A DNA stretch of 64,000 nucleotides from Chrysophaeum taylorii (lineage: Eukaryota > Sar > Pelagophyceae > Pelagomonadales > Pelagomonadaceae), in the NCBI GenBank assembly GCA_029834535.1, contig JAQMWT010000012.1, positions 1-64,000 of the forward strand. The letters are read 5' to 3'. This document shows, piece after piece, positions 1-64,000 of the stretch; position 1 is the stretch's first letter, and each line of letters begins with the position of its first letter. Position numbers and translations under genes: made by a program. The notes beneath the pieces are model-generated. The model saw nothing but the letters and a program-made list of their open reading frames with translations. It was not told the origin of the DNA and ran no database searches.

Positions 1-3000
1 AGAGTTTCCGAAGTGCAAGTAATGACGACGTCGTCTACTGAGAGCGTGCAAATTAGAAATGTAGCGTCAGCTTGGACTTTAGCGTAAATGCATGTGTCTG
101 TTCGAAATCGTGTGTAGCCTAATGAATCAAAGAAGCCGTTTATGGTTTGATTCCAAAGGCAGGGCTCTGACGTAATCCATAGAGAGATTTAAGTAGCTTT
201 GGGAGACGGTGGCCTTGGTATTTAGTATCTTCGGGATCGAGAAGGTAAATGCCTTGTGGCAGTTTGACATAGACATGAGAATCGATGGGAGCTTGAACAA
301 AAGCGTTAGGACGTCGACATGGTAGACGGAAGTCGCAGATGAGCTGCTAGCGCCAGAACACAACGGATGCCAGTAAGCTGTGCCATAGGGCTGAATGTGT
401 TGAAAAATCGGTGCCCAGAGAGGCTAAGAATCCTCGTAGGACCAGGCGTGCTTTATGTTTAATGTACTGACCAGCAGCGTTGGTTTTTATACGTAGGACG
501 AGGCGGGTGTCAATAGGCTTTGAGTTGACCATTGGCAGCGCTAGTTTAAAGCAGCCAAACTTAACAATATCAAAATTCTCCTTGGATATGGCNGCAACAT
601 TTTGCGATCAGCGTCTGAGAGACCTTTGAGGCAGTTCAACTCATATTCATCAATTTTGATATCTTTGGCTTGAATCTTGTATTCGTCCGAACCAACCGTG
701 CTGGGGTCATGAGTCGTCGTCAGATGAGTAATTGCGTAAGAAGCGACATTATCGTGCAGATGAGCGTGATCGGGATCTTCGACGAGTTGAACTAGTAGAG
801 GAGCATCACCAAGGTGGGCCTCAATGTAATGCGATTGCACGGTGATATAGTCTTCGATGGCGGAGATGAGGCTCGGAGGCACCATAAGAAGCGTCATTAT
901 GATCCAAAATGGAGTGGGGCGTGAACAAAGCATAAACATATTGAGCGGGAGGAACTTGAAAGGCGTGAGCATGTTCAGAAATTAAATGAACGAGAGCTTG
1001 AGGAGATCGCTTGGTGCACATGGTGATGAAGGGATGGTGTAAATTCCCCTCTGGAGGTATAGCCGTCCAGTGGATGCCATGAGCAAGATGAAGGGAGTGG
1101 AGGGTGGGGTCGCAGAAAGTTATGTACTGCTTGGAGAGGTCATACTTGAAGTCGGCAAGCGTACCACCGGCGTGTTTATAAGCGGCAACAGTAGGCGAGG
1201 CAATACGAGTAAGAACATCCTTGAGATTGGTTTTGCGACGAGGCTGAGGGTGATGAGGACCACGGGTGAGACGTAGGACATCCTGGGAATAGAGAGACCG
1301 ATAAGATGGTAAAAGTGGCAAAGTGTTGGAAGACACGTCAGATGTAGGTGTGGTGGCGGAAGTGGCGGGTGCAGAAGCAGCTGGAGCACATGCGGGAGCG
1401 GGAGAGGGAGCATGGAAATGAGAAGAAGAAGTCCCCCTCTCATGGTCAGTGTCGGTAGGCATAGCATTCCCCCTCTGCGCCGCATCATTGGGGGTGCTGT
1501 GAACAGAGAAGGGAATGTCGGGTGAAGGTGCGGGAGGTGGATGCTGTTCATAATCGGGAGGAGATTTAGAAATAAGATGAGGAAAGTCAGTTTAGAGGAA
1601 CACGGACTTGACCATTTTCAGGATTAAGGACAACATCGGCTAAATGATTAACATGGGGTGTTATTAAAGGGTTTATAACGTTAGCACCACATAAGTAGAT
1701 GTAGGGACGACATCGGGGTTCATATTTATGAAATTCGTTAGGTTCCAAATGCAGATAACAAACAGAACCAAAAGGTTTGAGGTAGTCCTGTTGGGGAACA
1801 TTACATTGGTCTAACAAAACTTGTTGGGGGCTTAGGACTTTATTATAAATACGTTCGAGGGAAACGTTAGGGAGGAGATTATACGATTGGATGGCATGTA
1901 TAACAGCCCACGGGTAGTGTGGTGCCGGATCTGTTAGGGGGTGACCTTTATAGGATACATTAAGCATATGCCGGAGTCGTGTAGACGCGGCAGTGGCTAT
2001 GTGACCAACAGCGGCTTCTACTTCATGATTAAAGACATGTAAGTAAGGGGGGAACGCGGACATGTTAATACCATGTTCCACACGAAAGGGGTTGTAACAT
2101 GCTGAGATAAATAGGGTTTAAAGGAATCACAATAGATTTGTTTGAGTTGTACATGAACATAAGTAGAGCAAAAATTGCGGACAAACTCAAGGGCGTTACA
2201 AAATTCGCTGGAGTTAGTGCTACGACAAAAGTACACTAACAGAAATTTAGAAATGAGACACTTGAAAACAATGATATGTCGAAAGGATCCCCATTCCGAG
2301 AGCACAGATACGTAACCACCGTCACATGCCCAGGCTTCACCAGGTTGAAAAATTTTTTCGAATGATGGTTGCTTGGTAAGGTGATGTGGATGAGGAAAGC
2401 GTTTTTTATGAATCGTACAATCCACACAGAACTTACGGTAGGGTACGTCAGATGGGTGGTGTCCAGGACTGGCAATAACCTGAACAGCTTTTATAGCTTG
2501 GGAATCACTAGAATGGTGGATGTTGTGAAAATTGGTGGCTCGTTGTTGCCCATCTCGAAATGCGAGGGTGCCTCTGGCATAAACTTTCTTATCGAAGGGC
2601 GCATGCTTCTCATGGAGCTGTCTTGGCGTTATAAGAGGAATGTGTTTTTCTTTAGTAGGAGATGATGTATCTGCGGATGAGGTGTTAGAGAGGAAGACAT
2701 GAGCTACTGAATCGAGATGAAAAGATGGAAGTTCGTGGTTAGAGGCAGGATTATCACAACACGCAAGTTTTTTATTGGAGATGTAGAACATTGTAATGGA
2801 ACTCTGGTGTAATAATAATGATGTATCTGTTGGGTATATATTTGTGAAGAAGGTTGACCTATAGTTTTTGACTAGAGAGGCATGATCAGGGTCAAACGAT
2901 GGTGATAGCGTTAATTTACGCAGGTCATAGACAAGCTGACCTAAATGTTTATAAATTATATGATATGTTCCAGCTGGAAGAGCATTCGCGATGATATCAC

Positions 3001-3630
3001 AGCATAGGCCCGGGGACAAAGACAGAAGAAAATTGATTTGGTACGCTGTGAAGTTATTGGCGCGTGCCAACTCGCGAGTTGGGTAGTGTCGGATGCGATC
3101 GAGTCGTGGATCGTACACGAGCATACTAGCAAATCCACGAATGGTAGGAGTAGGAGTGTATATGGAATGAACTTTGGCACCCATCTTCCTATCGCTTGAT
3201 GTAATAAAGCCCAGATGTCTGCTTTGGGACAGATGCATGTCACTTAAAGCAAACATTTTATCGATAAATTCGAGACGATTTTCCTGAGGGTAGAAGACAA
3301 AAGAATCGTGAAGTACAGGAGAAGTATAGGTGACCAGTACTTGTACTAAACGACGCGTGTCTTGATTTTCATTATTATTATGGTATGCTTGGCAAAGCCA
3401 AAGAAAACCAGTAACAGGTTCGAGAGAAGCAGTCTTATCGATTCCGGCATTATGTGTTAGGAAGGTATAGGTTTCGCCAAAAGCATTTATATGTGCCTGG
3501 TATTTAGAAGAGGAGTTAGAAATGTTATGTCTCCGCCTGTATGTCTTCCACCGGTGATGTAAATGATGGAGGAAGTAGAGGATTTATTTAAAAATAACCT
3601 ATGAGGTGGTTGGTTAGATTCGATAGTTGT

Positions 3631-3880
3631 GGGCCGGTTGGCAGCCGGAACGTTCGCAGTGGGACGGGGTATGGCCGGGGGGCGCAGACGGAAGGTTATC
3701 GACGAGTTGGTTGTCCGTCACATCGCGGTCTCCTCGTCGCATGGCGACAAGCTTGATGATCACTCTCCGCCGACCCACCTTTCGGCGCCCCTCGTCTACA
3801 GGCCCGTGATTCCGGACTGGCTCCTGTCGGTCCGGCCTGGCTCCCATGCTCGGGAGAGGTCTGAAGTTAGTTTAGTTAGT
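3631..3880 (+). mobile_element. SINE-like retroposon, 5-prime-truncated copy A
   Basis: A 250-base copy of the window's small retroposon that starts at GGGCCGGTTGG, so it lacks about the first 90-100 bases of the longer copies. It ends in GGTCTGAAG followed by TTAG repeats. The 7-base sequence TAGTTGT flanks both sides as the target duplication. In element 3 the corresponding target is uninterrupted. Truncation at the 5-prime end and a simple-repeat tail point to LINE-type target-primed reverse transcription. It has no coding capacity of its own. Confidence 0.85.
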
Positions 3881-4909
3881 TAGTTGTAATACGAAAGGAC
3901 ACAGGTAATGTGATGGATTTAGGGAATAAGCGTCCCATAATATTATAGAGGAGCACGAAAGCTTTGAGTTCAATAGGGGGTCTCATGCAAGCAAGTGGTT
4001 TTCTTGAATTAGTCAAGAATCCCAGGCGAAAGTTAGAAATGCCCTCCATTTCATCTTGACTGGGATGTTCGACTGTTTTATTAGAGTGCAGACGAAGGAA
4101 CAGCATACTTAAGGTTTCAAGCTCAGTCACAGTTAAGCGCACGGATCCTGTACGACTGAAAATATTGTAGGTTTTAGGTGTGGACACGAATGGTATGTCA
4201 GGAAAGACCTGCGTCCATTTTCGTCGACTATTAATTTGCGACTGATAGAATTAGCGTGGTCTGCAATGTCCAGAAAGGAAGTGACTCGTTTATTAGGCCA
4301 TGAAAGCAGATCAAGAGGGCCGGTGTTATATTTACGTGCAACGAGGATCCATCTTTCTCTGGCTTGATAATCTCCACATAGATAGCATGGAAATCGGTCA
4401 CATATATCCACCGTATAGTGCATCGTTGAGAAGATGAGATTAGCAACTCGTATATGATCTTCATACGATGCGGAGTGTGGTGGTGTCATTTCCATGAAAA
4501 GAACGAGCGGCTTTAAAAGCTCAAGTACACTTAGAGCACTTGGAAACAAGGAATCGTCCATATCACGCTCGAAGGTGGAAATGGATCTCCCATTGATTAT
4601 GTTGCGATTTGTGCATGGTGATGTCAATTCCACGATATCGGTGTAATATCGTGCACGTTCAACGTCCGATGCTCGATGGAGGTAAGTCAGAAACTTAGGT
4701 AGGGATGGGAAAACTTCGATGGAATTACCAAAACGTCTTCGTAGCATGTGCGTGATATTGTCATCGCTCTCAACAAGAACTTTAACGTTGATGTTGATTT
4801 GCAAGTCATTAGAAGCGCAAGCCAAGAATGCAGGAGTGGACATCCCAGAGCAAAGGAGAGTTACAGTAGGTGTTCGTGGGCTAGGAGACGAAGTTACTGT
4901 GTGAAGCAA
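3876..4909 (-). mobile_element. Cytosine-methyltransferase-like domain of Copia element 1
   Basis: Part of element 1 between the protease and integrase regions. The frame shows the ordered landmarks of C5-cytosine DNA methyltransferases: a motif I-like LLCSGMSTPAFLA, an acidic cofactor-site stretch VLVESDDN, motif IV TSPCTNRN with the Pro-Cys pair, motif VI-like LFMEMTPP and motif VIII YQARERW, which fits QxRxR. A later RLTVTELETL fits the motif IX position. The same domain, in the same place, is seen in elements 2 and 3. Family membership is inferred from motif order and spacing. Whether it ever methylated DNA cannot be told from sequence. It belongs to a fossil element. Confidence 0.78.
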
Positions 4910-6906
4910 TCGTGTGGTAACCTTGCGTCATACGGGAGGTGAGAAATGCTTGCGTATGTAAGGCAGCTGCGAATGCATTGACTCCAAGATGGTTTTAAGC
5001 CATGGGACGTAAATTACCCGTTCCATGAGGGTGGAATATAGTTTAAGCATGTCGCGTTGTTCATTAAAAGCACATAGTCTGAAGTGTAGTGAGCGAAGTT
5101 CCATTTTACGCGCTTTTGCTTGTTGTAGCGAATAAATTGGTAGAGTTGGCAACAGGTTACTGAGTCTAAACAAAGTAATTTTGACATTATCATCAATTTT
5201 ACTCTGGATAGATGATTGTCCTTTAAATTCAACTCCATAGAGATGTATACCAAGTTTATCTTCTCCCCATTGAGTCATACTGATGATGTGCAGATCGGGA
5301 TCGTTATGGTCGTTTTGCTTGGGTAGAAAAAGCGCAACGTCTAGCTTTACACCTTATAATCATGGCATGTGTGATTCTCTGCGTATCCGTAGCAGTCTGG
5401 ATAGCAGGCGATAAGGACTCGGGTAGCTTTACAATGTGGATAGGATAAGCATAACGTTTAAAGTTGATTACATGTTGAGAAGCACATGTGTCAGCATATC
5501 CTGGCGTAGTCATTAGCGGCAAATTGTACTCGTTGTACAGTTTAAGCATTGTTGCATAACAGGCAAGTGTTGAGCTTTGACCAGACACGTACTGTGTCAT
5601 GAAACTTTGCGTTTGTTCGGAAGGCACAACGACGAGTGTAAAACCAGTGTTTAATTTTGGTAGCAACACAGGGGGATCTGTATCATCTTCACTATCTTCA
5701 TTGGGTAGATTATTGGGGAGCTCAGAGTGTGAGGAAGTTTCCCGAGCTTGACGACGAACGATAGCATTCTGAGCTTTAGCATTTATGTGCTGCAATAGCG
5801 GCTGAGGGATGTTATCGATTTCATCATCTTTAATGGACAGAAAAGTGTGGAACATTTTCTCTGTATCAGCAGTCCCCCTCTGCTCCGCATCACTGGGGGA
5901 CGCTTCAGGAGCAGATGTTTCATTTTGATACTTTTCTTCTGAAACATGAGATTCCTTATCGGCTTCTAAGAGGTTCACAATAGTATTATTGGACATAGTA
6001 TCAACTCGAGATAAGTAGAGATGAACTTGGGTGGCTTCGTCAGGATCTAAGGACTGTGTCGAAGCTTGAGCAGCGGCTGTCCAGAGGGTACTCAGTAAGC
6101 TTTTCATTTCCTCCTGTACCATTTTAGAGTCGGTAGTGGGGTTGGGATTCGCTTCCTGTAATTTGCCAAACAGGTGGCGAGGACGATCATCTTGATGAGT
6201 AGCCCGGTCCATAAGAGACATATTAGAGCGTGCATTACGGTTAGAGGAGGGTGAGTAGACAGGACGGTCGAAGCTGGTACCTTTGACGTTATAATTTGAA
6301 GGTGGACGATAGTACGACGTGTCACGAGGTGAATTTGTCGATGCTCTATCTTTTGCATTACGAAGCTTACGAGCGTTGAAGCCAGACTGTCCAACAACAG
6401 TAGCTAACAACGAGTAAGCGTTGTTTAAAGAGTCGTGGGATTGATGAATAGTATCCATCAATAATACTTTAGGTGGCTTGGTAGCGGTAGTACCAGGGAT
6501 GTAAGGGATCCAGGAAGCGGCTTTATCCAAGCGTCGGTTAGAGAAAACCTTTTTTTCATTGTATACCTTTAACAAGAATTCCAATAACGGACGAACGTCG
6601 TTAGGATCAACTAGCTTTAACAATTCAGGATCGTGAATCGAGTTGTTCCCAGAGCGTGTCTCGTAGAGTTTACACCATTCCAATAAAGATTGAGAATAGC
6701 GCTCGTGATCCGAGGGATTAGCGTATAGACGGTGGATCTCCGCGCGAGTTTTAAGAGTAATTATGGAGTTATTAAATTGGATTGATACTTCATCATTATT
6801 TAATTGCTTTGCCTGAGATTGGAAAGCAAGAAGTTGTTCGACGAACACATGGGCATACCAATTAACATTTAACGACATTCAAATAAACTGAGATTTAAGC
6901 TCAGTA

Positions 6907-7263
6907 CCCTGATCGCCGACTGCGGTTGCGATGGAGGACGGTGCCTCATGAATCCTGAGCCTTGCGAGGGCATCCGCCCTCCCGGCGTAGGTTGGCACCT
7001 ATTCGCCTCCCGGGCGGGCCGGTTGGCAGCCGGAACGTTCGCAGTGGGACGGGGTATGGCCGGGGGGCGAAGATGGAAGGGTATCGACGAGTTGGTTGTC
7101 AGTCACATCGCGGTCTCCTCGTCGCATGGCGACAAGCTTGATGGTCACTCTCCGCCGACCGACCTTTCGGCACTCCTCGTCTACAGGCCCGTGATTCCGG
7201 ACTGGCTCCTGTCGGTCCGGCCTGGCTCCCATGCACGGGAGAGGTCTGAAGTTAGTTAGTTAG
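6907..7263 (+). mobile_element. SINE-like retroposon, copy B
   Basis: A 357-base insertion in element 1 flanked by a perfect 12-base target duplication TTAAGCTCAGTA (6895-6906 and 7264-7275). The matching site in element 3, near 29715, lacks it. It starts CCCTGATCGCCGACTGCGG, runs through a body shared with copies A, C and D, and ends with GGTCTGAAG plus TTAG repeats. No convincing polymerase III A and B boxes were found by eye; GGTTGGCAGCC only weakly resembles a B box. The length, target duplication and tail fit a SINE mobilised by a LINE. Confidence 0.88.
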
Positions 7264-8476
7264 TTAAGCTCAGTAACATCTGTACAAGAAACTGTCTCAT
7301 AGTAATGGTAAGCTAAAAGCATTACTGCACGTAGTTTATTAGGATGTGCAGTAAGTGCATATATCTTCTTTAATTGAGGCCAGATGGCGAGTGCTGGTTT
7401 GTCTTGTGATTCCAAGTTAAAAAATGTGTACAAGAAACCACCATAAGTTTCGCAGTGTTTGATCCAGTCGGTATTAGAGAGACCTGTAAAGGATATGTTA
7501 GTTAGAGAAGAATCATACACACTTGATTTAGGGAATCGGGTATCTAATAGATTGAGGACACGTTTAACATCCTCATTTAATTCGGGACGAACGAGATTAT
7601 AGGACTCTTGGTAATAAAGTCGTTCGAGATTGTTACGGACATCACCTGTTAGTTGATGTGATGAATTGACATGCCAAGTTTTAGAATGATCAGGCAGGGC
7701 ATTTTCATCAGGCAAGTTTAAATCGTTTACTTTTTCAGCTTTCCGTTGAGCGAAGATGATATCAACTTTTTGTTCAAGAAGTTGATTATACTCCGGAGGA
7801 TTCCGGGTGTAAGCTTCATATGAATCGAAGCAGAATAACGCGTCCACGTATGGACTTGTCATATGCCTGCGAAGCACCTCAATTTGCATGCTCACCTTGG
7901 TTGATTTGTCTTGGAAACGCAATCCCGCGTTAATTTTATCAACGAGGATTCGTTCTTGTTTGTAGATATCCGTAGTGGATATTGGTTTTTGTTTTGACAT
8001 GGCTGTGACCTATTAAGGAATAGGTTATAGGATTGATAGACATATTCGACACATAAGAATGAAGGGTTTCTCGAGTGCGGGTTCTATGTACAGTACGCTA
8101 TTTTAAACGTGGGCTTATTTACAAGACCAAACAAATCAGCATGCTATTTAAACAGGATGACTTGAGACTGAAGAATGGATTGATTCTCGAGCAGTCAGTC
8201 TTTTGTTGGGGAATGGGAGGAAAAACCCGTACAAGTTTCCGCGGCTTGTATAGAAAAAATTTTAATTTTATTAGCCATGCGAGTGCATATGACCAGTGAC
8301 CGACCCAACTCGGTCACAAACCAATTTAACTGGTGGGCATATACCGTCACATACCAAATATGTACAGTAGACCACCGCCAAACACATTGTCGCATTGTAC
8401 TCGTGATCAGGCGTAAATTGATCACTCCATTTATACGTACAACACAGTTGGGCTGACACACCTACGCATCATAACC

Positions 8477-9270
8477 TGGAGAGATTTGACCCTCTCCGGG
8501 TACATGGTAGAGACTGCGTGTAGTCTTAGGCGTGTACAGACCATTCCGCTTGTCACAATGTCACATGCGACTACACAAGGTAGGGATTTAAGCCCTAACT
8601 CCTTAAGGACATTAGGTCCCATAGAAGCGTTTACACTGACAACGAGGAACGAAGCCTCTGTTAATTAAACAGAACACTCCGTACCTGACGGTGCGCACCT
8701 GGAGGCCTACTCCATGTTGGAAAAGAGCTTCAGACTGGGTTCTTTATAGTCGTGAAAATATATAATTGCGGAAGGGTAAGGGATGACAGAAGGAACGAGG
8801 GAAAGCCGCATTACGGAGAGAAAACGCGCGTGTGGAGATAGGTGTGAAATGTTCCAGCGTTCCAATCCCTTACCCTGATAGCCGACTGTGGTTACGATGG
8901 AGGACGGTGCCTCATGAATCCTGAGCCTTGCGAGGGCATCCGCCCTCCCGGCGTAGGTTGGCACCTATTCGCCTCCCGGGCGGGCCGGTTGGCAGCCGGA
9001 ACGTTCGCAGTGGGACGGGGTATGGCCGGGGGGCGCAGACGGAAGGTTATCGACGAGTTGATTGTCAGTCACATCGCGGTCTCCTCGTCGCATGGCGACT
9101 AGCTTGATGGTCACTCTCCGCCGACAGACCTTTCGGCGCTCCTCGTCTACAGGCCCGTGATTCCGTACTGGCTCCTGTCGGTCCGGCCTTGCTCCCATGC
9201 TCGGGAGAGGTCTGAAGTTAGTTAGTTAGTTAGTTCCAGTGTCGCACACATAATAGTGTAGCTCTCTGGA
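8477..9270 (-). repeat. 5-prime LTR of Copia element 1 (with nested retroposon)
   Basis: On the minus strand this runs from TCCAGAGAGC (outer edge 9270) to AAATCTCTCCA (inner edge 8477). Without copy C it is about 420 bases. It matches the LTR-like units at 40200-40601 and 40709-41121 over its whole length. Just inside it is GGTTATGA, which resembles the Copia primer site that pairs with the anticodon arm of initiator tRNA-Met. The outer end begins TCC rather than the usual TG. Confidence 0.75.
8858..9232 (+). mobile_element. SINE-like retroposon, copy C (inside the LTR of element 1)
   Basis: A full-size copy inserted in the 5-prime LTR of element 1. The LTR sequence of element 3 reads straight through the equivalent point. 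The body and TTAG tail are nearly identical to copy B. The likely target duplication is GTTCCAG (8851-8857 and 9233-9239); about 15 bases at the 5-prime end are not shared with copy B, so the exact left edge is uncertain. Confidence 0.82.
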
Positions 9271-10066
9271 CAAGGCGCTGAGGAGCTTATTCTTCTTACA
9301 CTGGGCTACCTCTGCCTTGTCCAGCACAGCGGGCCTGTCGTGTAGATCGCTGAGGCCGACTGCTACTCGCCAACTACGTCGTCAGTTCTATCTACTACAC
9401 AGTTCGAGAGTGGCAGTTGCTAGGAACTGGAGGAGAAATATGCGGGTCTATCTGCCGCTGAAGCGACTCTGGAAATGATGACGAAACTTCCAGGGTCGTA
9501 CGATCATCATACAGTCGCTTGCCGAGGCGAGGGGTTCAAAAACTTCCCATCGTCGCGTCGCGTCGATAAGTCTCCTCGCGATTTTTACGACGCACAGCTG
9601 TACCGACGGCCGCCGAGGCTTTGTCCCCGGCGACAAAATCGGACGATCCTGGCGCTCACTCTCCCCAGTCCCCTGTATAATGCGGCCTGCGTCTCCATCT
9701 TCTTGCTTCCTTGTCCTCGCACGCTCGACGCTCGACGTTCTCCGATCTGCCCCCGTATAACGCGCCCGTCCTTCGAGTTGTGGCTCCTTTACCCTCACGT
9801 CTCCACACCAGCCAAAGCCCCTCACCGCCCGTGGCAGCCCCGCTCGACTTTTGAAAATCCCCCCCCGGTGCTAGCGGGGGGACTCGCGTTCCCTCGCCCG
9901 CTGGTCCTCGCCCTGTTGGGCGGCACCGCCGCGGCCGTTCTGGGTAGGTAGATCCCCGGCTCTTGTTGGCTTGCCTCCTCGGCGGTCTCTGGAGGACCCG
10001 CAACAAGATTCCTCGCTTGTTGATTGATAATATACCCCTCCACGCACTATACAATAATCGACTCTC
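9271..10066. other. Intergenic region between element 1 and TTLL1
   Basis: No credible gene seen. It contains a perfect 10-base inverted repeat (TGGACAAGGC at 9267-9276 and its complement at 9314-9323) touching the element 1 edge, a C/G-run hairpin near 9853-9871, and one arm of the inverted repeat that straddles the TTLL1 stop codon. Open frames of 125-158 codons on both strands here are compositionally odd and resemble nothing recognised. Confidence 0.6.
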
Positions 10067-10082
10067 CTAGGGATCTTGTTGC
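10000..10082. other. Inverted repeat spanning the TTLL1 stop codon
   Basis: GCAACAAGATTCCT at 10000-10013 is matched in inverted orientation at 10069-10082 (13 of 14 bases pair), with a loop of about 55 bases. The stop codon of TTLL1 (10067-10069) sits at the edge of one arm. In the TTLL1 transcript this could fold into a hairpin at the 3-prime end. A role is not shown. Confidence 0.5.
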
Positions 10083-11221
10083 GAGGAGGAGGAGACCCCC
10101 GGCCCCGGCGGCGGTGATTGTTTGTAGGCCTGGGTTTCGAGGGCCTCGTCGTAGAGGACCAAGAAAGCGCCCGTATCTTCGCAGGGTCCGAGGTGGAAAG
10201 CTCCCTTGAAGTTGTGGATATCCTTGGGGACGACGATCTGGAGGACGTCGCGGATGAGGGCCATTTTCATGAGGCGGTCGGAGCGCGTGGTGGTGGACAA
10301 GGAGGGCGAGGCGTTGACCTCGACGAGCCAGGGTTTGAGGTTGGCATCGATGAGGATATCGTAGCCGTAGCACTCAAAGCAGTGGCGGTCGTTGATTACG
10401 GTAGACTGGACCGCCTTGAGGGAGTGGATGATGATTTTGTCGATATCGTCGAAGAGCTTGCGCGCCGCCTCGAAGCCCCAGGTAGCTTCGATGAAGAGTT
10501 TGACGTGCTGGACGTTCCATTTGCCGCCGTGGTTGACGTTGTAGTCGTCGTTGTGCTTTTGAATCGCGACGTTGGTGAGGTGGATAAAGGGGTTGTTGAG
10601 CTCGGAGACTTGCGAATTGTACTTCGCGTTGCAAAATCGCGCAAAACCGTGGGCATACTGGTAGACGCGGAGCGGTCTGTAGGAAGTTACGAGCACGTAT
10701 AATCTGAGGTCGAACTTCTTGCCCCCGACGAGCAGGGGGTGTTCGACGTAGCGCGAAATGACGTAAGCTTCCTTCAGGGGCATCGAGGCCCACCTCCCGT
10801 TGCTCCATCGCTTGATCTGGGCGAGTTTGTTGATGATGAAGATGCCGCGTCCTTGGGCGGCGTTCGCCGGCTTCATAATCCACACCGCGCGAGGATTTTT
10901 CCGGAATTCCTCGACAAACAGACTGTAGTCGGCCGGCAGCATGTAGGTCGTCGGCACGAAGTCCGGGACCTCCTTGTCGCGGAGGTACCGCTTGATGTTT
11001 TTTACCATCAGATCCTTCCTCGTTAGCTCGTAGTGGTTTGGAAAGTGGTTTATGAGTTGCGAGTCTGTCAGCCTCTGACCGCTCTCCGGGTGAAAAATCT
11101 GTTTGACAGTCCCGACGTTGGCCCAGTAGATGTTCCAGTCGTCACCATCGGTGCGGCTCCCGCACCGCCTCTGGAGATTTTGGGTGACGACGCCCGCCTC
11201 GGAATCAACCTTCCACCTCAT
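10067..11221 (-). CDS. TTLL1: Tubulin polyglutamylase, TTLL1 type
   Basis: A 384-residue tubulin-tyrosine-ligase-like protein. The family adds glutamate side chains to tubulin tails, mainly in cilia and basal bodies, using ATP-grasp chemistry. The frame carries the TTLL1 hallmark FPNHYELTRKDLMVKNIKRY near residue 80, TYMLPADYSLFVEEFR, the ATP-binding WIMKPANAAQGRGIF near 154-168, KFDLRLYVLV, HLTNVAIQKH, and the C-terminal GYDILIDANLKPWLVEVNASPSL with its metal-binding E and N. The start at MRWKVDSEAGVV aligns with the usual TTLL1 amino end (about 423 residues in animals); the shorter length comes mostly from a reduced tail. It is intronless and lies 22 bases downstream of UQCC1 on the same strand. 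TTLL9 is the nearest alternative. Its presence suggests that the organism has cilia or modified microtubules at some stage. Confidence 0.93.
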   Translation of the reverse strand: MRWKVDSEAGVVTQNLQRRCGSRTDGDDWNIYWANVGTVKQIFHPESGQRLTDSQLINHFPNHYELTRKDLMVKNIKRYLRDKEVPDFVPTTYMLPADYSLFVEEFRKNPRAVWIMKPANAAQGRGIFIINKLAQIKRWSNGRWASMPLKEAYVISRYVEHPLLVGGKKFDLRLYVLVTSYRPLRVYQYAHGFARFCNAKYNSQVSELNNPFIHLTNVAIQKHNDDYNVNHGGKWNVQHVKLFIEATWGFEAARKLFDDIDKIIIHSLKAVQSTVINDRHCFECYGYDILIDANLKPWLVEVNASPSLSTTTRSDRLMKMALIRDVLQIVVPKDIHNFKGAFHLGPCEDTGAFLVLYDEALETQAYKQSPPPGPGVSSSSQQDP

Positions 11222-11243
11222 TTTTTTTTAACGACGGTTTGTT

Positions 11244-11858
11244 TTATTTTTGTTTTGTTTTTAAGACGGAGGGGGGGGGTCCCCAGGGAATATTATTATT
11301 TTGGTCGTCGAGGGGCTGGTGGTGGTTCTCGAGCATGGCGAGCTGGTCGAGGATGTAGGCCCCGATCTCGAGACAGGGGTCGACCCGGACGTCTTCGGCG
11401 GCGAGAAAAACGTGGCGCCAGACCGCGGCCCCGAGATCCTCGAGTTTAGCGGCAGAGTCCTCTTTCGCGATCGCCTTGTCGTACTCGACAGCGGCGGCGA
11501 AGGAGTACTTCTGAACGTTGGTCAGGTGCTTGTCGACCATCATCTCGGCGACGCCCGTCTGCCGGATGCGGCCCACGGTGTCGTCCCAGAGCTCGTCGAA
11601 CAACGCCTCCTGGATCAATTTACCCTGGTCGACACTGAAGAGCCGCCGGTGAAGCATCCAGACATGCGTCACCAGGAGCGCGTGCGCTGGCCGGAACTCG
11701 TTCGTCGGCACGAGCTTGGCCCACGCGGGGCGTCCGGCCTGCACGGCGCACGATCTCAGGAGCTGGGCGGCGGTCTTGGCGCGCGTCGACTCGGCACCGT
11801 AATACCCGAGCACGCGCAGCAACGGCGCGAACCGCTTCTCGACGATGCTGCTGCTCAT
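11244..11858 (-). CDS. UQCC1: Ubiquinol-cytochrome c reductase assembly chaperone (UQCC1/CBP3 family)
   Basis: A 204-residue protein of the CBP3/UQCC1 chaperone family, which in mitochondria binds newly made cytochrome b and helps assemble respiratory complex III. Landmarks are HALLVTHVWMLHRRLF near residues 58-73, EALFDELWDDTVGRIRQTGV near 84-103, and VDKHLTNVQKYSFAAAVEYDKAI, matching the family pattern of an HxW helix followed by the FD.(M/L)W segment. The gene begins MSSSIVEKRFAPLL; no clear cleavable mitochondrial presequence is obvious, although the first 50 residues are basic. It is intronless. It precedes TTLL1 on the same strand and is divergent from the helical-repeat gene across 120 bases, which probably hold both promoters. 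The tail after residue 185 is rich in N, Q and P and looks lineage-specific. Confidence 0.85.
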   Translation of the reverse strand: MSSSIVEKRFAPLLRVLGYYGAESTRAKTAAQLLRSCAVQAGRPAWAKLVPTNEFRPAHALLVTHVWMLHRRLFSVDQGKLIQEALFDELWDDTVGRIRQTGVAEMMVDKHLTNVQKYSFAAAVEYDKAIAKEDSAAKLEDLGAAVWRHVFLAAEDVRVDPCLEIGAYILDQLAMLENHHQPLDDQNNNIPWGPPPSVLKTKQK

Positions 11859-11978
11859 CTCCGCACACGATTAAAAAATATATGATGAAACCCGCACCTT
11901 CTTCAACTAATAAATAACCCTAGGAGTGGATGAGTCATCATCGTTCGTCGAGGTGCGAAGATTCCCATTCGCAAAGAG

Positions 11979-14297
11979 ATGCGGTGGGTGGTGGTGGTAC
12001 TGCCCGTGGCGTGCCTCGTGTTCCCGCCAAAGCTTTCGCCGTCGTCGTCGTCGTCGTTGTCGTCGTCAGAGAGGAATGTCGCGCGGGCGTTGGAGAAACT
12101 CGTGGACGAGCGCGCGCAGGCCGGGTTCACCGCCGCCGTGACGAAGAACGCGTCGCGGGTCGCGGCGTTGGACGCGGAGATCAGCGAGCTCGCGTGGGCG
12201 TGCGTCTTGCAGCAGCAAGAGTTTGGGGAATTCGAGGACGTCGCGGGGAAGGTCCTCGGCGCGTACATGGAGCGGTGCGGGTGCTCGCGGAAGCGTTCGC
12301 CGGCGTCGCTCGTCGCGGCGGCAGCGGCTTCGGCAGCTCTGATTGGCGACGTCCACGTCGCCGAGGCCCGCGTCGCGGCGGTCGACGGGTTGAACGACGA
12401 CGTCATAAAATCGCGGCTCGTCGCTTCGCTCTGCGCGGCGCCCGCGCGGCGCGACGAGGCGCTACTGCTCGCCCTCTCGCTTCTGGATTCGACCGATGGA
12501 AGAATCGGACCGAACGCGTGGCTCGCGCAAAACGCGCGGCGCGCAGTTCTGGACGCGCTCGTGCGGCGCGCGCGCGAGCAGGGAAGGGCCCAGCGCCTCG
12601 ACGACGACGAGACGGCCCTCCTCACGTATTCCGGGGAGCGGTCGCGGCGTCGAGTCGACCTCTTGCCCGCCGACGACGTCGACTTCCCGGCCGCGTTCGA
12701 CCTCCTCGACGCGGCCGAGCAGCTCGCGCGCGGCGCGGCGCGCGGGCGGCCGACGCGAGACGCCATCGCCCGCGTCGCGGCCCTCGCGTACCACGATTCG
12801 CCGAGATCTCTGGTCGCGGCCAAGACGGCCCTCAGGCGAGTCGCGGGCGGTGGCGACTCGTTTCCCGCCGCCGTCGTTCGCGCCGTGCTGCGCGAAGCCC
12901 TCGGCCGCGGCGAGGCTTTGGCGGCGCGCGAGCTCCTCGATGAGCTCGCGAAAAGGCGGCAAAAGGACCAACAACCCGAAGGCGACCACGACGCGACCCT
13001 CGACGTCGTCCTCGAGGCGTGCGCCGACGACGGCGACTTCGAGGGCGCGGCCGAGGCGCTCGCGGCGCGCGCGAACGCGACCGCGCGCGCCTCGGCCCTC
13101 GCGCTGCGGGCCTGCCTCGCGGCCGTCGCCGCGGGCAACCCCAAAGCCGAGGCGGCGGCGCGCGCGGCCCTCGCCGCCGCCGCCGCCGCCGCCCCGTACG
13201 CCGCCGCATCGCGCGACCTCGACCGCGCGAAGCTCGCTTTCGACGTCGCGCTGCGTCTCCGGAACAACGAGCCGCTCCCTTCGATCGCGGGGGGTTCCGT
13301 CGTGGCAGCCCTCGCTGGCATCGAGGCCGTCGCGACGGCCTCGGATCCCGAGTACGGCGCGACCGAGCGACGACCGGCCTGCGCCGCGGCCGCGAACGAG
13401 CTGCTGACGGCCGACGCCCCGGGCGTCGTCCGCGACGCGGCGATGCGCGTCTTCTGCGCCGAGGGCGCGACCCGCTTCGCGATCGACCTCGCCGCCTCGA
13501 GGCCCGACGACGCCAACGCCAGATACGGCGCCCTCCGCTGCTGCGCGCTCGCCGCGCGCGCCGACGCCCTCGCCGCCCTCCGCTCGGACGGCCTCTGGTC
13601 GAGTCTCGCCGAGGCCGTCGCTTTGGCGCGCGCCGGCCAGCCCCTCGAGGCCCTCACCAAATACCAAGACATCGAGGGTACCTCTAAAAGGGCCCGCGCG
13701 GCCATCCTCGCGGCCCTCGTCTCCCACCCGAAAGGCGCGATCGCGGCGGCCGCGCTCCTCGACGACTCCGCCGACCCCCGCGAGCGGGACGACGACGACG
13801 ACGACGGCAAGCGCGTCCGCGCGGCCCTCGCGCGTCGCCTCGGCAACGCGCGCACCTGGGCCTACGCCTCTTCCTTAAAACAACAGCAAGCCACCTTCAA
13901 GGTTGGCGAGACGACCTACGCCCGCCTCGCCGCCGCCTTGATCAGGGCCTGCGAGGCCCGCGACGCCCGCGAAGCCGTCGTCCTCCTCACGCGCTACGGC
14001 GTCCAGGTCACCTCCGACGTCCAGTCCTACCTCGACGAGGCACGGCCCCGACGCAAAGGCACGCTCCTCTACAAGGCCCTCTTCGGCACCAACCCGAAAT
14101 CTCCGCCCGACGGCGCCGAAAGATGGTTCGACTCCCGCGCCGAACGACGCCCCCCACCAATCGACGTCCGCCAGAACCGACGACACGCCCGTCAGATCGT
14201 CGTCGACCACCACGCCCCTTCCGAAACAACATCCGGAGCCTCCTCGTCGGCGGACTCCGACAAACCCCGTCATCATCGCCGCCGCCGCCGTCGCTAA
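11979..14297 (+). CDS. Alanine-rich helical-repeat protein with N-terminal signal, possibly PPR-like
   Basis: A 772-residue protein of unknown function. The first 20 residues (MRWVVVVLPVACLVFPPKLS) look like a signal peptide or the signal part of a plastid-targeting leader. The rest is a long array of alpha helices rich in Ala, Arg and Asp, with units such as YARLAAALIRACEARDAREA near 645-665 that resemble pentatricopeptide or TPR helix pairs, but no canonical repeat register was found by eye. The tail is low complexity, ending in HHRRRRRR, and a GAC microsatellite encodes DDDDDD near residue 606. Very high GC makes antisense frames open for hundreds of codons; this frame was chosen for its plausible start, signal and helical composition. 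If it is a PPR protein it would act on organellar RNA; that is conjecture. Confidence 0.65.
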   Translation: MRWVVVVLPVACLVFPPKLSPSSSSSLSSSERNVARALEKLVDERAQAGFTAAVTKNASRVAALDAEISELAWACVLQQQEFGEFEDVAGKVLGAYMERCGCSRKRSPASLVAAAAASAALIGDVHVAEARVAAVDGLNDDVIKSRLVASLCAAPARRDEALLLALSLLDSTDGRIGPNAWLAQNARRAVLDALVRRAREQGRAQRLDDDETALLTYSGERSRRRVDLLPADDVDFPAAFDLLDAAEQLARGAARGRPTRDAIARVAALAYHDSPRSLVAAKTALRRVAGGGDSFPAAVVRAVLREALGRGEALAARELLDELAKRRQKDQQPEGDHDATLDVVLEACADDGDFEGAAEALAARANATARASALALRACLAAVAAGNPKAEAAARAALAAAAAAAPYAAASRDLDRAKLAFDVALRLRNNEPLPSIAGGSVVAALAGIEAVATASDPEYGATERRPACAAAANELLTADAPGVVRDAAMRVFCAEGATRFAIDLAASRPDDANARYGALRCCALAARADALAALRSDGLWSSLAEAVALARAGQPLEALTKYQDIEGTSKRARAAILAALVSHPKGAIAAAALLDDSADPRERDDDDDDGKRVRAALARRLGNARTWAYASSLKQQQATFKVGETTYARLAAALIRACEARDAREAVVLLTRYGVQVTSDVQSYLDEARPRRKGTLLYKALFGTNPKSPPDGAERWFDSRAERRPPPIDVRQNRRHARQIVVDHHAPSETTSGASSSADSDKPRHHRRRRRR

Positions 14298-14792
14298 CTA
14301 CTAATATGGGCTTGTTTATGATGGACCCCCGTCCGTGCGTGGCGACGACTACCCCCCTTTTCTTCTTACCAGCGAGGGTCGCTTTCGTCGATCTTCCAAG
14401 AGAGGGAGGGAGGGAGGGAGGGAGGGAGGGAGGGAGGACCTACCTCCACACGCGACTGCGTATCCGAGCACCCGATTTTTTTTTGCAACACTGTGTCCCT
14501 ACGCATCCGAGGACCTCGTCGGCCGCCGGCTGCTGCTGTTGTCACCCGGCGGCTTATTCGTTCGCTCCTTTCATAGCCCCGAAAGCGGCAAGCCATGGCG
14601 CACCTCGAGCTGGAGCCCGCATTCATTGATGCTGCGCTAAACTAAAGCGCATCTTCTTGTCCCACGGGCACCCACCCATCGCGGCTCGCCCGCCACTTGA
14701 GAAAGAACACTATACTACTTCGAGAGCCGCCTCCCACCAGTGCCAGTGTTACCCTCTCTCTTGAAACAAACAAACAAACAAACAAACCTAGT
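14298..14792. other. Intergenic region upstream of TDP1 with GGGA and ACAA microsatellites
   Basis: No gene seen. It contains a (GGGA)n run at about 14402-14438, T-rich stretches, and an (AAAC)n run at about 14764-14787 that directly precedes the TDP1 start codon and probably lies in its 5-prime leader. Confidence 0.6.
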
Positions 14793-16220
14793 ATGATGAG
14801 CCTCCCGCCGCAGAAGAAGGCCCGAATCGTCGTAGACCTTACCAAAGATTCCTCCTCGCAGAAGGACTCCGTTGAGGTCCGCCCTGCGTGGCATCCGCTG
14901 CGGACCGTTCGGATCCCGGCGGCCGGGAACGAGCACGCAGTCGGCTTCCGCGACATAGTCGTCGTAGGAAAGATAGAATGGGCCGTCGTCTCAAACTTTA
15001 TGATCGACGCGAAGTGGCTCCTGTCCGTGTGGCCAGAGGCGCGCGATGTGCCGCGCGTCGTGATCTTCAGCGGGGACGGACGCCATAATTATCCTCCGAA
15101 TTTTGACGTTTACGATCGGAATCCAAAGCAGTACGGGTATCGGTACGGATGCCACCACGCGAAATTCCTCATCTTGAAGTTCCGAGATCACTTGCGCGTG
15201 GCAGTCACGACCGCAAACTTCATTCGAGTCGATTTCCACGAGAAATCGCAGGGGGCATGGATGCAGGACTTTCCGGTCGGCAACGCCGGAAGCGACTTTG
15301 AAGATTCTCTGTGCGACTATCTCGACCAGCTCGCGAAATGGCCCGTGCGAGAAGGTCCGTGGGGACCGTCGTTGAGCCAGGCTGTGAGAGAATTTGATTT
15401 CTCGAAAGCGACGGCCCATCTAGTGCCGACGGTGCCCGGCCGCCACGAAGGAGCGACGATGCGCAAGTACGGCCACGTGCGCGTCAGGCACCTCGAGAAG
15501 GAGGGGGGTGCCCACCTCGTCGTGCAATTTTCCAGCATGGCGAGCACGAAGGGCCAGTACAAGAAGCAACTCGAGACGAGCTTTGGTGGCGGCCCGATGA
15601 AGATCGTGTGGCCGACCGCGCGCGACGTCCGAACGTCCGTCGGCGGCTATTCCCACGGCCGAAGCCTGCCCTCCAAGCACCAGGACGTCGAGGCCCTCAG
15701 GGACCATCTCCACAAGTGGGCGGGCTCGCCCTCACCCTTCGTCGCTGCCCGCGCGGCGGCGTCGCCTCACCTCAAGACCGTTTCCCGTCTGACGGACGAT
15801 CGCGTCGCGTGGTCCTTTCTCGGCTCCCAGAACATTAGTCGGTGCGCGTGGGGCGAGCTCCAAAAGGGCGACACACAACTTTATTGCCAGCACTGGGAGC
15901 TCGGCGTCTTGGTGACGGCCAACTCCCTCGGCGTCGACCGCCTCGTCACCACAGACCAACTTTCCGCTACTTCCGCCAACCGCGTTTCTAGCCTCGGAGT
16001 TGTGCCGCTGCCCTTTCCTGCGAGCCCCGCGATCAAATACGACCATTTCGACCGGCCCTGGGTCGCCACTAAAGAAGGCAAGACCCCCGTCGACTACGAC
16101 GACCTTCCCGACGACTACGGTGCCATCAACGTGATGCAATGCGCCGAATCTTTTTATGACTGCACTGCGCCCGCGGAAGAGCGCTGCGGCCGCCCCCTCG
16201 TAGATCGCGCCATTTGTTGA
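14793..16220 (+). CDS. TDP1: Tyrosyl-DNA phosphodiesterase 1
   Basis: A 475-residue phospholipase D superfamily enzyme that removes stalled topoisomerase I peptides and other 3-prime blocks from DNA. Both catalytic HKN sets are visible: HHAKFLIL with TTANF (His122, Lys124, Asn142) followed by the family block WHxK-like FHEKSQGAWMQDFP, and PHLKTVSRL with GSQNISRCAWGEL (His326, Lys328, Asn347). The C-terminal DRPW near 430 matches the family. The start is placed at the second of the in-frame ATGs, where homology to a nuclear protein begins; an upstream in-frame ATG at 14697 would add 32 residues translated from a repeat-rich leader. The N-terminus PPQKKARIVVDLTKD combines a short basic stretch and a SUMO-interaction-like core. 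It is shorter than animal TDP1 (about 608) because the disordered N-terminal region is reduced. It is intronless. Confidence 0.94.
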   Translation: MMSLPPQKKARIVVDLTKDSSSQKDSVEVRPAWHPLRTVRIPAAGNEHAVGFRDIVVVGKIEWAVVSNFMIDAKWLLSVWPEARDVPRVVIFSGDGRHNYPPNFDVYDRNPKQYGYRYGCHHAKFLILKFRDHLRVAVTTANFIRVDFHEKSQGAWMQDFPVGNAGSDFEDSLCDYLDQLAKWPVREGPWGPSLSQAVREFDFSKATAHLVPTVPGRHEGATMRKYGHVRVRHLEKEGGAHLVVQFSSMASTKGQYKKQLETSFGGGPMKIVWPTARDVRTSVGGYSHGRSLPSKHQDVEALRDHLHKWAGSPSPFVAARAAASPHLKTVSRLTDDRVAWSFLGSQNISRCAWGELQKGDTQLYCQHWELGVLVTANSLGVDRLVTTDQLSATSANRVSSLGVVPLPFPASPAIKYDHFDRPWVATKEGKTPVDYDDLPDDYGAINVMQCAESFYDCTAPAEERCGRPLVDRAIC

Positions 16221-16790
16221 GACCAAAGTCCACTTGGTCTCTACCACGGGCCGCCAAAGGGCTTGAGTGGTGGCGAAGGGGATTATCTTTCTTGTTCTTC
16301 GATCAGGACGACCCGGGACTTGGCGGCGATCATCGAGATCAGTCGGAAGTACATTCGGGCTCGTGTGCTTCTTCTCATGGAGGAAGATCGGCATCAGCGT
16401 AGGATAAGACAAGGAAGGAAGGAGCCTCCATTTTTGTGATGGTTGTATTTTTGCATTTTTTATGTTATGTCGTAAATGTTTATGAGATGACGAGCCATAT
16501 GTGCAAAGGCCACACGCTAGGCAAAGAAAAAAATGGAGCAAGATTATCGAACGTTAATTATTTGGGTTGGCCACCAATAGCAGCGAATGCGAGGAGTGTG
16601 ACGACGCTCACCTTGGTGGTGGTCGTCGTCGTCGTCGTCGTTGAATATGCGAAACACTCGCAGGTCAATGTGTTTTTTTTTATCTGATGTGTTAACTAAG
16701 GGTGATAAGCTGCTGACACACAACAAACAAAGCTCCCTCGTTGTCGACCTGCAGCGGTACCAGAGGTATGGTATCATCGCATGCCTGGTA
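16221..16790. other. Intergenic region after TDP1
   Basis: Probably the TDP1 3-prime UTR plus spacer. It holds a GTC microsatellite (about 16618-16641) and T-runs. No gene, tRNA or element end was recognised. Confidence 0.55.
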
Positions 16791-18150
16791 GTTGAAGGGT
16801 TTGGTACAAGTCATCACAAGCCGAAGAGAAGTATACGGCTTCATCGGCTGGCTGTATATGCATCAGCAAAAAACACTGCATGGAGAGTAGACTTCGCCGC
16901 GATTGTTTGTCATTTTGGCGCGATTCCGAGACACGGCATCCGAAAACATAATTGCAACCCAGATGTGGATCTGAGCCTCTCGTAGGGAGCATAGGCGAAG
17001 TCGGCATCACTGTATGCTATGGTTGGATGTGATGACAGATTCTCAAAGAGCTCGGAATACTCAGAGCACAAGAACACTCACAATTTCAGAGAATAATAGA
17101 TTGCCATCAGCTCTGTAAACGAGAACCATATTGGTCGTTCAGACGCGGACAACTTAATGTGGTTACAAACCAAATGACATGACGGGGTTTTGGCGCGTGC
17201 ATGCCCTTGCACATGCGGATATAAACGACTGTAATGTCCGGGCCGACAGTAATCCTGAGATAGATAAGTGAGCCAAAATTTTACTAAAATCCCGTCTCTG
17301 TGAATTGAACTTGCACAGGGGTCAACACTCTGGCAAATTGCTCTTCGATTTCATGGGATTAAGGTGCGCGTTTGCGTGGGAGTTGACCAACGAGAAAATC
17401 TTGTACGCAGTTTTTTGATCTTATGTCCAGCTGATGTGGTAAAAGCCACCACGAGTCAGGTCGATTTTACAAACTGAGAACAAGACACGATTTGACTTAT
17501 TTAGCCCACTTGACTCCATATTTTCGAACTCTCTGAAGGGTGCGCCTCTGGTCTTTCCTATTACTACTGTGTCTGAGCCTGCGATTAACAGGTCGACAAG
17601 ATACGTAGCGATAGCATGACACTCATTGCTTTTGGGATTGTGCTGCGTGAATAGGGTTGCATTCGTTCCTGCTACAGAAGAAGCCAAGGTTAGAAAATAG
17701 CTTGTTGAGGTGCTTGGAGATAAAGGCGGGCGAGGACTGAAGTCCGTACAGGGCTCTTATGAGTCTGAAGGCTTTTCTGCCCTTGGGATTGTCCTTTCTA
17801 AATGAGACGAAGATTTTATGTCCTGCTTGGATACCACGAGGCTTATTGACCAATATAGTCTCATGATGCTTTGAATGAAGGTCTGAGGCACATCAGCGTG
17901 GTGCACGGGTATGTGATCATGTGTGGCGACTGCCAGGACTATGCGACCAGTTGCTCACTTGTCATCGGACTACGCGCAATGTCGACGTCGAATCAAAAAA
18001 CGAGGCTCAAGAAGCCTTTGACCACGCATCGCTCTTTGTTCTTTACATAGACACAACCTCCGGTATTTCCGCGAAGGAACAGCGATAAGGTAGCTCGGAT
18101 CTACCTTCCGGGGTAATGACGAGTCGCATGACTCCTTTGTCTTTAAAGGT
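16790..18150 (-). mobile_element. Degenerate Copia pol remnant (RT and RNase H)
   Basis: A decayed piece of another Copia element on the minus strand. Recognisable parts are an RT stretch with ALYGLQSSP and YLVDLLIAGSD (about 17420-17950) and, downstream on that strand, an RNase H stretch with DADFA and RSTSG (about 16800-17020). It is broken in many places and looks older than elements 1-3. No LTRs were found. Confidence 0.7.
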
Positions 18151-18482
18151 CGACTGCTAAGAGGGGGGTGTGTGGGGGGGGCATGAAGGATGTGGGTGGT
18201 TTTGTGGGGTAGGAGGGATGTGCCTGACGGGCGGAGATAAGTATGCGGGACCTAGTCGGGGTCATCGCCGAGTCGTGGGGGAGGCGAAGAGAGGACGGGC
18301 CCCGCCCGGAGGTCGTACGCATGCTGCCGCCGGACGCATGTCACTCCTTTGTCAGTAATAACGTCGACTTTTTCGCGGGCGATTCCAGGTCTTTCGAAGT
18401 GTTCCATTTCATAATGTGACATACTCTTCAATTCTGAACGCCTTGCGTGCTCACACTCGCACCCTCTTAGCAGTCGACCTTT
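18147..18482. repeat. Short segment bounded by inverted copies of a 17-base motif
   Basis: GTCGACTGCTAAGAGGG lies at about 18149-18165 on the plus strand and its complement at about 18464-18480, so the segment between has matching inverted ends. The interior is GT-rich and non-coding. A third copy of the motif is in element 3 near 31217-31235. It could be a small non-autonomous DNA element, or two purine-rich priming tracts of Copia elements facing each other. No clean target duplication was seen. Confidence 0.4.
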
Positions 18483-18489
18483 ACATGCC

Positions 18490-18843
18490 CTTCAATTCTA
18501 GAGTATGGCCATTGTCCAAGCAACCATGAGATGGTCCAGACATCCTGCGTGCCAAATTAATTTTCTTTTGCCTATACCTCCTGATCTGTGTTGTGACATG
18601 ATTGCAAATGCTATTCCAGCTGGCACCTATCATGTATTGTATACAAAATTGTGTCAGATCGTCTATGATTCGCATAAACTAACCTTATCTTCATCTTTCG
18701 ATCCCGATCATGCCCAACTAACAAAACATACAGGCCAACTTTCTTCACCAACATCTTTCCTACAGATCACTCACAACAACTTTCTCAGAGTTTCCTTATA
18801 TGCAGAGAAATCTGCTAACTCCTTACACTTATCCGTCCGTTGA
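18490..18843 (+). mobile_element. Copia pol fragment (pre-integrase region)
   Basis: A short plus-strand piece whose frame matches the pre-integrase region of elements 1 and 3 (DLCC, then NAIPAGTYHVLYTKLCQ and SSFDPDHAQLTK). It sits just before element 2 and is a separate scrap. It is broken and lacks both ends. Confidence 0.75.
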
Positions 18844-18849
18844 GAACGC

Positions 18850-21800
18850 GATCTCTTCCTTACCCTTCTTCTTCCCTTTTACACAATCAAGTAGTCCTTT
18901 GATTTGTGCTTACGCTCATCATCATGGTCTAGCGCGCCCCGTAGGTATGTAGCATCACATGTTACCCTGGTGCGTTTCTATGTATCGTCTGTCGTGTGCC
19001 GAGGCTAGGGGGACCCTGCCTTTTGTTCCCTGAAATCTGCCCTGCCAGACTCACACGGTGAGACGGGATGGTCTCTCAGTGACTGAACCACTGTCTCGCG
19101 GAAGTCTCTGCAGGTTATGGGCCCAGCGGGGTCCTGAGGGATCATGTGTTGCATGCACGTACCATATTGGGTTTTGGACCGTTACCGCGCCGGTCTAGCC
19201 TCGCCATGCAACACAATTGTCTGTATACGCTTTAACATGGGTGTTATACATAGCTACACCGCACACGTTAAGACTGCGCACCCCTGTATGCTTGTTTATC
19301 GTCATCGTATTGTCGTGATAGTGTCGGTGCGTGTGTAGTCTGGCTACCCTGTACTGATTGCACGCGCGCTTGGAATATTTTGGGTATGTCCACTAGGACA
19401 TTCCACGACAGTACAAACCTACCCGCTCTCTGAGCACCACCTTACACAACGGCCTGTCAGTGCATGCCCTTTCACACTGGCAAGAACCACAGTTTATACA
19501 GTTGCCATATAGGCACCTTCCATTGTCTGCCTGATGAGTGTACATAGACGCCGCGAGACAGACCCCTTAGAATGTCTAACTGTTGTCAACTGCTCTGACT
19601 GAACCATAGGTTCAAGTCACCGTTCTCATGGCAGAACGAGCAGCAAGAGCCGCGCCCAAGGCAGTCACTGGTGCGGATATTCTCAAGTTAGAGGCCCCTG
19701 TTGTTGAGTTTCTCAACGATGGGAATCGGTTTCGGCTTCAAAGCCGGAAGGTCTCACTCCAAGTGAGACAGATTAGGCAATTACTGCGCTTTCACCACGC
19801 AGGAGCCCTCTTCGAGTTCGACTCGTACGAGGCTTATACGAGGTCCTGCCCTGACTACGAAGTCATGCGCAATGGGATCTTATACTGGGCTTTCCTGGAC
19901 TGGCAACGCGATATAGCGTTAGAACTCAACCTCCAAAATGTTGAAGACTTGCCTCCTGAATATCAGAGCTGGCACTTCACATCTGAGGCGTTCCCAAACT
20001 TACCTGACTCCGAAGTTGCACAGTTGGCCACTGTCTTCTACGGTAATGAGGTCAGGGCCCTTCGCCCCGAAATAAATGACCCTTTAAAGACGCTGAACGG
20101 GAGCTCAACCGTCACTACCCCCGTGAGCTCGCCTTTGATGAGAGAATCAACGCTCCAGTGTCCACCTTTGCATTTTCACATGCCGATTGGCAAACTTACC
20201 AATCTATCTATGCCACCTCTCGTATACCTTCTTTAATCACGAGAGTGTGGGGAAACCCGCTCTTGCGGCCTGGCTAGCCATTACCGAAGTATACAACCGG
20301 CACTACCACCCTAATAAAAACCGAGCTATCATGCTCATTTTCCTTTAACCTTTATGAAACTGTCGCTAGTATCGATGTTTCGTATTTGAAACAGCAATTT
20401 AACGCTGTCGTGTATAATCCCAACTGGTATGTACATGTCTCCGTTGAATGCTTAAAGTCCTTCAGACATCTCTCTTTTCAGCTTAACCAGGAAGAGACAA
20501 ATCTACAGTTCGACGAATCTACACTTTGCAAGAGCTTTATGAACACTTTGCTGATAATACCAGCAACAACCGCTATGACCGGGGATGGGTCGACTGGTGT
20601 CTCATTTATGAGACATGATCTTCTGCCAGAGCACGACCCGAAGCCGACAGGTTATGTCATCCGTCTGACTCTTCAGCTATTCTTGAGTTTGCTTTTGATC
20701 TCTACAATTCCGCCTCCAATACCGCAAGCGATAAAAGGCGTCTCGAACCTCCTGTCTCATGGATACCTTATGTTGAAGGTTTATCCACTCACCAGAAACC
20801 TAAACTTCTGTTGACCCAGCTACTGGACAACACGGATTCTGAGCTGGAACACACAGCTCATGTTTTCGCGTTGCTTACCACTCCAGCAAATGGACAACAA
20901 TCAAAACCCGCTTTTAACGCATGACGCCACCGTAATTCAAAAGACGCTAGCCAGCTGTTCTCACCCAATGATCTTAGCTACTACCGCCCTGGCGACTCTT
21001 ATGTCACCAGAGCTCGCAGTCCTGGTCAATCTTACGACCGACCTGTGTATGCGCGCACTTTCGACAGACCTTCCCGATCGGATATGAAGTTGTTAGATCG
21101 CACTGAACATACAATGCGCGCACTCAAAGAACAATTTCGCGAGCTGTCTAAGCATACTGCCCAAAGTGCAACTACGTCTCAATTGCAAGAGAAGATCAAC
21201 AAGCTGTTCGAAACTTTATTACAATCAGCCGATATCATTGCTATTTCTACCTCGGACGATAACGCCGGTTTTCTCTGCCTTAACGATCAACTCTCCTACG
21301 CCGAAGATATTGTCCGGGACGTTGATATACATCTGCTTTCGACCGCAGCGTCGTTAAACTATGGGGCAGACCAACCATCTGTGTCTGCACCCTACCCCTC
21401 TACTTCACCGAACGCAAATGGCAACGGTTCTTCACCCGCCGCTTCTCCCACCAAGTCAGTCAATCATACTGCGGATGCTATAGCGCAATTATCACGTGAG
21501 CGGCTGAATGAGCTTTCTTCTCACGATACTGCAGCATTGTGTCTCAAGAGTACTGCTCAAGCAACATCCCAGTCTACTTCATCCCCTACCACGCAAGATA
21601 GCCTCTCGCCTTTCAACATCAGTAACGGACTAGGAAAAGACAACGGTGAACTAACTGCGCCCGTCGCCCCCATTAAATTCTCTCGAGTAGTTGTCACCTC
21701 CAAGCTCCTCAATCAGCCCAATCTTTTTGCAGCCAGCATTCCCTCTACCAGTGTGCCTCGCGAGAATGCCTTTCTCACCAAATATCGGAGAGATCATAAT

Positions 21801-24800
21801 CTCCCCCTTCATTTCCAATTTCTTTATCTGGATAGCTGTGCCTCCATCTCGTTGATGACCACGTTTGATAAGGCTTTACCGAACCTCATCGTCCCTATTG
21901 ATCCAAAATGTGCCCCCGTTGTACAAACTGCCACAGGACAACAACAAGTCTCGCACATCATGCTAACGAAAAACATCGTGTCTCCACCACCGAATCACCC
22001 TGGTATCGGCTACGTGAAGCTTTAATGCGCTTTGTTTCTCAAGCCAGTGCAAGGTCGTCACTTTATTTTTACTCGGCGCACCTGAATGGAACAAGGCTCA
22101 GTTGACCCGTCACCCTTAACGACAACAGCGAACAACCAAGTATGTCCCACTTAACTAGTCTGATTGACAAAGACGTGAACATGCCTATTCACTTCGCTGA
22201 TCACGACCTACCAGCGCTACCGTGTCTACTTTATGCCCTGGCACGTGATAGGAACCTCGAATTGCGCTTGCTAGCATTCCCGCTTAAGAGGTACAACGAA
22301 AATCGCGATTTACTCAACTATTACAATTATTTGGTTACGAAGCTCTCCGCCCGCCCTTGGCTCCGTACCCTACTTCTCAATCTTTGGAAACAAAACGAGT
22401 ACGTTAAGAAAAATACCTCGCCTCTCGCTTGACTGCGAACCCGGCCAGCATTCCTATCAACCACAAATAACGGTTCTTGCAAACCAACGGTCATGCTATT
22501 GTGTTCTGGGTTGTCCACTCCTGCGTTTCTGTCTCAAGCAACAAATGACTTGGTCCTGAACATCGACGTCAAGGTCGTTGTTGAGTCCGATGAAACCCTT
22601 GTGCGCATGCAACGCAAACAAGTCCCGAATGTTACTACCTTCGAATCTCTTCCTTCTTTCCTTAACCATCTCCACGCTGTATCGGAAGAAGAAAGACAAC
22701 ATTTATATTGCGGCGTGATAGAAATCACCCCTCCATGTACCAATCGCAATCTGCTCAAGAGCACCAAAACATCCGACTTGGTTAGTTTGCTCGACGACTC
22801 TCTATTTGGCAGTATGCTCTCTGTCATCAAATTACAGGAACCCCTGGTTCTGCTTGCGGAGATGACGCCTCCACATAAGTTGGTCCACAGGGATCACATC
22901 TCAGTGGCTAATCTCATCCACGCTGCACTGGACTATACCGTCGATGTAGTCGGCGGCTTCCCTACTTTCCTTTGCGGCGATTACCAAGCTCGGGAACGAT
23001 GGATCTGCATTGCTCGCAGATACAATACTGGACCCATTGATATGCTTTTCTGGCCTAACCAACACCCTAAGCGTTTTCTGGACATAGCAGATGACGTCCA
23101 CTCTGTAGCTAAAACGCTTAGGCTGTCTAAGACCTTAGCTCAAGGTTGGATTCGCACTTATTCCGATCAACCAATCGTTCAGTCACCAAATACGTTTCCG
23201 TTATACTCTCGTACCGGTCCCGTTCGGCTTAACTTTTGTGAGCTTGAGACTTTAAGTATGCTTATTCTCAGGCTTCATTCACAGCAAGCTCTCGAGCAAA
23301 ATACTCACAAATCGCATCCTGAATGCACACATCACTACCTTGGTTTTAAAAGATCTTCTAACCAACCACTACCTGGATCTTCTAAACCCATTCGCCTCAA
23401 GGTTTCGCCGAACACCCCCACACCTGTGTCCTATTATGTTACGATTTTCCAAACTAACCAACCCGCACCTAGGTTATTTCTTACAAACTCCTCAATTACC
23501 TTCAACATGCACATTCTTGCTGGTGGACACCATTCCGAAGGTAACCTACTAGCTGAAAACAAGGCCAGCAAATATCAAGCTTCCATTGACGCATTTGGAT
23601 CCACCGACACCCTGTGACAAATACGCGTGTAGAGGGTATGGTAAGTGCCAGCAGGCAAGGCATTGCTGAGAAGATCACAGCACAGGTCTTTCTTCAGTGA
23701 GAGTAAGAAGGTTGCTTGAGGGCGAGTGTGGTTGTTACCTCTGATAAGCTCAGAACGAGTCGGGTAACGAAGTTTGCCATTGCGAGGATCCAGCAGGATC
23801 ATATTGGCATATCCACGTATCGTGGGCAGTGATGCAAGCATTGAATGTATTTTGGATCCAAGCTTGCGGTCGCTGCCGCGTACGTAGCCAATGTACCTGC
23901 AGTGGGAGAGGTGATGATCTTCCAAGGCGAAGTATTTATCCTTAAAAGAGAGTCGGTCGCAAGATTGATCGTACGCAACACAGTTGGGAATGATAAGGGC
24001 ACACTGTTGTAGCAGATTGCGGATGGCAGGGAAGGTGCCGTGAGCTGTGTCAACAGGGAGATAAGCTAGCACGAGCCAAAGATAGCCTTGGAACGAATCA
24101 AGATGAAGTGTCTTGTCAGCGGGACTATCGCAGGCAGTCCTATGTGTCTGCCTTCTTCACGCGTGAACTTTCACTCTCCAGTCACAGCTCAGACTCCATC
24201 TCTCAGGCTGGTGCATTCATGAGTTACATCTCCAACCGAAGCTGGACTGAAAAGTCGTCAAACTACCGCTCTTCAGGAACTACACCGGAAGGAGCACTCT
24301 CTACAACCACAACTACTGCTGATGGTGACTCCAACGACGACACTGACGCTCCCTCCTTAGATGCATCCACGGAGCTCAAATTCAACGTTCGCAGAACGCG
24401 ACATATCCCTGTCAAGGCTATTCACCGTAAGTCGCTCGCTCATGGCACAGTAGAGTATAAAATGCCAAGGAAAGAGCCAACCGATTCCACAAAGTACACC
24501 ACTGTCCTGACAACGTTGCCGCAAAACCCCTGACGTCATTGCTCGCCCTGGCTTCTCAGCAGCGGACATCCCCGAAAGAGATCTCTGCCTCGACTGTATT
24601 TGCCACATCAAGCGTCTTACTCACGATCACGAGAATCAAACTATGCCCTTTTTGAACAGACTCGCCGGCCAGGTGAAGTCTGGGCATTGCCTTTTGTAAG
24701 ACACAACTGAACGTCCATTTGCGCACGGTATACTCCGTCCGACGCGTTCCGGCCGTACTTCAGCCAATATAACTACCCCCTACTGGGTAGATAAAGGCAT

Positions 24801-27800
24801 CAACCTTGTTGCGTTCCCGCCTTACCTTCACCATTTTAACCCGAAGTCGAACAAAGTATAGGTTATATTGCTTCTGCCTCCTCCACTCGCCTCCGTAACC
24901 TACTCAATGCTCACTACGGTGGTGCCAAGATCGTGGAAACTGCAGTCCGCTTTCCCTGGGCTGTAATCCACACCATCCAATCGTACAATATTCTCCCCAA
25001 AGCCTCACTCGAGCGCATTCACCACGCCATCATAAGTCCCCAACAATTCCTTTATAATCAACTGACAACACCTCAACATGACCTCAAAATATTCGGCAGC
25101 GAGTGCTTCCTCCTCCTCGAACCTCATGAACACCACAAGTATGAACCGTCCCGACGGCGCTATCTATACCTGTGCTGCGCCAATTCGCAAAACCCGCTCG
25201 TTTCTCCTCATGTTGAACATCAAGCTGATGTTGTCCTCAATCCCGAGAATGGCCAGCTTCGCGTTACCTCCAAGTTGATCTTCACCTATATGATCCAACG
25301 CTCCCCCCTGGATCCTGAACATGCTCCTCCACCTGACGCTCCGCCCGTGTCTTTCGACATTAACCCTCACCGCGATGAAACCCCGATGATGCGTTGCAGA
25401 GGGGGATTCATACTCAGAGGGGGGCACCCTCCTGCTCCCGCTCCGTCGCCGTCTCCGCCTCAATCTTCTACTTCTAACCCAGCAGCTTCACCTCCTGCTG
25501 ACAACAATACTCCTGCTGACGACCATACTATTTCGCCACCGCCACTCCCTCCTTCTTACAAGGACATGTTCTCTCACGACAACCTTCACCTTGTCCCGGG
25601 GCCCAAGCGCCCCAACCAACGCAAGGCCTCCTCCATGGCCTCTGTGTGACTGCTCGGCTTCAAGCCTCCACTGTTGGTGCCTACAAGGCCGCTGGTGGCA
25701 AACTCGCTCACTTCCGATGGGACCTTCAGCATCGCCTTCTTGATTTCAAATCACCCCACCCTCTCCGCCCTCAACTCCTCTGGTGGCATCCACTGGACGG
25801 CTCTCTGCCCAGAGGGGGAACAGGCTATGCTGGTCCAACACATCCTTCCACTGCGTACCGATCTTCTATCTCGATACCCTTTTCTTAATGGTGTTTTCTC
25901 GCTAACCAAAAAAAAAATGCGCATCCAGCATTCCAGTGGCTACACACCTCACCACTGATGACTCACCATTGTGCCACCTTCCGTCTTCACTTACTGCCAT
26001 GTTCATGGAACACGCCTCGGCTTTCGGTGTCTCTCCATTGCAATATGCTTACTGTTACCTGGCACCTACCAGTCTCATCGATCATTACACATCTGAGTTC
26101 GGCGCTACATCCGCTGACCTATCTGACCTGGAGGACTATCTCCTCTGCTCTACCGAGTACATTACCCAGGCACTTCGTGAGGAACCTCTCCTGGTGGTTG
26201 CGTTGGAACCAGATACCTCCACTCCTTCCACCTGTGCCTCTCACGCCTATCCTGAAGTCCTTTACACTGCTTCGACCGAAAAGTCGTTAAACTATGGCTC
26301 CCCAGCCACCGTAGGCCCGGACGAATACAAAGTCCAAGAAGCCGACGTATCTATCGATGAGTACAAGCTCAAGTGTCTACAAGGACTTACTCCCGAAGAC
26401 CGGCTAGCTTACATCAAGGTGATTGCAAAGGAGTTGCACGATATAGTGCGCTTCGGTTGCTTCAAGCTAGCTCTCCCTGATGCTTCGACTCGTCCAATCG
26501 ACCGTCGCCTGGTACTCAAGATCAAGACCAATGCCTCCGGGCAATATATCAAGCACAAGGCTCGGTTAGTCCTGCGTGGTTTCTTAGCCTCGCTTGGCGC
26601 CGACTTCTTTGGGACGTTTAGTCCCATGGCGACGATGACTGCTATACGTGTCATCCTTGCCATTGCTGCTTACAAGAACCTCCCCGTGTACCATGCCGAC
26701 GTGCCCAACGCGTTCGTCGAGTCCGACATCGACGCGCACGTCTACGTACAGCTTCCAGAAGGCATCAAATTACTCGATCCTCAAGACGATAAGTATCGAG
26801 GTCGTCGCTTGCCCAAGTTACTGAAGTCTCTTTATGGACTCATGCAGTCTCCCTCTCTCTGGAACAAGGAGATCGATAGCTTGTTTCTGAGCCTTGGGTA
26901 TAAGCGTCTCCATGCGGACACTTGTTTATACGTTCGCACTTCTACGCACGCTCGGTTTGTCATATGCAGTTTATCGGTGGACGATATTGTCATAGTGCCG
27001 AACGACGACACCCTGCGCACCGAGCTTCAAGAAGCACTACACAAACGCTTGTCCGTGGGCCAGTTCGAGCCAGTACTTACTCTTCTGGGAATGCGCGTCT
27101 GCAGGACGTCTGACGGATCTATATCTTTAGACGTTCAAGCCAAGTTTGACGCGCTATTCGATGACCATCCCATATTGATGACACTCACTCCGCTGAAGTA
27201 TCCTATGTCCTCAAGTTTCACCAACAAGGAAGGCTCTCCTTCCACTGATGTAGAAGTTTATATACACATCCACTTTGCTACACTACTTGGCAAGTTGGTG
27301 TTTATGCAAGTCGCATCTCGCCCAGACTTTTCTCTAGCTCTAGGACGCTGTTCCCGAGGTATGCACTCTCCTACTTATGTGCATGTCCAGATGCACTGCC
27401 ACCTCCTACGGTACCTTAGTAAGCCAGCCAACAGAGCTCTCCGTCTCTGGTTTCACCCGAAAGGGAGCGCTATTGAGAATCACTTGCGCGTTATCTCATC
27501 TAACCGAATAGACTTATCGACCATAGTCGGCTATCAGGACAAAGATATTGCTACGGGCAAGTTCGACCCCCTTGTTGCTATGGTGGATGCTGAAAATACT
27601 CCTTTACTGGAAGAGGAAGATAGGAAATCCACTACTGGTTTTGTCTTCTATCTGTTCAACTGCCTCATCGCATGGAAAAGCAAATTGCAACCTATCGTCT
27701 CGTGCTCTACCCACGAAGCTGAGCTTATTGCCCTCAGCATCTACGCTGACGAAGCAGTCTGGCTCCGTAAACTACTCCTTGAGCTTTCGTTTGTGGTTAA

Positions 27801-28150
27801 CCCGACATTCTACATGAATACGCAAGCTGACCCTCCGCCCGATTTTGATGCAGACAACAATCCCATTGCCGAGGAGATGCGCTTCATCAGAAGCCTATCC
27901 CTCTTGTCTGACAACGCGGCTGCCGTGCACACTTCCAATAATCCTGACGGCTCTTCTGGCTGCAAAGCCCTTTCTACACGATGGTTCTAAATTCGAGAGT
28001 ATGTCGCATTACAGAAGATTCGCGTCCATCATGTCCCTGGCAAGTTAAATGTAGCTGATGGCTTTACAAAGCCTCTTGCAGCCGACTTTGCTGCTCTTCG
28101 CTCTCTTCTAGGTATGCATCACACTACTGATTCAGACCAAGTTGAGACCT
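18850..28150 (+). mobile_element. Copia-type LTR retrotransposon, element 2 (diverged subfamily, fossil)
   Basis: A plus-strand Copia element clearly diverged from elements 1 and 3. Parts: probable 5-prime LTR ending CA at 19112; primer site GGTTATGGGCCCAGCG at 19113-19128, the Copia type that pairs with the anticodon arm of initiator tRNA-Met; gag from 19628; protease with D-S-C-A-S near 21830; methyltransferase-like domain 22493 to about 23300; pre-integrase and integrase about 23600-25300; a proline-rich linker; RT about 26280-27250 with YHADVPNAF and KLLKSLYGL; RNase H about 27530-28140 with RKSTTGF. It is broken, with about ten interruptions, and internally rearranged. The left edge is uncertain and no 3-prime LTR was recognised. 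The interruptions and the missing end suggest considerable age. Confidence 0.9.
22493..23617 (+). mobile_element. Cytosine-methyltransferase-like domain of Copia element 2
   Basis: The longest open stretch in the front half of element 2. It carries the same ordered motifs as in the other two elements, with many substitutions between them: LLCSGLSTPAFLS (motif I position), VVVESDE (cofactor acid), ITPPCTNRN (motif IV), LLAEMTPPH (motif VI), YQARERWICIARR (motif VIII, QxRxR) and VRLNFCELETL (motif IX position). Retention of exactly these blocks while the surrounding sequence has diverged is what one expects of a functional domain in the ancestor. It is part of a fossil element. Confidence 0.78.
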
Positions 28151-28153
28151 AAT

Positions 28154-28515
28154 CGCTAACCCTGTGACCGCCGGGCTGGCGGCGCCCGGACGGTTAGGCT
28201 AACGCCTTGCCGTCCTTACTTACACCTTACACCCCTTACACCCTCCCACCCCACTCTCATTTCAGCTCGACGCTCTCACTCCCGCCAATCTAAGCTGCTT
28301 TCATCAGCGCACGTTCGCTAACCTTCGAGTTTACTCCTAAACCCTGGTGACCGGCCCCTACGTCCCTCGGCCGCCGGGCCCCTGGCGGCGCCCGGGCGGT
28401 TAGGCTAACGCCTTGCCGCCCCCCTTACACCCTCCCACCCCACTCACATTTCAGCTCGACTCATTTCAGCTCGACGCTCTCACCCCCGCCAATCTAAGCT
28501 GCTTTGATCAGCGCA
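28154..28515. repeat. GC-rich tandem duplication after element 2
   Basis: Two diverged copies (about 28154-28311 and 28341-28515) of a unit containing GGTTAGGCTAACGCCTTGCC, C-rich ACACCCTCCCACCCCAC stretches and ATTTCAGCTCGACGCTCTCA. Each unit has strong short palindromes such as GTTAGGCTAAC. It lies between the RNase H end of element 2 and the start of element 3 and may be part of a degraded 3-prime terminus of element 2. No gene seen. Confidence 0.7.
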
Positions 28516-31500
28516 GGCCTGGCGAAGCTTTCCAAGGGGAGTCACGCCCGCTCGTCGCGAACTGCCTCGCACCCTTGCTCCTGCAGAGTCCTCTGCCAAC
28601 ACTCCCCCGAGCCGCAGGAAGCTGACTCGCGATGACATTACCCGTCTCCTCTCTACTTAGTTGGTTTGTGACCGAGTTGGGTCGGCCACTGGTCATGTGC
28701 ACTCGCATAACGAATAAAATTAAATTTTCCCCTACACAAGCCGCGGAAACTTGTACGGGTTTTTCCTTCCATTCCCCAACAAAAGACTGACTGCTCGAGA
28801 ATTAATCCATTATTCAGTCTCAAATCATCATGTTTAAATGGCATGTTGATTTGTTTGGTCTTGTAAATAAGCCCACGCTTAAAATAGCGAACTGCACATA
28901 CGCATCCGCATGTTAGAAACCCTTCATTCGAACATGTTAATCTGTTTATCACTCCTTTAACCTACTCTGAGCAGATCATAACAATGTCAAAACCCAAACC
29001 AATATCCACTGCGGACATCTATAAGCAGGAACAAATTCTCGTTGATAAGCTCAACGAGGGTTTACGTTTCCAAAACAATTCAACTAAGGTCAGTTTGCAA
29101 CTCGAAATGCTTCGTAGGCACATGACAAGCCCATACGCGGACGCATTGTTTGCGTTCGATTCGTATGACGCCTATACGCGGAATGCCTCGGAGTACAACC
29201 AACTTCTCGAACACGAAGTTGATATCATTTTCTCCCGATGGAAATCCGGGAAAATTAATGAATTACACCTGCCTAATGAAGATGCCCTGCCCGAACATTT
29301 AAAGACGTGGCACGTAAACCATGCGCACCAACTATCAGTCGATGCGCGTAATGATCTCGAACGACTTTTCTTTCAAGAGTCACTTAATCTTGTTCGCCCC
29401 GAATTAAACGAGGATGTTAAACTTGTCCTTACCCATTTAAACACCCAATTCCCTAAATCAATTGTGTATGATTCGTCATTAACCAATATATCCTTCTCAG
29501 GTCTTTCTAATGCCGACTGGATTAAACACTGCGAAACCTACGCGGGGTTCTTGTACACGTTTTTCAATTTGGAATCTCAAGATCGCCCTGCCCTCGCCAT
29601 GTGGACACAATTGAAGAAAATTTATTCGTTAACGGCGCATCCTAATAAAGCACGCGCTATTATGTTGTTATCCTATCACTATTACGAAACTGCATCCTGT
29701 ACGGATGTCACTGAACTTTAATCTCAATTTAATCGAATGTCCCTAAATGTTAATTGGTATGCTCACGTATTTGTCGAAAAACTTCTTGCTTTTCAAACTC
29801 AGGCAAATCAATTGAATCATGACGAAGCATCAATTCAATTTAATGATTCCATAATCGCACTTAAAGCTCACGAGGAGATTTATCGTTCTTATGCTAATCC
29901 CTCTGACCACGAGCGCTACTCGCAATCATTATTAGAATGGTGCAAACTTCATGAAACACGCTCGGGGAACAACTTGACTCGCGATCTTGAATTTTCAATG
30001 CTAGTGGATCCCAGTGATGTTCGCCCGTTATTGACTTCTTGTTAAAGATATACAACGAGACGAAATTCTCATCTAACCGACGCTTGGATAAACCCGCATC
30101 GTGCATTCCGTATATCCCTGGTACTACCGCTACCAAGCCACATAAAGTATTATTGGTGGACACCATTCATCAGTCCCACGACTCGCTAAACAATGCCTAC
30201 TCATTGTTAGCTACTGTCGCTGGACAGTCTGGTGTTAACGCTCGAAAACTTCGTAACGCTAAAGACAAAGCATCTGCCATTTCACCTCGAGACACATCTT
30301 ACTATCGCAACCTTCAAATTGTAATGTTAAAGGTACCAGTTTCGACCGTCCTGTCTATTCACAATCCACTAATCGTAACTCACGCTCCAATATGTCATTA
30401 ATGGATCGGGCTACTTATCAAGTTGACCGTCTTCGCCATCTGTTTAGTAAATTACAGGAAGCGAATCCCAATCCTTCTACCGACTCTAAAATAGTACAAG
30501 AAGAAATGAAGAGCTTACTAAGTACCCTCTGGACCACTGCTTCTCAAGCTTCTACACAGACTCTCGATCCTGAAGAAGCCACCCAAGTTCACCTATATCT
30601 ATCTCGTGTTGATATAATGTCCAACACCATCTCGAATCTTCTAGAGACAGATAAAGAGTCTCACATCGTAGAAGAAAAGGATCAAGTTGAAACTTCTGCT
30701 CCTGCAGCGTCCCCCAGTGATGCGGAGCAGAGGGGAGCTGCTGAAACGGAAAAGATGTTTCACACTTTTCTTTCTATCAAAGATGATGAAATCGATAATA
30801 TTCCTCAACCGTTACTGCAGCACATAAATGCTAAAGCACAGAATGCTATCGTTCGTCGTCAAGCACGGGAAACTTCTCTTCATTCTGAGCTTCCCAATAA
30901 TCAACATGACGGAGAAAACGAGGATGGTACAGACCCCCCAGTGTTGCTTCCGAAATTAAACAATGGCTTTACACTTGTCGTTGTACCTTCCGAACAAACG
31001 CAAAGTTTCATGACTCAGTATGTATTTGGTCAAAGTTCTACACATGCGTGTTATGCAACAATGCTTAAACTGTATAATGAATACAACTTACCATTAATGA
31101 CTACACCTGGGTATGCAGACACGTGTGCTTCTCAACACGTGGTTAACTTTAAACGTTATGCCGACCCACTACATATCGTTAAACTGCCCGAATCCTCGTC
31201 TTTAAATGTCGACTGCTAAGAGGGGGAATCCTTGTCACCCGCCGTCCAGACTGCTACAGACACTCAAAGTATCACCCATGCAATGATAATAAGAACAGTC
31301 ATTCCTGCTCTCCCAAAGCATCCGAACGTTGGATACGTCAAGCTGGATGTTGCTCTTTTGCTACCTAAACAAAATCAACATAACGATCCTGATTTGCGCA
31401 TCATCAGCATGGCTCAATGGGGAGAAGATAAACTTGTATACATCTCTATGGGGTTGAGTTTAAAGGACAATCATCTATCCAGAGCAAGATTGACGACAAC

Positions 31501-31554
31501 GTCAAGATTACTTTGTTTAGGTTAAACAATTTATTACCTACTCTCCCAGTCTAT

Positions 31555-31895
31555 CGTCGACGATGGAGGACGGTGCCTCATGAATCCAGAGCCTTGCGAG
31601 GGCATCCGCCCTCCCGGCGTAGGTTGGCACCTATTCGCCTCCCGGGCGGGCCGGTTGGCAACCGGAACTTTCGCAGTGGGGCGGGGTATGGCCGGGGGGC
31701 GCAGACGGAAGGTTATCGACGAGTTGGTTGTCAGTCACATCGCGGTCTCCTCGTCGCATGGCGACATGCTTGATGATCACTCTCCGCCGACCCACCTTTC
31801 GGCGCCTCTCGTCTACATGCCCGTGATTCCGGACTGGCTCCTGTCGGTCCGGCCTGGCTCCGATGCTCGGGAGAGGTCTGAAGTTAGTTAGTTAG
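31555..31895 (+). mobile_element. SINE-like retroposon, copy D (inside element 3)
   Basis: A 341-base insertion with a perfect 13-base target duplication TCTCCCAGTCTAT (31542-31554 and 31896-31908). The same position in element 1 is uninterrupted. It begins near CGATGGAGGACGG, slightly shorter at the 5-prime end than copies B and C, and has the same body and TTAG tail. Confidence 0.88.
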
Positions 31896-32130
31896 TCTCC
31901 CAGTCTATTCGCTACAGCAAGCTAAAGCTCGAAAAATGGAACTACGCTCTTTACAGTTCAGATTGAGTGCTTTCAACGAACAACGTGAGATGCTTAAACT
32001 ATACTCCAAGCTTCTCGAACGTGTAATACACGTCCCTTGGCTTAAAACCATTTTGGAGTCCATGCACTCACAGTTGCCTTATGTTCGCACGCATTTCTCA
32101 CCTCTTGTATGACGCAAGTTTAATCCACGC

Positions 32131-33546
32131 ATGCTTCATACTGTAACGACCACTTATAGTTCAAGAGTACCTACGGTAACTCTACTTTGCTCCGGGATGT
32201 CCACTCCTGCATTCTTGGCTTGTGCTTCCAATGACTTGCGAATCAACATTGACGTTAAAGTTCTCGTTGAAGGCGATGAAAATCTTACGCATATGCTTCG
32301 AAGACGGTTTGGCAATTCCATTGAAGTGTTTCCGTCCCTACCAAAGTTCCTCACCTATCTGCATCGAGCATCGGACGCTGAACGTGCAAGATACTACTCT
32401 GACATTGTGGAATTGACTTCCCCATGTACCAATCGTAACATAATTAATGGGAGATCTATTTCAACTTTCGAGCGAGATATGGACGACTCTTTATTCCCAA
32501 GTGCTATAAGTGTACTTGAGCTTTTAAAGCCCCTTGTTCTTTTCATGGAGATGACACCACCACACTCTGCATCCTATGAAGATCATATACGAGTTGCTAA
32601 CCTGATCTTCTCCACAATGCATTACACGGTGGATATATGCGATCGCTTTCCCTGTTACTTGTGTGGAGACTATCAAGCAAGAGAAAGATGGATCCTCGTC
32701 GCTCGCAAATATAACACCGGCCCACTAGATTTGCTTTCTTGGCCCAATAAGCGAGTTACTTCCTTCCTGGACATTGCGGATCACGTTAACTCCATAAGTC
32801 GCAAGTTAATTGTCGACGAACCCTGGACCCAGGTCTTCTCAGATGTACCATTCGTTTCCATGCCCAAAACTTACAGCAGCTTCAGTCGCACAGGATCCGT
32901 TCGCCTAACGGTTACCGAGCTAGAGACACTAACCATGCTGATCCTCCGTTTGCATTCATATAAAACAATCGAACACCCAAGTCAAGACGAAATGGAGGGC
33001 ATTTCTAACTTTCGCCTAGGATTCTTAACGAATTCAAGAAAGCCCCTCACGTGTATGACTTCACCTATTGAACTTAAGGCCTTTGTTGTCCTCTATAACA
33101 TTATGGGACGCTTGTTCCCAAATTCTACTATATTACCTGTGTCTTTTCGTATGACAACTATCGAATCTAACCAACCATCTCACAGGTTATTTTTAAATAA
33201 ATCCTCTACTTCCTCCATTATTTACATCACTGGTAGAAGACACACAGGTGGAGACATCACAGTTTCCAACTCCTCTTCTAAATACCAGGCACACATAAAT
33301 GCATTTGGGGGAACCTACAACTTGCAAACACACGAAACAGGAATTGATAAGGCCGCTTATCTCGATCCTGTGACCGGCTTTCTTTGGTTGTGCCAAGCTT
33401 ACCACCATCATAATGAAACCCAAGACACCCGTCGTCTCGTGCAAACACTCGTCTCCTACACTTCACTTCACCTGTGCTTCACGATTCTTTCATTTTCCGT
33501 CCCAAGACCAATCATCTTGAATTTATCGATAGAATCTTTGCTTTAA
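32131..33546 (+). mobile_element. Cytosine-methyltransferase-like domain of Copia element 3
   Basis: A single open stretch of 471 codons between protease and integrase. Ordered motifs of the C5-cytosine methyltransferase family: LLCSGMSTPAFLA (I), VLVEGDEN (cofactor acid), DIVELTSPCTNRN (IV, with Pro-Cys), PLVLFMEMTPPHS (VI; the usual ENV is EMT here), LCGDYQARERWILVARK (VIII, QxRxR) and SVRLTVTELETL (IX position). Spacing between motifs is similar to bacterial enzymes of this family. The second part of the frame continues towards the pre-integrase region. In the life of the element the domain would have been released from, or carried within, the polyprotein. Alternatives such as another Rossmann-like methyltransferase fit less well because of PC followed by QxRxR. 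Confidence 0.8.
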
Positions 33547-36500
33547 GTGACATGCATCTGTCTCAAAGCAGGTATCTTGGCTTCATCACATCTAGTGATA
33601 GAAAGATGGGCGCCAAAGTTCATTCTATTCACACACCAACTCCAACTATTCGTGGATTTGCGAACATGATCCTTTACGATCCACGACTTGATCGCATTCG
33701 ACACTACTCAGCTCGTGAACTGGCACGCGCCAATAACTTCACAGCGCACCATATTAATTTTCTGCTGTCTTTGTCCCCGGACCTTTGCTGTGACATAATT
33801 GCTAATGCTAGTCCGGCTGGAACCTATCATGTAATTTATACACATTTGTGTCAGCTTTGTCCATGATTTACGTAAATTAACGTTATCACCATCTTTCGAC
33901 CCTGATCATGCTTCTCTAACCAAAAACTATAGGTCAACCTTTTTCACTAACATATTTCAAACTGACACATCCTTAATACTAAACCAGAGTTCTATCACAA
34001 TGTTATATATTTCTAATGAAGTATTCCAATGTTATGACATTCTCCCCTTTAACCAAGAACTTTCTTCGTTCCATGTCGATTCAGTAGCCCATGTATTCAT
34101 GTCTATCATCTCATCCTTAGATGAACCATCTACCTCCCAAACAAAAATAAAACACTTTCCTCTCATAACTCCAAGACAGTTACACGAGAAACATGCTTCT
34201 TTCGACAGAAAAGTACACGCCAGAGGCACTCTAGCTTTTCGAGATGCCCAAAGACGTGCCACAAATTTTCACAACATTCACCATTCTAGTGACTCTCAGG
34301 CTATAAAAGCCGTTCAGGTCATTGCCAGCCCGGGACATCACCCTTCAGATGTGCCCTACCGTAAGTTTTGTGTGGATTGTACCTTACATAAAAAAACGCT
34401 TTCCTCATCCACATCATCTTACCAAGCAACCTTCATTTGAAAAAATCTTTCAACCTGGTGAAGCCTGGGCATGCGGTGGTTACGTATCTGTCCTATCCGA
34501 ATGGGGCTCTTTTCGACACATTTTAGTTTTCAAATGTCTCATCTCTAAATTTTTGTTGGTGTACTTTTGTCGTACTACTAATGCTAGCGAATTTTGTAAT
34601 GCCCTCGAGTTTGTTCGCAATTTCTGCTCCACCTATGTTCATGTACAATTAAAGCAAATTTATTGTGACTCTTTTAAACCCTCTTTATCTCAACACATTA
34701 CCACTCCCTTCCGCGTTGAACATGGCATTAATATGTCTGCTTTCCCTCCCTACTTGCAAGTGTTTAATCACGAAGTAGAAGCCGCTGTCGGTAATATTGC
34801 AACTGCTGCGTCTACACGACTCCGGCATATGCTTAATGTATCCTATAAAGGTCATCCCCTAACAGATCCGGCCCCACACTACCCGTGGACTGTTATCCAT
34901 GCCATTCAATCGTACAATCTCCTCCCTAATGTCTCTCTCGAACGCATTTATAATAAAGTCCTAAGTCCCCAACAAGTTTTGTTGGACCAATGTAATGTTC
35001 CCCAACAAGACTACCTCAAACCTTTTGGTTCTGTTTGTTATTTGCATCTGGAATCTAATGAATTTCACAAATATGAACGTCGATGTCGTCCCTACATGTA
35101 CTCATGTGGCGCTAATGTTATTAACCCTCTAGTTACACCCCATGTTAACCACTTAGCTGATGTTGTCCTCAATCCTGAGAACGGCCAAGTCCGTGTCTCT
35201 TCTAAACTTACCTTTCCTCATCTAACTTCTAATTCTCCTCCCGATTACGAACAACAACCCCCACCTGCACCTTCACCTGAAATACCCTTTTCTGTTCAAA
35301 GCACCCCCAGTGATGCGGAGCAGAGGGGGAATGCTATGTCCAAAGACATTGAACACGAGAGGGGGAATACTTCACCCCTCGCACACGCTCCAACTCCAGT
35401 TCCAGCATGTGCTCCCCTTGCTTCTGCACCCGCTGCGTCTGTCGCCACACCTCCGGCATCTGAAGTGTCATCCGCAACTTTACCCATTTTACAATCCTAT
35501 CGGTCCTTATACTCCCAGGACGTCCTTCGTCTCACCCGCGGTCCTAATCACCCTCAGCCTCGTCGCAAGACTAATCTCAAGGCTGTCCTCACTCGTATTG
35601 CTTCGCCAACCGTTGCCGCTTATAAACAAGCTGGTGGTACGCTTGCTGACTTCAAGTATGACCTCTCCAAGGAGTATATTACTTTCTGCGACCCCACCCT
35701 CCACTCCCTTCATATTGCTCACGGCATCCACTGGATGGCTATGCCACCAGAGGGGAATTTACACAAACTCTTCATCATCATGTTCACCGAGCGCTATTCC
35801 AGTCTTCTTCTGGTACGTGTCATAGTAGCCTTAGCCATCCGTCGACGGATGCCACTCTTGTTCATCTCCTCGACGACTTCAGCTTCTCGGACCTTCACCT
35901 TCCTCGCGCTCTTGTTCATCTAATTTCTGAAGACGATCAAGCTTTTCGAGTTCCTCCCGCTCAATATGCTTATGCTTTGCTAACGCCCCATTCTATTTTG
36001 GATCATAACGATGATTCTTATGGTGCCTCCGAACCTCACCTCTCCGCCATTGAAGACTACATCACTGTGCAGTCTCATTACATTGATGCACACCTTAGAG
36101 GTGACCCTTTACTAGTTATTCAACTGGTCGAAGCTCCCGATCCCGATCATACTAACGCTATTATTGATTCTTACACGACCATCCACCTTACTCATGCTCA
36201 AGATCCCAGCACTGTTGGTCCGGACGAATATAAAATTCAAGCCAGGGATATCAAGATTGATAAATATGAGTTGAACTGCCTCAAAGGTTTTTCTGATGCT
36301 GATCGCAAGGCGTATATCTCCGCAATTTCCAAGGATATTTTTGATATTGTCAAATTTGGCTGTTTTAAACTATCGTTGCCTATGGTCAATTCCAAGCCTA
36401 TTGATACCCGGCTGGTATTACGTATAAAGACCAACGCTGCCGGCGAATACATCAAACATAAAGCGAGACTGGTCCTACGGGGATTCTTAGCTTCCCTGGG

Positions 36501-38149
36501 CACCGACTTTTTTTTAACACATTTAGTCCAATGGCGCAGCTCACTGGTATCCGTTGTGTTCTGGCGCTCGCAGCCCACCTCCGACTTCCCGTCTACAACA
36601 TAGATATACCTAATGCGTTTGTTCAAGCCCCTATAGATTCTCATGTCTACGTTAAATTGCTACAAGGTATTCACCTACGGGACCCTGAAGATGCAAAATG
36701 CCAAGGACGACGTCTCCCAAAACTACTCAAATCTCTTTATTGATTACGACAGAGTCCTGCACTTTGGAACCAAACCATAACTGGTTTCTTCGGCACGCTA
36801 AGCTAAGCTATCAACGCTTTCGAACAGATACCTGAATCTATGCCAAAGTCCAATCCGACGCTACGTTTTTATTTCGTACTTTATAAGTGGATGATGTTGT
36901 TATTATCTGTACATCGGAAAGTCTACGTCGTGAATTCCAACAAGCTATGAAGAAGGAATATTCTGTTGAAAACTTTGAAGAAGTTCATACTCTCCTAGGT
37001 ATGCGAATAACTCGCACTACCGATGGCTCCATCTCACTTGATTGCAAAGCTAAGATTGATGCATTGTTTGAAGAGTATCCCATCTTAACGCCTTTACGTC
37101 CCACATCAACTCCTATGTCCCCTTCAACTATATATAAAACTGGAGAGCCATCTTCTGATATGGACAAGTTCATCCAACACACCTTCTCCACCTTACTCGG
37201 CAAGCTCACTTTTGTACAGTTGGCCTCTCGCCCTGATTTATCACAAAGCCTCAGTCGCTGTTCCCGAGGAATGCATAATCCAACATATCTGCACGTCCAA
37301 GTATTAACAGGAACTCTTCGCTATTTCCGCAAACCTGAAAATCGCAATCTTCGACTATGATACTACTCTGGTTCTTCCGCTCTAATGGACCATCTTAGAT
37401 TTCTCATCGGCAATCGTACCGATATGGCAACCATGTTGGACTACACTAAAGAACAAGTGGATTCAGGTAATTTTGATCCACTGGTCGCGTTCGTCGACGC
37501 TGATAATGCACCATCTTATGAACAAGATCGCAAATCTACACCTGGTTATGCTATCTTTTTATTTGGTTCCCTCATCACTCGGAAGTCCAAACTACAGCCT
37601 ATCACAGCTACTTCCACGCATGAGAGTGAACTTATTGCCCTTAATATGTGTGCTGATGATGTGGTCTGGTTACGTAAACTGTAAACGGAAATGGCTTTTG
37701 CTATAAACCCGCAATACTATCTTCGCCAACCTCCAGGTAAAGATTTGTTATTAGATTACGATGCTCATGACAACCCTCTCCCATCAGACATGTCGTTTAT
37801 GCGCAACAGTCCTATACTTGGAGACTCTGCTTCTGCCATCCACCTGTCGAATAATCCTGATAGTGCAACCAATGCCAAAGCCATTAGCACACGCTGGTTT
37901 CGTATTCGTGACCTTGTTCACCTAGGACGCATTCGCTTGCACCATGATTCTGGCACCAAAAATATCGCTGATGGATTCACTAAGCCCTTTGGTGCTCCTC
38001 TCTTCACTAGATTTCGTACGTTACTCGGCCTACAACAAAACATAGCCCAGCAAGATACTTAATCATTACCCTTTACTATGTCCGCAATGACATTAAACTA
38101 GCCCTCACAGAAAACGGCAATTGCGGCTCGCTGAAAACATAAAATGTGA

Positions 38150-40064
38150 TCTCCATAAATGAATCCAACCAAGACCAAGGACGCCGCGAGCCGACGACAC
38201 TCAGTATTGAATCGTGGACGTGGTGGAATATCTACACTGCCCTCACCCTTTAATGCTCTGAATCCGGGGCTTGCTCCTACTGGCTCTCCCAATAACCGTA
38301 AACAACCGTCGTATCTCTCTGTTGCTCAAGGAAATAAAACACCGTACTGATACCTATGTTAAAAGCACAGAGTACTATTTGTTGAAACATTGAAAATTCG
38401 ACGTTATGGCGATGATGTCTGGGAACGTTCTTTCGCTTGGTACTCAACCACCAAATTTCCTTTTACCGTCACCTAAGGATCCTCAATGTTGGTCTCAGCC
38501 CATCCAACAGCTGCTCACTGACGCACAACAGAACAATAACGTTGATAATCTTCATTTCTTGAGTTCCCTCCTGTGTTTAAAGACCAAACGTGTGCGCAAT
38601 GCACCTAATGTACCGGCAAATGAGGGCATTCGGTTGCATCGATACCCACCAATTAAAGGAGCTGTCAAAGTACATGTGCTATGCACCAAATGCTTCAATA
38701 AAACCGACGCGCCGGGTACGCGACGAAATTACTAAAATCATTGAAGAGCACTTGTCATCAGAACAACATGCCTCGCACTGCTTCGATGTGCCCCGTCCAA
38801 TTTTCCTTTTGATCTGCGTTATGTGTAATCTGTCGCAACACGGGACTGCATTAACTAGGAATCGTCTTCATTCGTTTCATCTTTCACGTCACAATGACCC
38901 AGCTGCCCACATGCGAGAGCCATCATCCTGCGCTTGGGAAAGTCTATTCCAATAAATAAGATACTCAAAGATGCGCTCATTTAATGCATGGCTACTCACA
39001 ATCTTAACGTCTCTAACATAATAGTAAACCCAGATGACCACACACCCCTTTTGCTACATCTACCTCATATTTCTACCGTTAATATCGAAATCCTTGTAAC
39101 GGCATGGTCATTACTACAGTCCGTCGAAGATAAAGTCTGCATTGTTACAAACCCGGATGAGTTGCTTGCTGTTCTCGTTGAAGGTTTCGTTAATGATGTT
39201 TCACACCAGCTTAATGATACTTTTCACGAGATGTTACCGCCAATGTTGGACTACTTCCTTAAGTTAGCCCCAGAGCATCACACTGCTTTCAAAAATGTAC
39301 TTATCCAAGTTGGTTATCCCTCTGCCATAATAGACGCTTTTTCGGACACTAAATCGTCTGAAGTCAAACCAGCACAAGTTGGACCTACTACAGATGCACC
39401 TCCTGACAACGTACATGAAACTTTGCGACTTTTAAGAGAAGAAATACAATCACTGTCCTTGCACATCGCCAAGAGTGATAAGCAATCTGTAGAGCGAGAT
39501 CAACGACTTTCCGATGCTTTGGAAACCATCACTCAACTCAAAAATGCTAACGATGCTCTTAACGCGCAAGTGACCGAGAACATTAAACACGTGTCACTCT
39601 TAGACAATCTGCTTTCCAGCTACCAGATGCACCAGGATACTACATTGTCTACCCTTGCTGTCTTAGCTCATGTGATTTCTAAATCCTTAATCAGTTTTGT
39701 TGAACAGTATCCTCCAAATACTTTTGAGGAGGCACAGCAAAACATAGTCGAAGATACAGCTGCTGGCTTACATACTGCTATGTCTGCTGCACAGGATCAT
39801 GTTATTCCTGCAACAGATTTGCACACTCCAACACCTGCTGCGGCTATGCCCTATTTGTCTTCTGTCATGTCGCCACTTGTTGATCTCAGCGATGCGACAA
39901 CTATAAATAACACCACATCTAATGACCAGTTCGAAGACCATGACACTTCCTCTCCAGAATTAAAGAAACTTGAAGACAATAGTGATGATGAGTTGGACCA
40001 CACATCTGATGCTGTGGATGCTGTTTCACTACGTAATGTAACAACACGTCCAACTTCCTCCTAA
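38150..40064 (+). mobile_element. Extra ORF region between RNase H and 3-prime LTR of element 3
   Basis: After the RNase H region a further 1.9 kb is coding-like. The clearest part is an open frame of 358 codons at 38988-40064 with a long heptad-type coiled coil around residues 145-205 and an acidic, Ser/Thr-rich tail. No hydrophobic segment is present, so it is not envelope-like. No known domain was recognised. Ordinary Copia elements end soon after RNase H, so this is an added module. It is part of a fossil element. Confidence 0.7.
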
Positions 40065-40199
40065 TGTTAATTGTTATGTTACCTTATCATTTATGTTGTT
40101 GTTTTATGTTTAAGTTATTCGCTGTTCTCATGTATCGTACACAAGCTTCACACTCAAGACCGTCTGGAAAACACAAAGCCTTTCCACACGTTGAGGGGG

Positions 40200-40601
40200 T
40201 CCGGAGCGCTACACTATAATGTGTACGACACTGGAATTCCTTACTCCTTTCACACCTTTTCTACTTGAGGGTTTTCTCTCCGTAATACGGCTTTCCCTCT
40301 CTCCTTCCTTACCCTTCCGCAATTATTATTTTTCATGACTATGAAGCACTAGTCTGAAGCTTTTTCCAACGTGGAGTAGGCCTCCAGGTGCGTACCGTCA
40401 GGTACGGGGTTTTCTGTTTAATTAACAGAGGCTTCGTTCCTCGTTGTCAGTGTAAACGCTTCTATGGGACTTAATGTCCTTAAGGAGTTAGGGCCTAAAT
40501 CCCTACCTTGTGTAGTAGCATGTGACAAGCGGAATGGTCTGTACACGCCAAAGACTGCACGCAGTCTCTACCATGTACCCGGAGAGGGTCAAATCTCTCC
40601 A
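40200..40601 (+). repeat. 3-prime LTR of Copia element 3
   Basis: A 402-base unit from TCCGGAGCGC to AAATCTCTCCA, preceded by the polypurine tract TTCCACACGTTGAGGGGG. It matches the LTR of element 1 along its full length, including the palindromic GTTTAATTAACAG segment and the CGGAGAGGGTC motif near the end. Confidence 0.8.
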
Positions 40602-40708
40602 GTTTGTTTTGTTTTGTCTAATTGCTCGACGTTACACGTCTGTTGTACACTATGCGCACTCTCTCGAACGTCTGGGATGCATAAAGCATCTTCCACACGT
40701 TGAGGGGG

Positions 40709-41121
40709 TCCAGAGAGTTGACTCATAACATGTACGACGCTCTGGAGCTCTTCGCACCTTTTCTAATACTCCATCTTTCATGAGGGTTTTCTCTCCGAAT
40801 TAATACGGCTTTCTCTCATCCTTGCTCTTCTTCCCTTCCGATTTCAAGTCTAGCTGGATATGAGATATCATCTAGAGTTTTCTTCCTATCAGGAGAAATC
40901 CACCATTTGCGTGCCGTAAGGTCCAGCGTCTTTTTGCTTAATTAGCAGGAGCTCTGTCCCTCGTTGTCAGTGTGAAAGCTTCTACGGGACTTAATGTCCC
41001 TGGGGAAGTTAGGAGCTAACTCCTGCCTTGTGTAGTAACACGTGACATGCGGAATTGTCTAGTCACGCCTAAGACCGCATGCGGTCTCTACCATATACCC
41101 GGAGAGGGGCAAATCTCTCCA
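40709..41121 (+). repeat. Second, diverged LTR-like unit behind element 3
   Basis: A 413-base unit from TCCAGAGAGT to AAATCTCTCCA, again directly preceded by CCACACGTTGAGGGGG. It resembles 40200-40601 throughout, but with many differences. The two units lie in tandem 107 bases apart. It may be the remnant end of an older related element, or a tandem duplication at the 3-prime end. Confidence 0.75.
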
Positions 41122-42510
41122 TCTACGTAACTAGCTAAATTACGGTGTCTACAAAGTGTGACTCAGTGTGAGTCCTAGCGCCGAGGTCGACGTCTAAATC
41201 ACTTATTTGACGAGCTCTTGTGCGTGGCGCCTCGCGTCTATAACTGGTGATGCAGCTCGCCGGTTAATGACTCCCGAAAATGACGGGGGCGATCTGAGAG
41301 CAGTATATGAATAATGCGAAACATGTATCTTACTGACTACCGTCCCCTTCGGCATGGTGGGTCACACCGAACTAATAATGTAGCTTCCGTGCCGAAGTCA
41401 CTACGCCGAAGTCGAAGGCAACTTCAAACCCCAGCCCCGCTTTCATCCAGCCAGCCGTCTTCTTCTTCTCTTCTTCCTTTACCTCCCTCGCTCTATTTCG
41501 TCTTTTCCGAGAGCTATCTCGGTAAAAACGCGAGAAAAGAACCAGCTACTACTCCGCCCACTACTGGCCCACCCCAAAGCATGCTTTTTTTTTTTGTGAA
41601 ACAAGCAAGCATATATGGGGCAGGCGAGGGAAGAAGTTGCAATTTGACAGAAAGGGGGACATTCGCGGACGACGATGAGGGGATTTCGGAGGAATGGGTG
41701 TGCGGTAAATAGAGAGGGCGAGCTCATAACAGAGGAGAGATCACAGGTAGTAAGTACGATGGATAATCCGAATCGAAGGCAAGGAACACGAGGAAGAGCA
41801 TATTATTATTATTATTATTATTATAAGGTGTTGGGACTAGAAGAAAGAACCACGGGTCGAAGACGCGCCGACGCGCAGAGAGGCCAAACGAAGGGTGTTT
41901 CGGCGGCGGGGAGGATGATGGAGAATGTATGGTAATCAGAGAGCCAGTTCGCTGGGAGTAGTAGAAAAATCAATGACACTATGGAAGCCCTCGTTGAAGC
42001 GAGTTTCCCCGCATGCTGCGCCTTCCTCCATTGGGTACTATATTCTAAGGGCACCTGCGAACACCGTTCATGTACCGTAGAGTAACATTTTTATTGAGAG
42101 GGAAGTCACATCGTGTGAAAGACGGGAGGATTTACGCTTCCCAAAGCCACCGGACGAAGACCCTTGCTTTGTTGTCTCCATGGGGGGCAAACCTGGAGTC
42201 ATCTCCGAGGAATAATTCGCCAATGTGGGCACGAGCCACTCCGTTGCTAAGTGATGCGGTGCGTCTCCAAGCCATTCCGTAGTAGCTCGGTGATGCGGTG
42301 CGTCTCCAACATGAAGTTCAATTAGACTCCTGCGTCACTCCAAAAATTGTCGTGTTCCGTTGGGATACGTTTTGGACCGATTCAAGCTGACCAGCTGACA
42401 CGAACTCGGAAATCCCCTAATAATTGTCCGCACCTTTTAGTCAGCTTCAAGCGAGGGTGACATCCATTTGATACCAGTCCTGCCCGAGTGATCGGTGATG
42501 CGGTGTTGAG
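41122..42510. other. Intergenic region between element 3 and the beta-helix receptor gene
   Basis: No credible gene. It contains a TAT microsatellite (about 41800-41823), a T-run near 41584-41596, and a 20-base direct repeat GTGATGCGGTGCGTCTCCAA at 42251-42270 and 42290-42309, with a partial third copy (GTGATGCGGTG) at 42495-42505 just ahead of the receptor start codon. The repeats could be regulatory, but nothing shows this. Confidence 0.55.
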
Positions 42511-45500
42511 ATGTTGTGGCGGGGGCTCGCCCTCGTCGTCGCGGCGCGCGCGGCATGCAACCATACGTGCGTGTACGGTGGTGGGGTGAAGAACTGGACT
42601 TGCGACGGCATCGGTTGGATGTCGTGCGAGGACTGGGAAATCGCGTTCCACTGCGACTGTGCGGGGTGCGAATGCGCCGTGAGCGACAACATCACGGCGC
42701 AGCAGCCCCCAGAGGCGCAAGAAGCACAGCAGCAAGTCTCGACGGAGTTGGAGCTGCGCGAGGCGCTTGGCGCGACAACCAGCGACACCACGAGTTTGGT
42801 CTCGCTCGGCGAACGGGAGATCGCGGTCGCGACGTCGGCCGTCGAAGTTCCCCAAGGCGCGGCTGTGCGAATCACGGACGGAAAGCTGAGAGGTGTCGGT
42901 CGAAACCGGCTCCTCACCATCAATTCGGAGACCGCGGTGGAGATCGTGCGCGTCGACTTTGAAGGCGGGGCCGACGTCATGGGAGGGTGCGTTTTCGCGT
43001 ATCGTTCGGCGTGGCTCCTGATTACCGACGGGACATTCCGGAACTGCAGCGCTGAGCTCAGCGGAGGGGCGCTCCAGACGTATACGGCGACCGAACTCAC
43101 GGTGCGGTCGGTGCGGTTCGAGGACGTCTTTGCCGGCGGGAGCGGCGCCGCGATTCAGGCGTGGCGCCCGGCGCTCGTCGACGTCGCCGACGCGACGTTT
43201 TCGAGGTGTCACGCCGTTTCAACTATGGAAGCAAATCGGGGATGCGACGGCGGCGGCGGCGCGGTGCAGGTCGTGTATGCGATAGGTAATATCTTTGTTT
43301 CGCGGTCGTCGTTCGTCAATTGCACGTCTTCCGAGGGCTGGGGCGGCGCGTTGATGGTCCACGGCTACGAGAGCAACGGCGTCGTCGAGGTCTCCGACTC
43401 GCGCTTCGAGGGCTGCCAGGTGTTCTTCGGCGGAGGGGGAGCGCTCATCGTCCACCAGGTTGCGAGCGTGACGCTTCGCAGCGTGACGTTTCGGCGAAAC
43501 TTCGCCACGTCGGAGGGAGGCTGCGTGGCGGTGAGCGACGCGGGCGCGTTGGTGATCGAGGACGTCGACATGCGCGGCTGCGTCTCCGACCTGCGCGGCG
43601 GCGGAATCTTGGCCGTAATGCTTAGCCGCTTCGAGGTGCGACGAGCGCACTTCGCCGACTGCATCGCTGGCGTCTCGCTCGAAGACGACGAATCCCCGGA
43701 GCGCGTCAGCGGCCCCTCGGAAACGAACTCGGGCGGCGGGATATCGTTGCGCGGCTTTGGCGAAACGAACGCGGTTCTAGAGGACGTCGTGTTTGAGCGG
43801 TGCGAGACGCGCGGCGACGCGGGCGGCGGCGGGGTGGGCGGCGCGATGGTCGCGCGCGGCGCGAGAAGCTTTGATTCCACGAGGGTGAGCGTGTCGCGCG
43901 CCTTCGCCTATTATGGCGGCGGCTTGTACTTCGACGAAGTCCCCAACGCGTCGCTCGTCTCGACGCGCATCGACTCGGCCGCGGCCTTCGACGGTGGCGC
44001 GCTGTACGCGACCGGCTCGTGCAACTTGGTCTTGTCTGACCTCGAGGTGACTAATTGCACGGCCGAGAACAACGGCGGGGCCGTCGCAACTTTCGGTTCG
44101 AGAGCGCGCTTTGACAATTCGATGTTCGTCGGTAACTCGGCGGCCGACGACGGTGGTGCCATGTATCTCTGCGACCGCTCGCGAGTGCACGTCTACAGAA
44201 GCGATATTGCGGACAACGTGGCTGGCGGCAACGGCGGGGGCATTTTTATGCAGGGTGCGAATTCGTTGCTCTACTTGTCGTCGGGAATGTGCGCCTACAC
44301 CCGAGTCAACCTCGACTGGTCCGAATCGAGCGACGGGTTGGGAGACACGTGGCTCGTCATCGGCAGACAAGAACGAGATCAAGATATCCTACAGCAAAAT
44401 GGTGGTGGCAACGACCCAGAAAAAGCGACAGAAGAAGAAGAAGAAGATGATGATCAGGAGTCGCGTCGTCTCTGGCCCTTCGACGCCCACGGCCTCGCGA
44501 TGACGGACGTGCGTCCGTGGGAAAGCAGGCTCGTCGTATCGACTTTTTGCTTGGAGCCGGGCCGCGCGTACGACGTCCAGGCGCAGGATCGCGACGGCGT
44601 CGGCTGGGGTACGAACGGGAAGGTTGTCGTGGAATGCGCGCCTTCTCGCGAAAACCCGACCGGCGAGGTCGAAATCTCAAATCTCGAGCGCTACGTGCAC
44701 GGCGAGCGCGTGGCGACGCTCGCGGTGCCCGAGATCGACGACGCGTCGCGGAAACCCGTGCGGTTCGTGCGTAACGTGGCGACCTCGGGCGGTGCCATCG
44801 GTTTGACGAGCAACCGGAACGACGCGGTGCGCGAGCCCGGCGGGCCCGAACTCTACGCGACGCAAGTCGTGTTCCAAGACAACTTCGCCCGCGTCGACGG
44901 CGGCGGGATCCTGCAGGACCAAGTTACCACCGCCGAGCTCGTCAACGTGACGGCCACCAACAACTCGGTGCACCAAAACGGCGGCGGATTCCTCGCCGCG
45001 TACGAGCTGACGTGGACAACGCTCAACCACACGATCGCGGACAACAACGTGGCGAGGTTCGGCGGCTTCGCGTACGTCTACGACGCTCGGCAGGTCGTCG
45101 TTTTCAAGTCATTCATCGCTGCCAACAGAGCGCAGAGCGGTGGCGGCGTGCACATCACCGGAACGCTCCGCCAAACTGCTGGAATCATTCTGCAGTGCAC
45201 GATCGTCGACAACGTGGCACAGTATCAAGGCGGCGCTATCCAGTCGAACGACGGCAACGTCGACCTCGCGAGGAGTCTGTTCGCGCGGAACGAGGCCGAA
45301 TACGGAGGCGCGATCCATCAGTCGTCTGGCGGCGCGTCGGGGGGGTACGCGTTCGGCTACAACCTGGGAGACACCGACGGCGACAAGGAGGGGGAGGACG
45401 ACGGCGAATACGACAACCGCGTCGTGCGCGTCGCCGACGAGCGCGACGCGTGCCGGTCGGCGCACGTCGTCATGGACTGGCGCGACACGGGCTGCGCGTC

Positions 45501-47622
45501 GGTAACGGAAGCGACGACGGTGGCCACCCACACGTGCCAGTCGCACCCGCAAGGCTGCGAGAGGTATATCGACAGCGCCGCCGCGGACGTGTGCAACGGG
45601 TGCGCCTGCGCGAATTTCGACGCGTACTCGCTCTCGACCTCGTCTCGAACGGCGGACGGCGAGATGGTGGTGACCCCGTTCGCCACGGGCGTGCCGTCGG
45701 CCGACGGCGTCGCCGTCGACAGCTTCTGCCTCGAGCCCGGCACCTACACGCTCTTTGCCACTTGCCGAGACCAAAGATACGCCGGGCGGTTTTACGTTTT
45801 TGTCGACGGGGCGATCGTCGTCGACGGAATCTCTTGGAACACGACCACCGCGGCGTTTCCGGAAACGTTTGTCGTCGAGCCGTCGCCCGGCGCGTACCGC
45901 TACACCAACTTCGTCGACAACCACGCTCGTAGCGCGGGTGGCGTCGTTTTCTACGAGGCCCTCGATCGGGGCAAGGTCGGCGTCGCGACGCACTCTGGCT
46001 CGAGCGCCGGCGCGTACGGCGACGTCGAGGCGAGCTACGCGACAATCCTCGACGTGGGGAACTTTCCGTCGCACTTCATGAGTGGCGTCGTGGTCTCGCC
46101 TTCCATCGTTGTCTCTTTGTGTGACGCCTTCGACCAGGTCGTCGCGACCGACTCGTACTCGCGCGTCACGGTGTCGACGGCGAACGACGACGTCGCCATC
46201 ACGGGCGCGACCGCGCTCTGCGAGGCCGGGCTCTGCCAGTTCCACGAGCTCGTCGTCCTCAGCCACGAGAACGTCGTCAATGCGACGTTCGAGTTCGGCG
46301 TTCTTCCCACGAGCACGTCGTTCATCACTCCGACGAGATCCTTCGCGCTCGTCGGTCGCTACGGGACGCGTGAAAACAAGAGCTTCCTCTCTCCGCTCAT
46401 CAAGATGATTCTCGTGGGTTTTCTCGGGCTCAACGTGATGCTCGCCGGGCTTTGCGCCGCCTTCGTCCACAGGTATCGTCGGCGCTTCATCATGCGCATG
46501 TCGCAGCCGCTCTACCTTCACCTCATCATCCTCGGCTCAGTCTCGTACTCGTTTTCGTACCTCCCGTACGTCGCGGGGTTGACCGACTTTTCCTGCAACG
46601 CCATGATCTGGCTGTACAACCTGGGGTTTTGCCTCCAGATGGCGGCGTTCTTCACGCGCATCTCGACCATCGAGCGCGTCATCGACTCGGCGCTCGTCTT
46701 CGAGGAACCTCGCCTCGACCTCAACCACTACGCGCGAGCGTTCGTCTTCGTCCTCTTCGTGAGCTCCGGGATCCTCGTCGCGTGGCTCCTCGTCTCGCCG
46801 CTCCACAGCAAGCGCAGCTGCTTCAAACGGCGCAAGCGGAGCGACTATCGCCGCATCGAGTTCTGCAAGGCGTCGGTCCGCACGTGCCACTCGAAGCACG
46901 CGATCGACTTCATCGGCGCGCTCGCGACGTTCCACATCCTCTGCTATTTCGCAGGCTTTCACCACTGCCACCTCGCGCGCAACCTCCCATCGATCGTGTG
47001 CGACGCGCGCAACGTCTTCAACGCGCTCTGCGGCCAGCTCCAGTTTCTCCTCGTCGCGATACCGCTCTTCTACTTGATCCGCGACCAGGTAGAACCGTTC
47101 TCGATGCTCCACGCGCTCTCCCTCACCCTCACAAACATCTTCACGCTTGGGCTCATCTTCATCCCCAAGATGAGGCTCATACACAAATACGTCGACTTCG
47201 ATGCCAACTCTGTTCTCGCCTACATTCAAAAGTCAATGCCCGTCTCCACGCAAGACGACCACGTCTTCAAAATGCTCGCCGTTGCCGCGAGCGACGAAGC
47301 CTCCTCCGATGGCGCCGACACGCATTGCAGTCTAGAATCACCCCAGGGTGGCGACCCTGCCTCCTCCATCTTCCACGATTTCCATCACCACGGTCGTCGA
47401 CTCGGGGGGGCGCTCCGCTTCGAGACGTCCGCCCGCGACGTCAACTCTTCCGCACTTTTCAGGAAGAAACAACTACAGCGATACGGCTCCGAACCTCCAG
47501 CCAAATCATTTTCCGCCGGCAACTATCCTCTGCGCGACCCCTCCTCCAGCGAAACTGAAATCGAAATGAAAGTCTTCGAGGACGACGACGACGACGATGA
47601 TGGCCTCGGCTATAACTGCTGA
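42511..47622 (+). CDS. Giant cell-surface receptor: beta-helix (Pmp-like) ectodomain with class C GPCR core
   Basis: A single 1703-codon exon. Residues 1-15 form a signal peptide; a Cys-rich module follows (about 16-57). From about 110 to 1250 come many short units with GGA/GGG and N-x-A patterns (for example GGALYATGS, NNGGAVATF, DDGGAMYL), the signature of right-handed beta-helix or polymorphic-membrane-protein repeats. Two Cys-containing inserts ending FCLEPG.(Y/A)Y interrupt them near 585-720 and 990-1115. Residues about 1290-1560 are seven hydrophobic helices matching the GABA-B branch of class C GPCRs: a Cys ahead of WLYNLGF in helix 3, and near the end YLIRDQVEPF followed by LTLTNIFTLGLIFIPKM. 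A 140-residue cytosolic tail ends in an Asp run (GAC microsatellite). Animal class C receptors bind ligands with a periplasmic-binding fold; here a beta-helix takes its place. The ligand is unknown. Confidence 0.86.
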   Translation: MLWRGLALVVAARAACNHTCVYGGGVKNWTCDGIGWMSCEDWEIAFHCDCAGCECAVSDNITAQQPPEAQEAQQQVSTELELREALGATTSDTTSLVSLGEREIAVATSAVEVPQGAAVRITDGKLRGVGRNRLLTINSETAVEIVRVDFEGGADVMGGCVFAYRSAWLLITDGTFRNCSAELSGGALQTYTATELTVRSVRFEDVFAGGSGAAIQAWRPALVDVADATFSRCHAVSTMEANRGCDGGGGAVQVVYAIGNIFVSRSSFVNCTSSEGWGGALMVHGYESNGVVEVSDSRFEGCQVFFGGGGALIVHQVASVTLRSVTFRRNFATSEGGCVAVSDAGALVIEDVDMRGCVSDLRGGGILAVMLSRFEVRRAHFADCIAGVSLEDDESPERVSGPSETNSGGGISLRGFGETNAVLEDVVFERCETRGDAGGGGVGGAMVARGARSFDSTRVSVSRAFAYYGGGLYFDEVPNASLVSTRIDSAAAFDGGALYATGSCNLVLSDLEVTNCTAENNGGAVATFGSRARFDNSMFVGNSAADDGGAMYLCDRSRVHVYRSDIADNVAGGNGGGIFMQGANSLLYLSSGMCAYTRVNLDWSESSDGLGDTWLVIGRQERDQDILQQNGGGNDPEKATEEEEEDDDQESRRLWPFDAHGLAMTDVRPWESRLVVSTFCLEPGRAYDVQAQDRDGVGWGTNGKVVVECAPSRENPTGEVEISNLERYVHGERVATLAVPEIDDASRKPVRFVRNVATSGGAIGLTSNRNDAVREPGGPELYATQVVFQDNFARVDGGGILQDQVTTAELVNVTATNNSVHQNGGGFLAAYELTWTTLNHTIADNNVARFGGFAYVYDARQVVVFKSFIAANRAQSGGGVHITGTLRQTAGIILQCTIVDNVAQYQGGAIQSNDGNVDLARSLFARNEAEYGGAIHQSSGGASGGYAFGYNLGDTDGDKEGEDDGEYDNRVVRVADERDACRSAHVVMDWRDTGCASVTEATTVATHTCQSHPQGCERYIDSAAADVCNGCACANFDAYSLSTSSRTADGEMVVTPFATGVPSADGVAVDSFCLEPGTYTLFATCRDQRYAGRFYVFVDGAIVVDGISWNTTTAAFPETFVVEPSPGAYRYTNFVDNHARSAGGVVFYEALDRGKVGVATHSGSSAGAYGDVEASYATILDVGNFPSHFMSGVVVSPSIVVSLCDAFDQVVATDSYSRVTVSTANDDVAITGATALCEAGLCQFHELVVLSHENVVNATFEFGVLPTSTSFITPTRSFALVGRYGTRENKSFLSPLIKMILVGFLGLNVMLAGLCAAFVHRYRRRFIMRMSQPLYLHLIILGSVSYSFSYLPYVAGLTDFSCNAMIWLYNLGFCLQMAAFFTRISTIERVIDSALVFEEPRLDLNHYARAFVFVLFVSSGILVAWLLVSPLHSKRSCFKRRKRSDYRRIEFCKASVRTCHSKHAIDFIGALATFHILCYFAGFHHCHLARNLPSIVCDARNVFNALCGQLQFLLVAIPLFYLIRDQVEPFSMLHALSLTLTNIFTLGLIFIPKMRLIHKYVDFDANSVLAYIQKSMPVSTQDDHVFKMLAVAASDEASSDGADTHCSLESPQGGDPASSIFHDFHHHGRRLGGALRFETSARDVNSSALFRKKQLQRYGSEPPAKSFSAGNYPLRDPSSSETEIEMKVFEDDDDDDDGLGYNC

Positions 47623-50418
47623 TCATCATCTGCAGCATTTTTTGCCTCATCACATGGTATCATCCTCGAGCGCTGCTCCCGTGCGCGCGCAGGACCTGCA
47701 CATATGACTGCGCAGTGGAACCGCACTGTGCCTTGTTTTTGGATTTTTTGGTGCCCGTGCCCTGCTCTCCTCCTGCTGCGCCCCACGCTTTTGAGATAGA
47801 GAGATAACCACGTCCGCTTTGTTGTTGCACACTGCTGGCGCGGGGAGCCACACGTGCTTGGGGTGGGTATTTTTGTGGTTTGTTGCGCGGTCCTTTTTTG
47901 ACGGCGCCCTGGTTACGTTCATGGCCGGGCTGCGCCGCCGTCGCCGCGATGATCACACTTAATTAGGGATCTCGTCGGTTTTCGATAGGGGCGGAGGAAG
48001 GAGGAGCCTTGCTAGACAACCAGCGACGGATTCGCGTGTCGAGGGTGAGGCTTGCGCTGCTGCCGCCTCTCTACGACCCTGTCACTCCATGCTTCTTTCG
48101 CTGTGCGGGCACTCCCAGAGGCCTGGTACTCTCTTCTTCGGGTAGTAATCGCGTTCAATATCGTGGTTGGCATCATCAATAATGCAGCAGCACAAGCCGC
48201 CGCGCTCAGGTCCCTTCGTGGTCTTCTCCCACGGTCACCTACCTGAAGCCATGCTAAACAACAACGGCGCTTGTCTGTGTTCGCACATTCTGGCGCGCGA
48301 GCCCATAAACACTCTCGCGATGTTTCGGTCGAGGTTGCGCACATTACTTTACTTTACTTTACTTTACTTTACTTTATTTTACTACGCACCCTGCGGCGCA
48401 TCATGGCTCATACGACCTCGCACGGGTGCGTGGTAAACCCCACCAATGCCGGAAACCCTCTGAGCAATCTAAAAGTTTGTGTCGAGCCCCTCCAGCATCT
48501 TGTCGATGGCCTCGTGGCGTGAGGTCGGTGTGGGGCGGGCACGGATGATCCATCTTGCACGCATTTCGCTCGCGTCCGGCGCTGGATGTCACTTTCCAGA
48601 GGCGTCTTTTCTTTGATGGGTTTTGCTCGACTTTGCTCACGCCACTTCGAGTCTTCGACCGTGTGAGCCTGCGGATGTCGACCCTCCACCTTCGCTCGGC
48701 CGGGCATTAGCAAGTATAAGTCCCTTCATGGCACGTGCGCCGCCATGTAGGTAGGTCAATTCCTCATGGCGCAAGTGGCAACCAGGCCGTTTTCTGCTGC
48801 CTGAGCGTTTGCCGTCGTCCCTGATCACGCATGTCGCTGTTGTCGCCGCCCTCACCATCTCTTGACTACGCGTCCACATCCCACCTCAAAGGCGGCGCGA
48901 CACAGAGTCGTGTAGCTAGTTTGCCGCTTCATCATCTTGTACTTGAGCGTGCAACTTTGCGGGGCTGGTAGACTTTTCGTCTCTCTGCTCGCCAGACTTC
49001 TTTTGTGCTTTTGACTTAGGGACACCTTTTTTTTGCTGTTTGCTCTCGCCTTTGTCGATAGCACTGACGCTGCTCCTTGCTTCGTGCGCGGTCGCTATAG
49101 CAGATATTCTTACAATCGTAGTCGCTTGTGCCGTGGACGACATCTGGTATATTCTCGTTCTCACGACATTTGCCCGCAGATTTTGGATATGCACGACATC
49201 GATCGCTTCGGAGCGTCGTAGTCTTTCCGCGTCTCTATTCATAGGGCCACACTTCCGCGCTCTCTCTGTGCTTCTTTTCTTCATCGGCTTCCTTCTCTCC
49301 TGCTCTTTCGTCCTTCTGCTCCTTCGCCGACCCCCGAGCTCTTCTTCCTCGTCCTTTCAATATGCCATTTTTTCTTTCCTGCTGCGTTCTTTGCCGTCCG
49401 TTGTCATCCCTTCGTAGCCCACATAGCTTGGGGGAAGTTAGTTAGATTCGTAGACGCGCTCATTCGTTTTTGCCGTTCGGTTGGCTCTTAGTTCCTCGTT
49501 GTTGGGTGGGCGTAGTTCCGTTTGGTTCGCTTACGGAGGCGTGTGGGACCAAACGCGTGCTGCATTATTGGCACCTGAGGAGAGGACGAGAGCGCCGCTT
49601 GCAACTATCCCCGAGCAGCCCTCGCTGGGCTCATTGGTATACAATGCAACGACCTGCGTTATTGACCCCGATGGGCTTGCCCTCCTGCATCATACTGCGC
49701 AACCCCTGCCTTGTCATCATCCTCAACTCCAGTCTCGCTCACCATTGGCACTGCTGCTGCCCGGCGGCCTATTTCACAATCAGCGACATGCTCTAAGCGG
49801 AAGCTCGCAACCTAAGCATTATTATCATCCTTGCTTGTGATGGATGACCTCTGCCCTCCTTACGGCAAATCGGCGTCGTCGTCGTCGCTTGGCCACCACA
49901 ATCACATCCGCAGCAGATGGTTGGAAGAAGCGAATGGGCACAGACTTGCTGCTCTAGACGCACGCACGCGGACACTCGAAACGGATGAGTGGATCTCAAC
50001 TTGATTATTATTCTCAAGACCTGCGCTTGGTCGCCTCGCAACGAACCTGCGGATTCCTTCCTGCCAACCCATTGGGCGCTGCAGTCGATCACCGCGGCGC
50101 ATCCTTCCTCGAAGAAACAGGGAAGAAGTGTTGTTTTTTCGAGGCGGCGACGGGAAAAATAAAACTTTCTGTGCACTCGCAAAAGAAGCGTGCGTGCGAT
50201 GTTTCGCGCAGAGCGAGAGAGAAGTTCCTCGTTCGCCATCTGTGCAGGGCTGCCGGCGTCGCGATGTCCGCGTCCGGGCAGTATATAAAGCATCCCGCTC
50301 GGCCTGGACCCCCCCCTCCTCCACCCAGGAAGGGTTAAGGAATGAGTCGCCAAACGAGGATGGTGGCCCGCTAAACAAACAACACAAAGAAAGTTTCGCT
50401 ACTTCGAAAAAAGGAGCG
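47623..50418. other. Long intergenic region without recognised genes
   Basis: About 2.8 kb. Short open frames occur on both strands but show no known domain, and none is compact or well placed. One hydrophobic frame (49040-49417) could be imagined as a small membrane protein but has no support. A TTTAC microsatellite lies at about 48348-48378. A short GAAGTTAGTTAG tract at 49435-49446, with TTCGTAG on both sides (49411-49417 and 49448-49454), could be a very short remnant of the retroposon tail. Confidence 0.5.
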
Positions 50419-50812
50419 ATGGCGGCGGGGCCCTTTATCCGGCTTGTTGTGCAGATGACTATCCCCGTCGTGCGGGCGATCGCTGTTGCCTGGCAACAAG
50501 CCCTGACAAGTGAGTGAGTCGTCGAGCGTGGGGCACGCGTGCGATAGTGTTGTTGTTTGTTGTGTGACAGACGCGCGTCGGGAAAGTGCCAACGCGACTC
50601 GCGAGGCGCTGAAGAAGCACATGTCCAAGAGCGAGGCGACGGCTATCCTGAATCTGACGGAGGCCGAGGCGAAGGAGGCGGCGGCCGTCGAGAAGAACTT
50701 CAAGAGGTATTTCGAAGCCAACGACCCAACGGCTGGCGGGTCGTTCTACCTCCAGTCGAAGGTGTACCGAGCGCGCCAGTGCCTGACCGAGGAAACGACA
50801 ACGAAAAAGTAG
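50419..50812 (+). CDS. PAM16: Mitochondrial import motor subunit PAM16/TIM16, two exons
   Basis: PAM16 is the J-like partner of PAM14/TIM14 in the inner-membrane import motor, where it controls mtHsp70. Exon 1 is 50419-50509, encoding MAAGPFIRLVVQMTIPVVRA and ten more residues, the N-terminal segment that inserts into or anchors at the membrane. The donor is GTGAGT at 50510, the acceptor TGACAG ends at 50570, and exon 2 is 50571-50812. The product is 110 residues, close to the usual 110-150. Exon 2 carries SKSEATAILNLTEAEAKEAA and the family signature NDPTAGGSFYLQSKVYRAR. As in all PAM16 proteins there is no HPD triad. The intron is 61 bases; if retained, translation stops three codons into it. 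The gene ends 19 bases from the convergent FnIII/Kelch gene. Confidence 0.92.
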
Positions 50813-50831
50813 TAGTAGTAGTAGCAAGTAT

Positions 50832-53810
50832 TCACCGCGGGAAGTGGGTGATGCTCTGGTATTGGCGGCGGCACGAGGCGCGGATGAGGAGGTCGAAGAT
50901 CGAACAAGACCGGGCCGAAGGGGCTCCGCAGGTCGCGTTCCAGAGGTCGCTGGCTCCGCCGCGGCGGAACCTAAAGTCGCACGCGGCGGCATCGTCCATC
51001 GGCGGCGGAAGCGGGGTGTTTAGCGCGTAGAGCCACACGTCGTCGAGGTCGGAAGCGTCGTCGCGGCCGCCGACCAAGAGGAGGCGATTGGGGGGTAGAA
51101 AGGCGAGGGCGGCATAGTACCTCGCGCGCGGGTGACCGGCCGCTTCCCGGGCATCTTTGGACCGGCGCGCGGCGAGGACGCGACCGTCGAGGCGGTACTC
51201 GGCGGGGTCGACCGCGGCCGGGCGGTCCCGAACGACGCGCCATTTTCGTTCTCGGAGGTCCGGCATCCACCAGAGCGAGCGATCGAGGCCGTTCGCGTCG
51301 AGGCCGCCCGTGGCGAAGAGACCGAGGGGCGTTAGCGTGGCGGCGATTCCGACGACGCGCCCGTCGGCGGCATCGCCTTTGACGACGACGCGCGTCCACG
51401 CGCCGGATTCGTAGCGCCAGAGGCCGTCTGCGGCCGCGAGAAAGAGCGAGGCGTCGACGGCGACGGCGACCGGGTCGCGCGTCGGCGGCGGTCCCGGTGC
51501 GAGCTCGGTCCACTCGACCGCGAGGTCGAGGCGCAGCGATACGTTGCGTTGGTCGATCGTCCAGCGGCCCTTTCGGGCGCCGCGGAAGGCGTCGTCGTCG
51601 TCGGAGATGTCCGCGGTGCCTTTTTTTGGCAATCGCGCCGCGACGGGTCCGTAGAGAGTCGCCGCCGCCGGAGCATCATCGACGGACGCGTCGCGCCAGT
51701 CGTCCGACGTAGAGTAGTTGGCGTCGACCGACAGGCTTATCGGCCCGACGACCTCGAGCTGCCAGAAATCGGCGAGCGGGGTCTCCCCGTCGCCTCCCCA
51801 GACGACGAGGCGGTCCCCGAGGTTAGCGGCGACGTGGTGCGCGCGCGCCGGCGGCCAAAAGTCGTCGTCGCGTTTCGGGGTCACCAAAGTCCAGCCGCCG
51901 TCGTCGTCGAGGCGCCAGAGTTCGGACGACGCGCCCGAAGACGACGACGACGAGCGGCACCGTTCGACCGGGCGGCCGGCGGTCGGCGAGCCGAGACGGA
52001 ACGTCGACCCGAGCGGAGAGTCGCACTCGTAGCCCGGACCTCGGCCGCCGAACAACCACGCCTGGTTTCCAAGTACCGTGAGGGTGTGGCCCCTTCTCGG
52101 CGAGGGCCGCGCGCGTTTCCCGAGCGTCGTCGTCCACTCGTCCGTCGGCGCGGCGAGCGTCGTCGCGGCTACGGCGGCCGACGGGGCCGAAAGGACTCCG
52201 CGCGGCAGCGCGCGTCGCGCGCGAAACCGGTACAACGTCTCTGCGGCGAGACCCGAGATCGTTACCGAGGAGGATGCGTCTTCGGCTTTAACAATAGCGA
52301 CGCGCCGAAAGTCCTCCGAATCACCTCTCGTCATCTCGATATCGCTGCTTTCGACGGAGACCTCGATCGTTGCCGACTCGTGGTCCGCCGAAATCACGCG
52401 CGGCGCTGCTTCAGCTTGGCGGCGGTCTGCCGCAGCGGTGGTGGCGGCTTGGGGGAGCCGCACCCAGTCGCTCGGCGCGGACCAGTTTCCGCCGGGAGCG
52501 CGCGCGCGAACGCGGTAGGTCTCCGAGGGCTCGAGGCCCTCGAAGACGAAAAAAAGCTCGTCCGACCCGCGCGTCTCGCGCGCTGCCCCCCATTCGCCGC
52601 CGCCGCCGCCGCGCTGCAGCGACACCTCGAACGCCACCACCGAGCCACGCGGCGGCTTGGTCGTCGTCGTCGTCGTCGTCGTCGTCCAGGTCGCTCGAAG
52701 CGAGGTTGGCGAGACCTCGCGCGCGACCGGCTTGGAGAACTCGGGCGGCGTCTTCGCGACGTCCTCCACCCTCGGGACGGCGAGGCCGGGCAAAGAGGCG
52801 GACGACCAGTCGCCCTTGCCGGCGGCGTTGACGCCGCGACACCGGGTCTCTACGACGCCGCCGCCGAAGTTTTTGCCGGCGAGCACGATAGTGGCTCGCC
52901 CGTCGACGACGGGCGCGGGAATCGCGTCGAACCACGCGTCGGCCGTCCGATGCTGGACCTCCAAAAACTCGGCGGTGGCGTCGATTTCCGCCACCCGGAA
53001 AATGCCGGGCGCAACCTCGACAGGTGCCGGCGGGCGTGGCGGCGGTCTCTCGGGCGGGAGCAGGCGAGAGTGGGGGCTCGCGGGGCTCGGCTCGGAGCGG
53101 CCGGACCCTACGGTAGTCGCCGCGAGACGGAACGCGACGAGGTCGCCGGGCGCGAGGCCCGTCGCCCGGAACTCGCACGATAAAACCGGGGCACCCGAGC
53201 GCGTCCACTCGGTGACGCCGCACTGCGAGGCGTGGATTTTGCCGGGGCCGCCGCGCCAGACGGACGCCACCCCCGGTCCGATCGTCTCCTTCCAGACGCC
53301 GAGCGCCGGGTTCTCCCCGTTCACGGCGGCGGCGGCGGCGGCGGAAAACTCGATGCGCCACGAGTAGGCGCCCCTCGACGCGTCGGGACACGCCCAGCGT
53401 GCGCTGTCGCAGCGCTCGACTCTCGCGCTCTCGACGGTCTCGACGGCCTCGAGCGCGGCTCGCACCGTGCTGGCGCTCGCGTCGTACGGAATCGGCTCCG
53501 TGACCCCTGTCGACACGGAGAGCTGGAACCACCCGGACTGGACATAAAAATCCGTGCGCACCTCGATCACGTGTACGATCGGAACAACATTCGACAAGGC
53601 GAGCCTCCAGCGCGGGTCAAACACCGAGCTCACCTCCACCTCGTACGCCGTCACGCCATCGTCGACCGCCCACTTGAGCAGCGCCGACGTCGAAGACACT
53701 TCGATGACCGACGGCGGCGCGTAGCCGACCACCGGCAACAACCAAAACAACGAAAAAATGATGACGCCCATCGGGCGGGCGGGCGGGCGGGCGTTAAGGA
53801 GGAGTGACAC
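50832..53810 (-). CDS. Secreted or surface FnIII and Kelch-repeat protein
   Basis: Up to 992 residues. A hydrophobic signal, MGVIIFSLFWLLPVVG, begins at residue 14 of the longest frame (start codon at 53771), which is the more natural start. After it come fibronectin type III-like units: residues about 30-60 and 195-240 with LAPGDLVAFRLAATT, 360-450 with SLRATW and EPSETYRVRARAPG, and 480-550 with AAETLYRFRARR. The second half (about 558-930) is a beta-propeller of Kelch type with RRGHTLTVLGNQAWLFGGRG, RAHHVAANLGDRLVVWGGDG and RYYAALAFLPPNRLLLVGGR. A GAC/GTC microsatellite encodes a Thr run near 378. Such proteins usually act in adhesion or binding at the cell surface; no partner can be named. 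The tail is short, without an obvious membrane anchor. It is convergent with PAM16 and divergent from the SPT small subunit. Confidence 0.85.
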   Translation of the reverse strand: MSLLLNARPPARPMGVIIFSLFWLLPVVGYAPPSVIEVSSTSALLKWAVDDGVTAYEVEVSSVFDPRWRLALSNVVPIVHVIEVRTDFYVQSGWFQLSVSTGVTEPIPYDASASTVRAALEAVETVESARVERCDSARWACPDASRGAYSWRIEFSAAAAAAVNGENPALGVWKETIGPGVASVWRGGPGKIHASQCGVTEWTRSGAPVLSCEFRATGLAPGDLVAFRLAATTVGSGRSEPSPASPHSRLLPPERPPPRPPAPVEVAPGIFRVAEIDATAEFLEVQHRTADAWFDAIPAPVVDGRATIVLAGKNFGGGVVETRCRGVNAAGKGDWSSASLPGLAVPRVEDVAKTPPEFSKPVAREVSPTSLRATWTTTTTTTTTKPPRGSVVAFEVSLQRGGGGGEWGAARETRGSDELFFVFEGLEPSETYRVRARAPGGNWSAPSDWVRLPQAATTAAADRRQAEAAPRVISADHESATIEVSVESSDIEMTRGDSEDFRRVAIVKAEDASSSVTISGLAAETLYRFRARRALPRGVLSAPSAAVAATTLAAPTDEWTTTLGKRARPSPRRGHTLTVLGNQAWLFGGRGPGYECDSPLGSTFRLGSPTAGRPVERCRSSSSSSGASSELWRLDDDGGWTLVTPKRDDDFWPPARAHHVAANLGDRLVVWGGDGETPLADFWQLEVVGPISLSVDANYSTSDDWRDASVDDAPAAATLYGPVAARLPKKGTADISDDDDAFRGARKGRWTIDQRNVSLRLDLAVEWTELAPGPPPTRDPVAVAVDASLFLAAADGLWRYESGAWTRVVVKGDAADGRVVGIAATLTPLGLFATGGLDANGLDRSLWWMPDLRERKWRVVRDRPAAVDPAEYRLDGRVLAARRSKDAREAAGHPRARYYAALAFLPPNRLLLVGGRDDASDLDDVWLYALNTPLPPPMDDAAACDFRFRRGGASDLWNATCGAPSARSCSIFDLLIRASCRRQYQSITHFPR

Positions 53811-53852
53811 TTACCCTCGTTGTCCGAGATAATAAATAAATACTAAGTCGCG

Positions 53853-54032
53853 ATGGGATCCGTCGCGCAATACGTGCGGCGGAAGTACTACCACTATACG
53901 CTGTGGACGGGGATCTACATGATGGACCCCTTGGAGGTGTCTGTGTTCAACGTGATCGTTTCCCTCATCTTCCTCGTCTTCGTTCGCTGGTGTGCGCGCC
54001 TCGTCTCGTGGATTTTCGGTGTCTTAGGATGA
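53853..54032 (+). CDS. Small subunit of serine palmitoyltransferase-like protein
   Basis: A 59-residue membrane protein, easily missed because of its size. The sequence around KYYHYTLWTGIYMMDPLE, then VFNVIV, closely follows the pattern of the small activating subunits of serine palmitoyltransferase (in animals YYQY...ALYMLEPWE...VFN), including the Tyr pair, the Met-(Asp/Glu)-Pro motif and the Phe-Asn before the transmembrane helix. The helix is residues about 34-52. The family binds the large LCB1/LCB2 subunits in the ER and sets the activity and acyl-CoA preference of the first step of sphingolipid synthesis. The start codon at 53853 lies 42 bases from the longest start of the divergent FnIII/Kelch gene. 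Its stop codon overlaps the 3-prime end of the sulfotransferase gene on the opposite strand by 9 bases. Confidence 0.82.
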   Translation: MGSVAQYVRRKYYHYTLWTGIYMMDPLEVSVFNVIVSLIFLVFVRWCARLVSWIFGVLG

Positions 54033-55850
54033 TAACGCGAAGAAGGAGCGCTTCTTCTTCTTCTTCTTCTTCTTTGTTGTTTTCCCCCGTTTCTTGGGTG
54101 CGAGGCGTGCTGCCTCGTCGCACCACGCGAGGGCGCGCGGTGGGTCGAGCGCGCTACCGAGCCGCAGTTCGCAGGCGAGGTTGCTCGGGTAGCAGTCGAT
54201 GGCCTCGCGGACCTCGGGGGAGAAAACGGAGGTCAGGTTCCCCCGGATCCCGGAAAGGTCATGGGGCCCGTAGGTGTGGGCCCGGAGGCGGAGGGCGGCG
54301 TGGAGGGCGTCGAGCGCTCGCGCCGGGTCGCGGACCATCGCGTCTCCGCGAACAAAAATAACGCGGTCGGCGGCTCCGCCGTCTCGCCACCACGGCGCGA
54401 TGCGGTCGACGAGACACGTCGACCGAAGCGCGGCGCGAAATCGGCGCGGGCGGCCACCCCGCTTGACGGCCGCCTCGAGCCGCGCGAGCTCGAGGGGCGA
54501 CGCGAGGCCCCCGAGGAGGAGCTGGGTGGAGGGGGGTGCGAGCACGACGACCACTCTCTCCGGGGGGGACACCGCGGTGACATCATCATCAAGCTCGAGC
54601 CGGCCGTTGGTCCGACGCAAATCGGGATGGCGGGCGAGGAGGTCCGCGAGCGGCCCGGCGCCGAGGACCCTAAAGTCGCAGGGGCTGTTCGCACACGACG
54701 CACCCCCGGTCGTCGTCGTCGTCGTCGTCGGTAATCTCAGCAGCCTCGTGAGCAACACCAGCGGCGGCGTGGTAATCGCCGGCTCTGGCGCGGGAGTCGT
54801 CGCGGGCTTGGGGACGGGCGGTCGCGAGGAACGTAAGACTGGCATCTCGGAAACGCGGGCGGCGTCGCACCAGCCGAAAACGGTGTCCTCGGCATCGACC
54901 GCCTTCTCCAAGCGCGCCTCGCAGTTCCGGAGGCGCGGAAGGCAGTTGATGACGGCTCTGGCGACGGGGAGGAGCGAGAGGTTTGTCGCGCGGCGTACGT
55001 TCTCCTCGACCATAAGATCGTCGGGCGCGTAGGCGTGGGGCTCGACGCCGAGGAAGTCGTGGAGGTGGTCGAGGATCCGTTGGCGCTGCGGGAGCGGTCC
55101 TCGGAGGTCTTCGCTGCGAATGAGGTAAAACCGCGTCGAGGGAAAAAACCGGAGCCACGCGTTTAGCTTGTCGACGTAACAGTTATCCATCAGGAGCTGG
55201 TTGAGCTTGTGGGGCATCTGGTTTTCGCCAGACTTGAGCGATTCCTGGAGCCTGGTGATCTTCGCGGTAGCGAGGGGGTTAGACATGAAGCGGTCGGCAG
55301 GACTCTTGACCAGGACGACGAGCTTGAGGCGCGGGAGGCGCGTCCTCAGCCAGCTCATCGTCCTTTCCGAGGCCGGGACGCCCATGTCGCCGCCGAGCAT
55401 CGGGGTCGCGTCGAAGGTAAAGTTTTTTCCCGGAACGCGCACGGGGAATTGGCTCGCGTAGGCCTCGAGATCGCAAGAAGCTCGCTCGTTCGGTCCGTGC
55501 TGCAAGTCGCAAAATTCCGGCCGGTAAAAGTAGAAATGTTCCTTCCGCGTCCCGAAGGTGATGCGCGGATGCTTTTCGAGGTACTTTGACAGCGAGGTTG
55601 TGCCGCACCGCCCGAACCCTATAATCAGGAACGATGGCGCGCAGTACCCGAGGACCCCGCGCGGGGGACGACGAATGGGAACGCGCCCCGGCGCGAAACA
55701 CCGCGCAGACCACGCCGCCCTCCCCCCCTCCTCAGACTCCTCAGACTCGGAAGTTGACCGCAGCCGGAACCCGCTGTCGAAGCTTCGGACCACCGTGGTC
55801 GCAACAACAACAACAACAACAACAACGTGGCGGCCATATAATAGGCCCAT
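54024..55850 (-). CDS. Type II membrane sulfotransferase with a duplicated, degenerate second domain
   Basis: A 608-residue protein starting at 55850 (MGLLYGRHVV); an open upstream extension overlaps the GT92 gene and is not used. Residues 8-22 are a Val-rich signal anchor encoded by a GTT/GTC microsatellite. Domain 1 (about 70-335) is a Golgi-type carbohydrate sulfotransferase: the 5-prime-phosphosulfate loop PSFLIIGFGRCGTTSLSKYL at about 73-92, and the 3-prime-phosphate segment LVVLVKSPADRFMS at about 177-190 with the family Arg and Ser. Domain 2 (about 390-595) repeats the same layout (FRVLGAGPLADLLARHPDL, then VVVVLAPP, LVDRIAPWWR, FVRGDAMVRD, HTYGPHDL and LAWCDEA) but lacks the GTT loop, so it is probably inactive. 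It follows GT92 on the same strand by 14 bases. The tail is Lys-rich. The acceptor is unknown. Confidence 0.86.
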   Translation of the reverse strand: MGLLYGRHVVVVVVVVATTVVRSFDSGFRLRSTSESEESEEGGRAAWSARCFAPGRVPIRRPPRGVLGYCAPSFLIIGFGRCGTTSLSKYLEKHPRITFGTRKEHFYFYRPEFCDLQHGPNERASCDLEAYASQFPVRVPGKNFTFDATPMLGGDMGVPASERTMSWLRTRLPRLKLVVLVKSPADRFMSNPLATAKITRLQESLKSGENQMPHKLNQLLMDNCYVDKLNAWLRFFPSTRFYLIRSEDLRGPLPQRQRILDHLHDFLGVEPHAYAPDDLMVEENVRRATNLSLLPVARAVINCLPRLRNCEARLEKAVDAEDTVFGWCDAARVSEMPVLRSSRPPVPKPATTPAPEPAITTPPLVLLTRLLRLPTTTTTTTGGASCANSPCDFRVLGAGPLADLLARHPDLRRTNGRLELDDDVTAVSPPERVVVVLAPPSTQLLLGGLASPLELARLEAAVKRGGRPRRFRAALRSTCLVDRIAPWWRDGGAADRVIFVRGDAMVRDPARALDALHAALRLRAHTYGPHDLSGIRGNLTSVFSPEVREAIDCYPSNLACELRLGSALDPPRALAWCDEAARLAPKKRGKTTKKKKKKKKRSFFALSS

Positions 55851-55864
55851 AATAAGAACTAGGG

Positions 55865-57151
55865 TTAGCCGAGGTCCTCGGCGTGCACGAACCAGTCGTC
55901 GCTCACTCCTGCTGCCTGGTCTCTCATCAGTTCGAGGGCCTGGCCGCGGAGTTGGCTCGCGCGCTCCCTTCTTCTTTCCCTTCTTCGGACAGTCGTGGCA
56001 CTCGCGTTCCCCCCCATTTTTGGGTGATCGAACCGACGACGACGACGACGACGTCCTTCGTTTTTGTTTTTGTCGTCGTCGTCCAAGTCGTCGTCCAAGT
56101 CGTCGTCGTTGAGGGGCGTGCACTTGCCCCCCGCCGTGGTCGTCGTCGCGGAAGATGATCGTCTTTTTGCTTCGAGGGCGCAGACTGCCGGATCCGAGGC
56201 GGCCACGCACGCGCGGAGGCGAGCATCGAAGAGCCCGTCTCGGCGCAAGGGACTCGAGCGATCGCGCTGATACGCGCGGATTTTGCGCTCGAGCGCAGAC
56301 CCCTCGAGAAGACGTGGCTCGGCAAAGAACACATCACGGTCCTTGGCGGCCTTTTCCTTGGTCGTCACGTAAGCCTCGGGATAGAGGCAGGCATTCTTGT
56401 TGACGTATTTTTCGTCGTAGTCGCGGCGCGCGCCGTCTGAATTGACAGTCGATCGCTCGAGCCCCTCGGCCCGACTCCTGGTGGCGAGATGAAGGACGTG
56501 GGGACCCGAAACGGTCCTGTAAAAGACGGGCGGCCGCCGCCTGTTTGTGCTGCCGCGGACTCCGGGACGCTTGCGCGCGCGCCGACGCTTGTCCGAGTCG
56601 GCGAGTCCGAGCCGCACGGCGTGCTTCCGCAGCTTGGCGTGCGCGCCGGCGCACACGCGCTCCGCGTCGAGATAATGAGAGGACCGCCACGGCGCGACGA
56701 CGACAAACCTCGGGAGCCCGAGCTCGACGTCGAACGACGAGCATCTCACCGCCCGAGCCGCGCCGCCCAATTGCGCCGGCGCGAGGAACTCGTCGACCTC
56801 GATGAGCGCGGCCACGGATGCCTGCGTGTGGTTGATGCAGTGCCCGTACGCAGCGATCTGGAAATCTCCAACGACGTTGTCCGCTTTTGGCAAGTAGACC
56901 ACCTTCGCGAAGCCCTGCTTCTCGAAGGGCGCCGTCGCGCTACGCCAGTCATCCGTCGTTGAATTGTTCTCGTAGAGCACGACAAGATCGACGCCCGCGA
57001 GGGCGTGGTACGCGAGCCACTCGGTCAGATACGCGGCCTGTTGGTTCCGAAGGACGACGGCGCAAATGGCGAGAAGGTTTTGCCACATACAGTCGTCGTC
57101 GTCGTCGTCGTCGTCGGTATTGAGGAATCCGTTCATAAATACGTATCTCAA
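55865..57151 (-). CDS. Glycosyltransferase family 92-like protein
   Basis: A 428-residue protein. The core matches GT92 (DUF23) enzymes, which transfer galactose or related sugars in the secretory pathway: ICAVVLRNQQAAYLTEWLAY near 29-48 (family pattern K/RNE..YL.EW..YH), GVDLVVLYENNSTTDDW, FEKQGFAKVVYLP, then QIAAYGHC and ALIEVDEFLAP with the nucleotide-sugar motif EVDEF at 118-122, and later GPHVLHL. The first 20 residues include a GAC microsatellite-encoded Asp run and no clear membrane anchor; Met22 at 57088 is an alternative start, and a further 5-prime exon with a signal anchor cannot be excluded. The Arg/Asp-rich C-terminal third looks lineage-specific. It lies head-to-head with the peroxiredoxin gene, 26 bases apart at the longest starts, and just upstream of the sulfotransferase, suggesting joint work on glycans. 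Confidence 0.82.
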   Translation of the reverse strand: MRYVFMNGFLNTDDDDDDDDCMWQNLLAICAVVLRNQQAAYLTEWLAYHALAGVDLVVLYENNSTTDDWRSATAPFEKQGFAKVVYLPKADNVVGDFQIAAYGHCINHTQASVAALIEVDEFLAPAQLGGAARAVRCSSFDVELGLPRFVVVAPWRSSHYLDAERVCAGAHAKLRKHAVRLGLADSDKRRRARKRPGVRGSTNRRRPPVFYRTVSGPHVLHLATRSRAEGLERSTVNSDGARRDYDEKYVNKNACLYPEAYVTTKEKAAKDRDVFFAEPRLLEGSALERKIRAYQRDRSSPLRRDGLFDARLRACVAASDPAVCALEAKRRSSSATTTTAGGKCTPLNDDDLDDDLDDDDKNKNEGRRRRRRRFDHPKMGGNASATTVRRRERRRERASQLRGQALELMRDQAAGVSDDWFVHAEDLG

Positions 57152-57177
57152 ACACCAACGGTCGTCGACGTCGTCGA

Positions 57178-57675
57178 ATGTTACGAGTGCGTGGCAGTCT
57201 TCTCATGACCTCTTCTGCTGCGCGCGCCATGTCGACGGGTGTCGTCAAAGTCCCGACGTTCTCGGTAAGCGCGCACACCGGCGAGACGGTTTCTTCGTCG
57301 TCGCTCGCGGGCCGCAAGTACCTCCTGTGGTTCTTCCCCAAGGCGGACACGCCCGGATGAACCGCGGAGGGTAAGGCGTTCACCGAGTTGGACGCCGCGT
57401 TCCAGGCCAAGGGGTTCGACATCTACGGCGTGTCGGTGGACTCCGCCGAGGCGAACGCGGCCTTTGCTGCGAAATACCATTTCACCTTTCCCCTGCTTTG
57501 CGACACGAGCAAGGCGATGACCCGGGCGTTCGAGTGTTGCCGCGCTTCGGGTGACGACCCCTGCGCGATGTCGAAGCGCGTCTGCGTGTGCGTCGATGCC
57601 GACGGCACTGTTTTCAAGTACATTGACCCCTTCGATGCTCTCCAAGGTCCCAAACAACTCCTCGAAGAACTCTGA
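57178..57675 (+). CDS. PRXQ: Peroxiredoxin Q/BCP type with in-frame UGA at the catalytic position (probable selenoprotein)
   Basis: A thiol peroxidase of the PrxQ/BCP family, which reduces hydrogen peroxide and alkyl peroxides. Reading from 57178, the frame is continuous to the stop at 57673-57675 except for a TGA at 57358-57360, which falls exactly where the peroxidatic cysteine belongs: FFPKADTPG-(UGA)-TAEGKAF, against the family pattern TPGCT. Downstream the family is fully recognisable (FDIYGVSVDSAEANAAFAAKY, FTFPLLCDTS, VCVCVDADGTVFKYIDPFDA). With selenocysteine at the UGA the protein is 165 residues. Met18 (57229) is the alternative start, and 57178 would add a short leader. The usual resolving Cys five residues later is absent, but the C-terminal half has several Cys. 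An inactive gene or base error is the alternative; the precise placement at the catalytic residue makes selenocysteine much more likely. Confidence 0.87.
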
Positions 57676-57699
57676 TCACGCGACGACGAGGTTGCTGCT

Positions 57700-57740
57700 C
57701 CACATGACGGTCGCTTTCTACCGCGACGGAAGTACGCGGG
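57700..57740 (+). promoter_or_regulatory. Possible SECIS-like hairpin in the 3-prime UTR of the peroxiredoxin
   Basis: ATGA at 57704-57707 is followed by GGTCGC, a short loop containing CC, then GCGACGGA, so a short helix with a UGA/GA pair can be drawn. The stem is only about five to seven base pairs, shorter than a canonical eukaryotic SECIS, so this is a weak candidate. The real element may lie elsewhere before about 57900. Confidence 0.22.
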
Positions 57741-57961
57741 GAGCGCGCGCCCGAGACTCACGCAGCAGCAGCAGCAGCAGCATTGTTGTAAAAATTCTAA
57801 AAAAAAGATGTTTAGAAAGAAAGAAAGAAGGAAAGAAAGAAAGAAAGGGCACGTAGGGAGAGGTGAGATCTTCCTTCCTCGTAGGTGCGGCGATCAGCAT
57901 AATAAAAAAATTGGTCGTCGTCGCTGTGGCTGGGTAAAGTTGAGGCGGCTCCTTCTTCCTC

Positions 57962-58999
57962 CTAGGCCGATACGGCGGGGACGTTGGTGGTGGTCTGAAG
58001 CGCGGAGGTCGCGTCGAAGGGGGAGGTAATTCTTCGGCGAGCGCGGGCGTAGGCGGCGAGGGCCTCCGCGTTGGCCAAATTGCCCAAAGAGTCGTTCCGA
58101 ATCATGGAGGCGAGGCCGTCGGTGGCGGCCGTGTTGGAGTCGCAGCGGGTAAGATCCCCCGAGAGGACGGGCTTGGGCAGGAAGCGGGGAGCGTGGTCGG
58201 GCTCGTGGGCGGCGACGAGGTCCTTTTGGGCGCAGATGAGGGCGTTCCGGGTCGCCCAGCCCGAGGCATCGGCGGCGAACTTGGCGAGGCGCGAGGCCGA
58301 GGCCCCCCGAGCGTGCATCCTTAGGACGGCGCGCTGGGTACGTTGAATTTTTGAAGCTCTGGCGAAGCGCGTCTCCGGCTCGCAGACGAGACCGAGGCCG
58401 CGTCGCGACTCGCCCTCGATCCTGACGCGCCCCCCCGTCTGGACGACGGCCCGTTCGAGCCACAACCGGGACTGACTCATCGCGGCGTACTCCTCGGGCT
58501 GCCAATAGAGATCTCGGCGCGTGCGCGCGCTCATGTCGCCGAGGGCGATGATCTCGTGTTCTTCGTTCCGATCGAGGCAAAAGACGACGCGGCGCTTGCA
58601 CTCGGCGCGCCGGAGAGTCGCCTCGCACTCCTCAAAATCTGTGTCGGAGTCGACTAGGGACCCCGACGAGCACGACTTGGGCAGAGGAGTTTTCTGGCGT
58701 TCGTCCTCCGGCAGCTCCTCCTTCTCCCGCGATGGCGCCATGATGCGCCGCCTGCGCGTCGTCGCCGTTCCCACCGGGAGACTCTGGTCGGCGAGGGGGG
58801 GGGCCGAAGCGACGTGAAAGTCCACACCCCCCGAACCACTCCTCCTACAGTTCTCCTCGATCATCCGCGCGGGCGCCGCTGGTGTCGACGACCCAAAGAG
58901 CCCGCGCGCCAGGGCAACGACTCCCGCAAACAGACACCCCGCTCCATCCGACGAACACGAGACACCTTCGCGATCCTCCTCGAGGTGTCGTCGTCGCAT
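57962..58999 (-). CDS. Conserved protein of unknown function (heterokont-type family)
   Basis: Up to 345 residues; the likely real start is Met88 of the longest frame (MAPSREKEEL) or Met46 (MIEENC), because homology-like sequence begins after residue 130. The conserved core is RRVVFCLDRNEEHEIIALGD, then RRDLYWQPEEYAAM, RRGLGLVCEPETR, QRAVLRMHARGAS and KFAADASGWATRNALICAQ. This pattern (a YW..EEY block, an RGL block, a Q/RAVL block and a final S.WAT..A...G/Q.D block) resembles a family common in diatoms and other heterokont algae with no assigned function, recognised here from memory of its shape. The N-terminal part is disordered with Ser and acidic runs. It lies tail-to-tail with the peroxiredoxin and in tandem with ATG3, about 160 bases apart. 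Confidence 0.7.
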   Translation of the reverse strand: MRRRHLEEDREGVSCSSDGAGCLFAGVVALARGLFGSSTPAAPARMIEENCRRSGSGGVDFHVASAPPLADQSLPVGTATTRRRRIMAPSREKEELPEDERQKTPLPKSCSSGSLVDSDTDFEECEATLRRAECKRRVVFCLDRNEEHEIIALGDMSARTRRDLYWQPEEYAAMSQSRLWLERAVVQTGGRVRIEGESRRGLGLVCEPETRFARASKIQRTQRAVLRMHARGASASRLAKFAADASGWATRNALICAQKDLVAAHEPDHAPRFLPKPVLSGDLTRCDSNTAATDGLASMIRNDSLGNLANAEALAAYARARRRITSPFDATSALQTTTNVPAVSA

Positions 59000-59159
59000 A
59001 ATATATGTGTACGTGGCGTGCCTTTTTCTCCTCCTCTGACTGAGGGTTTTTCGCTAATAACAACACCCACAAAACAAGTGCTGTTGTAGCAATCTTGAAG
59101 TCAAGGGATAAGATTTTATGATTTCTTCGATCTTCATCCTACTAACGGACGAACGGACC

Positions 59160-59960
59160 TTACACCTCGACCTCCTGGGTGAAGTCGTAGTTGATGGTTG
59201 GGACGACCGACTGGAGAAACTTGAGGAATATGAAGAGGGCCTGGTCCGGCCGAGGGTTTGCGTCTTTTTTCGAGACGAGGGTGTCCAGGATGCGCTTCAT
59301 CGCAGCGGGGTGCTTGCAGGGGTGGATAGACGCGTGGAGGCTTCCCTCGAGGTGGGGGTGGAGCTCGAAGGTGACCGTCCGCCGCGCATAGTCAAGGATG
59401 ATGTCCTCAAACACTTGCGCCTGGCTCAAAGGCTGGGCATTCTCGTCGTATCCAAAAAACCACATCCGCGGCGTCTGCCAATACTTGTCGTAGGTTATCG
59501 AGAGGTCGTACGTCCGCGTTCGCAAGATCTTGTCGGCCGAGCTGGTCGCCTCGTCGGCGCTGATGGTCGCGTCCTCCAGCCCCGCGAGCTCGTCGTCTTC
59601 CGTCGTTTTCTCGCCGATCGTCTCGATCGTCTCTTCCGTTACGTCCTTCGCAAGCGACGGCGCGACCCAATCGTCTTCGTCGTCGGCCGACGTCATGACG
59701 GCACCCTCCATCGCGGCGGCCCGTTCGGCGCACGGGACGTTTGTCGTTACGAGAAATTGTTTGGTCTCCGGGAGGTACCGCTTCCGCCGGACCTCATCCC
59801 CTGCGCTCCAAGACCACGTCGGGCATTTGTACACGAGCTCATCTCCCGCGGCGACGAATTCCTCGGGGGTCAGGACCCCCCGCGCGAGGAAGGCCGACTC
59901 CCGGAGCACGGGCCACCACCGCTCGCGCACTTCCTTCCCCCGGGCCAGCAGCGATGTCAT
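59160..59960 (-). CDS. ATG3: Autophagy E2-like enzyme ATG3
   Basis: ATG3 joins ATG8 to phosphatidylethanolamine during autophagosome formation. The start is taken at 59960 (MTSLLARGKEVRERWW), matching the amphipathic N-terminal helix of the family; an in-frame ATG eight codons upstream is an alternative. Landmarks: VLTPEEFVAAGDELVYKCPTW near 30-50, KQFLVTTNVPC near 67-77, an acidic flexible region 93-142, then RTYDLSITYDKYWQTPRMWF, and the active site ASIHPCKHPAAMKRI with catalytic Cys215. The end is FLKFLQSVVPTINYDFTQEVEV, as expected. Length 266 is slightly below the usual 310, from a shorter flexible loop. It is intronless. Its promoter and first codons are part of a tandem duplication (59916-60131). 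Confidence 0.95.
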   Translation of the reverse strand: MTSLLARGKEVRERWWPVLRESAFLARGVLTPEEFVAAGDELVYKCPTWSWSAGDEVRRKRYLPETKQFLVTTNVPCAERAAAMEGAVMTSADDEDDWVAPSLAKDVTEETIETIGEKTTEDDELAGLEDATISADEATSSADKILRTRTYDLSITYDKYWQTPRMWFFGYDENAQPLSQAQVFEDIILDYARRTVTFELHPHLEGSLHASIHPCKHPAAMKRILDTLVSKKDANPRPDQALFIFLKFLQSVVPTINYDFTQEVEV

Positions 59961-60131
59961 GAAGATTATGTGACGCTTACCCAACTATATACTGAGTGAC
60001 CTCAACGTTGTTGACTCGTGAGACCACCGCTCGCGCACTTCCTCCACCCCGGGCCAGCAGCGATGTCATGAAGATTATGTGACGCTTACCCAACTATATA
60101 CTGAGTGACCTCAACGTTGTTGACTCGTGAG
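59916..60131. repeat. Tandem 108-base duplication covering the ATG3 5-prime end
   Basis: Bases 59916-60023 are repeated almost exactly at 60024-60131 (only a few differences, near CTTCCTTCCCCC versus CTTCCTCCACCC). The unit contains the first 15 codons of ATG3 with both candidate start codons, plus about 60 bases of upstream sequence. The upstream copy therefore carries a second, out-of-context ATG3 start. The high identity suggests a recent event. Confidence 0.93.
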
Positions 60132-60686
60132 ACATATGGCGGTCTCCGTCCCCGATTTATCGCCTGCCTACGACGCTTGCGCGCACACTGTGTAATGCGC
60201 AAGCGCGATGTTTTTTTTTTTTTTTTTTTAAAACATGTGTCGCCTTCATACACTTCACCCATCCTCAAGCGCCTTGGCGCGGAGACGACGTATATCAACC
60301 AACATCTAGATTATTTATTTCTCTCCGACCGAACTCCGCCGGGCAGGCCATGTTGCCCGCATACCCCGGAGCCGCCTCCCTCGGATTTTTAAAAGATGGA
60401 TGCTCACCTCCTGGTGCGCCTCTGGACAAACGTCCCGTCAATTCACGTTTGGCCGGGTTCGCAGCACAGCGCAGTCCGCAACTTTCACATACCAGTGAAG
60501 TAGTGCCTGCTACTCCCTACACAACCCAACAACATACCCTGACAACCGACCATCAGCTCGCCCTCAATAATTCTCCTTTTTTCTAGACCCCTCGTCCGAA
60601 AGAAGACAGAGCCTCTGATGCCGGGATCGATCGATCGATCGATCGATCGATCGCCACGCCAATGGCACTTTCTAGTAATAATAATA
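60132..60686. other. Intergenic region upstream of ATG3 with a hairpin and simple repeats
   Basis: Contains a perfect 9-base-pair hairpin (CGCTTGCGC at 60174-60182 and GCGCAAGCG at 60197-60205), followed by a T-run of about 19 bases (60211-60229), and an ATCG tetranucleotide microsatellite at about 60625-60652. No gene seen. Confidence 0.6.
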
Positions 60687-63151
60687 AGGGAAAAGTCAAG
60701 TTTCCAACCGCCATATATGTTTGGTCACCGTAAACCCTCAACAAGTTTGGTCACTTAAGTTTAGTCAATCCGTATCTTGGCTGACTAAACTTGTACTCTT
60801 AGAGAGCAAACATACTGTTCGCTGACAAAACAAGGCCCGCCGTGATCAAGCTTTCAGCGGTTCTGTGTGTCGCATTGAGACTCCGGAGCGTCCTTCGACT
60901 TCGAAACGAACACGGTATCGATGCGGGTTTCGTCGCTCAGGTCGAGCGGGAGCGTGGTGGTAACACGCCGACGTCGGTTGACCACGACGCCGAGAAAGAA
61001 AACAAGAAATCGCGTGCCCAGACGAAGGTAAACGACTATGAGAGATCGCCGAGTACGCTGTCGCAGCTCAGAGCGCGCAAATGCGAGGCTCCACTTTACT
61101 CGATCTAACCAAGATGCCAAGTTCAGCATGTGTGTTCTCGAGGCCGACTTGCAGCAGATGATGTTCGACACGGGCGGCAAGTTGATGGCATGTACAACAT
61201 GGTCTACAGCGCGACAGCGCTGTCGTTCAAGTGCTATATGCAAGATGCAGCTTTTATGTGCGTGCTGGTCGTTGTGATGTGCAAGTAGACAATACCGTCA
61301 CGTGTGCTAAAAGGCACACCTGCTCCGAACCTGCTTGCCGACAAAGATCCAGCTATCGCGCGAAGCACTTCTGCGAGGCCGTGTCGGTCCTCATCAAGGG
61401 CTTTATGGAGGGCAAGTCAGGCGGCTCGGTGACCGGTTAGCACCCGGAAAGTCCGCGCTGGGATGGGGTTCGCTCGGTTGGGCAGAGCGCGACGGACAGG
61501 TCGATTGTTCGTGGACCAACACGTCCGCGGCCTGCGACGCTTTTGCACGACCTCGCACAAGACCGCGCAGTGGCGGTCCACCATCAACAAGTCCGTCCTC
61601 GTCCCTCGCCTCTGCCCCAACTGCGTGATTTTCCTCCGTGATTCCGTACCGGCTCCTGCCGCTCCGGCCTGGCTCCCATGCTCGGGAGAGGTCTGAAGTT
61701 AGTTAGTTAGTTAGTCAGTCAGGCGGCTCTTCTCGGCATATGCGTTTGATAGACATCTGCAACAATGTCATCCGCTAAAGGCACGAGATGACGAACCGGG
61801 ATCGTTCGCTGTAGTCTGTCATAAACATCGAACTAATAAGGCGCATCCGAATAATCTTGGGCGACGAAACAGCGTGGTATCAGCGTTGTCTTGCGCAGGC
61901 CTTGTTTGTATATGTTGCTCTGCGAGTGTTCGCATGTTGATGCGCGTGTATGGTCAAACTCGGAGGCATTCAATTTGGTGTGATCAAATTTCGAACAATC
62001 ACATCAAACTTGTCGTATTTTAGACTCGTACTGATGGGTTAGAATTACAGGGGTGGTGTCGGCGATCTTCCGGAACGAGGCTGTCGACGTCTTGACATCC
62101 CTTCGCGCCGCAGCTTGTATTTGCCGACTTTCTCGTACAGTGCTCGACGGTGCGGCAGCAGCTCCCGGGGAGATCTTGCGGCAGGGCGGGGTTGTCGAGA
62201 TGCGCGAGGAGGAGGAGGATAAGGAGGTGTTCTCTTACGGTCGTGCGAGTTGTTTATGCTGGCGTAACGGCACGTGCTCGCGTTGCCGTCCCATGATCAA
62301 GCTGGACAGCTAACTCCGGATCGGGTACGCGACGGTGAGGAACTCCTGAACGTGGTCCTGTACGGTCCCGCACAAGTGTGGGACTACAATCTTTGGGTTC
62401 TCGAGGGGCGTTGCTCGCGCAGTTTCTCGAGGTCGTCGAGTTTCGCGTTCTCGACCCCGAGTCGATTATCAAAGACGCTCCCTCTCGGATTTTGGGGTGC
62501 AGAATGCGATGATCCGTCTCACGCAGTAAGTCTGGTGTCCGATGTCCGCTTGTTGCTGAAGAATGACGCACGACCACGGCAACACCACCATGGAGAGTCG
62601 CGGTTTGGGTGGCTTCTACGAACGATGGAAGGTACGAGAATGGGCCCAGCTTAAATACGCCAAGCCGTGGGAATCTGCTCTCGAGGCCGCGCTTCGCTAC
62701 CCGCTCTCCTTGCGTATCGCCGCGCTGTCTTAGGATGGACCTCCTTCTAAGGCGGTCATGGGAGGGTGCCCATGCCGCGCGTGTAACGCGACGGTAGATT
62801 CTGCGTGGCTGCAGCACCTAGCTCTCGTTTTTAAAGCATTTTCGCACCAAAAGCGCTCACGCGCCCCCTTGAAAAGCCTTCTTAAGTTTTATTTAAAAAG
62901 CCGAAGTTTGGTCAATACTGTGGATGTTTGAGGAGTAGTGATCAAACTTGTTGACCAAACTTACAAGGAAATTAATCAAACTTGAAGAGTTGATTGATCA
63001 AACTTAATGCAACTTTGGAGTGACCAAACTTAACTGACAAAACTTCTATGGAAAGTGACCACACTTGTGAGTTTTTCCTTAATCATACATCAAAATCGAG
63101 CAAACATGAAAGAAATTCACCAAACTTTTTGACCAAACTTGACCGATCCCT
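60687..63151. mobile_element. DNA transposon with terminal inverted repeats and subterminal motif arrays
   Basis: A 2465-base segment. The ends are AGGGAAAAGTCAAGTTT (60687) and, inverted, AGGGATCGGTCAAGTTT (63151), 14 of 17 identical. Both are flanked by AATAATAATA (60677-60686 and 63152-63161), a possible 10-base target duplication, though the target is itself a microsatellite. Next to each end lie repeated GACCAAACTT or AAGTTTGGTC motifs: about four in 60718-60800 and about ten in 62912-63145, the arrangement typical of transposase-binding subterminal repeats. The interior has only broken open frames and no recognised transposase, so it looks non-autonomous or decayed. A retroposon is nested at 61428-61716. 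The superfamily is unclear: an 8-10-base duplication would fit hAT or Mutator types. The right end is 42 bases before the start of the next gene. Confidence 0.75.
61428..61716 (+). mobile_element. Retroposon copy E, possible 5-prime-truncated LINE
   Basis: A 289-base insertion with a perfect 13-base target duplication AGTCAGGCGGCTC (61415-61427 and 61717-61729). Its last 60 or so bases (from GTGATTCCGTACCGGCTCCTG to GGTCTGAAG plus TTAG repeats) match the tails of SINE-like copies A-D with a few differences, but the rest is unrelated to them. That upstream part holds an open frame containing RRFCTTSHKTAQWRSTINKS, which by position could be the C-terminal end of a LINE reverse-transcriptase protein. 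This makes it a candidate for the tail donor and mobilising partner of the SINE. The coding assignment is weak. Confidence 0.7.
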
Positions 63152-63193
63152 AATAATAATAAAAGCCCCGCCAATACACACTATAGTATAGTG

Positions 63194-64000
63194 ATGAAAA
63201 TGCGCGGCTTGACTGTTGTTGTTGTTGTTTTCGTTTTGGTCGTCGTTGGCCAAGAAGAAGTTCTTTTTCCCGAGGAGGTATCGGTGGAACTACTGATGCC
63301 GGCGGAAAACACGACGTATCCGTGCGGGGTGCTGCACCCAACCGTGATGCTCGGGCTCGGACCGGACGATGTTGCAGCCAAAGTCCTGAGGGACAGGCGG
63401 TGGTTATTGTGCTTCGAGGTCCTCGAAAGCCGCGAACAGCACTGCGCTCCCTTGGGGTCGCGCAGCCTCCACACCATCTTCGCAAACGAGGCGCGCACCT
63501 GGACATTTGCGGTGTGGTTGACCTATCTCGCGTCCGATTCGGCGACGAGAAGAAGTACGAGTCGTTTCGAAAGAAAGTTTACTACAATTTGTGAAAAAAA
63601 ACGCCAAAAAATCAACACCGCTGCAGCAGCCGAGTCGCTCGATCTCGAATGTACCTGGGGGACGCGCGTCACGATGGGCCAACTCTCGAGGTTTTCCGAG
63701 GACGACGGCAGACTCGGCTTCGCGACGATCGACGGCGACGCGCCGCCGCGAAACGCTACTATACTCTACCGCCTCGCGCCGCGGTCCCTCAAACGGCTTC
63801 GTGCGAAGAACCAACTTTACGCCCTCGATTCGAGAGCGGGGTGCGGACGACGACGCGAACCACAGTTGGCTTCCATACTGGCCCTCTCGAAGTCTCTCGA
63901 AGGTCTCGGAGCGACGCAGAAGCTCGCCACCGACGTCGTCGTCCTCCTCAACGGCTTCCAAGAGGACCTGGGTCCCTGGGTCCGCCGTCTTCTTGCGCAC
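63194..64000 (+). CDS. Secreted or membrane protein of unknown function, 3-prime end outside the window
   Basis: An open frame with no stop to the end of the window, 269 codons. The start MKMRGLTVVVVVFVLVVVGQ is a clear signal peptide or anchor, its hydrophobic core encoded by a GTT repeat. The mature part has scattered Cys (PCGVLHP, LLCFEVLE, QHCAPLG), a basic Lys/Arg stretch around residue 135-155, and a second block with LECTWGTRVTMGQLSRF and RNATILYRLAPRSLKRL, which includes one N-glycosylation sequon. No domain was recognised. The gene starts 42 bases beyond the DNA transposon, which may now form its promoter region. The complementary strand is also open for 198 codons at 63404-64000, but without a credible start or signal. 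Confidence 0.65.
   Translation, partial: MKMRGLTVVVVVFVLVVVGQEEVLFPEEVSVELLMPAENTTYPCGVLHPTVMLGLGPDDVAAKVLRDRRWLLCFEVLESREQHCAPLGSRSLHTIFANEARTWTFAVWLTYLASDSATRRSTSRFERKFTTICEKKRQKINTAAAAESLDLECTWGTRVTMGQLSRFSEDDGRLGFATIDGDAPPRNATILYRLAPRSLKRLRAKNQLYALDSRAGCGRRREPQLASILALSKSLEGLGATQKLATDVVVLLNGFQEDLGPWVRRLLAH

What the first reader, a model, noticed from the sequence alone, without database searches (positions are those of the whole stretch)
32131..33050. C5-cytosine DNA methyltransferase domain inside a Copia retrotransposon
Between protease and integrase, element 3 carries a domain with the ordered motif set of cytosine-5 methyltransferases: LLCSG..TPAF (I), an acidic cofactor site, SPCTN (IV), LFMEMT (VI) and YQARERW (VIII, QxRxR). 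Standard Copia elements have nothing here. Captured cytosine methyltransferases are known in LTR elements of some dinoflagellates and charophyte algae, but this placement, fused between PR and IN in what looks like a stramenopile, appears unusual. Such a domain might mark or protect the element's DNA, or counter host silencing; that role is inference.
Basis: partly seen in the sequence, partly recalled or inferred. Interest (0 to 1): 0.92.

Follow-up and report, generated by a model that had tools for sequence, protein, structure and literature searches.

The report
DNA methyltransferase inside Copia retrotransposons
A large family of jumping genes in an alga-like genome carries its own enzyme domain of the kind that puts methyl marks on DNA, kept by natural selection, which suggests that the elements mark DNA themselves.

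Summary

It is not a one-off. The host genome gives at least 91 matches. In 23 copies, pairwise dN/dS has a median of 0.08. The three Copia elements that I saw in the window all carry it. A second Copia family (86 matches) and a Ty3/gypsy family (116) also carry MTases.

gag-PR ends at a TGA-C seen in 30 of 30 loci, in frame with the MTase in 29. This suggests readthrough, with the MTase made as part of Pol. The best guess, inference only, is that it methylates the element's new cDNA. LINE, DIRS and gypsy elements with MTases are known; Copia is the new variant.

The parts
28661..40605 (+). Copia element 3 (the given element); a 5' LTR was not found in this copy, the presumed 3' LTR is at about 40200-40605
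   Evidence: blastn against 12 related loci and against the rest of the window
28888..31219 (+). gag-PR region, broken into several frames in this copy; PR-like motif DTCAS at 31118 (PR by motif recall, no Pfam hit)
   Evidence: open as 571, 769 and 525 codons containing the PR motif in L035, L037 and L038
31555..31896 (+). short interspersed repeat inserted in the gag-PR region of this copy
32110..32112 (+). TGA (followed by C) between the gag-PR frame and the MTase-IN-RT frame
   Evidence: TGA-C in 30 of 30 loci, in frame with the MTase in 29; also elements 1 and 2 and L042
32113..33543 (+). open frame with MTase motifs I to VIII and most of the region between VIII and IX
32185..32217 (+). 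motif I, LLCSGMSTPAF (SAM-binding loop)
32419..32433 (+). motif IV, SPCTN, with the predicted catalytic Cys at 32425-32427
32548..32562 (+). motif VI, EMTPP (Glu aligned with the ENV Glu of M.HhaI)
32665..32691 (+). motif VIII, GDYQARERW (QxRxR)
33633..33848 (+). motif IX (TPTPTIRGF...RELARANNF) and motif X (IANASPAGTYHVIY), in a shifted frame of this copy; frame break near 33460
   Evidence: the same segment of L031 is homologous to motifs IX-X of P0006, E 4e-14
34400..34900 (+). integrase core (limits approximate); the first catalytic Asp seen in L031 is missing in this copy
   Evidence: rve is sub-threshold in L004 and element 1
35662..37360 (+). reverse transcriptase, in broken frames (RVT_2 18.6 and 17.1 bits, cut-off 31.6)
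37361..38062 (+). RNase H region with ADGFTKP (by motif recall)
38985..40061 (+). third ORF, 359 aa, downstream of RNase H, function unknown
22433..23614 (+). MTase frame of Copia element 2 (motifs I to VIII), 49% identical to that of element 3; TGA-C directly before it
23575..24156 (-). inverted segment of element 2 that holds its motif IX-X part
4136..4927 (-). MTase N-terminal part of Copia element 1 (same family, minus strand)
2021..3583 (-). MTase C-terminal part (motifs IX, X) joined to integrase in element 1

Best explanation
The feature is a C5-cytosine methyltransferase domain that forms the first part of the Pol polyprotein (MTase-IN-RT-RH) of a large Copia retrotransposon family. 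Pol is probably made by occasional readthrough of a TGA-C stop at the end of gag-PR, so that the MTase would be packed with integrase and reverse transcriptase in the virus-like particle. The most likely job is to methylate cytosines in the element's newly made cDNA before or just after integration, so that the copy carries host-like marks, escapes sensing or damage as foreign DNA, or lands in a tolerated chromatin state. Shown: domain identity, position, conservation, purifying selection, and conservation of the stop. Inferred: readthrough, packaging, catalytic activity, the cDNA as substrate, and the benefit.
For: Homology chain to PF00145. Sequence profile and fold matches to C5-MTases with Cys, Glu and QxRxR aligned. 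Motifs I to X kept in copies. Median dN/dS 0.080 over 253 pairs of 23 copies, 0.052 in the core, no pair at or above 1. MTase motifs followed by integrase motifs in 11 of 12 long loci, which were chosen by their MTase. A single 1464-aa frame from the MTase into RT in L031. TGA-C in 30 of 30 loci, in frame in 29. A second Copia family with PR-like motif, MTase, integrase and RT in one 1952-aa frame and PF00145 over cut-off. Related MTase transcript ORFs in MMETSP. Published precedent: two SymbioDIRS DNMTs methylate CG de novo in yeast, and the authors propose cDNA self-methylation (PMC5890265, sections 10 and 11 read).
Confidence: 0.55

Rival explanations
1. The domain is an active MTase whose target is host chromatin or host DNA: it methylates insertion regions or competing elements, or disturbs host silencing, rather than its own cDNA.
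For: The host encodes a DNMT5-like protein with MTase and SNF2 parts (name recalled), so 5-methylcytosine is probably used. The MTase sits beside integrase in Pol, which could bring it to insertion sites.
Against: No methylation data. Pol-level expression and probable packaging favour the cDNA. No CG deamination signature in the copies.
Confidence: 0.15
2. The domain methylates RNA: the element's genomic RNA or its tRNA primer, in the manner of DNMT2.
For: The authors of PMC5890265 raise RNA methylation for the LINE-borne DNMTs (section 11). Fold hits include DNMT2.
Against: Fold hits to HhaI, DNMT1 and DIM2 are as good. The tree draws the family apart from the host DNMT2-like protein, but on long, unstarred branches.
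Confidence: 0.1
3. The domain is no longer an enzyme but a conserved DNA-binding or scaffold part of Pol.
For: Changed motif I (SGxST), motif IV PCT and motif VI EMT; sub-threshold Pfam score.
Against: Motif IV with its Cys is kept in 30 of 30 loci, the motif VI Glu in 29 and GDYQARERW in 29; in L036 motif IV reads SRCTN, Cys kept. The core has the lowest dN/dS of the three parts (0.052). Of P0002-P0009, 7 of 8 have EMTPP (P0003 has EITPP) and 7 of 8 have canonical PCQ (P0009 has PCP).
Confidence: 0.12
4. Readthrough is not used: the TGA simply ends gag-PR, and Pol with the MTase is made another way, by internal initiation or splicing, or is not made.
For: No RNA structure near the stop. The second Copia family has no stop there. 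The window copy has an ATG between the TGA and motif I, and in L010 the TGA is not in the MTase frame.
Against: TGA-C is present in 30 of 30 loci and in frame in 29, although dS between copies has a median of 0.45. In 28 of those 29 loci no ATG lies in frame between the TGA and motif I, and the ATG that overlaps the TGA is in another frame.
Confidence: 0.2
5. The MTase resemblance is chance.
For: Sub-threshold Pfam hit; family-only profile finds no MTase in PDB.
Against: Searches agree.
Confidence: 0.01

Closest known systems
SymbioDIRS-Dnmt3 and SymbioLINE-Dnmt (Symbiodinium; PMC5890265)
   Same: A C5-MTase lies in the coding region of a multi-copy retroelement under purifying selection; two SymbioDIRS DNMTs methylate CG in yeast.
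   Different: Those are DIRS (tyrosine recombinase) and LINE elements. The paper says that the abundant Copia elements of Symbiodinium lack any DNMT domain (passage read).
KnitGypsy-Dnmt3 (Klebsormidium nitens; PMC5890265)
   Same: An MTase inside the Pol of an LTR element; Ka/Ks below 0.2 (passage read).
   Different: It is a Ty3/gypsy element with a Dnmt3-type domain. Here the element is Copia, with the MTase before integrase and behind a conserved TGA. The gypsy family C of this same genome (L044, L048) is closer to it in plan.
Bacterial C5-MTases such as M.HhaI (PF00145)
   Same: Core fold and catalytic residues.
   Different: About 16-19% identity over the core; motif IV is PCT and motif VI is EMT; about 320 residues lie between motifs VIII and IX in L031; part of a retroelement polyprotein.
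MMETSP and environmental proteins P0001-P0009
   Same: Same MTase lineage; P0006 shows motifs I to X in the same plan.
   Different: Free-standing or fragmentary ORFs; whether they lie in retroelements could not be tested here.

Membership tests
C5-cytosine DNA methyltransferase (PF00145) | Significant match to the family model | tested here: inconclusive
   The window ORF itself scores 12.2 bits, below the cut-off of 22; element 2 and L004 show no hit. P0001 scores 20.2 and P0002 41.8 bits; the second Copia family, L045, scores 32.1 bits.
C5-cytosine DNA methyltransferase (PF00145) | Ordered motifs I, IV (PC), VI (E), VIII (QxRxR), IX, X | tested here: met
   Present and in order in L031 and most of the 30 loci. 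In the window copy IX and X are in a shifted frame. The match with HhaI residues is seen for IV, VI and VIII; IX and X rest on P0006 and on recalled motif patterns.
C5-cytosine DNA methyltransferase (PF00145) | Class I MTase fold | tested here: met
C5-cytosine DNA methyltransferase (PF00145) | Methyl transfer to cytosine C5 | not testable with these tools
   No assay or methylation data.
Ty1/Copia LTR retrotransposon | Pol order PR-IN-RT-RH with RVT_2-type RT | tested here: met
   PR-like motif, integrase, then RVT_2 and RNase H motif; RVT_2 at 137 bits in element 2; sub-threshold in the broken frames of element 3. PR and RNase H by motif recall.
Ty1/Copia LTR retrotransposon | Flanking LTRs | tested here: inconclusive
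   A repeat of about 405 nt at 40200-40605 also lies at the 5' end of six loci (L032, L035, L037, L039, L040, L041). No single copy was shown with a matching young pair at both ends.
DNMT-bearing retrotransposons (kind described in PMC5890265) | DNMT domain within the element's coding region, in many copies, under purifying selection | tested here: met
DNMT3 (the type in SymbioDIRS and KnitGypsy elements) | Groups with eukaryotic Dnmt3 in a tree | not tested
   No DNMT3 reference sequences were included in the tree.

The most novel reading that the evidence does not exclude
In one alga-like genome, MTase domains have become a standing part of three LTR retroelement families: two Copia families (PR-MTase-IN-RT) and one gypsy family (PR-MTase-RT-RH-IN), perhaps from at least two separate captures. 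In the window's family the enzyme is delivered as the first domain of Pol by TGA readthrough. This would mean that self-methylation of retroelement cDNA is a general strategy in this host and not a rarity.
Probability: 0.45. Interest if true: 0.85.

Novelty: new variant of a known kind. Interest (0 to 1): 0.7.

Why it matters
Cytosine methylation is usually a host weapon against retroelements. Here a retroelement superfamily not clearly documented with an MTase (Copia) carries a conserved one in tens of copies (91 matches), next to other MTase-bearing LTR families in the same genome. This extends a phenomenon described in two algal lineages to a third host type. It also gives a natural series (Copia A, Copia B, gypsy C) for testing whether elements methylate their own cDNA. 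If the enzyme is active, it bears on how hosts tell self DNA from incoming DNA.

Tried and rejected
Direct profile evidence: Pfam on the window ORF, sub-threshold; phmmer against PDB, mostly p53 noise; phmmer of P0002 against PDB, nothing relevant; family-only profile A6 against PDB, no MTase. Pfam gave no PF00145 for element 2's MTase frame or for L004. A search for full-length polyprotein relatives with L031 found none at E 1 or better. Viral contigs: 15 pattern matches, no relative. The first AF2 model (5 sequences) had mean pLDDT 40.1, so I used a second of the core with 12 sequences.

CG-methylation footprint: CpG o/e is 0.92-0.98 in the window elements and 1.37-1.41 in two flanks, but C-to-T at CG is not raised (0.034, against 0.036 at CHG and 0.042 at CHH). 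I draw no conclusion from it. RNA structure at the stop: z -0.27.

Host identity: three 18S searches met a busy machine and one gave no usable answer. I used rbcL instead; that it is of the red type and that the best PDB hits are diatom enzymes is recalled, not shown by the call.

Not done: a count of Copia elements with and without an MTase, LTR dating, a tree with DNMT1/3/5/6 references.

I left the odds as they were.

Full report
WHAT IS THERE. The window lies in a genome of 70.8 Mb in 697 contigs. Alone it scores 12.2 bits against PF00145, below the cut-off of 22, and phmmer against PDB gives nothing relevant.

IDENTITY BY LINKED RELATIVES. A search of 5.8 billion proteins (3963 candidates scored) returned 2 hits with E at or below 1, both MMETSP transcript ORFs: P0001 (41% identity, E 1e-76) and P0002 (E 1e-14). 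They score 20.2 and 41.8 bits against PF00145, the first still under the cut-off. Motif IV is SPCTN in the window, PPCLG in P0001 and APCQG, the canonical form, in P0002; EMTPP and GDYQ.RERW are shared. A profile of five relatives found 8 proteins at E 0.01 or better, P0002 among them; 6 of the 8 carry PF00145. It also matched 8yf3 (E 6e-6) and M.HhaI (E 8.5e-6) in PDB, with the PC, Glu and QxRxR residues aligned. A profile built only from the window's family found no MTase in PDB; the link therefore rests on the intermediates.

FULL LENGTH. Locus L031 has one frame of 1464 aa running from the MTase through integrase into RT. There, motif IX (PTPTIRGF...YSTRELARANNF) and motif X (IANAIPAGTYH) follow the central region. 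Both ends match P0006 (motifs I to VIII E 1e-22, IX to X E 4e-14). In the window the same segment lies at 33633-33848 in another frame, so this copy is broken near 33460. Its integrase also lacks the first catalytic Asp seen in L031. The window copy is a dead member of a living-looking family.

ANATOMY. Element 3 aligns from 28661 to a presumed 3' LTR at about 40200-40605; a 5' LTR was not found here, but the same repeat stands at the 5' end of six other loci. Order: gag, PR-like motif (DTCAS at 31118), TGA at 32110, MTase, integrase, RT, RNase H, a third ORF (38985-40061), LTR. In 12 long loci, chosen by their MTase, MTase motifs are followed by integrase motifs in 11. A short repeat of 342 nt is inserted at 31555-31896. 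Element 1 (minus strand, 1 to about 8850) and element 2 (plus strand, about 19600-28000) carry the same MTase (84% and 49-50% identical). In element 2 the IX-X segment lies inverted (23575-24156).

STOP CODON. In 30 of 30 loci cut out (of 91 matches), GTATGAC(G/A)CAAG marks the junction. The TGA is in frame with motif IV in 29; in L010 it is not. L003 has a further in-frame TGA before motif I. The window's elements 1 and 3 match exactly. Element 2 and L042, which are more distant, have TGA-C too. In L035, L037 and L038 the frame before it is open for 571, 769 and 525 codons and holds the PR motif; in the 8 other loci looked at, the open stretch did not hold the motif. In 28 of the 29 in-frame loci no ATG lies in frame between the TGA and motif I; the window copy has one, at 32131. 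With a median dS of 0.45 between copies, such conservation suggests use of the stop, probably readthrough. No RNA structure supports it (z -0.27).

SELECTION. Of the 30 loci, 23 had a frame that could be compared through motif X. Over 253 pairs, median dN/dS was 0.080; 0.052 in motifs I to VIII, 0.092 in the region after VIII, 0.067 in IX to X; no pair reached 1. The sample is biased to good matches and open frames. Motif tallies in 30 loci: SPCTN 30, LLCSGMSTPAF 27, FMEMTPP 28, GDYQARERW 29, TPTPTIRGF 22, IANAIPAGTYH 21; in the last two, 6 and 7 loci show no motif in the open frame, mostly because it ends earlier.

OTHER MTASE-BEARING FAMILIES. PF00145 matches 124 places in the genome at E 1 or better (123 of 474 candidates scored); 101 rows are over the cut-off by my count, some only with their neighbours. 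I saw no copy of the window's family in that list. Family B (L045, L046) is Copia with a PR-like motif, MTase (TLPCQ, ENVPP), integrase and RT in one 1952-aa frame in L045 and has 86 matches. Family C (L044, L048) is Ty3/gypsy, with the MTase between a protease-like region (motif recall) and RT, RNase H and integrase, in one 3057-aa frame in L048; it has 116 matches. These match counts are lower bounds for the genome, but some rows are two pieces of one copy. Family C's PF00145 score is 24.4 bits in L044 and 18.4, below cut-off, in L048. A tree of 18 rows joins family A with P0001 (starred) and draws C apart (not starred); long branches make the place of the host DNMT5 unsure. The host has a DNMT5-like gene with MTase and SNF2 parts (L043) and a DNMT2-like protein (L049); both names are recalled.

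HOST. rbcL on contig C697 is of the red type, with diatom enzymes as best PDB matches (type and species recalled). This fits an ochrophyte or haptophyte. The species is unknown.

HOW IT LIKELY WORKS. Shown: an MTase domain with its catalytic residues kept, in the Pol frame next to integrase, under purifying selection. Inferred: Pol made by readthrough, packed in particles, methylating the new cDNA. The published precedent is Symbiodinium DIRS DNMTs that methylate CG in yeast, with cDNA self-methylation proposed by the authors; their LINE and gypsy DNMTs showed none, which they call inconclusive (PMC5890265; abstract, passages and sections 10 and 11 read). The copies show no CG deamination signature, so lasting CG methylation of them is not supported by that test.

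WHAT IS KNOWN. PMC5890265 reports LINE, DIRS and gypsy cases and says that the Copia elements of Symbiodinium lack a DNMT. PMC12344493 says in passing that some DNMT3 members lie in LTR Copia and DIRS elements, citing that paper (passage read); the cited paper's own term is gypsy. PMC9998398 surveys DNMTs of microeukaryotes, with DNMT5 in pelagophytes, diatoms and haptophytes (passages read). PMC12477816 reports a Sola1 transposon with an N4C or N6A MTase in Ectocarpus (passage read). PMC11244446 does not hold the word copia (passages read). Six answered searches listed no paper that I could recognise, from listings and the passages read, as describing a Copia element with a C5-MTase between PR and IN. 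Most subscription papers and all preprints are missing from that library.

VERDICT. The finding is real and larger than stated: a new variant (Copia; Pol-first MTase behind a conserved TGA) of a known kind (DNMT-bearing retrotransposons).

Noticed in passing
window 31555-31896; also 3631-3880, 6929-7264, 8894-9230, 61636-61711: A short repeat of about 340 nt inserted in several places of the window; at least 42 matches in the genome, nearly all at 96-98% identity. It looks like a young SINE or similar non-autonomous element.
   Followed up: partly
window 38985-40061: A 359-aa ORF downstream of RNase H; 117 matches in the genome at 55-92% identity (self apart), many in open frames of 350-785 aa. 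No Pfam family reaches its cut-off, and BLAST shows no significant likeness to the element's gag.
   Followed up: partly
L044, L048 (contigs C235 and C5): Ty3/gypsy elements with a second type of MTase domain before RT, in a single frame of 3057 aa in L048; 116 matches genome-wide.
   Followed up: partly
L045, L046 (contigs C96 and C314): A second Copia family with PR-like motif, MTase, IN and RT in one frame without the TGA stop; canonical PCQ and ENVPP motifs.
   Followed up: partly
window 23575-24156: A local inversion in element 2 that turns the motif IX-X segment to the other strand.
   Followed up: no
window 40657-41121: A second LTR-like stretch, 74% identical to the element's 3' LTR region, lies directly after it; perhaps a solo LTR or part of another element.
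   Followed up: no
window 59938-60133: An exact direct repeat of 87 nt, start-to-start spacing 109.
   Followed up: no
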